Positions 1-39,075 of a stretch of DNA of 39,075 bases are shown in pieces. The notes under the pieces are model-generated. The model did not search any database. It was not told the origin of the DNA and was given only the letters and a program-made list of their open reading frames with translations. Positions within the stretch are counted from its first letter, which is position 1. Every line of letters begins with the position of its first letter. Origin of the DNA: Alphaproteobacteria bacterium (GTDB lineage Bacteria; Pseudomonadota; Alphaproteobacteria; Puniceispirillales; Puniceispirillaceae); assembly GCA_009920665.1 (NCBI GenBank), contig RFZL01000021.1:1-39075 (forward strand), written 5' to 3'. Made by a program: the position numbers and the translations under genes.

Positions 1-1419
1 CCCGAGGATGACCCGCGCAACCCGGCCGTGATCGCCGACAATGTCGGCGACAATGTTGGTGACGTTGCCGGCATGGGGTCGGACATTTTCGAATCCTATT
101 GCGGTTCGATGATCGCCTCGATCGCGCTGGCAGCCTCGATGTCGATGGCCTCGGTCGAAGCCCTTGGCGGTGACCGCGAAGTTCTTCAGTTCATGCCGCT
201 GGTGCTTGCCTCGACCGGCCTTATCTGCTCGCTTCTCGGCATCCTGTCGGTCCGCATGTTTGCCGACAGAAGCCCGGACGTTGCGCTGCGCTTCGGCACC
301 ATCGGTTCGGCGGTGATCTTCATCGTGGCGGCCTATTTCGTGATCACCAGCATGGGCGCCAGCAGCGGCGTCTGGGGTGCGGTTCTCGTTGGTGCTATCG
401 GCGGTATCATTGTCGGCCTGGTCACCGAATATTACACCGGCGGCGCACCGGTCCGCAAAATCGCCAAAGACGGTGAAACCGGCCCGGCGACGATCATGAT
501 CAGCGGCCTTGCCGTCGGTATGCAGTCGGTTGCCATTCCGGTGCTGACGATCGCGGCCATCATCTTCTTCGCCAACATGTTCGCGGGCCTCTACGGCGTC
601 GGCATGGCGGCCGTGGGTATGCTCGCCACCGTCGGCATCACCATGGCCATCGACGCCTATGGCCCGGTCGCCGACAATGCGGGCGGAATCGCCGAGATGG
701 CAGAGATGGGCCCCGAGACCCGGGAAATCACCGACTCGCTTGACGAGGTCGGCAACTCCACCGCCGCCATCGGCAAGGGTTTTGCCATCAGTGCCGCCGC
801 GCTTGCCGCGCTGGCCCTGATCAGCGCCTATATCGCCAAGGTCAGCAACGGTGACCCGGACTTTGTCCTGGCGATCAATGATCCGATGGTTCTTGTCGGC
901 ATGTTCATTGGCGGCGTCTTCCCGTTCCTCGTTGCCTCGATGACGATGACGGCTGTCGGTGACGCCGCCTTCGAGATGATTGTCGAGGTCCGCCGCCAGT
1001 TCAAGGAGATCCCGGGTCTTCTGGAAGGCAAGGCCAAGCCGGACACCGCGCGCTGTGTCGACATCGCGACCCGCGCCGCGCTGCGCCGGATGATCCTGCC
1101 GGGCTCGCTTGCCGTTCTGGCCCCTGTTGTCATCGGTTTCGGCCTCGGGCCGAAGGCGCTTGGCGGCATGCTTGGCGGCGCGCTGATCTGCTGTGTGATG
1201 ATGGCGCTGATGATGGCGAATGCCGGCGGTGCCTGGGACAATGCCAAGAAATATGTCGAAAAGGGCAATCTTGGCGGCAAGGGTTCCGACGTTCACAAGG
1301 CGGCTGTTGTCGGCGATACTGTCGGCGACCCGCTGAAGGACACTTCGGGTCCGTCCATGAACATCCTGATCAACGTCATGGCGATTGTCAGCCTGGTGAT
1401 CGCACCGCTGCTGATCTGA
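1..1419 (+). CDS. hppA: Membrane-bound proton/sodium-translocating pyrophosphatase, 3' part (start lies before the window)
   Basis: Integral membrane pyrophosphatase that hydrolyses PPi and pumps H+ (possibly Na+) across the membrane. The reading frame is open from base 1, so the gene begins upstream; the GTG at 28 is only an internal valine codon. The window opens inside the family's catalytic loop, which reads [20 protein letters not shown], rich in PPi/Mg-binding Asp and Asn, followed by [17 protein letters not shown]. Further conserved parts are [17 protein letters not shown] and, near the C-terminus, [10 protein letters not shown] and [17 protein letters not shown], both typical of the enzyme. 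Many hydrophobic helices lie between them. The cation-dependence site reads [10 protein letters not shown]. Alanine and glycine there are the K+-dependent type; K+-independent enzymes have Lys and Thr (GNTTKAxTKG). The family is known to couple growth-derived PPi to ion pumping. H+ versus Na+ specificity cannot be decided from this fragment. A rho-independent terminator follows. Confidence 0.97.
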
Positions 1420-1443
1420 CGCCCGGTGCATCACGGATAATCA

Positions 1444-1474
1444 AGAAGGGCCCGCCATCGTGCGGGCCTTTTTT
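1444..1474 (+). terminator. Rho-independent terminator of hppA
   Basis: A 7-bp perfect GC stem (GGCCCGC at 1449-1455, GCGGGCC at 1462-1468) with a 6-base loop is followed directly by TTTTTT at 1469-1474. A/T and G/T pairs can extend the stem base. It sits about 30 bases after the hppA stop codon. Confidence 0.9.
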
Positions 1475-1562
1475 CTGGTCTCTATTTTGTGTGGGCCTGA
1501 AAAGCCTGCCAGCGATATGATAGGGACAACGCGGATCATCGCAGCCAGGCGGAATCACCGGA

Positions 1563-2774
1563 ATGTCAGCACAGCCTATCAACCGGCACAGCCTTGCCAT
1601 TTCCAACCGGCAGGCGCGGCGGCTCTGGCTGGCGGCGCATGATCTTGCCGCCCCGCCGACCGGCCCGGCCGACCTGCCGGGATTGATCCGCAGGCTGGGG
1701 TTCCTGCAGATCGACACGGTGCGCAACATCGTGCGTGCGCATGACCATATCCTCTGGAGCCGCCTGCAGCGCTATCGCGAGGGTATGGTCTGGGGCCTGC
1801 TGCGCCACCGCCACCTGTTCGAGCATTTCACCCATGATGCCTCGCTGATCCCGATGGATGTCTATCCGATGTGGCAACGCCAGTTCGACCGCCTTGGCCA
1901 GCGCGCGGCGAACGCCGCCTGGTACCGCTCCGGGCTGACACAGGAGGACATTCGTGCGATCCGCGACCGTATCAAGACGGAAGGCCCGCTATCGACGCAC
2001 GCCTTTGAAAGCCGGCCGCGCACCGCCGAGATGTGGGCCCGCCCACCGCACAAGAAGGCGCTGGAACAGATGTGGTATGCCGGTGAGCTGGCAACATCGC
2101 ATCGCGAGAATTTCGTCAAATATTACGATCTTGGCGAAAATGTCTTTCCCACCCGCCAGGCCAATGGCGCCTCGATGCGCGAACAGGCGGACTTTCTGTG
2201 CGACGGCGCCATCGACCGGCTGTGGATCGCCAGTGCGGGCGAGGTCAGACGGTTCTGGGATGCGGTGACGCCGGGCGAGGTTGCCAACTGGGCCGGCCGG
2301 CGCCACCTTGTGCCGGCACGGATCGAGGGTGCCGATGGACGGTGGCATGCCTGCCTTGCCGTTCCGGATATCGAATCACGTCTTGCGAACATCACCGCCG
2401 GCTCCACGCGCCTGCGGATCATCAACCCGTTCGACCCGGCGATCCGCGACCGGCGGCGGCTGCAGCGGCTGTTCGGGTTTGAATACAGGAACGAGATGTT
2501 CGTGCCGCCGGCCGAGCGGCGCTGGGGCTATTATGTCTATCCGCTGCTGGAAGGTGCCCGGTTCGTTGGCCGGATCGAGCTGAAGGCGGTGCGCCGGGAA
2601 GGCCTGATGCGGGTGGCCGGCTTCTGGCCCGAGCCCGGGGTCAGATGGAATGCCGCGCGGCTCGACCGCCTTTACGCCGAGCTGCGGCGTTTCGCGCGGC
2701 TTGGCGGGCTGGCGCTGGACCCGATCAGTCTTGAGGCGGCTGTAGAGGGGCGTCTTCAGGCGGTCTCGCCATAA
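1563..2774 (+). CDS. ycaQ: YcaQ/AlkX-type winged-helix DNA glycosylase (crosslink repair family)
   Basis: The 403-residue protein matches the YcaQ (DUF1006, HTH_42) family of winged-helix DNA glycosylases, which unhook interstrand crosslinks and remove bulky N7-alkyl purines. The N-terminal part has LGFLQIDTVRNIVRAHDHIL. Gln49-Ile50-Asp51 fits the Q-hydrophobic-D catalytic signature of the YcaQ branch, rather than the Q-x-Q of AlkZ. A following HDASLIPMD segment (around residues 91-99) is also family-typical. Length is normal for the family (about 400). The start ATG at 1563 has only a weak purine-rich leader. The gene stands alone on the plus strand. Its last 19 bases overlap the convergent soeC gene, so both share the 2756-2774 region. 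The exact lesion substrate is not readable from sequence. Confidence 0.85.
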   Translation: MSAQPINRHSLAISNRQARRLWLAAHDLAAPPTGPADLPGLIRRLGFLQIDTVRNIVRAHDHILWSRLQRYREGMVWGLLRHRHLFEHFTHDASLIPMDVYPMWQRQFDRLGQRAANAAWYRSGLTQEDIRAIRDRIKTEGPLSTHAFESRPRTAEMWARPPHKKALEQMWYAGELATSHRENFVKYYDLGENVFPTRQANGASMREQADFLCDGAIDRLWIASAGEVRRFWDAVTPGEVANWAGRRHLVPARIEGADGRWHACLAVPDIESRLANITAGSTRLRIINPFDPAIRDRRRLQRLFGFEYRNEMFVPPAERRWGYYVYPLLEGARFVGRIELKAVRREGLMRVAGFWPEPGVRWNAARLDRLYAELRRFARLGGLALDPISLEAAVEGRLQAVSP

Positions 2775-3670
2775 TACAGCGTGACGACGTGCTTTGCCTC
2801 GGCGAAGAACAGCCAGCGTTCGACAAACATGCCGGCGACATGCGCCAGCACCGCCACCGCCAGCGCCCCGGCCGATGCCGGTGCCAGCACCAGGATCAGC
2901 ACAGGTATCGCACCGCCAAGCAACAGCGCGATCATCCGCAGCTTGTCGGCATGCTTGCGCGCGACGACAAAGCCCATTTCATGCTGCAGGTAGTTTTCCT
3001 CGGTATGTGGCGGCATCAGCGGCCGTACCGCACCGAGTGCGCCGAGACCGGTCGCCGATTCGATGCTTCCGGCCTGCGGGGCCATGCCGGCAACCCGCCA
3101 CCAGGCAAGTTTCACACCCCAGGCTGACAGCATCAGCACGATGGCCGCCTGCGCCAGCGCGGCGGTGATCGGCAGCCGCAGGATCGCCAGCACCGCCAGC
3201 ACCGCCAGCAGCCCGCCGGCGGCCGCGAACATCAGATAGCAGACCGGTGTCAGCGGATGGTGCCAGCGCGCCACCGTCTTCAGCGAGGCATAGATCATCG
3301 AGGTCGCATAAACGGTGACATAGATCAGCCCGAGAAGCACCAGATTGGCCCAGAACGGCACATAGCCGCCGCGATAGGCAACGGCGAACCAGCCGGCAAG
3401 CCCGGCCATGACGATCACCGCCAGAACGCCTTCGCGCGACAGCCAGCTTGACCGCCACTGGCTGAGCGCGCGCCAGGCCCGTTCGGGATGGCCAAGATGG
3501 AAGGTCGAGCTGATCAGGCCAACGCCGATCAGCGCCAGCGTGGCGATGCCGACGCCCATCACGCTCGCCGGTGTCATCAGCGGCAGCAGCCCGATGACGA
3601 TCCAGCCGGCAAGGCCGAGGCCAAGGCCGGAGATGGTGGTGAAGAAGATGATTGACCAGGCAGGCCGCAT
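2756..3670 (-). CDS. soeC: Membrane anchor subunit of a SoeABC-type sulfite dehydrogenase (DmsC/NrfD-like)
   Basis: A 304-residue, very hydrophobic protein with about eight membrane helices, of the DmsC-type anchor family for Mo/Fe-S oxidoreductases. Its start lies 41 bases after the stop of the Fe-S subunit gene, and it is the last gene of the pta-soeA-soeB-soeC run. In SoeABC of purple sulfur bacteria and roseobacters the anchor passes electrons from cytoplasmic sulfite oxidation to the quinone pool. A conserved-looking soluble stretch, residues about 225-240, contains MPPHTEENYLQHEMGF. One helix carries a Leu-Ala-Val repeat encoded by a 9-bp DNA repeat. DmsC of a DMSO reductase is the alternative. 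The absence of a Tat signal on the catalytic subunit and the pta neighbour favour Soe. Confidence 0.8.
   Translation of the reverse strand: MRPAWSIIFFTTISGLGLGLAGWIVIGLLPLMTPASVMGVGIATLALIGVGLISSTFHLGHPERAWRALSQWRSSWLSREGVLAVIVMAGLAGWFAVAYRGGYVPFWANLVLLGLIYVTVYATSMIYASLKTVARWHHPLTPVCYLMFAAAGGLLAVLAVLAILRLPITAALAQAAIVLMLSAWGVKLAWWRVAGMAPQAGSIESATGLGALGAVRPLMPPHTEENYLQHEMGFVVARKHADKLRMIALLLGGAIPVLILVLAPASAGALAVAVLAHVAGMFVERWLFFAEAKHVVTLYYGETA
3185..3211. repeat. 9-bp in-frame tandem repeat inside soeC (3 copies)
   Basis: Three consecutive copies of CGCCAGCAC (the last ends in CAG) at 3185-3193, 3194-3202 and 3203-3211. On the coding strand they give repeated Leu-Ala-Val in a transmembrane helix. 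It is a slippage-prone stretch that can change length without breaking the frame. Confidence 0.8.
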
Positions 3671-3711
3671 TGTCGTGTCCCCGTATCTGTCGCCAGTATC
3701 CGTGATCGGTG

Positions 3712-4455
3712 TCAGCCAAGCCGGTCGAGCGTGGAATCAACCCATTTCCAGAAGCCTTTCGGCGTGTCGGCCTCAGCCATCGCCACCAGCGAGACAGGCG
3801 CCTCGTCAGCGGCCCGCCGCGGGCGTGGCGGCAGATATTTATTCACCGGTTTCGTGCCCTGTTCCGGCATCAGATCGATACCGTCACGCGCCGCCACCAT
3901 CAGGCTGACCTCGGAATTCGGATCGCCGAGATCGCCAAAATGCCGGGCATTGGTCGGACAGGTGCGAACACAGGCCGGCACGCGGTCCTCCTCCGGCAGA
4001 TTGTCGTTATAGATGCGGTCGACGCAGAGCGTGCATTTCTTCATCACCCCCTCGGCCGGGTCCAGCTCGCGCGCGCCATAAGGGCATGACCAGGCACACA
4101 GCCCGCAACCGATGCACCAATCCTCGTTCACCAGCACGATGCCGTCCTCGGCGCGCTTGAAGGACGCGCCGGTCGGACAGACGGTAACGCAGGGTGCCTC
4201 TTCGCAATGCAGGCAGGATTTCGGAAAATGCACGGTGCGTGAATCGCCGCCATCGCCAGCCTCATAGGCATGCACCCGGTTCAGCCACGCGCCGCTTGGT
4301 GCCTCGCCATAGGCATCGGAATCGGCAAGTGGCGCGCCATAGCCGGCGGTGTTCCATTCCTTGCAATTGACAACACAGGCCTGGCAGCCGACGCAGATAT
4401 CGAGGTCGATGACAAGCCCGAGCTTGATCGCCGAAGGCTCCGGCAGCATGGTCAT
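3712..4455 (-). CDS. soeB: Four-cluster ferredoxin-like subunit of sulfite dehydrogenase (DmsB-like)
   Basis: A 247-residue electron-transfer subunit with four cysteine groups for [4Fe-4S] clusters: DICVGCQACVVNCKEWN near residues 14-30, SCLHCEEAPCVTVCP, WCIGCGLCAWSCPYGA, and KCTLCVDRI with PACVRTCPTNA. This is the DmsB/PhsB/SoeB layout. It should carry electrons from the Mo subunit to the membrane anchor. The start ATG at 4455 overlaps the soeA stop in an ATGA, with GGGAG a few bases upstream inside soeA. The frame stays open further upstream to 4500, but that extension lies wholly inside soeA and lacks a ribosome site, so I reject it. Stop at 3712; soeC follows after 41 bases. Confidence 0.9.
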   Translation of the reverse strand: MTMLPEPSAIKLGLVIDLDICVGCQACVVNCKEWNTAGYGAPLADSDAYGEAPSGAWLNRVHAYEAGDGGDSRTVHFPKSCLHCEEAPCVTVCPTGASFKRAEDGIVLVNEDWCIGCGLCAWSCPYGARELDPAEGVMKKCTLCVDRIYNDNLPEEDRVPACVRTCPTNARHFGDLGDPNSEVSLMVAARDGIDLMPEQGTKPVNKYLPPRPRRAADEAPVSLVAMAEADTPKGFWKWVDSTLDRLG

Positions 4456-7343
4456 GACTTGTCTCCCTTGTCCGCTGTGTCTTGCGCCCGCGACGTCCAT
4501 TCGATGCCGTAGCGAAGCGTCGCCTCCGGCGCATCCTCGCCATTCATCCGCGGCAGCGTATCGAATTGCGGCCAGGATTCAGCGGGTTCATCCGCCGCCG
4601 CCTTTTCGATCTGCACGCGCAAATCGAACCAGGCGGCCTGGCCGGTGATCGGGTCGGAATTCGACCAGCGCATGCCGTCACCCTTCGGCGGCAGCAATTC
4701 ATGGATCAGGTGGTTGAGAAGGAAGCCCTTCTTCGCCTCCGGTGCCTCGGGGTCGAGTTGCCAGGCGCCCTTGCGCTTGCCGATGGCATTCCAGGTCCAG
4801 ATCGTCCGGTCATTGACGCCGGCCATCACCGCCACCGGCACGCGGATGCGGCCATGATGCGAGGTCACCCAGATCCAGTCACCATCCGTCAGATCATGCT
4901 CGGCGGCGAGTGCCTGCGAGATGAACATCGGGTTGTGGCCGTGAATCTGGCGAAGCCAGGCATTCTGCGAGCCCCAGGAATGATACATCGCCATCGGCCG
5001 CTGCGTCAGCGCGTGAAGCGGGTAAGCCTCGTCATCGACGGCGCTTCCCTCAAATGGCGGGTACCAGCTTGGCAGCGGCGTGAAACAGGTCTGTATGCGT
5101 TCGCGAAGATGGTCGGGCGGCTGCTGGTCGCCATGCCCCTCGGCGGCAAGACGGAATTTCTGCAGCACCTCGGCATAGATCTGGAAGGCATAGGGTTGCG
5201 GCGCGTCATAGAACCCCATCTCGACAGCGAATTGCTGATAGGCTGCATTTGCCGGCTTGAAATAGCGTGCCTCGGCCGGGATTTCAGTGTGCCAGAAGGC
5301 GCCGTTGGCGATATAGGCGTCAAGCTGCTCGGCGTTCGGCGCGCCGCGCCCTTCGGCGGCGCCATCGGCACCGCGGAACCCGGCCAGCGGCCCGATGCCG
5401 GGCTTGCGCTCATGATTGACGATGTAGTCGCCATAATCCTCATATTTCGGCTTGCCATCCTCATCGACCATGCCGGGCAGGCCAAGCCGCGCACCGAGAT
5501 CGAGAAGCACCGACTGGAAGCAGCGGACATCGCGATCCGGCTCGACAACCGGCCAGCGGATGGCGTCGGCGACCGCGTCGGCCTCGCAGATCGGGCGGTC
5601 GAGAAGCGAGATCGCGTCATGCCGCTCCAGATAGGTGGTGTCGGGCAGCACCAGATCGGCATAGGCCACCATTTCCGAGGAATAGGCATCGGAATAGATC
5701 AGTCTGGGGATCTTGTACGCGCCTGTCTCGGGGTCGGTTTCGGTCAGCATCTCCATGACGCCGCGCGTGTTCATCGAGGAATTCCACGCCATATTGGCCA
5801 TATACATGAACAATACATCGACCGGGTACGGATCGCCAGCGACGGCGTTCGAGATGACCATATGCATCATCCCATGCGCCGACATCGGCGCATCCCAGCT
5901 ATAGGCCTTGTCAATCCGCTGCGGCGACCCGTCATCACCGATAATCAGATCCTCCGGCCCGAGGACATAGCCAAGCGGCGCGCCGGCCAGCGGCGTTTCG
6001 GGGGCCACCTGGTCGGGTCTGCCGGCAGGCTTTGGATGGACATGTGGCGGCTTCGGATAGGGCGGCTTGAAGCGGAACCCGCCGGGGGCCTCGACCGACC
6101 CCAAAAGAAGCTGCAGCATATGCAGCGCGCGGCAGGTCTGGAAGCCGTTCGAATGCGCCGAGATCCCGCGCATGGCGTGCATCGAGACCGGGCGGCCGAC
6201 CATGCGGTCATGCTTTTCGCCCTTCCAGTCGGTCCAGGGCTGTTCGATCACCACTTCCTTTTCAAAGGCGGCCTTGGCCAGATCGGCCGCCAGCTGGCGA
6301 ATCCGCGCGGCCGTGATGCCAACCTTCGGCGCCACTGTTTCGGGCGCGTAATCATCGGTCAGATAGGCCTCGGCCATCAGCGTGAAGGCCGGCACGGCGA
6401 TACCGCCGCCCTTCACCTTCACCTCGCCCTGCAGCGCCACCCTGACCGCGGCATCGGAATGCGGCGCGGTCTTGCCGGTCACGCGGTCAAGCACCAGCGG
6501 CGTGCCGTCATCATCACGAAGGAACAGCCCGTCATTCGCCTTGCCGGGGTTGCGGATGACAAGCCACGGCGCGTTGGTGTAGCGGCTCAGATAATCGATA
6601 TCGACCTTGCCGGCGCGCATCAGCTCGCGCACCAGCGACAGGATCAGCAGCCCGTCAGTGCCGGGCGTGACACCATACCAGTCATCGGAAATCGCGGCAT
6701 AGCCGGTCTGCACCGGATTCACCGAGATCACCCGTGCGCCGCGCGTCTTCAGCTTGCCAAGGCCGATCTTGATCGGGTTGGAATCATGATCCTCGGCGAC
6801 GCCGAACAGGATGAAAAGCTCGGTCAGGTCCCAGTCGGGCGAACCGAACTCCCAGAAGGCACCGCCAAGCGTATAGATGCCGCCAGCTGCCATATTGACC
6901 GAGCAGAAACCGCCATGTGCGGCGAAATTCGGCGTGCCGAACTGCTGCGCCCACCAGCCGGTCAGCGCCTGTGACTGGTCACGGCCGGTGAAGAAGGCCA
7001 GCCTGCGCGGATCGCTCTTGCGGATCGGCGCCAGCCAGTCGGTCGCGGTCTGCAGCGCCTCCTCCCAGCTGATCTCCTCGAACTGGCCGGAGCCGCGCGG
7101 CCCGACCCGCCGCAGCGGGGCGCGAAGACGCGCCGGCGAATAATGCTGCATGATGCCGGCCGATCCCTTGGCGCACAGCACGCCCTGATTGACCGGATGG
7201 TCGCGGTTGCCCTCGATATAGCGGATCTTGCCATCGCGCAGATGCACATTGATGCCACAGCGGCAGGCGCACATGTAACAGGTGGTCTGCCTGACCTCGT
7301 CACTGACATGCGGGGCGGTATCGACCTTCGGCTGAACGGTCAT
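4452..7343 (-). CDS. soeA: Molybdopterin catalytic subunit of SoeABC-type sulfite dehydrogenase (DMSO reductase family)
   Basis: A 963-residue member of the DMSO reductase family. The N-terminal [4Fe-4S] site is C22-x2-C25-x3-C29 with C57 (VLCAKG). A likely Mo ligand is Cys147 in GGFCSVNMA. The protein starts MTVQPKVDT and has no twin-arginine signal, so it should stay in the cytoplasm. That is a known trait of SoeABC, unlike periplasmic DMSO or polysulfide reductases. Sulfite to sulfate oxidation with electrons to quinone is the expected reaction. The start is chosen at 7343: AGGAGG lies 6-7 bases upstream, and its ATG overlaps the pta stop (ATGA). The frame extends to 7478, but that part lies inside pta. 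Subunit sizes (963/247/304) and linkage to pta fit roseobacter soe loci as I know them. Another sulfur- or nitrogen-compound oxidoreductase of the same family remains possible. Confidence 0.8.
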   Translation of the reverse strand: MTVQPKVDTAPHVSDEVRQTTCYMCACRCGINVHLRDGKIRYIEGNRDHPVNQGVLCAKGSAGIMQHYSPARLRAPLRRVGPRGSGQFEEISWEEALQTATDWLAPIRKSDPRRLAFFTGRDQSQALTGWWAQQFGTPNFAAHGGFCSVNMAAGGIYTLGGAFWEFGSPDWDLTELFILFGVAEDHDSNPIKIGLGKLKTRGARVISVNPVQTGYAAISDDWYGVTPGTDGLLILSLVRELMRAGKVDIDYLSRYTNAPWLVIRNPGKANDGLFLRDDDGTPLVLDRVTGKTAPHSDAAVRVALQGEVKVKGGGIAVPAFTLMAEAYLTDDYAPETVAPKVGITAARIRQLAADLAKAAFEKEVVIEQPWTDWKGEKHDRMVGRPVSMHAMRGISAHSNGFQTCRALHMLQLLLGSVEAPGGFRFKPPYPKPPHVHPKPAGRPDQVAPETPLAGAPLGYVLGPEDLIIGDDGSPQRIDKAYSWDAPMSAHGMMHMVISNAVAGDPYPVDVLFMYMANMAWNSSMNTRGVMEMLTETDPETGAYKIPRLIYSDAYSSEMVAYADLVLPDTTYLERHDAISLLDRPICEADAVADAIRWPVVEPDRDVRCFQSVLLDLGARLGLPGMVDEDGKPKYEDYGDYIVNHERKPGIGPLAGFRGADGAAEGRGAPNAEQLDAYIANGAFWHTEIPAEARYFKPANAAYQQFAVEMGFYDAPQPYAFQIYAEVLQKFRLAAEGHGDQQPPDHLRERIQTCFTPLPSWYPPFEGSAVDDEAYPLHALTQRPMAMYHSWGSQNAWLRQIHGHNPMFISQALAAEHDLTDGDWIWVTSHHGRIRVPVAVMAGVNDRTIWTWNAIGKRKGAWQLDPEAPEAKKGFLLNHLIHELLPPKGDGMRWSNSDPITGQAAWFDLRVQIEKAAADEPAESWPQFDTLPRMNGEDAPEATLRYGIEWTSRAQDTADKGDKS

Positions 7344-8311
7344 GTGTGATCCTCCTGTGCGGCGATGGCCGCCAGTGCAAGTGATGCCAGTCGTGCCGCC
7401 GCCGGGTCGGACCGGCTGGTCAGCATGATCGGAACTCTGCCGCCAAGAACGACGCCGGCGGCAAGACCCCCGGCGCAATAGGCGAGCGCCTTGAATAGCA
7501 CATTGCCGGAAACAATGTCAGGCACGATCAACCCGTCGGCAAAACCGGCGACCGCGCCCATATCGCTGTCGGCTGGAATGCCCTTGATGGCGACCGAGTC
7601 CGGGGACAGTGCCAGATCAAACGAGAGTGGCCCGGCAAACGCCGCCCGGTCATCACTGGCCGAAGCCGCCTTCGCAATCTCGGCCGCCTCGATGCTTGAA
7701 GGCATGCCGGGAAGCTGCGATTCGGTGGCCGACAGAACGGCGATCCGCGGCCTTTCGACCCCCGTCCGGCGCAGCAACGCCGCCATCGCCAGCGCCGCCT
7801 CGGTACGGGTGGCGACATCCGGCGCGATATTGACCGCGGCATCGCTGATCAACAGCGGGCGCCCGCCACCCGGCGGCAACATGGAAAAGATATGAACCAG
7901 CCGGCGGTCGGTGCGGATGCCGGAGGCCCGCCTGACGATCGTGCCCATGAAGATATCGGTGTGAAGCTGGCCCTTGATCAGGCCATGCGCACGGCCGGCC
8001 CCAACCTCGGCGACGGCGGCGTCGATGGCGGCCTGTTCGCCCGATGCGTCGATGATGCGCGCACCGGCAAGGTCCCAGCCGATAGCGGCTGCGTCCTGTT
8101 CGATCTGCGCTGTCTCACCGACAAGGATCGGCACCGCGAGCCCGGCCGCCAGCGCATCGCGCGCAGTCTCCAGAATCGGGCTGCCAATGGCCCGCACAAA
8201 CGCCACCGGGCGCGGCGCGGCGTCACGCGCCAGTGCCAGGAACTCCGGCGGACAGGCCGCGTCGGCAGGCGTCAGGAACGGGCTTGCCACCGGTGATGCT
8301 GATGATGTCAT
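7340..8311 (-). CDS. pta: Phosphate acetyltransferase (Pta/Ptb family, short form)
   Basis: A 323-residue phosphate acyltransferase (PF01515-type fold) containing LIKGQLHTDIFMGTIVRR, LLISDAAVNIAPD and the C-terminal DGLIVPDIVSGNVLFKAL, all family features. It interconverts acetyl-phosphate and acetyl-CoA; a butyryl form (Ptb) is the alternative. It lacks the N-terminal DRTGG domain of long enterobacterial Pta. The gene is first of the run pta-soeA-soeB-soeC and shares an ATGA with soeA. In roseobacters a Pta of this short type sits beside soeABC and xsc, and turns the acetyl-phosphate made by sulfoacetaldehyde acetyltransferase into acetyl-CoA. No xsc is present here. The start ATG at 8311 has a GGGGGAG leader. 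Confidence 0.87.
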   Translation of the reverse strand: MTSSASPVASPFLTPADAACPPEFLALARDAAPRPVAFVRAIGSPILETARDALAAGLAVPILVGETAQIEQDAAAIGWDLAGARIIDASGEQAAIDAAVAEVGAGRAHGLIKGQLHTDIFMGTIVRRASGIRTDRRLVHIFSMLPPGGGRPLLISDAAVNIAPDVATRTEAALAMAALLRRTGVERPRIAVLSATESQLPGMPSSIEAAEIAKAASASDDRAAFAGPLSFDLALSPDSVAIKGIPADSDMGAVAGFADGLIVPDIVSGNVLFKALAYCAGGLAAGVVLGGRVPIMLTSRSDPAAARLASLALAAIAAQEDHT

Positions 8312-8402
8312 TCAGGTCTCCCCCACCCGTTGCGGGTGCGGCCATAAATTGCTGTCTGCCAGCCTCGCTGTCAATCATTCCTCCGTTCTGCCGGCAGGAT
8401 GT

Positions 8403-9827
8403 TCATGCGGTGGCGCGGCGCACTGTCTCGATCGCCGACGCAAGGCGCGACACCCCTTCGGCTATGCGCGCCTCGGGGATCGAGGAATAGGCAAGGCGGA
8501 AATAATTCAGCGGGGACGAACCGGGGGCAAAGAACACGTCGCCCGGTTCGATCAGCACGCCATCGGCGGCGGCCTGTTCGGCCAGCTGCCGTGAATCCAG
8601 CCAGTCAGGCCCCCTGACCCAAAAGCTGGTGCCGCCGAAATGCGACGCGGACTGGGTGAAAAGCCGGTGTGATTCCAGCGCCATCTGCAATGCTCGCCGC
8701 CGGCCGGCAAGGTGGCGTCGCAAGCGCCTGATCTGCGCATCATAATGGCCAAGCGCCATGAAATAGGCCAGCGTTCGCTGGGCATGTCCCGGCGGATGCC
8801 GCAGGATCAGGTGACGCAGCGCGCGCGCCTCCTCGATCAACGGTTCCGGCGCCACCAGATAGCCAAGCCGCAGGCCGGGAAAGACCGATTTCGACAGGCT
8901 GCCAACATAGATCACCCGCCCGTCACGATCCTGCGATTTCAGCGCCGGCGTCGCTGATTCAAGGAAATTCATCTCGAATTCGTAATCATCCTCGACAATC
9001 AGGAAATCATGTCGGCCGGCAAGCTCCAGCAGTTCGCGGCGGCGGTCCGCCGGCATGGTGTGCGTTGTCGGACATTGATGGCTTGGCGTGATGAAGACGA
9101 CATCACTTTCCGCCAGCGTCGGCTCGTCGATCACCAGACCACCGGTATCCACCGGCAATGCGGTGATGCGGTCGGTCCGCTGTTGCAGGATATCCCGCAG
9201 ATCGGGATAGGCCGGGTCCTCGATCACGACACGGCGCTCACCTGACACCAGCAGCTGGGCGACAAGATAGAGCGCGTTCTGCGCGCCGAGCGTCACCAGA
9301 ATCTGTTCCGGTCGTGCGGTGATGCCGCGGCGCGGCAGGCTCCGCGAGCAAATATAGTTCAACAGCATCGGATCGTCGCTCAGCCCGAAATCCCCGACCA
9401 TGCGCCCGAAATTGCGCATGCCGAGTGCCTGCCGCGCGCAGTCGCGCCAGTTCAGCGGCTTGCGAACCGGCCGGATATCGGAACAGGCGCCAACAATCTT
9501 GTCACGCCAGTCGACCCCCTCGCCGCCATCTTCAACCATGGCCATGCCAGGCATCGCGGCAAGGTGGCTGACCGGCGCATCGTTGCTGACAACATAGCCC
9601 GAGCGTTCGCGCGGCTGGATATAGCCGGTATCGATCAGCGCCTGATAGGCCAGCACAACCGTATTGCGTGATACGCCGAGCTGGCCGGCCAGCGCGCGAC
9701 TGGACGGAAGCTTGTCGCCGGGAAGGATCGCCCGCGCCAGGATGGCCTCGACAACCGACTGCTGGATCTGCGATTGCAGGCTGGTCTCGGCGCTGGAATC
9801 GAGATTGATGATCAGATGGTCGAGCAT
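8403..9827 (-). CDS. tauR: MocR-family (GntR/aminotransferase fusion) transcriptional regulator, TauR-like
   Basis: A 474-residue regulator with an N-terminal GntR winged helix (residues about 15-80; PGDKLPSSRALAGQLGVSRN is the recognition region) fused to a type-I aminotransferase-fold domain. The putative PLP-binding Lys313 lies in VGSLSKSVFPGLRLGY, and VEDDYEFEMN precedes it. MocR proteins sense amines or PLP adducts; TauR activates taurine:pyruvate aminotransferase genes in Rhodobacter. The gene is divergent from the aminotransferase gene at 10206 and upstream of pta-soeABC on the same strand, which supports control of both. I choose the ATG at 9827, with AAAGGGA 8 bases before it; an in-frame ATG at 9845 would add six residues but has a poor leader. 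The ligand (taurine, beta-alanine or other) is inference; the family assignment is firm. Confidence 0.85.
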   Translation of the reverse strand: MLDHLIINLDSSAETSLQSQIQQSVVEAILARAILPGDKLPSSRALAGQLGVSRNTVVLAYQALIDTGYIQPRERSGYVVSNDAPVSHLAAMPGMAMVEDGGEGVDWRDKIVGACSDIRPVRKPLNWRDCARQALGMRNFGRMVGDFGLSDDPMLLNYICSRSLPRRGITARPEQILVTLGAQNALYLVAQLLVSGERRVVIEDPAYPDLRDILQQRTDRITALPVDTGGLVIDEPTLAESDVVFITPSHQCPTTHTMPADRRRELLELAGRHDFLIVEDDYEFEMNFLESATPALKSQDRDGRVIYVGSLSKSVFPGLRLGYLVAPEPLIEEARALRHLILRHPPGHAQRTLAYFMALGHYDAQIRRLRRHLAGRRRALQMALESHRLFTQSASHFGGTSFWVRGPDWLDSRQLAEQAAADGVLIEPGDVFFAPGSSPLNYFRLAYSSIPEARIAEGVSRLASAIETVRRATA

Positions 9828-9883
9828 CCGGATGGTCCCTTTCATAAGTCTTTCATGGGTCCGCGGGAGATTGCTGACCGGTC

Positions 9884-9911
9884 TCTTGCCCCGGAAGGCA
9901 TCTTGCCCCGG
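9884..9911. repeat. 11-bp perfect direct repeat in the tauR/aminotransferase intergenic region
   Basis: TCTTGCCCCGG occurs at 9884-9894 and again at 9901-9911, 17 bases start to start. A shorter CGGGTT pair follows at 9909-9914 and 9922-9927. It lies just upstream of the regulator gene, in the likely regulatory region. Confidence 0.75.
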
Positions 9912-9927
9912 GTTGCTATCTCGGGTT

Positions 9928-9957
9928 AATCTGGCACCAGACTATCACAAATCTGGC
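9928..9957. promoter_or_regulatory. Candidate MocR/TauR operator: spaced AATCTGGC direct repeats with a CTGG palindrome
   Basis: AATCTGGC is repeated at 9928-9935 and 9950-9957, 22 bases start to start (about two helical turns), as expected for a MocR dimer. The first copy also forms the palindrome TCTGG-CA-CCAGA (9930-9941). The CTGG core recalls the direct-repeat TauR box of Rhodobacter (CTGGACYTAA, from memory). It lies midway between the divergent regulator and aminotransferase genes. Binding is inferred only from position and pattern. Confidence 0.45.
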
Positions 9958-10112
9958 TCTATAGCAGCCTGTGAAGCCTGTCTAGCGTGATAGCAGACGT
10001 GCCACCATCCGTCGCAGTTCGCCCATTGTCTTTTGCCGGTTATGCTTGTCGGCGAGGGCGCAGTGTCCAGGACGACCTTTCGGGGTGACACGGAACCGTC
10101 CCGAAAATACCG

Positions 10113-10170
10113 GACGGGAAACTGCCAGACGGGAAAACGCCAACCGGCAGGGCGCTACGGGAACGTGCCA
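10113..10170. repeat. 15-bp imperfect repeat array in the aminotransferase leader (3 copies)
   Basis: Two directly tandem copies, GACGGGAAACTGCCA (10113-10127) and GACGGGAAAACGCCA (10128-10142), differ at two positions. After 13 bases comes a third copy, TACGGGAACGTGCCA (10156-10170). The array ends about 35 bases before the aminotransferase start codon, so it would lie in the promoter or the 5' leader. Confidence 0.75.
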
Positions 10171-10205
10171 GTACCGAACGCCCCGGCCACATGAAGGAGA
10201 CCGCC

Positions 10206-11519
10206 ATGTCCTATGATGTGAATTCGCTTGAGGCACACTGGATGCCCTTTTCCGCCAACCGGGATTTCAAGGCCAATCCCCGCATGGTCGTCAAGTCCGA
10301 GGGCATGTACATGTGGGATTACAAGGGGGGCCAGATCATCGACGGATCATCGGCGCTGTTCTGCACCCCGGCCGGACATGGCCGCCGCGAGATCGCCGAG
10401 GCCGTCTACAGCCAGATGCTGAACAATGATTATTCGCCGCATTTCCAGCTTGGCCACCCCGGCTCGTTTGAGCTTGCGGAGCGTGTCTGCCGGATGCTTC
10501 CCGACAATTTCAACCACATGTTCTTCACCAATTCGGGTTCCGAATCGATCGACACGGCGATCAAGATCATCCTCGCCTACCAGCGGGCCCGCGGGCAGGC
10601 ACAGCGCAACCGCCTGATCAGCCGCGAGCGCGCCTATCACGGCGTCAATATGGGCGGGGTGTCGCTTGCCGGCATGGTCCGCAACCGCGAGACCTTTGGC
10701 CTGACGCTGCCGAACATCTCGATGATTCGCCATACCTGGACCGAGGAACAACGTTTCTCCAAGGGCCAGCCAAAGACCGGCGCCGAACTTGCCATGGATC
10801 TGGAGCGCATCGCCGAGAACCTTGGTGGCAGCACCCTCGCCGCTGTCTTCATCGAGCCGGTTGCCGGTTCAACCGGCACACTGGTGCCCCCGGAGGGCTA
10901 TCTGGAGAAGGTCCGTGAAATCTGCGACAAGCACGGCATGCTGCTTGTCTTCGACGAGGTGATCACCGGCTTTGGCCGCATGGGAACCGCCTTCGCCACG
11001 CAGAAATTCAACGTCCGTCCGGACATCATCACGATGGCGAAGGCGATCACCAACGGCGCCATCCCGATGGGCGGTGTTGCCGTCACCGACGAGATCTACG
11101 ACACCGTCGTCAACTCGGCACCAGGCAATGCCATCGAATTCTTCCACGGCTATACCTATTCGGCCCACCCGGCAGCCTGTGCCGCCGGAATCGCCACCCA
11201 GAAGATCTATGAGGCTGACGGGCTGTTCGAGCAGGCCGCCAATCTGGAATCCTATTTCCTTGATGCCGTGTTCTCGCTTCGGGACCATCCACTTGTCGCC
11301 GATATCCGCGGCATCGGCATGATGGCCGGGGTCGAGGTGCATCCCGAGGGTGCGCCCGGCGCGCGCGGCGGCGAGATGCAGAAGGCGATGTTCTGGAACG
11401 GCCTGCATGTGAAATGGACCGGTGACAATGCGATCATCGCGCCGGCCTTTGTTGCCGAGCGCAAACATGTCGACGAGATCGTCGACAAGTTCCGCAAGAC
11501 TCTCGACCAGGCGATGTAA
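10206..11519 (+). CDS. Class III omega-amino acid:pyruvate aminotransferase (beta-alanine or taurine type)
   Basis: A 437-residue PLP enzyme of the class III aminotransferases. It moves the terminal amino group of an omega-amino acid to pyruvate. The PLP lysine is Lys279 (ITMAKAITNGAIPMGG), with FIEPVAGSTG and VFDEVITGFGRMG before it. Opening residues EAHWMPFSANRDF, SPHFQLGHP and HGYTYSAHPAACAAG closely recall beta-alanine:pyruvate aminotransferase of Pseudomonas. The context (TauR-like regulator divergent, pta-soeABC beyond it) instead suggests taurine or hypotaurine. Both are C2-C3 omega-amines and the enzyme may accept either. The start is ATG 10206, with AAGGAGA 5 bases upstream; the ATG at 10191 is rejected because this ribosome site lies inside it. 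The broken FAD monooxygenase starts 20 bases downstream, so they were probably co-transcribed. Confidence 0.85.
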   Translation: MSYDVNSLEAHWMPFSANRDFKANPRMVVKSEGMYMWDYKGGQIIDGSSALFCTPAGHGRREIAEAVYSQMLNNDYSPHFQLGHPGSFELAERVCRMLPDNFNHMFFTNSGSESIDTAIKIILAYQRARGQAQRNRLISRERAYHGVNMGGVSLAGMVRNRETFGLTLPNISMIRHTWTEEQRFSKGQPKTGAELAMDLERIAENLGGSTLAAVFIEPVAGSTGTLVPPEGYLEKVREICDKHGMLLVFDEVITGFGRMGTAFATQKFNVRPDIITMAKAITNGAIPMGGVAVTDEIYDTVVNSAPGNAIEFFHGYTYSAHPAACAAGIATQKIYEADGLFEQAANLESYFLDAVFSLRDHPLVADIRGIGMMAGVEVHPEGAPGARGGEMQKAMFWNGLHVKWTGDNAIIAPAFVAERKHVDEIVDKFRKTLDQAM

Positions 11520-11539
11520 CCACCCTTCAGGACGTGATC

Positions 11540-12567
11540 ATGGCCGGACTGGCAGTCAGCGGCGGCGGTATTGCCGGAATGGCGGTGGCGCTCGCCGCCG
11601 CCAGGGCCGGCCATGAGGTCACGGTTTTTTGCGGGCGCACACTGCCGCAGCTTGCCGGAGGGTTGCAACTGGCCCCGAATGGCTGGGCTGCCCTGACGGC
11701 GCTGGGCCTTGCCGAGCGCGCCACGGCGTCATCGTTGCGGCTGCACAATATCATGGTGCGGGCGCTGGATAGCGGTAGCACGCTGATCCAACTGCCACTT
11801 CACGAACCCTATGCGAGCATATCCACCAGCATGGCGGGACGGTCCGGCTAGTTACCGATGACGGGGCGAGCGCTGCATTTGACGGGCTGATCGCCGCCGA
11901 TGGCGCAGCCGGGCCGGGCCGCCGGCATGTCGCGCCGGCCGCGGACCGGGTCGGTTCGACCGGCAAGATCGCGATGCGCGCGCTGGTGCCCCTTGCCAGC
12001 CTGCCGGCAGGTTTCGCGCGGCCCAGCAGCAATCTGTGGCTCGGGCGCGGGGTGCATGTCGTCCATTATCCGATCGGCGAGATGCTGAACCTTGTGGTGA
12101 CATTGCCGGCGAACCGTGTCGGCCCGGGATGGCAGCATCGCCTGCTACCGGCCGGATCGCCGCTGGCCCTCCTTGCCGATGACAGCATCAGCTGGACCCG
12201 CACCATTCTGCCGGCAGCCGGCACGGCCGGGTGCTGGCGGCGCGGCACGGTTGTTCTTGCCGGCGAGGCCGCGCACAGCATGCCACCACATCTGGCACAG
12301 GGCGCGGGCCAGGGGCTTCAGGACGCGGCCAGCCTGCAATACTGGCTTGGCAGAAAGGATGATGTCGGCGCCGCTTTTTCCGGCTATGCGCGGGCACGTG
12401 CCGGCGAGGTTGCGAAGATTGTCCGCAAGGCCGACATGTCGGGGCGGATCATGGGGATGTCGGGACCGGCGGCGCATTTTCGCGATATCGCGCTGAACCT
12501 TGGCGGTCCCCGCCTGATGCAGACCTGGCTTGCCGAGGTATGGGCCGCCGACCCGGCTCTCGCCTAG
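11540..12567 (+). pseudogene. FAD-dependent aromatic-type monooxygenase (UbiH/salicylate hydroxylase-like), broken by internal deletion and frameshift
   Basis: The first part (11540 to about 11849) starts MAGLAVSGGGIAGMAVALA, a Rossmann FAD-binding GxGxxG segment, and runs in frame to HEPYASIS before hitting a TAG at 11849. The second part is in another frame: it is open from 11779, homologous from about 11821 (IHQHGGTVRLVTDDG), and ends at 12567. It holds the FAD motif VVLAGEAAHSMPPH (Glu in place of the usual GDAAH Asp) and LAQGAGQGLQDAASL. The helix normally found between the two parts (R-x-x-L-x-x-x-L region) is missing, so a loss of some tens of bases that is not a multiple of three is likely. 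AGGA lies 7-8 bases before the ATG at 11540. No substrate can be named. An assembly or sequencing error is a real alternative. Confidence 0.75.
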
Positions 12568-12613
12568 CAACCCGCCCTCTCGCCTGGCGGCCTGCCGCTG
12601 AGCCATCCGCCTG

Positions 12614-13714
12614 TCAGACAAGACCATGACGGCGGACGCAGCTCTCGAAATCCTCGCGATTGAGATAGGCGCCGGCCATCTTGCGGCGGCCACGAAATGC
12701 GCCGCGCCCGTGCAGCACACGCCAATTGTCGAACACCAGCATGTCGCCGGGTGCCAGCGTATAGCGCCATTGATAGGCCGGATCGTTGGCCATGTTGTCG
12801 AACGCCCTGATTCCGGCATAGAGTGCGCGCATGTCATCATCGGCAAGACGCACCGTATCGCGGTCGTAATTGTTGAAGGTGACCTGCGCGAGACGCCCGG
12901 TCTCGGCCAGCCGCAGGATCGGCCGCCGCGCCCGCAGCATCACGCCATCCCCCTTATAGAGGCCGGTGACACCGATGCGGGTCAGGTCATCATAGATTTC
13001 CGGCTGCGCCGCCTTCATGTCAGCCGCAATCCGCGCCCCGTCAACCATGATCGACTCACCGCCCTCGGCCTCATAATCGACGCACAACAGAAGCTGCAGC
13101 CCCGGCGCATCATGGCTGTAGGTGCCGTCGGTATGTGGGCGAAGCTCCTTTGGCGTGTAGGCGGAATCGGCCATATCTTCATTGGCCTCGAACTCGAACA
13201 GACCGCCGAAGATCGTCTGCCTGACATAGCCGATGGAATCGGCAACCTGCTGCACCGCGTCAAGATTGCGCGGGGTGCCGGTCAGCACCGCGAAACCATG
13301 CGCCAGCAACCGCTCGAGAAGCTGCGGGACACCACCCTCGCCGCAAAAGTCGCCGAAGGCCAGACGAACAGATTCAGGATCGAGGCTTGCGGCGTTCCAG
13401 GGCCGCGGGTCGGGAAGCCGCATCGGGTCACCGGCCTGCGCGAACTCGGCCAGGAAGCCGGCCTCGTAATGCGCCACCATTTCAAGATCCGGCCATTCAA
13501 GGACGAGGCTGTCGCTGCTGTCATCAACCCAGCCCCGGCGCGGCCTGATCGCCGGGTCGACAAGGGCGGTGAACAATTCACGCTGGTGGCTGCGCGAATC
13601 AAAACTCACCGGATCGCGCGCATTGTCGCGAAGCCAGAAATAGTCAAAGCTTGCCGCCCCGCCATTGATCGACAGGCTGAGCTGATCATCACCGAGAACA
13701 AGATCTTGCAGCAT
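12614..13714 (-). CDS. Fe(II)/2-oxoglutarate dioxygenase of the trimethyllysine / gamma-butyrobetaine hydroxylase family
   Basis: A 366-residue TauD-fold enzyme. Iron ligands are His194 and Asp196 in RPHTDGTYSHDAPG and a distal His335 in NWRVLHGRGAF. The N-terminal domain has FWLRDNARDP and SHQRELF, as in trimethyllysine hydroxylase (WLRDHC... THQRSL) and butyrobetaine hydroxylase. The zinc-binding cysteines found in that domain of characterised relatives are replaced here by non-Cys residues. Expected chemistry is hydroxylation of a trimethylammonium amino acid, as in carnitine synthesis, but no other carnitine gene is adjacent. The start is ATG 13714 with GAGGGG 8 bases upstream; a GTG at 13723 would add three residues. 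The gene is divergent from trhO across about 150 bases. The substrate is uncertain. Confidence 0.8.
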   Translation of the reverse strand: MLQDLVLGDDQLSLSINGGAASFDYFWLRDNARDPVSFDSRSHQRELFTALVDPAIRPRRGWVDDSSDSLVLEWPDLEMVAHYEAGFLAEFAQAGDPMRLPDPRPWNAASLDPESVRLAFGDFCGEGGVPQLLERLLAHGFAVLTGTPRNLDAVQQVADSIGYVRQTIFGGLFEFEANEDMADSAYTPKELRPHTDGTYSHDAPGLQLLLCVDYEAEGGESIMVDGARIAADMKAAQPEIYDDLTRIGVTGLYKGDGVMLRARRPILRLAETGRLAQVTFNNYDRDTVRLADDDMRALYAGIRAFDNMANDPAYQWRYTLAPGDMLVFDNWRVLHGRGAFRGRRKMAGAYLNREDFESCVRRHGLV

Positions 13715-13865
13715 CGCGCGCACCCCTCTTTTGGCCTGACACTAACGCCGGCACGCGCGCCGCACAAGCATCGCCAAACGCCCAACCTTGTCACCGTGCA
13801 CCGCCCGATGTACGGTCCGCCGACCGAAAGCTGTTACGTTATCACGGGGATATCATCAAAGGGTC

Positions 13866-14873
13866 ATGACCAGACTTGCGGATGAGATGACAGACGCGCT
13901 GCGCCGTCTTGGCGCCGCCAACCGGCCGGGATTCGTGATCGCCGCGCTGTATAAATTCGTCGATCTTCCCGATTTTCGGGAGCTTCAGCCAATTCTGCAG
14001 AACCTGTGTGACGCACATGACATCCACGGCACCCTGCTGCTGGCCGGGGAAGGCATCAACGGCACCGTCTGCGGCCCGCGTGACGGCATGGCGGCACTTC
14101 TTGACTGGATCGACGCCGAGCCGCGTCTTGCCGGATTGTCGCTGAAATTCTCCACCGCCCCAGACCAGGCGTTTCTTCGCATGAAGGTGCGGCTGAAACG
14201 CGAGATCGTGACCATGGGACGGCCGGAAATCCGGCCGGCACAGGCCACCGGCACCTATGTCGAGCCGGCCGCGTGGAACGCGCTGATCGACGATCCAGAC
14301 GTGATGGTGATCGACACCCGCAACCGCTATGAGACAGCCATCGGCAGTTTCGCCGGCGCGGTCGATCCCGGGACCGACAGTTTCCGTGAATTTCCGGCCT
14401 GGGCCGAGCAGCTTGCCGCCGCTGACGGCGCGCGCCCGAAAAAGCTGGCCATGTTCTGCACCGGCGGCATCCGCTGCGAGAAGGCAAGCGCGCTGATGCA
14501 GGATTTCGGATTCGACGAGGTCTATCATCTGAAGGGCGGCATCCTGCGCTATCTGGAGGAAGTCCCGCGCGAGGACAGCCGCTGGCAGGGCGAATGCTTT
14601 GTCTTTGACAATCGTGTTGCCGTCGATCACGACCTGAAGCCGGGACAGCATGCCATGTGCCATGCCTGCCGCATGCCGCTGGCGCCGGAAGACCTCGAAC
14701 ATGAGAAATACGCGCCCGGCGTCAGCTGCCATCACTGCCATGACAAGGCGGATAATGACAAGCGCCAGCGCCTGGCGGAACGGCAGCGGCAGATCAGCCT
14801 TGCCCGCGAACGCGGCACCGCGCATCTCGGCGCCGCCGCGCGCCGTCAGCGCGAAGGCCGGCAGTCCGACTAG
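13866..14873 (+). CDS. trhO: tRNA uridine(34) hydroxylase (rhodanese-like, UPF0176)
   Basis: A 335-residue protein with the full TrhO/YceA layout. An N-terminal alpha/beta domain contains LLLAGEGINGTVCG. A rhodanese domain follows with the active-site loop CTGGIRCEKAS (Cys198, Cys204) and VYHLKGGIL. The C-terminal part has CHACRMPL and CHHCHDK, a probable metal-binding ribbon, then a basic tail. The enzyme makes 5-hydroxyuridine at the wobble position of tRNAs. I start at ATG 13866; the frame is open to 13788, but that extension is Arg/Cys-rich and lacks family similarity. The last four bases (CTAG, 14870-14873) are shared with the convergent glutathionyl-hydroquinone reductase gene, the same palindrome serving as stop for both. 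Confidence 0.92.
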   Translation: MTRLADEMTDALRRLGAANRPGFVIAALYKFVDLPDFRELQPILQNLCDAHDIHGTLLLAGEGINGTVCGPRDGMAALLDWIDAEPRLAGLSLKFSTAPDQAFLRMKVRLKREIVTMGRPEIRPAQATGTYVEPAAWNALIDDPDVMVIDTRNRYETAIGSFAGAVDPGTDSFREFPAWAEQLAAADGARPKKLAMFCTGGIRCEKASALMQDFGFDEVYHLKGGILRYLEEVPREDSRWQGECFVFDNRVAVDHDLKPGQHAMCHACRMPLAPEDLEHEKYAPGVSCHHCHDKADNDKRQRLAERQRQISLARERGTAHLGAAARRQREGRQSD

Positions 14874-15850
14874 AGCGCGGCGCGCCCGTGCGGCGCGTCA
14901 TGATCAATCTGTGGCCCGACCGGCACGATCCCGGTCGGGTTGATTGTCAGGTGACTGCCATAATAATGCTGCTTGATATGCCGCATCTCCACAGTGCCGG
15001 CGATCCCGGGAATCTGATAGAGGTCGCGAAGATAGGCTGACAGCGCCGGATAGTCGGCGATCCGCCTGATATTGCATTTGAAATGGCCGACATAGACCGG
15101 GTCGAACCTGATCAATGTCGTGAAGAAGCGCCAATCGGCCTCGGTCAGCCGGTCCCCGGTCAGATATCGCTGGCCCGCCAGGCGCGTCTCCATCCGGTCG
15201 AGCGCATCGAACAGGCGGGTGACTGCCTCCTCATAGGCATCGGGAGTCGTCGCGAAGCCGGCGCGATAGACGCCATCATTGATGTTTGTGTAGATGTCGC
15301 TGTTTACCGTCTCGATCTCGGTGCGCAGCGCTTCCGGCCAGTAATCATCCCGGTTGCCGGTAATGGCATCGAACGCGCTGTTGAACATGCGGATGATCTC
15401 GGAGGATTCATTGGAGACGATGCAATCCCGCTTGCGGTCCCACAGCACCGGCACGGTGACGCGTCCCGAGGCGTGCGGCTGGCAGCGGGTATAGACCTGG
15501 TGCAGGAAATCATAACCGAACAGGTCATCGCCTTCGCTGCCGCCCGAATCACGCGCAAAGCTCCAGCCATCCTCTCGCATCAGCGGATGCACGACCGACA
15601 CCGAAATATGCTCCGTCAGCCCCTTCAGATGCCGAAAGATCAGCGTCCGGTGCGCCCACGGGCAGGCATGCGAGACATACAGGTGATAGCGTCCGCTCTC
15701 GGCCGCGAAACCGCCCTCGCCGGACGGGCCGGCGCTGCCATCGGCGGTGATCCAGTTGCGGTGGCGCGCATCCTCGCGGACGAACCGGCCGCCTGTTTTC
15801 CTTGTATCATGCCAGGCTGTCGACCATTGGCCGTCGATCAGGAGTCCCAT
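14870..15850 (-). CDS. Glutathionyl-hydroquinone reductase (Xi-class glutathione transferase, YqjG/EcmB type)
   Basis: A 326-residue Xi-class GST. The catalytic Cys63 lies in the hallmark HACPWAHRTLIF, and the C-terminal domain has VNSDIYTNINDGVYRAGFA and DPVYVGHFKCNIRR, both typical. It reduces glutathionyl-hydroquinones using glutathione and releases the hydroquinone, recycling quinones spoiled by glutathione. The start is set at ATG 15850 (MGLLIDGQW). The longer open frame to 16009 runs into rpe and is not family-like. The start lies 13 bases after the rpe stop, so rpe and this gene form a small operon. Convergent with trhO, sharing a CTAG stop palindrome. Confidence 0.92.
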   Translation of the reverse strand: MGLLIDGQWSTAWHDTRKTGGRFVREDARHRNWITADGSAGPSGEGGFAAESGRYHLYVSHACPWAHRTLIFRHLKGLTEHISVSVVHPLMREDGWSFARDSGGSEGDDLFGYDFLHQVYTRCQPHASGRVTVPVLWDRKRDCIVSNESSEIIRMFNSAFDAITGNRDDYWPEALRTEIETVNSDIYTNINDGVYRAGFATTPDAYEEAVTRLFDALDRMETRLAGQRYLTGDRLTEADWRFFTTLIRFDPVYVGHFKCNIRRIADYPALSAYLRDLYQIPGIAGTVEMRHIKQHYYGSHLTINPTGIVPVGPQIDHDAPHGRAAL

Positions 15851-15863
15851 CGCGACCGTCCGG

Positions 15864-16562
15864 TCAGACCCGCGCGGCGGCGCGAATGGCGTCGATATTG
15901 TCCCGGTAGCCGGTCTCGCCATCACCCTTGAAGATCGCCGAGCCGGCGACAAGCGCCCGCGCCCCGGCAGCGGTGACAAGGGATGTCGTCTGCGCGGTAA
16001 TCCCGCCATCGACCTCGATCACGATGTCACGGCCGGACGTCATTTGGCGCAGCGTGGCGATCTTGTCGAGCATGCCGTTGATAAAGGACTGCCCGCCAAA
16101 ACCCGGATTGACCGTCATTACAAGGATCAGATCAAGTCGGTCAAGGACATGGCGCAGCATTTCGGCCGGCGTATGCGGGTTCAGCGACACTCCGGCGCGG
16201 CAGCCGAGATCGCGGATCCGCGCCAGGGTCCGGTCGAGATGCTGGCACGCCTCGACATGGACGGTGATGATCTCGGCCCCGGCATCGGCATAGGCGTCAA
16301 GAAGCGCGTCCGGATTCGCCACCATCAGATGCGCGTCGAAAGTCTTGTCGGTCACACCGCGAAGCGCCTTGATGACGGGCGGGCCGAAAGTCAGGTTCGG
16401 CACGAAATGACCGTCCATGACGTCAAGATGGATCCAGTCGGCACCGGCCCGGTCGACAGCCGACACCTCGTCGGCTAGCCGGCTGAAATCCGACGCCAGA
16501 ATGGACGGTGCGATGATGATGCCGTTATCCAAGATGATCTCCGGGCCATGGTCCGACCACAT
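15864..16562 (-). CDS. rpe: Ribulose-phosphate 3-epimerase
   Basis: A 232-residue TIM-barrel enzyme of the pentose phosphate/Calvin routes that interconverts ribulose-5-phosphate and xylulose-5-phosphate. Conserved segments are IIAPSILASDFSRL, DWIHLDVMDGHFVPN (His45, Asp47), FDAHLMV, VMTVNPGFGGQSF and the second acid in EVDGGI, then VAGSAIFKG. Family length is 220-230. The start at 16562 has no clear ribosome site, so a slightly shorter N-terminus is possible, up to the conserved IIIAPS. The glutathionyl-hydroquinone reductase follows closely on the same strand. The 220 bases upstream separate it from the divergent gcdH. Confidence 0.95.
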   Translation of the reverse strand: MWSDHGPEIILDNGIIIAPSILASDFSRLADEVSAVDRAGADWIHLDVMDGHFVPNLTFGPPVIKALRGVTDKTFDAHLMVANPDALLDAYADAGAEIITVHVEACQHLDRTLARIRDLGCRAGVSLNPHTPAEMLRHVLDRLDLILVMTVNPGFGGQSFINGMLDKIATLRQMTSGRDIVIEVDGGITAQTTSLVTAAGARALVAGSAIFKGDGETGYRDNIDAIRAAARV

Positions 16563-16661
16563 TGTGTGCTGTCATAGCCGTGTGGTGACGAAAACTCAAC
16601 TGAAAGGGCGTGCCGGGTCTCTTGCTGTATCATGCGCCTGCCGGTTCACCCTCCTTGGCGG

Positions 16662-16700
16662 GCAGGGTTACTGTGCAGGATTACTGTGCAGGATTACTGT
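16662..16700. repeat. 13-bp tandem repeat, three copies, upstream of gcdH
   Basis: GCAGGGTTACTGT (16662-16674), GCAGGATTACTGT (16675-16687) and GCAGGATTACTGT (16688-16700) follow each other without spacer; the first differs from the others by one base. A further TAAAGTGT follows. The array lies in the 223-base region between divergent rpe and gcdH, about 85 bases before the gcdH start. It could be an iterated operator or a slippage repeat. The rest of the interval shows nothing I can name. Confidence 0.9.
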
Positions 16701-16785
16701 AAAGTGTCGCAGGGGCTACCGCAGCAGATACTTTTTCGGCTATGGTGACGATGCTATCCAATCAGTCACCAGAGGAACATGAATT

Positions 16786-17988
16786 ATGGAAGGCGTTGTG
16801 TCGACGGCCAAGCCCGTTTTTTCCTGGGAGGATCCGTTCCATCTCGACCGGCAGCTCGATGATGAGGAGCGCATGGTCCGTGATACCGCCCGTCAGTTCG
16901 CGCGCGATGTCCTGCTGCCGCGGGTGATCAGCGATTTTCGCGAGGAAACCTTCGATCCCGATGTGATGCGGCAGATGGGCGAGCTCGGGCTCCTCGGCCC
17001 GACCATCCCGCATGAATATGGCGGCGCCGGCGTCAACCACGTGTCCTATGGTCTGGCAGCGCACGAGATCGAGGCGATCGATTCCGGCTATCGCTCGGCG
17101 ATGTCGGTGCAGTCCTCGCTGGTGATGCACCCGATCCACCAGTTCGGCACCGAGGAACAGAAACAGCGCTTGCTGCCGCGGCTGGTGACGGCCGAGCTGA
17201 TCGGCTGTTTCGGTCTGACCGAACCTGATTACGGGTCCGACCCGGGCGGCATGGTGACGAAGGCGGTGAAAGTCGATGGCGGCTATCATCTGAGCGGCGC
17301 CAAGATGTGGATTTCGAACGCGCCGATTGCCGATATCGCCATTGTCTGGGCCAAGCTTGACGGCGTCATTCGCGGCTTCATCATCGAGCGCGAGACCGCC
17401 GGCCCCGGCTTCAGCACGCCGAAGATCGAGGGCAAGTTGTCGCTGCGCGCGTCGATCACCGGATCGCTGCAGATGGACAACGCCTTTGTTCCCGATGCCA
17501 ACATCTTTCCGGAAGTGACCGGCCTGAAAGGCCCGTTCTCATGCCTTAACAAGGCGCGCTACGGCATCGCCTGGGGCACCCTCGGCGCGGCGCAGTTCTG
17601 TTATGACGCGGCGCGAACCTATACGCTGGAGCGCAAGCAGTTCGGACGCCCGCTGGCGGCCAACCAGCTGGTGCAGCTGAAGCTTGCCGACATGCATACC
17701 GAAATCAGTATCGGGCTGCAGGCCTGCCTTCGTGTCGGCCGGTTGCTGGATGAGGGCAACTGCCCGCCGGAGAACATCTCGACAATCAAGCGCAACAGCT
17801 GTGGCAAGGCGCTGGCCATGGCCCGCACGTCGCGCGACATGCATGGCGGCAACGGCATTGCCGAGGAATATCACGTCATGCGCCATCTGATGAATCTGGA
17901 AACCGTGAACACCTATGAGGGCACACATGATGTTCACGCGCTGATTCTCGGCCGCGCCATTACCGGCATCCAAGCCTTCACCGGCTGA
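16786..17988 (+). CDS. gcdH: Glutaryl-CoA dehydrogenase
   Basis: A 400-residue acyl-CoA dehydrogenase-fold flavoprotein that oxidises and decarboxylates glutaryl-CoA to crotonyl-CoA, passing electrons to ETF. GCDH-specific marks are [46 protein letters not shown] and the C-terminal [17 protein letters not shown] with catalytic Glu378. The length is right for the bacterial enzyme. A GAGGA lies about 9 bases before the ATG. A 13-bp tandem repeat sits upstream. The CoA-transferase gene follows after 16 bases, giving a two-gene glutarate unit. The lysine, tryptophan or glutarate catabolic routes would feed it. Confidence 0.95.
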
Positions 17989-18004
17989 CCCGGGGATCAC
18001 CGGC

Positions 18005-19249
18005 ATGACGCAGGGAACCGGGGCGCTGTCGCACCTTCGGGTGCTTGATCTGTCGCGCATTCTTGCCGGCCCCTGGGCAACGCAGATGCTTGGCGATCTC
18101 GGGGCCGACATCATCAAGGTCGAACGCCCTGTCAGCGGCGATGACACGCGCGGCTGGGGGCCACCCTTCGCCGATGCGATGACTGGTGATGCCGCCACCG
18201 ACGCCGCCGCAAGATCGGCCTATTTCTGTTCGGTCAACCGCAACAAGCGCTCGCTCGCCATCGACATCACCTCGCCGGAAGGCGCGGCGATCCTGCGCGA
18301 GCTGGTCCCGCAATGCGATGTTCTTGTCGAAAACTTCAAGGTTGGCGGGCTGGCGAAATACGGGCTTGATTATGACTCGCTGAAGACCGTCAACCCGCGG
18401 CTGGTCTATTGTTCGATCACCGGCTTCGGACAGGACGGGCCGGATTCCGGCCGTGCCGGCTATGATTTCATGATCCAGGGGATGGGCGGGTTGATGAGCG
18501 TCACCGGCGAGCCTGACGGCATGCCAATGAAGGTCGGCGTCGCGCTGGTCGATGTGCTGACCGGCACCAACGCCGCCACCGCCATCCTCGCCGCGGTGAT
18601 GCATGCCGAGCGCACCGGCAGCGGTCAGCATATCGATATGAGCCTGTTTGATGTCAGCGTCGCCAGTCTTGCCAACCAGGCGCTGAACTATCTTGTCGCC
18701 GACCGCGTGCCGGGGCGGCTTGGCAATGCGCATCCGAACATCGTTCCCTATCAGGCCTTCGCCACCGCTGACGGGCATGTCATCCTGGCGGTTGGCAATG
18801 ATTCGCAGTTCCGCAAATTCTGCGATGTCGCCGGGCTGGATGGTCTGGCCGACAATCCTGACTATGCCACCAACAAGGCGCGGGTCATGAACCGGGCCGC
18901 GCTACTGCCACATCTCGAGGCCGCCTTCCGCCAGCAAACCACCGGCTGGTGGCTCGACCAGCTTGCCGTCGTCGGCGTGCCGGCCGGCCCGATCAACCCG
19001 CTCGACAAGGTGTTCGCCGAACCACAGGCCCGGCATCGGGGACTGGCGATACAGATCGGGGATGATCTCAATGGCAGCATCCCGGCTGTGGCAAGCCCGC
19101 TTCGCCTTGCCGCCACACCGCCGGTCGCTTCCGCGCCGCCGCCCCGCCTCGGGGCGCATAGCCGCGACGTGCTACGCGACCTCCTGGTGATGGATGAGAC
19201 ACGGATTGACCGGCTGGTCACCAGCGGCGTGATCGCCGAGTCGTCCTGA
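18005..19249 (+). CDS. Class III (CaiB/BaiF) CoA-transferase, probably glutarate CoA-transferase (SUGCT-like)
   Basis: A 414-residue family III CoA-transferase. It has RVLDLSRILAGPWATQMLGD at the N-terminus, DIIKVERP, the NRNKRSLAID motif and the nucleophilic Asp154 in GYDFMIQGMGGLMSVTGEP. These enzymes form an aspartyl-CoA thioester and move CoA between acids. Placement right after gcdH points to activation of glutarate to glutaryl-CoA, as human SUGCT does with succinyl-CoA or hydroxymethylglutaryl-CoA as donor. That substrate is inference from the neighbour; the family also holds carnitine, formate and bile-acid CoA-transferases. It ends nine bases from the convergent EamA transporter gene. 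Confidence 0.88.
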   Translation: MTQGTGALSHLRVLDLSRILAGPWATQMLGDLGADIIKVERPVSGDDTRGWGPPFADAMTGDAATDAAARSAYFCSVNRNKRSLAIDITSPEGAAILRELVPQCDVLVENFKVGGLAKYGLDYDSLKTVNPRLVYCSITGFGQDGPDSGRAGYDFMIQGMGGLMSVTGEPDGMPMKVGVALVDVLTGTNAATAILAAVMHAERTGSGQHIDMSLFDVSVASLANQALNYLVADRVPGRLGNAHPNIVPYQAFATADGHVILAVGNDSQFRKFCDVAGLDGLADNPDYATNKARVMNRAALLPHLEAAFRQQTTGWWLDQLAVVGVPAGPINPLDKVFAEPQARHRGLAIQIGDDLNGSIPAVASPLRLAATPPVASAPPPRLGAHSRDVLRDLLVMDETRIDRLVTSGVIAESS

Positions 19250-19257
19250 CAGCTGTC

Positions 19258-20139
19258 CTAACCGGACCGCCGCGGCAGCAGCCGGCGAAGCTGGCCGGGT
19301 TCGACAATGACCGCCGCGACACCACCAATGACGATGATCCCGCCAAGCATCACATGCAGACCCGGGCGTTCGCCAAGAAAGCTGACGGCGCCGAGGATTG
19401 TCGATACCGGCAGCAAGAGCAGCACCGGCATCGCCATCGGCACCGGATAGCGCGCCAGAATGAAATACCAGGCCGAATAGCCGACCACCGTCATGACCAC
19501 ACCAAGATAGGCGACCGCCACCCAGTCGGTCGCCGAGGCGCTGGCCAGAACGGGCAGCGGATTCCCCTCGATGAAAACCGAGGCAAGCAGCATCTGCGGC
19601 GCCGCGATCATGCCGATCCAGGCGGTCAGCTGAAAACCGTTGAGCGCATCGCCAAGCCGGCGCACAAGCACCTGCCCGAAAGCCCAGAACAGACAGCCTG
19701 ACAGGACAAGCAGGACACCAAACATCTGGCCCTGAAGCGACGGCGCCCCGACAATGGTGGCAATCCCGCCAATCGACACCGCCATGCCGAATATCTGGCG
19801 GCGGGTCGGCCATTCACGAAGCATCAGCGCGGCGATCACGGTGCCGAACACCACCTCAGACTGAATCAGCAGGATGGCCGGCGTCGCGTCCATCCTGGCA
19901 AGGCCGGAGAATGTCAGGCCATATTGCAGGGTGGCCGAGGTCAGCGCGATGATTGTCAGATCGCGCCAGTGGCCGCGCGGCAATTTCACGAACCAGACAA
20001 GGATCAGCGCCGCGATCAGGAAGCGCATCCCCATCAGCAGCAGTGGCGGGAAATGCGCCAGTCCCGCCTTGGCCAGCACGAAACCAAACCCCCAGGTCAG
20101 CGGCACGACAAGCGCGATCAGAAGATGTAGCGGCGTCAC
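19258..20139 (-). CDS. EamA/DMT-superfamily transporter
   Basis: A 293-residue membrane protein with ten predicted helices arranged as two EamA repeats. The first starts ALVVPLTWGFGFVLAKAGLA; the second lies around WAFGQVLVRRLGDALNGF and has LLPVSTILGAVSFLGERP. Such proteins export or import amino acids and related metabolites. Its start codon overlaps the stop of the M20 deacylase gene (ATGA at 20136-20139), so it is the last gene of the frmA-fghA-ureohydrolase-M24-M20-EamA run. It may move the substrate or a product of that pathway. Direction and ligand cannot be read from sequence. Confidence 0.88.
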   Translation of the reverse strand: MTPLHLLIALVVPLTWGFGFVLAKAGLAHFPPLLLMGMRFLIAALILVWFVKLPRGHWRDLTIIALTSATLQYGLTFSGLARMDATPAILLIQSEVVFGTVIAALMLREWPTRRQIFGMAVSIGGIATIVGAPSLQGQMFGVLLVLSGCLFWAFGQVLVRRLGDALNGFQLTAWIGMIAAPQMLLASVFIEGNPLPVLASASATDWVAVAYLGVVMTVVGYSAWYFILARYPVPMAMPVLLLLPVSTILGAVSFLGERPGLHVMLGGIIVIGGVAAVIVEPGQLRRLLPRRSG

Positions 20140-21341
20140 CCGGACACCTCTTGCATCGTCCCGCCGGTCATCTCGGCAAGCAGCCTGTCGAGGAAGGTCA
20201 GCCCCTCGTCGATCGCCGCCTCGGTGATGAATTCTTCAGGCTGATGCATCTGCGCCATGCCGCCGGGGCCGATCACGATCACATCCATGCCGGCCTGCTG
20301 GAAATACGGACCGTCGGTGCCGAAGGAGACCACCTGCGGTGCTTCGTTCGTCCACAGCCTGCCGACAAGCTCGGCCGCCGCGGACGGTGTTTGCGCCACC
20401 AGTGGCGGCACGTCCGACAGCATCTGCGTGGCAATCTCGCAGGCCGGGTCGCCAGCCTTCATGGCCGGCAGGAGGTCGCTGTCGATAAACGCCATGACAC
20501 GGTTGTAGAGTTGATGCGGGTCCTGCCCCGGAAGCGCCCTGATTTCCCAGTCGATGCGGCATTCACCGGCAATGATGTTGCGCGCCTCACCACCGGTGAC
20601 AGTCCCCACCGACAGGGTCGAGAAAGGCGGGTCGAAGGGGGAGTCGGCCTGCGGGCTGGTGGCGCATTCGGCGGCCAGATCCTCGATAAAGGCGATCAGT
20701 CGCGCCGCCGCATAGATGGCGTTGACGCCGCCAGCCGGGCGCGAGGCATGGCCGGCAACCCCGCGGATATGGGTCACCAGCTCGATCATGCCCTTGTGAC
20801 CGTTAAAGGGGTTCATGCCGGTGGGTTCACCGACAATCGCCAGGCGCGGCGTCACCCCGTTGGCAGCGAGGAAAGCCGGCATCCGCTCGGCCCCGAAACT
20901 GCCGATCTCCTCATCGAAGGTGAAGGCAAGATAGAGCGGCTCGGCAAGCTGTTCGGCCCGTTCCTGAAATGCCGGCGCCATGGCCAGCACCATGGCAAGG
21001 AACCCCTTCATATCGACAGCGCCGCGGCCGATCAGCCGTCCGGTCTCACGCCGCAGGGTAAAGGGATCACCGCCCCATCCCTCGGCAGCGGCCGGCACGA
21101 CATCGAGATGACCCGACAGTAGTACTCCGCCCGGCGCGGCCGGCCCGATCCGTGCCAGCAGGTTGAAGCGGGCCCCGTCTTCATGCGCATCGCGCCAGGT
21201 CTCGACACCAAGCGCGGCAAGACAGGATTCGATATGGCTTACAATATCGTCATTTGGCTGCAGGCTGATGCTGTGAAAACTGACAAGATCGGCCAGCAGC
21301 GCTATCGCCGCCTCGCGGCGCGGGTGACCGCCAGCCATCAT
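20136..21341 (-). CDS. M20-family amidohydrolase, acetylornithine deacetylase-like
   Basis: A 401-residue M20 di-zinc deacylase of the ArgE type. Metal ligands and catalytic residues are visible: His78 and Asp80 in LLSGHLDVVP, Asp110 in GRGAVDMKGF, Glu144/Glu145 in FTFDEEIGSFG, and a late His in MAQMHQPEEF. It would remove an N-acyl group from an amino acid such as N-acetylornithine. Its place downstream of a ureohydrolase and an ectoine hydrolase-like protein suggests a catabolic deacylase rather than the arginine biosynthesis enzyme. The start ATG at 21341 overlaps the M24 gene stop (ATGATGG); the frame reaches 21377, but that lies inside the M24 gene. It overlaps the EamA gene by four bases. 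Confidence 0.87.
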   Translation of the reverse strand: MMAGGHPRREAAIALLADLVSFHSISLQPNDDIVSHIESCLAALGVETWRDAHEDGARFNLLARIGPAAPGGVLLSGHLDVVPAAAEGWGGDPFTLRRETGRLIGRGAVDMKGFLAMVLAMAPAFQERAEQLAEPLYLAFTFDEEIGSFGAERMPAFLAANGVTPRLAIVGEPTGMNPFNGHKGMIELVTHIRGVAGHASRPAGGVNAIYAAARLIAFIEDLAAECATSPQADSPFDPPFSTLSVGTVTGGEARNIIAGECRIDWEIRALPGQDPHQLYNRVMAFIDSDLLPAMKAGDPACEIATQMLSDVPPLVAQTPSAAAELVGRLWTNEAPQVVSFGTDGPYFQQAGMDVIVIGPGGMAQMHQPEEFITEAAIDEGLTFLDRLLAEMTGGTMQEVSG

Positions 21342-22513
21342 GCCGGCACGACATGGACATGCTGCGGAAACGCGCATAGCCGCTCACAGTCGCCGCTGCG
21401 CACATGCAGGGTTTCGCTGAGTTCCATGCCCCAGTCATCCATCCACATGCCGAGGATCACATGCACCACCGCGTCTTCCGGCACGATTGTCACCTCGCCG
21501 GGGCGCAAGGACAGCGTGCGCTCGCCCCAGTCGGGGGCATAGCCGGTGCCGATCGAATAGCCGATCCGGCTTGGCTTCTCGAGGCCGTAACGGTCGAGAA
21601 CACGCTGCCAGGCGGCATGGACATCACCGGCGATCGCGCCGGCCTTCAGGCTGTCCATCACCGCCGCCATGCCCTCTTCGACAGCCGCCGCGGTGCGCTG
21701 CAGATTGTCAGGCGGCGTGCCGAGATGAACAGTGCGTGCCAGCCCGACATTGTAGCGGCGCGCGCAGGCCCCAAGTTCGAAGGCGATTGTCTGGCCGGGC
21801 TCAAGCGGCGCATCGGTCCATAGCGGATGCGCCGTCGCCGCCGCCTCGCCGGCAAGGATCAGCGGATGAATGGCCGGCATGTCGCCGCCCTGCTCCGGCG
21901 TGCCACGAATCTGTGTTGCCACCACATCGGCCATCAGATCGCATTGCCGCACGCCCGGGTGTGCCCCGTCCCAGGCCGTCTGCATCGCCGCCTCGGCAAT
22001 GCGCGCAGCACGGCGCATGATGGCCAGCTCGGCCGGGCTTTTCACCAGCCGCTGCCAGTTCACCAGCAGGTCGGCATCGACAAATTCGGCATCGGGAAGC
22101 CCGTCCCGCAGCGTCGCCATGGCGCGCGGTGACAGAAAATAGCTGTCGCTCTCATAGCCTATCCGTGACGCGCCGAATCCACGCCCCACCATCCAGTCGG
22201 CGACATGCGCCATCGGATGCGTATCGGTGCGCTGGACCAGTGTTTCGGGATAGGCAACAAGCTGCTCCTCGGACAGATAGGTGGTGAATTTCGCCGCCCC
22301 GGCATCCATCAGCCTGCCGCACCAGAACGGCCCGTCATGCAGGTCGACCAGCATCACCTGCGGGGTGTAGAAGGACCAGGCATCATAGCCGGTCAGCCAG
22401 TTGATGTTCGCCGGATCGCCGATGACCAGCGCCGCAAGGCCGCGCTTCTCCATCTCCACCCGCACCCGTGCAAGGCGGGACGCATATTCATCTTTGCTGA
22501 AGGCAGGCGCCAT
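21338..22513 (-). CDS. M24-family creatinase/ectoine hydrolase-like enzyme with lost metal ligands
   Basis: A 391-residue pita-bread protein of the M24 family. Segments NINWLTGYDAWSFYTPQ, HPGVRQCD, SRIGYSIGTGY, PDWGERTLSLRPGE and MWMDDWGMELSE strongly recall ectoine hydrolase (DoeA/EutD). The positions that bind metal in M24 aminopeptidases are changed: the first Asp is Glu246 (FELG) and the second is Gly257 (YNVGLART). A conserved His229 (TAHPLWTD) aligns with the catalytic His of creatinase. So this is a metal-independent C-N hydrolase, not an Xaa-Pro peptidase. The substrate could be ectoine-like, creatine-like or another amidine/guanidino compound. It starts three bases after the ureohydrolase stop and overlaps the M20 gene by four bases. 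Confidence 0.83.
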   Translation of the reverse strand: MAPAFSKDEYASRLARVRVEMEKRGLAALVIGDPANINWLTGYDAWSFYTPQVMLVDLHDGPFWCGRLMDAGAAKFTTYLSEEQLVAYPETLVQRTDTHPMAHVADWMVGRGFGASRIGYESDSYFLSPRAMATLRDGLPDAEFVDADLLVNWQRLVKSPAELAIMRRAARIAEAAMQTAWDGAHPGVRQCDLMADVVATQIRGTPEQGGDMPAIHPLILAGEAAATAHPLWTDAPLEPGQTIAFELGACARRYNVGLARTVHLGTPPDNLQRTAAAVEEGMAAVMDSLKAGAIAGDVHAAWQRVLDRYGLEKPSRIGYSIGTGYAPDWGERTLSLRPGEVTIVPEDAVVHVILGMWMDDWGMELSETLHVRSGDCERLCAFPQHVHVVPA

Positions 22514-22516
22514 GGC

Positions 22517-23485
22517 TTAGCCCCCGTCTCGATAGGCGACGCCGGGAAGCACGCACAGCATCTCATAGAGAAGATTGGCCGCCAGCAACGCGGTATTGCC
22601 CTGCGGGTCATAGGGTGGCGAGACCTCGACAAGGTCGGCCCCGACAAGTGACAGCCCGCGACAGCCGCGGATGATCTCGATCGCCTGGATCGGCGTCAGC
22701 CCGCCAATTTCCGGTGTGCCGGTGCCGGGCGCGAATCCGGGGTCGAGCGAATCGATATCAAAGGTGAGATAGACCGGCCCGTCGCCAAGCGCCGCCCTGG
22801 CCCGCGCGATCAGCGGGGCCGCCGACTGGTGCCACAACTCCTCGGCCTGGACAACGGTAAAGCCCCGGTCACGCGCCCAGTCGAAATCGCCTGCCGTGTA
22901 GCCGGTGCCGCGCAGACCGATCTGCCAGGTGCGGTGCGGGTCGATCAGCCCTTCCTCGACGGCGCGCCGGAACGGTGTGCCATGCGCGATGGCCTCGCCG
23001 AACATATGGTCATTGATATCGGCATGCGCGTCGACATGGATCAGCCCGACCGGCCCGTGACGGCGCGCGATGGCGCGCAGCACCGGCAGCGTCAGCGTAT
23101 GATCGCCGCCAAGCGTCAGCGGGATCACATCATACGCCAGCACATTGTCATAAAAACCGGTGATCCGCGCCACCGAATCCTTGAGGTCGAAGGTGTTGAT
23201 CGGCACGTCGCCCAGATCCCCGACACGCAGCGAATCAAACGGCGCGGCGCGGGTCCACATATTATAGGGGCGCAACATTACCGATTCGGCGCGGATCTGC
23301 TTTGGCCCGAACCGCGTTCCCGGCCGATTCGAGGTGCCAACATCAAGCGGGATGCCGATAAAGACAGCATCCATGTCGGCGGCGCTGTCGATGGCCGGAA
23401 GGCGCATCATTGTTCCCGGGCCGGCAAAGCGCGGCATTTCGTTGCCGCCGAGCGGTTGCGGGAAATCCGCCGCGTCGTCACTCAT
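22517..23485 (-). CDS. Ureohydrolase of the guanidinobutyrase/guanidinopropionase (agmatinase) family
   Basis: A 322-residue arginase-fold enzyme that splits a guanidino group to urea and an amine. The binuclear Mn site is complete: His129 in LTLGGDHTLTL, Asp152/His154/Asp156 in HVDAHADIND, and Asp243/Asp245 in FDIDSLDP. The N-terminus QPLGGNEMPRF and the segment TRFGPKQIRAESVMLRPYN are very close to Pseudomonas GbuA/GpuA, so guanidinobutyrate or guanidinopropionate is more likely than agmatine. Guanidine itself is another option, because guanidine hydrolase belongs to the same superfamily. It starts 35 bases after fghA and is followed by the M24, M20 and EamA genes with almost no gaps. Confidence 0.88.
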   Translation of the reverse strand: MSDDAADFPQPLGGNEMPRFAGPGTMMRLPAIDSAADMDAVFIGIPLDVGTSNRPGTRFGPKQIRAESVMLRPYNMWTRAAPFDSLRVGDLGDVPINTFDLKDSVARITGFYDNVLAYDVIPLTLGGDHTLTLPVLRAIARRHGPVGLIHVDAHADINDHMFGEAIAHGTPFRRAVEEGLIDPHRTWQIGLRGTGYTAGDFDWARDRGFTVVQAEELWHQSAAPLIARARAALGDGPVYLTFDIDSLDPGFAPGTGTPEIGGLTPIQAIEIIRGCRGLSLVGADLVEVSPPYDPQGNTALLAANLLYEMLCVLPGVAYRDGG

Positions 23486-23520
23486 CTCACCATGCTCCGC
23501 AGTTGATCATGAACACCGGA

Positions 23521-24348
23521 TCACAGCCGCGCCGCATGCCAGCGGAGGTGATCCTCCATGAAGGTGGAAATGAAATAATAGGAATGGCCATATCCGGGCT
23601 GCATCCGCAGCGTCAGCTCGGTCAGCCCGCCCTTGCAGACATCCCCGAACAGCCATGGCCGCAAGCCGGTTTCAAGAAAACTGTCGGCATCGCCCTGGTC
23701 GATCAGGATTTCGGGAAAGGCGTGGCCGTCCTCGACAAGCGCCACCGCGTCCCAGGCCCGCCAGTCATCGCTGTCGGGGCCAAGATAGCGGGTGAAGGCA
23801 TTCGCCGCCCAACCGGCCGTCGACGGGTTGACGATCGGCGCGAAGGCCGAACAGCTGCGAAAGCGCTGGCTGTTGCGAAGTGCCATCACCAGGGCACCAT
23901 GGCCACCCATCGAATGGCCGAAAATCCCTTCGCGCGCCATGTCGACCGGGAAGTTCGCCGCGATCACCGCGGGCAAGTCCTCCAGCACATAGCTGTACAT
24001 CCGGTAGTTCGCATCATAGGGCGCCACCGTCGCATCGACATAGAATCCGGCCCCCGACCCGAACTGCCAGTCATCCTCATCCGGCACATCATCACCGCGC
24101 GGGCTGGTATCGGGACAGATAATAGCGATCCCGAGCTCCGCCGCGGCGCGCCGGTATTCGCCCTTCTCCATGACATTGGCATGCGTGCAGGTCAGCCCCG
24201 ACAGATACCACAGCACCGGCACCGGCCCGTGCTCGGCCTGTGGCGGCAGGTAGACGGCAAAGGTCATGTCGCATCGGGTGACCTGCGAGGCGTGGCGATA
24301 GACACCCTGGACACCGCCAAAGGATTTTTCAGTCGACAGCGTTTCCAT
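23521..24348 (-). CDS. fghA: S-formylglutathione hydrolase
   Basis: A 275-residue esterase-D-type serine hydrolase that turns S-formylglutathione into formate and glutathione. The nucleophile is Ser146 in GIFGHSMGGHGAL. The acid and histidine lie in ILIDQGDADSFL and QPGYGHSYYFI, and LSGLTCTHANVMEKG is the family oxyanion segment. Length and all signatures are standard. It lies nine bases after frmA, completing the glutathione-dependent formaldehyde route, and 35 bases before the ureohydrolase. Confidence 0.95.
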   Translation of the reverse strand: METLSTEKSFGGVQGVYRHASQVTRCDMTFAVYLPPQAEHGPVPVLWYLSGLTCTHANVMEKGEYRRAAAELGIAIICPDTSPRGDDVPDEDDWQFGSGAGFYVDATVAPYDANYRMYSYVLEDLPAVIAANFPVDMAREGIFGHSMGGHGALVMALRNSQRFRSCSAFAPIVNPSTAGWAANAFTRYLGPDSDDWRAWDAVALVEDGHAFPEILIDQGDADSFLETGLRPWLFGDVCKGGLTELTLRMQPGYGHSYYFISTFMEDHLRWHAARL

Positions 24349-24357
24349 ATCGTCGCT

Positions 24358-25467
24358 CTAGAACACCACGACGGCGCGGATTGACTCACCCTCATGCATG
24401 AGATCGAAGCCCTTGTTGATATCCTCGAGCGCCAGCGTATGGGTGATCATCGGGTCGATCTCGATCTTGCCCTGCATGTACCAGTCGACAATCTTCGGCA
24501 CATCGGTGCGCCCGCGCGCCCCGCCAAAGGCGGTGCCACGCCAGCTGCGGCCGGTGACAAGCTGGAACGGACGGGTGGAAATCTCCTGACCGGCACCGGC
24601 AACGCCGATGATGATCGACTCGCCCCACCCCTTATGCGCGCATTCCAGCGCCTGGCGCATCACGTTGGTGTTGCCGATACATTCAAAGGAATAATCGGCA
24701 CCGCCGCCGGTCAGCTCGACAAGATGGCCGACAAGATCGTCGCCATGCTTGGCCGGATTGACGAAATGCGTCATGCCGAACCGCTCGCCCCATTCCTTCT
24801 TGCTGTCATTCAGGTCGACACCCACAATCATGTTGGCGCCAATCATGCGAAGACCCTGGATGACATTCAGCCCGATGCCGCCAAGCCCGAAGACAACGGC
24901 GTTGCATCCCGGCTCGGCCTTGGCGGTATTGATCACCGCGCCAATGCCGGTGGTGACGCCGCAGCCGATATAGCAGATCTTGTCGAACGGGGCGTCCCTG
25001 TTGACCTTCGCCAGCGAAATCTCGGGGAGCACGGTGAAATTCGAGAAGGTCGAGGTGCCCATATAATGCAGGACCGGCTCGCCCCTGATCGAGAACCGGC
25101 TGGTACCGTCGGGCATCACGCCCTGCCCCTGGGTGGTGCGGATCGCCTGACACAGATTGGTCTTCGGATGAAGGCAATATTCGCATTCCCGGCATTCCGG
25201 CGTGTAGAGCGGAATGACATGATCACCGGGGACGACACTGGTCACTCCCGGGCCGACCTCGCGCACAATGCCGGCCCCCTCATGGCCGAGGATCGCCGGG
25301 AACATGCCCTCGGGATCGGCACCGGACAGGGTGAAGGCGTCGGTATGGCAGATGCCGGTGGCCATGATTTCCACCAGCACCTCGCCGGCGCGCGGGCCAT
25401 CCAGATCAACTTCCATGATTTCAAGTGGCTTGCCGGCAGCCACCGCGACAGCGGCACGGGTCTTCAT
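24358..25467 (-). CDS. frmA: S-(hydroxymethyl)glutathione dehydrogenase (class III alcohol dehydrogenase)
   Basis: A 369-residue zinc alcohol dehydrogenase that oxidises the glutathione adduct of formaldehyde with NAD+. Catalytic zinc residues: Cys40 in TGICHTDAF, His62/Glu63 in LGHEGAGI and Cys in [12 protein letters not shown]. Structural zinc: Cys92, Cys95, Cys98 and Cys106. The Rossmann motif [14 protein letters not shown] is present. The gene is first of a run with fghA, the ureohydrolase, the M24 and M20 enzymes and the transporter. Linkage to formaldehyde oxidation suggests that N-demethylation (for example sarcosine or methylamine-type substrates) accompanies the pathway. The roughly 130 bases upstream show no clear promoter. 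Confidence 0.96.
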
Positions 25468-25598
25468 TCTTCAGTCCTCCCTCGGGCATGGCCGCATCTG
25501 CCCCGTGGTGGGCGGCGGCCTGTCATTGCTTTCCGGTCACGATGGCATGCCGGTCAGACCGGCACAAGAATGTTTCTGCGTGGCGGCAGCCTGGCAGT

Positions 25599-27257
25599 CT
25601 AGCGCTGCGCCGTCTCCCAGCCGGGATGAAAGTACGGGGTGTCGTTGGCGCGGGCCAGCGAGGCCCGGCCCAGAATATGATCCGCCGCTTTCTCGCCGGT
25701 CATGATCGAGGGGGCGTTCAGATTGCCATTGGTGATGCGCGGGAAAATCGATGAATCGGCGACCCGCAACGCATCGACCCCGATCACCCGGCAGTGCGGA
25801 TCGACGACGCTGGCTGCATCGTCGGCGGCGCCCATGCGCAGCGTGCCGCAGGGGTGATAGGCGCTTTCGGCATGATCGCGGATGAACGCATCAATGGCGT
25901 CATCCGAGATGGCATCCTCGCCAGGCTGGATTTCAGCGCCGCGATAGGGGTCCATCGGTGCCTGCCTGATAATCTCGCGGGACAGCCTGATGCAGCGCCG
26001 GAATTCCGCCCAGTCATCGGGATGGCTCATATAGTTGAAACGGATCTCCGGCGCGGATGCGGGTTCGGCATCGCGGATCCGGACATGGCCGCGCGATTTG
26101 GAGCGCATCGGCCCGACATGAAGCTGGAAGCCATGCCCCGCGGCCGGCGCCCGGCCGTCATAGCTGATCGCCACCGGCAGGAAGTGATACTGGATATCCG
26201 GATAGGCAACACCGGCGGCCGACCGGATGAAGCCAAGCGTCTCGAACTGGTTGGAGGCACCAAGCCCGCGCTTGAAGAACAGCCATTCAGCGCCGATGCG
26301 GGCCTTCGCCAGAAGGCCAAGATGGCGGTAAAGGGTGATCGGTTGCAGGCAGGCAATCTGGAAATAGACCTCGAGATGGTCCTGCAGATTGGCGCCGACG
26401 CCGGCCCGGTCGGACCGCACCACCACGCCGGCATCCTGCAGTACCTGGCCGGGCCCGATTCCCGAACGTTGCAATATCTGCGGGGAATTGATCGCGCCCG
26501 CCGCCAGCACAATCTCGGCATTCGCGCGCACCTCGTGTCTGGCGCCGCCACGAAGATAGCTGACGCCCACCGCGCGCGTCCCGTCAAACAGGATCCTGTC
26601 AACAAGCGCCCGCGTCACAAGCCGCACATTGCCGCGCGCCATGGCCGGCCTGAGATAGGCATTCGCTGCCGACCAGCGCCGTCCCTTCCATACCGTCATG
26701 TCGGCCGGGCCGAAACCTTCCTGCCGGTGTCCGTTATAGTCCGGTGTCGCCGCATAGCCTGCCGCCTCGGCCGCCGCGACGAAAGCGCCGTGAAGCGGGT
26801 TGTCGCGCGGCCCGCGGGTGACATGAAGCGGCCCGTCCGTACCGCGCCAGGGCGCCTCGCCGCCATGCGAGGTTTCCATGCGCCGGAAATAGGGCAGCAC
26901 ATCGGCATAGCCCCATCCGGTGGCACCCGATTCCTCCCAATGCGCGTAATCACCGGCATGGCCACGAACATAGATCATGCCGTTGATCGAGGACGATCCG
27001 CCGATCACCTTGCCGCGCGGACAGACAAGCCGCCGTCCGCCAAGCGCCGGTTCCGGCTCGGCAAGATAGCCCCAGTCATAGCGCGGCATGTTCATCGGAT
27101 AGGACAGGGCGGCCGGCATCTGGATCAGCGGGCCGGCATCACTGCCACCAAATTCGAGGACCAGGACGCGGCGCCTGCCATCCTCGCCAAGCCTGTAGGC
27201 AAGCGCGCTTCCCGCCGAGCCCGAACCGATGATGATATAGTCAAAGCTGTCGTTCAT
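25599..27257 (-). CDS. GMC-family FAD oxidoreductase (choline dehydrogenase-like)
   Basis: A 552-residue glucose-methanol-choline oxidoreductase. It opens with the FAD motif [19 protein letters not shown] and has the GMC signature [18 protein letters not shown]. The active-site His is in [12 protein letters not shown], and the C-terminal [17 protein letters not shown] carries the partner Asn. It oxidises an alcohol to an aldehyde, passing electrons to the respiratory chain. Choline is the classic substrate, but alphaproteobacteria carry many paralogs with unknown alcohols, so BetA itself is not claimed. Same strand as frmA but separated by about 130 bases; divergent from the amidase gene. Confidence 0.88.
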
Positions 27258-27369
27258 CGCGCCACTATCAAGAGCCGCCCTCGCCGCGTCAAGCGAACCA
27301 CGGCGCGACCCCTGTTCCAGCGGCTGTTTTCCGGGTGATTTTTTGCCGGGACCGGGTCATAGTCGATGC

Positions 27370-28719
27370 ATGCCCATGTTGATATCCGATATCGCCGCGC
27401 GGCTTGCCGCCGGCACCCTTGCCGCCCGTGATCATGTCGAGGCCTGTCTTGCTGCCATCGACAGCGAGGATGGCGCGCGGGCCTTCATCACCGTCAATGA
27501 CGATGCCGCCCGCGCCGAGGCCGACCATATCGATTCCCTGCGCAAGGCCGGCGCCACGCTGCCGCCCTTCGCCGGTGTCACGCTGTCGGTAAAGGATCTG
27601 TTCGATATCGCAGGTGAGGTGACCCGCGCCGGGTCAAGAGTGCTGGATGACGCCGCGCCGGCTGGCCGCGATGCCATCGTGGTGGCGCGGCTGCGGTCCG
27701 CCGGTTTCATCATCATCGGGCGGACGAACATGACCGAATTCGCCTATTCCGGGCTTGGCATGAACCCGCATTACGGCAATCCGCGCAGCCCCTATGGACG
27801 TGATGAAGGCGAGGGCCGAATCGCTGGCGGATCATCCTCGGGAAGCGCCGTATCGATCGCCGATGACATGGCGGCGGCGACCATCGGCACTGATACCGGC
27901 GGGTCGACGCGCGTCCCGGCGGCGCTGTGCGGGATTGTCGGGATGAAGCCGACGGCCCGCCGGATGCCATCCGCGGGCGTCTATCCTCTGTCCGTCTCCT
28001 TCGATGCCGCCGGCCCGATGGCGGCAAGCGCCGGATGCTGCGCCGTTCTGGATGACCTGATGACCGGCGGCGACGGCCGCGCCGAGACCGGTTTCCCGCT
28101 GGCCGGGCTCCGGTTTGCCCTGCCACGCGGCTATCTGTTCGACGATCTTGACCCGCAGATCGCCTCCGCCTTTGACGCCGCCATCGACCGGCTGTCCGCC
28201 GCCGGCGCCCGCATCACCGACATCAGCCTCGATGTTCTGGAGGAGTTGCGCCCGGCGAACCGCCCGGGCAGCATTGTTTCGGCCGAGGCGCATGAAATTC
28301 ACCGCGAGATGATGGCGACGCGCCGCGACCGGTACGACCCCTATGTCGCGGCGCGGCTTGCCGCCGGCGGTGATATTCTGGCCGTCGATTTCATTGCGAT
28401 GATGCGTGAGCGCGAGGCGACCTCCGCTGCCGTGCAGGCGGTCACCCGGCCGTTCGACGCGCTGCTGTTGCCGACCTCGCCAACAATCCCGATGCCGATT
28501 GCCGGGCTGCAGGGAATTGAGACGCTGATGAAGGCCAGCGCGCGGGCGTTACGCAACACCGCGCTGTCGAACTATCTCGACCGGCCGACCATCTCGTTGC
28601 CCTGCCATGCGCCGGGCGAGCCACCTGCCGGGCTGTCGGTGATGGGATCACGCGGGCATGACCGGCGGTTGCTGGCCATCGCCGCCGGCATCGAGGATGT
28701 TGCAAGGGGCCCGCGTTAG
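27370..28719 (+). CDS. Amidase-signature family hydrolase
   Basis: A 449-residue amidase-signature enzyme with the Ser-cisSer-Lys triad: Lys75 in LSVKDLFD, Ser155 in IAGGSSSGSA and nucleophile Ser179 in GTDTGGSTRVPAA. The spacing matches malonamidase-type enzymes. It hydrolyses a linear amide or carbamate to acid and ammonia. It is a stand-alone form and not clearly GatA, since no gatB or gatC is near. The start ATG at 27370 (MPMLISDIAARL) is preferred over the upstream in-frame codon at 27343; a second ATG at 27376 is equally possible. Divergent from the GMC gene, and its stop lies about 22 bases from the convergent RND gene. The substrate is unknown. Confidence 0.87.
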   Translation: MPMLISDIAARLAAGTLAARDHVEACLAAIDSEDGARAFITVNDDAARAEADHIDSLRKAGATLPPFAGVTLSVKDLFDIAGEVTRAGSRVLDDAAPAGRDAIVVARLRSAGFIIIGRTNMTEFAYSGLGMNPHYGNPRSPYGRDEGEGRIAGGSSSGSAVSIADDMAAATIGTDTGGSTRVPAALCGIVGMKPTARRMPSAGVYPLSVSFDAAGPMAASAGCCAVLDDLMTGGDGRAETGFPLAGLRFALPRGYLFDDLDPQIASAFDAAIDRLSAAGARITDISLDVLEELRPANRPGSIVSAEAHEIHREMMATRRDRYDPYVAARLAAGGDILAVDFIAMMREREATSAAVQAVTRPFDALLLPTSPTIPMPIAGLQGIETLMKASARALRNTALSNYLDRPTISLPCHAPGEPPAGLSVMGSRGHDRRLLAIAAGIEDVARGPR

Positions 28720-28741
28720 GAGCCTGAGGTGACGGGTTGGC

Positions 28742-31700
28742 CTATTCGGCCGGCATCATGCCGCGTGGCCGCCGCACGGCACCGATCATGCGGCGGACCA
28801 GCGACGGGTGCGTCGGCCGGGCATCGCGCGCGAACCTGCCGCCAATCACAAGCATCGCCGGCGTCGCCACCAATGTCAGGACCGTCGCGAAAGTCAGACC
28901 GCCGGCAATGGTGCTGGACAGCTGCGTCCACCATTGCGATGACGGCGCGCCGACCAGGATTTCGCGGTCCAGAATCTTGATTGTCAGCTGGAACACCATC
29001 GGCAGCAGGCCGAGGATCGTCGTCACCGCGGTCAGCACGACCGGCCGGAAACGGACCAGCCCGGCGCGGAAAGCGGCGTCACGGGCCCGGTAGCCGCGCT
29101 TCCGGTATTCATTGAAGGTGTCGATCAGCACGATGTTGTTGTTGACCACGATGCCGGCAAGTGCGATCACGCCAAGCCCGCACATGACAATACCGAATGG
29201 CTGGTTCGCCGCCCACAGGCCAAGGACGACACCGCCGGTCGAAAGCAGGATGGCCGACATGGTGACAAAAGCCTGCCAGCCGGAGCCGAACTGCACCATC
29301 AGCACAACCACCATCAGCAGAAGTGACAGGCTGAAGGCTTGCTGCAGGAAGGCCTGGGTCTCGGCGATATCCTCGTCCTCGCCGCCGAATTTCACCCGAA
29401 CATTCTGCGCCAGCGGCGTCTCGGAAAGCGAGGATTTCAGCGTCTCGATCCGCTCCGCCGCCAATACGCCCTCGTTGATATCCGCGTTGATATACATGTA
29501 GCGCGTGCCGTCCTTGCGCTCGATATCGCCGCCCTTCGGGCGTGGCTGCAGCTTGGCAAACACCGAAATCGGAATGTAGGAGCCGTCGGCAGCCGGCACC
29601 CGCAATTCACGAAGCCGGTCGATATTGCGCTGGTCACCCATGAAACGCATCACAACATCCAGCTCGTCATCGGCATCGTCCGGTCGGAAATCGGAAATCC
29701 GCACGCCGCGGGTCAGCATCTTGATCATCGTGCCAAGCGACGAGATCGAGACACCATGCCGGCTTGCCGCCTCGCGGTCGGTCACCAGCGTCCATTCCAA
29801 ACCCGGCAGTGGCCGGTTGTCGGCAATATCGACGAAGCCGCCAAGCGACATCATCCGCGCCACCACCTCGTCGGTTGCGGTGGCGATCTCGTCAAGGTCA
29901 TCGCCAAGTATCTCGACGCGGATCGGCAAGGCCCCGCCGGGGCCTTCCTGCTGCTTGGTGATGCTGAAATCGGCGCCGGCAAGGCTGGCCACAAGATCAC
30001 GCATCCGGTCGATCAGATTGGCCGCCTTGTCGCGTTCGTTCCAGTCGGCGAAGACGGTGCGGATGGTGCCCACCGAATCACGCGGCGTCTGGTTGCCGCC
30101 GCCGCCCGGGCGGAAGGAGCGCGCGTAGAAATCCTGCACGCCGTCGACCGGCAGGATCGAGGTTTCGGCGCTGTTGACCAGCGAATCGCGCTCCTTGGCC
30201 GACAGATCGCCGCGCGCCAGCACCTGGACCTGCGCCTGGTCAGGCTCGATATCAGGGAAGAAGGACACGCCAAGCCCGGCCTTGCCATAGCCGACGAAGC
30301 TGGCGATGATGATGCCGAGGACCACGCCCATGGTCAGCACGGGAAACCGGATGGCCTTTTTCAGGAGCCAGCGATAGCCTCGCGGCGCGGTGGCCGAGAT
30401 GGCGCCGCGCGGCACCGATTTCTTGCCGATCATCCCGCCAAGCACCGGAATGAAGATCAACGCCATGAAAAGCGAGGCCGTCAGCACGCAGATCACGGTG
30501 ATCGGCAGATATTTCATGAACTGGCCGACAATCCCCGGCCAGACCAACAGCGGCATGAAGACCATCAGCGTGGTGACGGTCGACGAGATGATGGGCCAGG
30601 CCATGCGCTGCGCGCCGCGCCGGTAGGCCTCGCGCCGGGTCGCCCCCATGGCGATCTGCCGGTCGGCATATTCGGTCGTCACGATGACCCCGTCGACAAG
30701 CATGCCGGCGACCAGGATGAGCGAGAACAGGACGATGATGTTCATCGTCACGCCCATCATGTTCAGGATGCTGATACCGACAAGGAAAGACCCCGGGATG
30801 GCAAGACCGACAAGCGTCGCGTTGCGAATGCCGAGCACCGCCAGCACCACCACCATGACGATGATCACCGCGGCGGCGACATTGTTGCCAAGGTCGCTCA
30901 GCAGGTTGCGGACATCTTTCGAATCATCGAACAGATAGCTGACCTTGACGCCCTCGCCGATCTTCGGCGCTTCGGCATCGATCACGGCGCGCGCTGATTC
31001 GACAACATTGATGATGTTGGAGCCCACGCGCTTGCGCACATCCAGCACCACGGCCGGCTCGCCATTCACCCGCGACCAGCCCTCGGCCTGCCGGAAGGCC
31101 CGCCGCACCACCGCGATATCGCCAAAGGTGATTGTCGCATCATCGCGCGCCTGGACCGGCATGTTGACCAGATCGTCGATGGTCTCGATCACCCCCGGCA
31201 CCTTGACCAGCAGGCGCCCGCCACCATCATCGATGGCGCCGGCGGTGACAAGCTGGTTGTTGCCGCTGACCAGCCTGATCACGGCAGCCGGGTCGAGCCC
31301 ATAGGCCTCGATCGCCGCAGCATCGAGAAGAATTTCCAGCACTTCCTCGCGGTCGCCGCCAATTTCCACCTCGAGGACGCCCTCCAGCGATTCGAGGCGG
31401 TCCTTGATCTCGCGCGCCGCGAGAACCATCTCGCGTTCCGACACCGGCCCGTAGAGCGCCGCCGTCAGGATCGGGAACAGCGACAGGCTGACCTCGGTCA
31501 CCTTCGGTTCATCCGCCTCGGCGGGCAGGTCGGGCTTGGCATCGTCAACCGCCTGCCGCACATCGGCAAGCGCCAGATCGATATCCTCGCCAGCATTGAA
31601 TTCAAGGGTGACCGAACCATAGCCCTCGGAGGCCACCGATGACATCGCATCCAGCCCCTCGACGGTGCGAAGATGCTTCTCCAGCGGCTTGACCAGCAGC

Positions 31701-31885
31701 CGTTCCGAATCCTCCGGCGAAATTCCGTCATAACCGACCGACACATAGGCCACCGGAATGTCGATATCGGGCTTCGCTTCCTTCGGGATATCGATATAGG
31801 ATTTCACGCCGAAGGCGCAGAGCAGGATCAGTCCGAGAACAACCGCCCCGGTGCGCGAGAAGGCCGCGCTGATCACCGCATTCAT
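28742..31885 (-). CDS. RND efflux pump permease
   Basis: A 1047-residue inner-membrane permease of the AcrB/RND superfamily with two six-helix halves and large periplasmic loops. The N-terminal TM1 is followed by IPKEAKPDIDIPVAYVSVGY, typical of the group. In TM4 the proton-relay region reads GMLVDGVIVTTEYA: Asp398 is kept, the second Asp of AcrB is Gly399, and Glu405 sits at +7. The TM10 Lys of AcrB is replaced by Asn (VVNNNIVLID). It exports small molecules driven by proton entry. Its start shares ATGA with the upstream adaptor gene stop. No outer-membrane channel gene is near, so a shared TolC is expected. The exported compound is unknown. Confidence 0.92.
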   Translation of the reverse strand: MNAVISAAFSRTGAVVLGLILLCAFGVKSYIDIPKEAKPDIDIPVAYVSVGYDGISPEDSERLLVKPLEKHLRTVEGLDAMSSVASEGYGSVTLEFNAGEDIDLALADVRQAVDDAKPDLPAEADEPKVTEVSLSLFPILTAALYGPVSEREMVLAAREIKDRLESLEGVLEVEIGGDREEVLEILLDAAAIEAYGLDPAAVIRLVSGNNQLVTAGAIDDGGGRLLVKVPGVIETIDDLVNMPVQARDDATITFGDIAVVRRAFRQAEGWSRVNGEPAVVLDVRKRVGSNIINVVESARAVIDAEAPKIGEGVKVSYLFDDSKDVRNLLSDLGNNVAAAVIIVMVVVLAVLGIRNATLVGLAIPGSFLVGISILNMMGVTMNIIVLFSLILVAGMLVDGVIVTTEYADRQIAMGATRREAYRRGAQRMAWPIISSTVTTLMVFMPLLVWPGIVGQFMKYLPITVICVLTASLFMALIFIPVLGGMIGKKSVPRGAISATAPRGYRWLLKKAIRFPVLTMGVVLGIIIASFVGYGKAGLGVSFFPDIEPDQAQVQVLARGDLSAKERDSLVNSAETSILPVDGVQDFYARSFRPGGGGNQTPRDSVGTIRTVFADWNERDKAANLIDRMRDLVASLAGADFSITKQQEGPGGALPIRVEILGDDLDEIATATDEVVARMMSLGGFVDIADNRPLPGLEWTLVTDREAASRHGVSISSLGTMIKMLTRGVRISDFRPDDADDELDVVMRFMGDQRNIDRLRELRVPAADGSYIPISVFAKLQPRPKGGDIERKDGTRYMYINADINEGVLAAERIETLKSSLSETPLAQNVRVKFGGEDEDIAETQAFLQQAFSLSLLLMVVVLMVQFGSGWQAFVTMSAILLSTGGVVLGLWAANQPFGIVMCGLGVIALAGIVVNNNIVLIDTFNEYRKRGYRARDAAFRAGLVRFRPVVLTAVTTILGLLPMVFQLTIKILDREILVGAPSSQWWTQLSSTIAGGLTFATVLTLVATPAMLVIGGRFARDARPTHPSLVRRMIGAVRRPRGMMPAE

Positions 31886-33192
31886 GAGGCCGATTCCATG
31901 TCGGGCCGGCCCATATCAAGCCGGACCGCGTCACCGGCCTCGACAAAGGCCTGACCAAAGGTCAGCAGCGTGTCACCATCGGCAAGGCCAGACACGAACA
32001 CCTGCTCGACGCCCGAGCGCACGAGATCGACCGTCACGACACGCACAATGCCATTCTCGCTGATCTTCGCTGTCAGCGACCCGTCAGCGGCAACCGACAG
32101 ATGCGCCGGTGACATCCCGAAGGCAGGCTGGAAGCCGACATCGATCGTCGCCTCGACACTCATCCCGGCGCGCAGCGTGCGGTCCGGGTTCGGCACCGTC
32201 ACCTCGACATCGAAAGTGCGCGTTGTCGAGCTGGTGATCGAGGCGATCCGTGAGACAATTCCCTCGCGTTTGCCGGCACCGGCCACATCGACACTGACCG
32301 TATCGCCAACCGAAATCTGCGCGATATCCGTCTGCGGCACACCGACGATGATCTTCACCTCGTCCATATTGAGGATTGTCGCCACCGGCGTGCCGGCACC
32401 AACCTGTTCCCCGACATCGACCGCCACCGTCTCCAACCAGCCGCCGGTCGGTGCCGTGATGGTCGATTTCTTCACCTGGTCGCGAAGCACCGCCAGATTG
32501 GACTTCGCCGTTGCAAGACGGGCCCGGCTTTGCGAGATGTCGATTTCCGATTTGTGATTTTTCGCCAGATCGATCCGCGCCAGCGCCATCCGCGCATTCT
32601 CGTAATCGGCTTTCAGCTGCGCCTGTTCGACCGGCGCGCTGAAATTCTGCGAGGCAAGCTTCTGCGAGATTTCCAGCCGCTTCCTTGCCACCTCAAGCAT
32701 GGCCTGGGCGGCGGCGCGCTCTTCTTCATAGGTGCCGCGCGCCTGCTCGACGGCGGTGTCATAGGCTGTCTGGGCAGCGACAATCTCGGCCTTCGCCGCC
32801 TCGATCCGCACCGGCAGGGTTGTCGTGTTCAGCGCCACCAGCACATCACCGCCGGCAATGGCACTACCCTCGGCCACCGGCACATTGCGGGCGGTCCCGG
32901 CGATTTCCGCCGACACCGTCACAATCGCCTTTGGCCGGGTGACGCCGCTGGCACGCACCGACCGGCGCACCGCACTGTTGGTGACCGTAACCGCCGAAAT
33001 CCGGGGATTATTGTCCGCCGGCGCCACAGCGGGCTGACCGGCGTCATCCTGCCCAGCCGCCACCGGCGTGCCGGACATCTCCTGTTCGGGCACGCCATCC
33101 GCCATCGGGTTATTGAACTTGCCGGACGCCATCCAGCCGATGACGCCAAACGCCACCAGCGCTGCCCAGATATAAGAAGCTCTAAATTTCAT
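31882..33192 (-). CDS. RND efflux periplasmic adaptor (membrane fusion protein)
   Basis: A 436-residue HlyD/AcrA-type adaptor. It has an N-terminal membrane anchor (IWAALVAFGVIGWMAS, residues about 9-24), then a low-complexity linker. A barrel-sandwich half follows (VPVAEGSAIAGGDVLVALN), then a long alpha-helical hairpin at about 130-245 rich in Ala/Glu/Lys/Gln. The second lipoyl half is STITAPTGGWLETVAVDVGE, and a beta-barrel follows. It bridges the RND permease and an outer-membrane channel. The gene is first of the two-gene operon; its stop overlaps the permease start by four bases. A promoter with an internal palindrome lies 60-90 bases upstream, so expression is likely controlled by a repressor not in the window. 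Confidence 0.92.
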   Translation of the reverse strand: MKFRASYIWAALVAFGVIGWMASGKFNNPMADGVPEQEMSGTPVAAGQDDAGQPAVAPADNNPRISAVTVTNSAVRRSVRASGVTRPKAIVTVSAEIAGTARNVPVAEGSAIAGGDVLVALNTTTLPVRIEAAKAEIVAAQTAYDTAVEQARGTYEEERAAAQAMLEVARKRLEISQKLASQNFSAPVEQAQLKADYENARMALARIDLAKNHKSEIDISQSRARLATAKSNLAVLRDQVKKSTITAPTGGWLETVAVDVGEQVGAGTPVATILNMDEVKIIVGVPQTDIAQISVGDTVSVDVAGAGKREGIVSRIASITSSTTRTFDVEVTVPNPDRTLRAGMSVEATIDVGFQPAFGMSPAHLSVAADGSLTAKISENGIVRVVTVDLVRSGVEQVFVSGLADGDTLLTFGQAFVEAGDAVRLDMGRPDMESAS

Positions 33193-33254
33193 GAATCCAT
33201 CGCCGGAAAATCCGCCTTGGAAATCCGCGCCATCTGCGTTTTCCTGTCTGCGCG

Positions 33255-33284
33255 TTATATAGTCGCAGAAAGACTTTCTTACAA
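33255..33284 (-). promoter_or_regulatory. Candidate promoter of the RND operon with an operator palindrome in its spacer
   Basis: On the minus strand, TTGTAA (33284-33279) and TATATA (33261-33256) are 17 bases apart, a good sigma-70-like spacing (four of six matches at each box). The spacer contains a perfect 13-base inverted repeat AGAAAG-A-CTTTCT (33267-33279 on the plus strand), whose edge touches the -35 box. A repressor bound there would block RNA polymerase. The -10 box lies about 63 bases before the adaptor start codon at 33192. Confidence 0.6.
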
Positions 33285-33319
33285 GGCGGGCCTACAAGGC
33301 CGGACGGCAAGATTTCAGG

Positions 33320-34948
33320 CTAGTGCGCGTCCTCGAGAATCATCTCGGCAGCGCGGTCGGCAAGCATCATTGTCGGCGCGTTGGTGTTTGCCGAAGTGAT
33401 GTTCGGAAAGGCCGCCGCATCGCATACACGAAGCCCCTCGATGCCGTGAACGCGCAGCCTGCCATCAAGCACCGCGGTGGCCGCATCCGGACCCATCCGG
33501 CAGGTACCACACAGATGAAAGACCGTGCCGCCGCGATCCTGAAAATCGGCAAGAACCTCGTCATCATCCATCCGGTCAAGCGGTGTCAGCGGATCATCGG
33601 CAAGCAGCGATTTCAGGCGCGGCGTGTTCTGCAGCCGCTCGATCACCCGCGCCATGGTCACGACATCACGCCGGTCATCCTCATGGCTCAGATAATTGGC
33701 GCGGATCGCTGGCGCCTCATCGGCATGCGGGCTGCGGATCGTGACCGTTCCCTCGCTTTTCGGCCGACAGCTGTTGAAGCCGATGATGAAACCGGAAAAC
33801 GCATCCGGGCGCATCAGTTTGCGGCGCCCCTTGTGGAAGCTCTGATAGCTGAGCGGGTTCAGATAGATCTGCATGTCGGGGCGGGCCAGCGACCCGCTGC
33901 TTTTGACGAGGCCGCCAAACTGGTTGACGCTGAGCGCCAGCGGGCCGCGCCGCCGGAACAGATAGTCCAGCCCGCACATCACCCGGCCGTGCCAGCTGCC
34001 GAACACATCATTCAACGTTTTCCTGTTCGCCTTGAAAATGTAGTTGATGCCGAAATGATCCTGCAGATGCCGGCCAACCTGCGGCTGGTCGAGAACGACA
34101 TCGATGCCAAGGCCACGAAGATGCGCCGCATCGCCGACGCCGCTGACCTGCAGCAGCTGCGGCGAGCCGATCGCCCCGGCGGCAAGCAGGATTTCCCGCC
34201 CGGCGCGCACCGTGTGGCTGGCACCGCGGTGCCGGTAGGTGACGCTGATCGCCCGCCGCCCCTGAAAGCCGATCCGTTCGACATGCGCGCCGGTGACAAT
34301 TGTCAGGTTGGGGCGGCGCATCGCCGGCCGCAGAAAGGCAACGGCACTCGAACAGCGCATGCCATTGCGGGTCGTCGTCAGATAGGGGCCGATACCGGCC
34401 CCCTCACGCCGCGCGGCCATCGCGGCGGGAAGCTGGCCCTCGGCGCAGATATCGATGAAATCACCACCCAGATCGTGAAAATCGGCGCTTTCGTCCGATA
34501 CCGACAGAAACGGCGCGTCGGGGGTGTCGGGATGCGGCGATTCCAGCCGGTCAAAGACCGGCGCCACCCGCTCATAGCCCCAGCCTTCATTGCCGGCCGC
34601 CGCCCAGTCGTCATAATCGCCGGCCTGGCCACGGTGATAGACAAGGGCGTTGATCGAGCTCGACCCCCCGAGCACCTTGCCCCGCGGCTGATAGACCTCG
34701 CGGCCATCCAGATGCGGCTCCGGCTCGGTGCTGTACATCCAGTTGACCGCCCGCTGATGGAACAGGATGCCATAGCCGATCGGCACCCGCACCCAGAACC
34801 GGCGGTCGGACGGACCGGCCTCGAGAAGCAGCACCGAATAACGGCCGCTGGCGGTCAGCCTTTCGGCAAGAACACAGCCGGCCGACCCGCCGCCGACAAT
34901 GACATAGTCAAATTCACGCAACTTGGTAACTCCACATCGATCCGCCAT
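33320..34948 (-). CDS. GMC-family FAD oxidoreductase (choline/alcohol dehydrogenase-like), second copy
   Basis: A 542-residue GMC enzyme. FAD motif FDYVIVGGGSAGCVLAERL, signature GKVLGGSSSINALVYHRG, active-site region GTVFHLCGTCRMG with the catalytic His, and the C-terminal TSANTNAPTMMLADRAAE. It oxidises an unknown primary alcohol. It clearly differs from the GMC gene at 25599 in its inner sequence, so the two are paralogs and not a recent duplication. The start codon is uncertain: ATG 34948 has a poor leader, while TTG at 34921 follows GGAG at good spacing and would remove nine residues. Begins about 30 bases after the PLP-enzyme gene on the same strand. Confidence 0.86.
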   Translation of the reverse strand: MADRCGVTKLREFDYVIVGGGSAGCVLAERLTASGRYSVLLLEAGPSDRRFWVRVPIGYGILFHQRAVNWMYSTEPEPHLDGREVYQPRGKVLGGSSSINALVYHRGQAGDYDDWAAAGNEGWGYERVAPVFDRLESPHPDTPDAPFLSVSDESADFHDLGGDFIDICAEGQLPAAMAARREGAGIGPYLTTTRNGMRCSSAVAFLRPAMRRPNLTIVTGAHVERIGFQGRRAISVTYRHRGASHTVRAGREILLAAGAIGSPQLLQVSGVGDAAHLRGLGIDVVLDQPQVGRHLQDHFGINYIFKANRKTLNDVFGSWHGRVMCGLDYLFRRRGPLALSVNQFGGLVKSSGSLARPDMQIYLNPLSYQSFHKGRRKLMRPDAFSGFIIGFNSCRPKSEGTVTIRSPHADEAPAIRANYLSHEDDRRDVVTMARVIERLQNTPRLKSLLADDPLTPLDRMDDDEVLADFQDRGGTVFHLCGTCRMGPDAATAVLDGRLRVHGIEGLRVCDAAAFPNITSANTNAPTMMLADRAAEMILEDAH

Positions 34949-34979
34949 TCTTCGACCGGCGGCCGGCCGGGGATGTCCT

Positions 34980-36194
34980 TCAATCGCCCTTTACCGCCGC
35001 GAGGGCGGCGTCAAGTTCGTCGATCAGCATCTCAACCGGTTCGATCCCGACCGACAGGCGGAACATCCCCTCGCCAATGCCAAGTGCGGCGCGGTCATCC
35101 GCGCTGAGCCCGCGATGCGAGGATGACGCCGGATGCGACAACGTGCTGCCGATATCGCCAAGCGTCGGCGCGAAGGGAATACCGGCGGCGGCCCCGATGA
35201 AGGCATTGACAGCCTCACGCCCACCTTCAATCTCGAACGTGACCATATTGCCATGGCGTCCGCCAAACAAGGTCCGGGCCCGGGCATGATCGGGATGGTC
35301 GGCACGCCCCGGATACAGCACCCGGCGAATCCCCCGACCGCCGGGAATATGGCCGGAAAGATGATCGGCAATCGTCGCGGCGCTTCGTTCGGCGGCGGCA
35401 AAGCGCAGATCGAAACTGTGCAGACCCCGGTCGGCCAGCCAGCAATCAAACGGGCTTGGCGTCAGACCCCAGGTCACCGCGGCGTCGCGCATCGCCTGTC
35501 GATGGTCCGCGTCGCGCGCCGTCACATAGCCAAGCGTCACATCCGAATGCCCGGCCAGAAACTTGGTGATCGAATTGATCACGATATCCGCACCATGTTC
35601 AAAGGGGCGGAACATGGCCGGTGTGGTGAAGGTGTTGTCGACCGCCAGCAGGGCGTCAGCGCCCGCGGCCAGCCCGGCTATCGCCGTCATGTCGGCCACC
35701 CGCAGGGTCGGGTTCGACACCGCCTCGACAAGGATGAGGCGCGTGTTCGGGCGGATCGCCACCGCCATCGCCGCGGCGTCACCGGCATCGGCAAAGCTTG
35801 TCTCGATGCCAAGGCGGGGCAGGTCCTGCGTCAGCATCCGCAGCGAGCGCCCATAAAGCTGGTCACCGGCAAGCACATGGTCGCCGCGCGACAGCAGCCC
35901 CAGAAACATCGCCGAGATCGCCGCCATGCCGGACCCGGTGACGAGGCCGTCCTCACCGCCCTCAAGCCAGTCGATCTTTTCAGCCAGCATATCGGCGTTG
36001 GGATGACCCTCGCGGGCATAGCTATATCCCGCCAGCCTGCCCTCATATTGCGCATCCAGCGCGTCCGCCGATGATGCCGCATAGACAACCGAAGGCTGCA
36101 GGGGTGGCACCACCGGCCGGCTGGCCGACTCCGGCATGACGCCGCCGCGTACAAGCGTCCGGCGGCCGGTCGTCTGATCCTTGTTGCGTGTCAT
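34980..36194 (-). CDS. Cys/Met-metabolism PLP-dependent lyase/transferase (cystathionine gamma-synthase/lyase family)
   Basis: A 404-residue fold-type I PLP enzyme of the trans-sulfuration family. PLP Lys211 lies in NSITKFLAGHSDVTLGY, the phosphate-binding SGMAAISA is near residue 88, DNTFTTPAMFRP precedes the lysine, and the active-site Tyr114 is in DQLYGRSLRM. Reactions in the family include gamma-elimination or gamma-replacement on cystathionine, methionine or O-acyl-homoserine. The Cys two residues after this Tyr, typical of methionine gamma-lyase, is Arg here, so canonical MGL is unlikely. The start ATG at 36194 follows GGGAGAGGTGAG; the frame extends to 36227 without support. It lies 48 bases after the P450 gene, in the same minus-strand series. 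Confidence 0.85.
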   Translation of the reverse strand: MTRNKDQTTGRRTLVRGGVMPESASRPVVPPLQPSVVYAASSADALDAQYEGRLAGYSYAREGHPNADMLAEKIDWLEGGEDGLVTGSGMAAISAMFLGLLSRGDHVLAGDQLYGRSLRMLTQDLPRLGIETSFADAGDAAAMAVAIRPNTRLILVEAVSNPTLRVADMTAIAGLAAGADALLAVDNTFTTPAMFRPFEHGADIVINSITKFLAGHSDVTLGYVTARDADHRQAMRDAAVTWGLTPSPFDCWLADRGLHSFDLRFAAAERSAATIADHLSGHIPGGRGIRRVLYPGRADHPDHARARTLFGGRHGNMVTFEIEGGREAVNAFIGAAAGIPFAPTLGDIGSTLSHPASSSHRGLSADDRAALGIGEGMFRLSVGIEPVEMLIDELDAALAAVKGD

Positions 36195-36242
36195 CTCACC
36201 TCTCCCTTGCCAGTGGCGGCCCGGCATTCAACCGCCCGGCAC

Positions 36243-37430
36243 TCATCCCCATCGCACATGCAGGCTGAGCGGCCCGCGAAACGCCCAGCCACCAAAGGCA
36301 ACCTGATGCGCCGGGTCAAGTCGCAGCGCCGGCAGGCTTGCAAAAATCATCGGCAGCGCGACCTGTGCCACCAGCGCGCGCGAGGCAAAGGCCCCGGCAC
36401 AGAAATGCGGGCCGGCACCAAAGGCGATATGTTTTTTCGTGTCGCGGCTGATATCAAAGCTGTCTGGCTGCGCGAAATGCAGCGGGTCACGGTTTGCCGC
36501 GCCGAACATGAAAAAGGCACGGCCACCTGCCTCGATATCAATGCCACCAATACGGACCGGTCTGGCGATGCGGCGCGGCGACATGCCGATCGGCGCCATC
36601 CAGCGGACATATTCATCAAAGGCGCGATCCCAGGGCACGCTGCCCGCAAGAAGCCGCGCCAGCTGCGCCGGATGTGTCAGCAACGCCCATATGGCACCGG
36701 CAATGGCATCACGGGGTTCATTCTGCCCACCGCTGATGACAAGCTTCACATTCGCCCTGATATCATCCTCCGGCGCGCCGGCGCGCTGCAGGACGGCAAT
36801 GACCGACAAGCCTTCAGGCGTATCGGGATCAGGGGCGTTGCGCGCGAACCCGGCCAGTGTCTCGTCGATCGCCGCATCGAGCGTCGCGACGGCCGCGCGA
36901 CACCGTGATTCAATGGCCGGATCGCCAGCATAATTGGCGATGCCGTCGATCATCGCCTGCGAATGCGCGTCCATCTCGCTGGCCGACACATTGGCAAGAC
37001 CGGTGATCAGCCGCAACGCCTCTCCGGACAGCCGCATCGCATAGTCACGGCACAACTCGGCGCCGTCGCGCGGTGCCAGATCGCGAAGGATGTCGGCCGC
37101 CGCGTCACGAAAGGCGGCCTGCCAATGCCGTGACACCGTTCGCGGAGAGACAGCAGGCTGCATCTGGCGGCGCTGGCGCTGATGTTCATCACCGTCGCGG
37201 CGCATCATGTTCCGGCCCATCAGCCGCGTCATCAACCCGCCGGGCTGTTCGGAGCTGAATATATCGATCCGCTTTTCCCATTGGTCGATATCGTCACGTC
37301 GCGTCAGGACAATACCGTCAAGTTGTGGGACAAAGGCCACCGGCGCCACCTCCCGCATCCGCGCCAGCGTCGGATAGGGGTCGTGCCAGAAGGCCTGCAT
37401 GTCGATGTCAAAGCGCGGCGCGGCAGTCAT
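36243..37430 (-). CDS. Cytochrome P450 (soluble bacterial class) lacking the usual acid-alcohol pair
   Basis: A 395-residue P450. The ExxR motif is Glu273-Arg276 (FDEYVRWMAP) and the heme loop is FGAGPHFCAGA with thiolate Cys344. The I-helix, where most P450s have (A/G)Gx(D/E)T, reads VISGGQNEPRDAIAG, so the conserved Thr is Pro239. Other P450s with NEPRD exist, but the proton-delivery step must work differently. The protein has no membrane anchor. No ferredoxin or ferredoxin reductase gene is in the window, so redox partners must come from elsewhere. Position between YeeE/YedE transporters and a Cys/Met PLP enzyme hints at, but does not prove, a sulfur-compound role. ATG 37430 has AGGA about 9 bases upstream. 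Confidence 0.92.
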   Translation of the reverse strand: MTAAPRFDIDMQAFWHDPYPTLARMREVAPVAFVPQLDGIVLTRRDDIDQWEKRIDIFSSEQPGGLMTRLMGRNMMRRDGDEHQRQRRQMQPAVSPRTVSRHWQAAFRDAAADILRDLAPRDGAELCRDYAMRLSGEALRLITGLANVSASEMDAHSQAMIDGIANYAGDPAIESRCRAAVATLDAAIDETLAGFARNAPDPDTPEGLSVIAVLQRAGAPEDDIRANVKLVISGGQNEPRDAIAGAIWALLTHPAQLARLLAGSVPWDRAFDEYVRWMAPIGMSPRRIARPVRIGGIDIEAGGRAFFMFGAANRDPLHFAQPDSFDISRDTKKHIAFGAGPHFCAGAFASRALVAQVALPMIFASLPALRLDPAHQVAFGGWAFRGPLSLHVRWG

Positions 37431-37490
37431 ACACCGGATCCTGTCGTCCCCGGCACCGGCTGTAAAAGGGCGCGGGCAGGACGTTCACGT

Positions 37491-37931
37491 CTAGGCTTGC
37501 GGTGCCGGGCGGGCCGCCGGCCCGCTTGTCAGCATCCGCCCGACAGCCAGACCGGCCAGCATCATCAGAACGAACAGCGCGACCTCGCCGGGCGCCAACA
37601 GGACAGACGCGATGGCCGGCCCCGGACAAAGTCCGGCAAGGCCCCAGCCAACGCCGAACAGGGCCGCGCCGAGAAGAAGCCGGCTGTCGATATCGGTGCG
37701 GGTCGGAATGGAAAATCCGTCACCGAATACCGGTGCCGCGCGCCTGGTCACGATGCGGTGACCAATGAAATTGGCGATGACGCCGCCGCCCATCACAAAG
37801 GCAAGCGACGGGTCCCAGACGCCAAACAGATCGAGGAAGCCTGCCACCTTGGCCGGGTTCAGCATGCCGGACAGTGCCAGGCCGGCACCGAACAGGGTAC
37901 CGATCAAAATCAGTGAAATCGCGCGTGCCAT
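37491..37931 (-). CDS. YeeE/YedE-type sulfur transporter, C-terminal-half protein (DUF6691-like)
   Basis: A 146-residue protein with four probable membrane helices and the motif WGLAGLCPGPAIAS, whose Cys matches one of the conserved cysteines of YeeE/YedE thiosulfate transporters. An N-terminal SLILIGTLFGAGLALSGMLNP is also family-typical. Together with the gene at 37934 it forms a split transporter, as PmpA/PmpB do; single-chain TsuA has both halves fused. The start ATG at 37931 has GGGAGG 6-7 bases upstream. The frame extends to 38216, but that part lies antisense-like within the partner gene's frame and is discarded. Two bases separate the partner's stop from this start, implying coupling. 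Confidence 0.88.
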   Translation of the reverse strand: MARAISLILIGTLFGAGLALSGMLNPAKVAGFLDLFGVWDPSLAFVMGGGVIANFIGHRIVTRRAAPVFGDGFSIPTRTDIDSRLLLGAALFGVGWGLAGLCPGPAIASVLLAPGEVALFVLMMLAGLAVGRMLTSGPAARPAPQA

Positions 37932-37933
37932 GA

Positions 37934-38377
37934 TCAGCCTCCCTGCACCATATGTCTGACGATATAGACGGTGACGATTGCCGCGCCCATGAACATGCCG
38001 ACAGCCACCGCCGAGCGGATGGACAGCCGCGCGAGGCCGCAAATGCCATGGCCCGAGGTGCAACCGGCCCCGATTGCCGTGCCGAGGCCGACCAGGAAGC
38101 CGGCAATCGGCAGGGTAAAGCCTGACGCCACCGGGGTGCGGTCCACCGGCGCCCCGGTCAGCGCCATGATCGCGAACGGACCGGCCAGAACGCCGATGAC
38201 GAACAGCACCCGCCACCTGACGTCTGATTTGTCAGACGGGACGATGAGGCCACCCAATATGCCGCTGATTCCCATCACCCGGCCATGTGTCAGCATCAGC
38301 AACAGCGCCGCGGCGCCGATCATCACACCCCCGACAAGCGAGGCCAGTGGCGTGAAACTGTCAAAATCAATTACCAT
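37934..38377 (-). CDS. YeeE/YedE-type sulfur transporter, N-terminal-half protein
   Basis: A 147-residue membrane protein with about four helices. The family motif GAGCTSGHGICGLARLS carries the conserved Cys residues that pass thiosulfate or a related sulfur species in TsuA-type transporters. It begins 28 bases after pyrE and ends two bases before its partner gene. Such split pairs often sit with rhodanese, BigR or persulfide dioxygenase genes; none is seen here. Import of a reduced sulfur compound is inferred from the family. Confidence 0.9.
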   Translation of the reverse strand: MVIDFDSFTPLASLVGGVMIGAAALLLMLTHGRVMGISGILGGLIVPSDKSDVRWRVLFVIGVLAGPFAIMALTGAPVDRTPVASGFTLPIAGFLVGLGTAIGAGCTSGHGICGLARLSIRSAVAVGMFMGAAIVTVYIVRHMVQGG

Positions 38378-38405
38378 TGTCGTACTTCCCCCAAATCAGC
38401 GCCTG

Positions 38406-39075
38406 TCAGACGCCGCCATGTGCCTTTGACCAGCCGCGCGGGTCATGAAGAAACGCCTCGACCTGTGACAGGGTTGCCTCGTCGAAACTGCCAGCCTCGC
38501 GGCTTGCCGCCAAAACATCCCACCAGGTCGAGAGATAATGCAGCTGTATCCCCTCAGCCGCCAGCTTTTCAGGCGTGTCCCTGAAAATATCATAATAGAA
38601 GATCACGAAGGTATGACCGACCTCGGCACCGGCTTCGCGAATCGCCTCGACAAAGCTGAGCTTGCTGCCACCATCGGTGGTCAGATCCTCGACAAGAAGC
38701 ACGCGCTGGCCGTCCCTGATATCGCCCTCGATGCGGGCGTCCCGGCCAAATCCCTTCGGCTTCTTGCGAACATAATGCATTGGCAACGCGGTGCGCTCGG
38801 CAAGCCAGGCGGCGAACGGGATACCGGCAGTCTCGCCGCCGGCGACAGCATCGAGGCTTTCATAGCCGATATCATTCATGATCACCGTCCGGCCATAATC
38901 CATCATCTGCGCGCGCATCCGCGGAAAAGCGATGATCTTGCGGCAGTCGATATAGACCGGACTCTTCATGCCCGAGGTCAGGGTGAACGGATCATCGGCG
39001 CGGAACAGCACCGCCCTGATCTCAAGCAGCATCCGCGCCACCGAACGGGCGATGGCGGGTTTGTCATAAGTGTGG
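38406..39075 (-). CDS. pyrE: Orotate phosphoribosyltransferase, 5' end beyond the window
   Basis: Joins orotate and PRPP to give OMP in pyrimidine synthesis. The frame is open through the right edge of the window: residues [12 protein letters not shown] precede [11 protein letters not shown], so the GTG at 39041 is internal and the true start lies outside. Visible marks are [38 protein letters not shown] and the PRPP loop [20 protein letters not shown]. The last form, with DGG after TT, is as in alphaproteobacterial PyrE. The C-terminal tail [14 protein letters not shown] fits the longer alphaproteobacterial version. It heads a minus-strand series continuing with the two YeeE/YedE genes. Confidence 0.95.

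Follow-up and report, generated by a model that had tools for sequence, protein, structure and literature searches.

The window considered here is the whole 39,075-nucleotide stretch of DNA that was analysed, which comes from a SAR116 (Puniceispirillaceae) genome. Seven co-oriented genes in it are relevant:

25599..27257, minus strand: BetA choline dehydrogenase, the first gene of the co-oriented run (TIGR01810, 830.9 bits, cut-off 732.1)
24358..25467, minus strand: FrmA, S-(hydroxymethyl)glutathione dehydrogenase, outside the M24-M20 module (TIGR02818, 615.3 bits, cut-off 543.95)
23521..24348, minus strand: FghA, S-formylglutathione hydrolase, outside the M24-M20 module (TIGR02821, 430.8 bits, cut-off 281.7)
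22517..23485, minus strand: ureohydrolase of the guanidinobutyrase (GbuA) type, probably with a separate function (3nio, 501.7 bits)
21338..22513, minus strand: M24-fold, DoeA/EutD-type putative ring-opening hydrolase without a metal site, 391 aa (TIGR02993, 403.5 bits; 6twk, 315.9 bits)
20136..21341, minus strand: M20 N-acyl deacylase of the ArgE type, 401 aa when counted from the ATG at 21341 (TIGR01892, PRK07522)
19258..20139, minus strand: EamA/DMT family transporter (PF00892, 136.9 bits), with a GTGA overlap with M20

The six minus-strand open reading frames of the original prediction are all present, with intergenic gaps of 9, 35 and 3 bases as it had given, and its family calls were right: FrmA and FghA score above their NCBIfam cut-offs, and the others are an agmatinase-family protein, a DoeA-like protein, an ArgE-type M20 and an EamA transporter. 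BetA, the seventh gene, precedes FrmA at a distance of 131 bases and was missing from that set. Two ATGA overlaps had also been claimed; the one between M24 and M20 holds if M20 starts at 21341 instead of at the upstream ATG of its reading frame (21377), and the one between M20 and EamA is in fact GTGA.

By sequence and predicted structure, the M24 protein belongs with the ectoine hydrolase DoeA, as a diverged homologue that lacks a metal site. In a profile search it scores below the cut-off of the DoeA/EutD equivalog (613), and in a sequence search its match to the solved DoeA (6twk, approximately 38% identity) far exceeds that to creatinase (1chm, 38.1 bits). The predicted structure, in which residues 213-231 are under pLDDT 50, aligns with 6twk_B with a Z score of 48.8 (386 residues, rmsd 1.9), and the creatinases, which have the same pita-bread fold, score lower (38.0 for 1chm and 37.7 for 7yto). 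In an alignment to prolidase 1wy2, the five positions that we take to bind metal are occupied by E246, G257, T323, L354 and S366. E246 is invariant in 16 sequences and aligns with DoeA E255, presumably the covalent residue in catalysis. The DoeA-like fold and sequence and the replaced metal positions thus bear out the proposal of an ectoine-hydrolase-like protein without a metal site. A creatinase role was rejected, and a creatine-like substrate for this M24 is improbable, since the same genome encodes its true creatinase (665.9 bits to 7yto) on another contig (C171).

The M20 protein is above the curated cut-offs of both ArgE (TIGR01892, 342.3 bits against 297.7) and PRK07522 (412.6 against 412), in keeping with its prediction as a deacylase, and the motifs GHLDVVP, GRGAVDMKG, DEEIGS, GEPTG and HQPEE are all present. 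The ureohydrolase is closer to guanidinobutyrase (3nio) than to guanidinopropionase (3nip, 356.2 bits), and its DHMFG motif aligns at GbuA M161, a position that we assume to be significant and at which GpuA carries Y157; its assignment as GbuA-like is therefore supported. It matches GbuA of Pseudomonas aeruginosa over nearly the whole length and is predicted to share its guanidinobutyrate activity, although the genomic neighbours differ.

Within SAR116, M24 and M20 adjoin in all 20 loci examined, and an M20 orthologue was found in 26 of the 27 genomes that have the M24 gene, the 27th being interrupted by a contig end. A ureohydrolase is present in 20 of these 27 genomes and no close ureohydrolase in the remaining 7, and FghA was not found in 7 of the 20 loci. 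This SAR116 gene set is more than chance; however, since the genes around it also keep much of their order, synteny in the family alone is no proof of a joint pathway.

A broader view was obtained from 115 DoeA-type loci outside SAR116. They comprise 39 of 40 stretches derived from 61 non-family match rows (L085, in which no M24 was called, was dropped) and 76 of the best 80 of 589 places (four SAR116 loci were put aside); one genome supplied several of the loci, and two of the M24s are duplicates. The deacylase within two genes of M24 is DoeB in 35 loci, M20D in 18 and an ArgE-type M20 in 9, never more than one kind per locus, and 53 loci have none, only 12 of which have the M24 less than 1500 bases from the locus end. 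With repeats removed (113 distinct M24s), the counts are 34, 18, 9 and 52, respectively. Four of the ArgE-type M20 queries are themselves members of the 9 loci, and the M20s of three of the 9 (L149, L158 and L192), which were kept in the count and excluded from the M20 trees, share no more than 29-33% identity with the queries. No match to ureohydrolase, FrmA or FghA was detected within two genes of M24 in any of the 115 loci, and the sole ureohydrolase match in them (L136) is weak (31%, 92 bits) and more than 7 kb away.

The strongest case of deacylase swap is a Devosia locus (L167), in which EutB (492.3 bits, cut-off 413.35), EutC (550.9, cut-off 471.65) and DoeA (657) are followed by an M20 (486.9 to PRK07522); that genome (G443) has not even a weak match to DoeB. 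In L096 (DoeA 702.5) an M20 occupies the place that DoeB has in L094, an ectoine cluster whose EutB, EutC, DoeA and DoeB are all above their cut-offs. L143 has scores of 739.9 for DoeA and 438.1 for M20, and the DoeA proteins of L105 and L106 (607.7 and 611.8) are just below 613. DoeB over cut-off was found in none of six M20-paired genomes, as compared with three of four DoeB-paired controls; weaker DoeB-like proteins occur elsewhere in four of the six (best 93, 226, 240 and 294 bits). Eight plasmid records that carry an argE-type M20 were also inspected. In one, a Mesorhizobium plasmid (H2/L244), the annotated doeA adjoins argE, which is followed by a second M20 gene; the other seven (H1, H4, H5, H8, H9, H11 and H16) have no doeA beside the M20, and no M24 was found in their stretches.

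In both M20 trees, the SAR116 M20s group in one clade with the L096, L125 and L143 enzymes, with support of 89/96 in the first and 98/96 in the second. For the second tree, three unlinked plasmid sequences with long branches and four SAR116 rows that were redundant had been taken out, and the L244 argE had been added. In that tree, a single clade of all 27 DoeA-linked M20s was not rejected (p-AU 0.43), and one uniting SAR116, L096, L125, L143 and L244 was rejected (p-AU 0.021) because L244 joins L105, L106 and L167. The M24 tree, built by a quick method, has long branches and leaves out seven loci (L083, L085 and L118, short or uncalled; L123, L124, L127 and L135, redundant).

Based on these results, we consider it reasonably probable that M24 and M20 act as an ectoine-type hydrolase and its partner deacylase, the latter being a substitute enzyme, and together yield 2,4-diaminobutyrate, and that the ureohydrolase and BetA-FrmA-FghA are neighbours with functions of their own. 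The predicted order of ring opening and then deacylation fits M24 plus M20. M24 would open the amidine ring of ectoine, or of a close ectoine-like compound, without metal via Glu246, giving an N-alpha-acetyl diamino acid, from which M20, metal-dependent by its motifs, would take off the acetyl group to release L-2,4-diaminobutyrate; it would thereby fill the role of DoeB/EutE in textbook ectoine operons. Such an M20 would suit the chemistry, since N-alpha-acetyl-diaminobutyrate has one carbon fewer than N-alpha-acetylornithine. The EamA protein probably transports the amino-acid product or the substrate. The guanidinobutyrase-type enzyme, most likely separate and ordinary, would convert 4-guanidinobutyrate to GABA and urea, and BetA-FrmA-FghA may serve choline and formaldehyde oxidation; FrmA would fit formaldehyde handling beside BetA without a creatine-like substrate. 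Against the ectoine reading stand, among other points, the 53 outside loci with no nearby deacylase, the weaker DoeB-like proteins in four M20-paired genomes and, in the window's own genome, the location of the candidates for the later ectoine steps on other contigs.

Among the nearest known systems is the DoeA-DoeB/EutD-EutE bimodule of Halomonas elongata and Ruegeria pomeroyi, which likewise has a gene for an M24-fold hydrolase lacking the metal site, then one for an N-acyl deacylase; the DoeA fold and the Glu at the E255 position are common to the window M24. Unlike in these operons, the deacylase in the window is ArgE-type M20 and not AstE/AspA-type DoeB, the M24 is below the DoeA cut-off, and the run has no EutABC, AsnC or EnuR-type gene. 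The accessible part of a report on Bacillota eutD clusters (PMC13188858) describes an amidohydrolase (DoeB2, NF038260, of M20D type; abgB) beside DoeA/EutD where EutE is missing. As described there, the situation is similar, and DoeB2 is also of the M20 superfamily, whereas the window enzyme is ArgE-type (PRK07522); NF038260 is absent among the best 25 of its 51 NCBIfam matches.

Several other interpretations should be weighed. It is possible, though we regard it as rather doubtful, that M24 and M20 work together, as hydrolase and deacylase, on a cyclic amidine or ureide other than ectoine. The low score of M24 to the DoeA equivalog points in this direction, and so does the lack of the other ectoine genes tested: EutE/DoeB (TIGR02994) and EutC have no match in the window's own genome and matches in only 7 and 13 of 61 family genomes, none over cut-off, EctC was not found in the own genome, and EhuB reaches at best 51.7 bits there (cut-off 190.9) and is over cut-off in none of the 61. 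An EutE-like match away from M24 occurs in 6 of the 27 SAR116 M24 genomes, all under cut-off and one of only 19.4 bits. Moreover, two 61% relatives of the window M24 (L128 and L200), which are one lineage because they are 99% identical to each other, come after AllH of an AllFGH (oxamate-carbamoyltransferase) cluster, which in L200 includes an amino-acid-kinase-family gene and does not look like an ectoine context, and the neighbourhood of a 51% relative (L130) includes a gene for an aromatic amino acid lyase and, as judged by eye, an ABC transporter of the amino-acid type. On the other hand, close outside relatives share the deacylases of true DoeA: the L125 M24 (65% identical; TIGR02993 389.4, also under cut-off) is beside an ArgE-type M20, and the L129 M24 (56%) adjoins a DoeB above its cut-off (442.1 bits against 402.7). 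An aminotransferase gene and one of the semialdehyde-dehydrogenase family, 56% and 50% identical to their counterparts in the L094 ectoine cluster, lie near the M24 of L133, which belongs to the wider clade of the window protein. A version extended to the whole M24 branch, including SAR116, Granulosicoccaceae, Neomegalonema and the AllFGH-linked gammaproteobacterial proteins, in which a non-ectoine ring (cyclic amidine/ureide) is opened and M20 strips an acyl or carbamoyl group, is unlikely but conceivable.

An assignment of M24 as a peptidase and of M20 as the ordinary acetylornithine deacetylase of arginine synthesis agrees with the M20 score to the ArgE equivalog and is nevertheless improbable: M24 keeps no prolidase metal residue and resembles DoeA most in both fold and sequence, which led to the rejection of an ordinary peptidase role, and the DoeA-linked M20s cluster on the tree (2 label changes on the best tree versus a shuffled mean of 8.2). 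The least plausible is the originally predicted single guanidino pathway, in which M24, M20 and ureohydrolase act sequentially on one compound and FrmA-FghA remove its formaldehyde. Tight co-orientation and close packing, the frequency of the ureohydrolase among SAR116 M24 genomes, an annotated arginase near an M24-M20 pair on one Shinella plasmid, and an argE-type M20 within a 2-ketoarginine-decarboxylase cluster on a Pararhizobium plasmid (no M24 found in the stretch) are in its favor. However, the genes separate in both directions within SAR116, with M24 only 106 to 162 bases from FrmA and no ureohydrolase in L044, L049 and L051, and FrmA, ureohydrolase and EamA retained with M24 and M20 gone in G029. 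Together with the 0 of 115 outside loci, this led us to reject the idea that all six genes serve one guanidino pathway, and a shared pathway of ureohydrolase and FrmA-FghA with M24/M20 is not supported.

If the favored ectoine-type pair does degrade ectoine, the marine SAR116 clade would be a candidate ectoine consumer, and an unrelated enzyme would have taken over the same step, apparently on more than one occasion. According to the accessible part of a published survey of ectoine degraders (PMC8739950), a genome was counted only if its eutD and eutE genes adjoin; by that criterion, pairs of DoeA-type and ArgE-type M20 genes would therefore escape notice, with the M20 labelled as an enzyme of arginine biosynthesis. 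If instead a non-ectoine ring is the true substrate, a marine osmolyte or nitrogen-compound pathway may be hidden under the labels 'ectoine hydrolase' and 'acetylornithine deacetylase'.

The labels DoeC, DoeD and AsnC/DoeX are putative, given according to where the genes lie in ectoine clusters. In NCBIfam, the 'DoeC' and 'DoeD' proteins are succinate-semialdehyde-dehydrogenase-like (under cut-offs) and PRK07482 aminotransferase, respectively, and the AsnC of L096 is Lrp-like (under cut-off), that of L094 having no NCBIfam match. For the two later steps of ectoine breakdown, the window's own genome has candidate proteins on other contigs, with 43% and 47% identity to the L094 counterparts.

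The original prediction had read six minus-strand genes as a single guanidino or cyclic amidine pathway, and all six were located where it had placed them:

24358-25467, minus strand, FrmA
23521-24348, minus strand, FghA
22517-23485, minus strand, guanidinobutyrase (GbuA)-type ureohydrolase
21338-22513, minus strand, DoeA/EutD-type M24 hydrolase
20136-21341, minus strand, ArgE-type M20 deacylase
19258-20139, minus strand, EamA

The intergenic gaps of 9, 35 and 3 bases were also confirmed; of the two ATGA overlaps, that of M24 and M20 stands, given an M20 start at 21341, whereas that of M20 and EamA is GTGA. The run has a seventh co-oriented member 131 bases upstream of FrmA, a choline dehydrogenase gene of BetA type (830.9 bits, cut-off 732.1); FrmA and FghA are both above their NCBIfam cut-offs. 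The genome (2.69 Mb, 214 contigs) belongs to the SAR116 group; the named relatives that share its gene order are Candidatus Puniceispirillum MAGs of the family Puniceispirillaceae. Window positions 3712-8311 carry a phosphate-acyltransferase-like gene and a molybdopterin oxidoreductase with an Fe-S subunit; the score of the oxidoreductase is far below all specific cut-offs listed.

The view that the M24 protein resembles ectoine hydrolase and has no metal site was upheld. Among solved structures the protein scored highest against Halomonas elongata DoeA (315.9 bits; creatinase, 38.1), and its predicted structure (mean pLDDT 85.0, residues 213-231 below 50) gave a Z score of 48.8 to substrate-bound DoeA versus 38.0 to creatinase. 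The five metal-binding positions of prolidase 1wy2 align with E246, G257, T323, L354 and S366, and the metal site is thus gone. E246 is invariant across 16 aligned sequences and aligns with DoeA E255, the residue of the covalent intermediate. The M20 protein passes the NCBIfam cut-offs for ArgE-type acetylornithine deacetylase, in agreement with its proposed role as a deacylase. The ureohydrolase is GbuA-like, as had been suggested, scoring 501.7 bits against Pseudomonas aeruginosa guanidinobutyrase versus 356.2 against guanidinopropionase, and it has Met at the site of GbuA M161, where GpuA has Y157, a position that distinguishes the two enzymes.

In ectoine degradation, ring opening by DoeA (EutD) is followed by deacetylation by DoeB (EutE). 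The textbook cluster of locus L094 encodes EutB (505.9 bits), EutC (500.5), DoeA (738.4) and DoeB (557.1), all above cut-offs. In a Devosia locus (L167), EutB (492.3 bits), EutC (550.9) and DoeA (657) are also above cut-offs, and the DoeB place after DoeA is occupied by an ArgE-type M20 (PRK07522, 486.9 bits, cut-off 412); a genome-wide search for DoeB in this Devosia genome returned zero matches. Locus L096, which has aminotransferase, dehydrogenase and Lrp-type neighbours in common with L094, combines DoeA (702.5 bits) with an M20 at the site where L094 has DoeB. ArgE-type M20s also accompany DoeA in L143 (739.9 bits) and in L105 and L106 (607.7 and 611.8 bits, slightly below the cut-off), and argE adjoins doeA on an annotated Mesorhizobium plasmid. 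DoeB above cut-off was found in none of the six M20-paired genomes tested, although four of them encode DoeB-like proteins with lower scores (best 93 to 294 bits); of the four control genomes with a DoeB pairing, three exceeded the cut-off and the fourth reached 392.2 against 402.7. In the M24 tree, the five M20-paired loci L096, L105, L106, L143 and L167 are interspersed with DoeB-paired ones, and the SAR116 M20s form a clade with those of L096, L125 and L143 (98/96 in one M20 tree, 89/96 in another). L125, from a Granulosicoccaceae MAG, provides a useful bridge: its M24 is 65% identical to that of the window, and an ArgE-type M20 lies 32 bases away on the opposite strand.

EutD and EutE are both described as required (PMC8739950). 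Clusters with eutD but without eutE are described in Bacillota and some Thermodesulfobacteriota, with abgB, termed a putative amidohydrolase, present in Bacillota (PMC13188858). The NCBIfam DoeB2 model matches M20D-type proteins. Within the open-licence literature searched, no paper was found that combined 'ectoine hydrolase' with 'acetylornithine deacetylase', or 'ectoine' with either 'DoeB2' or 'guanidinobutyrase'.

The partners and modelled fold of M24 point to a ring opening that would give an N-acyl diamino acid, and we regard an ectoine-type substrate with a diaminobutyrate product as somewhat probable for the window M24-M20 pair. DoeA scores are low in the window's branch (403.5 bits for the window M24, below the NCBIfam cut-off of 613; 389.4 for L125), which argues against ectoine, but a 56% relative of the window M24 in an Acidimicrobiales locus (L129) adjoins a true DoeB on the opposite strand (442.1 bits, cut-off 402.7), and L133, in the wider clade of the window M24, has neighbours 50% and 56% identical to L094 cluster genes. 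Ectoine is also favoured by the true ectoine neighbours in L167 and by the fact that L096 and L143 encode true DoeA proteins, although searches of the window's own genome found neither EutC, EutE and EctC nor a true EhuB. Ectoine transport is predicted for subclade III in a 2025 SAR116 paper (PMC12262181). Also against ectoine, the L128/L200 lineage has an M24 61% identical to that of the window, placed after AllH of the AllFGH oxamate carbamoyltransferase.

These two loci of gammaproteobacterial MAGs (L200:3-10019 and L128) hold an AllFGH cluster in which the DoeA-type M24 gene comes directly after AllH, with ATCase-like and asparaginase-like genes, together with an amino-acid-kinase-family gene in L200, which suggests that their M24 has a part in a ureide or oxamate pathway.

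Among 61 genomes of the SAR116 family (ureohydrolase counted at 1e-100, M20 orthologue at an identity of at least 53%), M24 was present in 27 and the M20 orthologue in 26, all M24 carriers; in the 27th, M24 is truncated by a contig end. The ureohydrolase was found in 21 genomes, together with M24 in 20. Seven genomes have M24 without it (G016, G017, G023, G024, G027, G030 and G031), and only G029 has the reverse: FrmA, ureohydrolase and EamA are retained in a continuous stretch of this 59% complete genome, with M24 and M20 absent between the latter two. Three of the fetched loci (L044, L049 and L051) lack the ureohydrolase and have M24 at a distance of 106 to 162 bases from FrmA. Their M24 relatives carry the ureohydrolase: the tree pairs L044 with L042 and makes L045, L047 and L050 the sister group of L049 and L051. 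Each of the two parts, ureohydrolase and M24-M20, can thus occur without the other. Of 20 fetched SAR116 loci, 7 yielded no FghA and one (L039) no EamA. Since the entire region is syntenic across the family, linkage within SAR116 is weak evidence of shared function.

In a class-wide sample of 386 genomes, 50 had an M24 match at 1e-60, including four from SAR116, and the best 80 of 589 places were retained from a scan of named genomes. Within two genes on each side of M24, in the 115 non-SAR116 loci where the gene caller found it, 35 have a DoeB-like deacylase, 18 an M20D amidohydrolase and 9 an ArgE-type M20, with two kinds together in none and none of the three in 53 (34, 18, 9 and, for none, 52 of 113 with repeats removed). 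The M24-M20-ureohydrolase trio was not recovered in these 115 loci, where the window ureohydrolase, FrmA, FghA and EamA had no match at 100 bits near M24; farther from M24, a single weak ureohydrolase match was found, in L136 (31%, 92 bits). An EamA gene unlike that of the window directly adjoins M24 in L079 (Pfam).

A Cys/Met-metabolism PLP enzyme occurs within two genes of M24 in 16 of the 115 loci (L129, L150, L153, L155 and others) and could use diaminobutyrate as substrate. In a Rhizobiales genome (L130:2200-3699 and 7986-10344), M24 and M20D have in their vicinity a gene for an aromatic amino acid lyase and, judged by eye, an amino-acid-type ABC transporter. Four genomes of family f108 (G167, G263, G347 and G419) have four DoeA-type matches each at 1e-60.

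The window's own genome has five arginase-superfamily genes, the window ureohydrolase included. That on contig C25 is closest to guanidinopropionase (3nip, 406.8 bits); that on C136 is above both agmatinase cut-offs and has as neighbours an aminotransferase, a gene of the glutamine-synthetase family and genes for solute binding and transport; and that on C154 is divergent, recognized here by Pfam only. The fifth lies on C171 in a guanidino/creatine-type cluster:

L234 (G000:C171:46000-60000, own genome), 3627-7191, creatinase, amidinotransferase homologue and ureohydrolase

The creatinase is a true one, scoring 665.9 bits against 7yto; the amidinotransferase homologue is of the arginine:glycine type (289.7 bits against 1jdx), and the adjoining ureohydrolase belongs to the agmatinase family. 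Transport genes for solute-binding and ATPase components complete the cluster, and creatine-type chemistry is therefore encoded outside the window.
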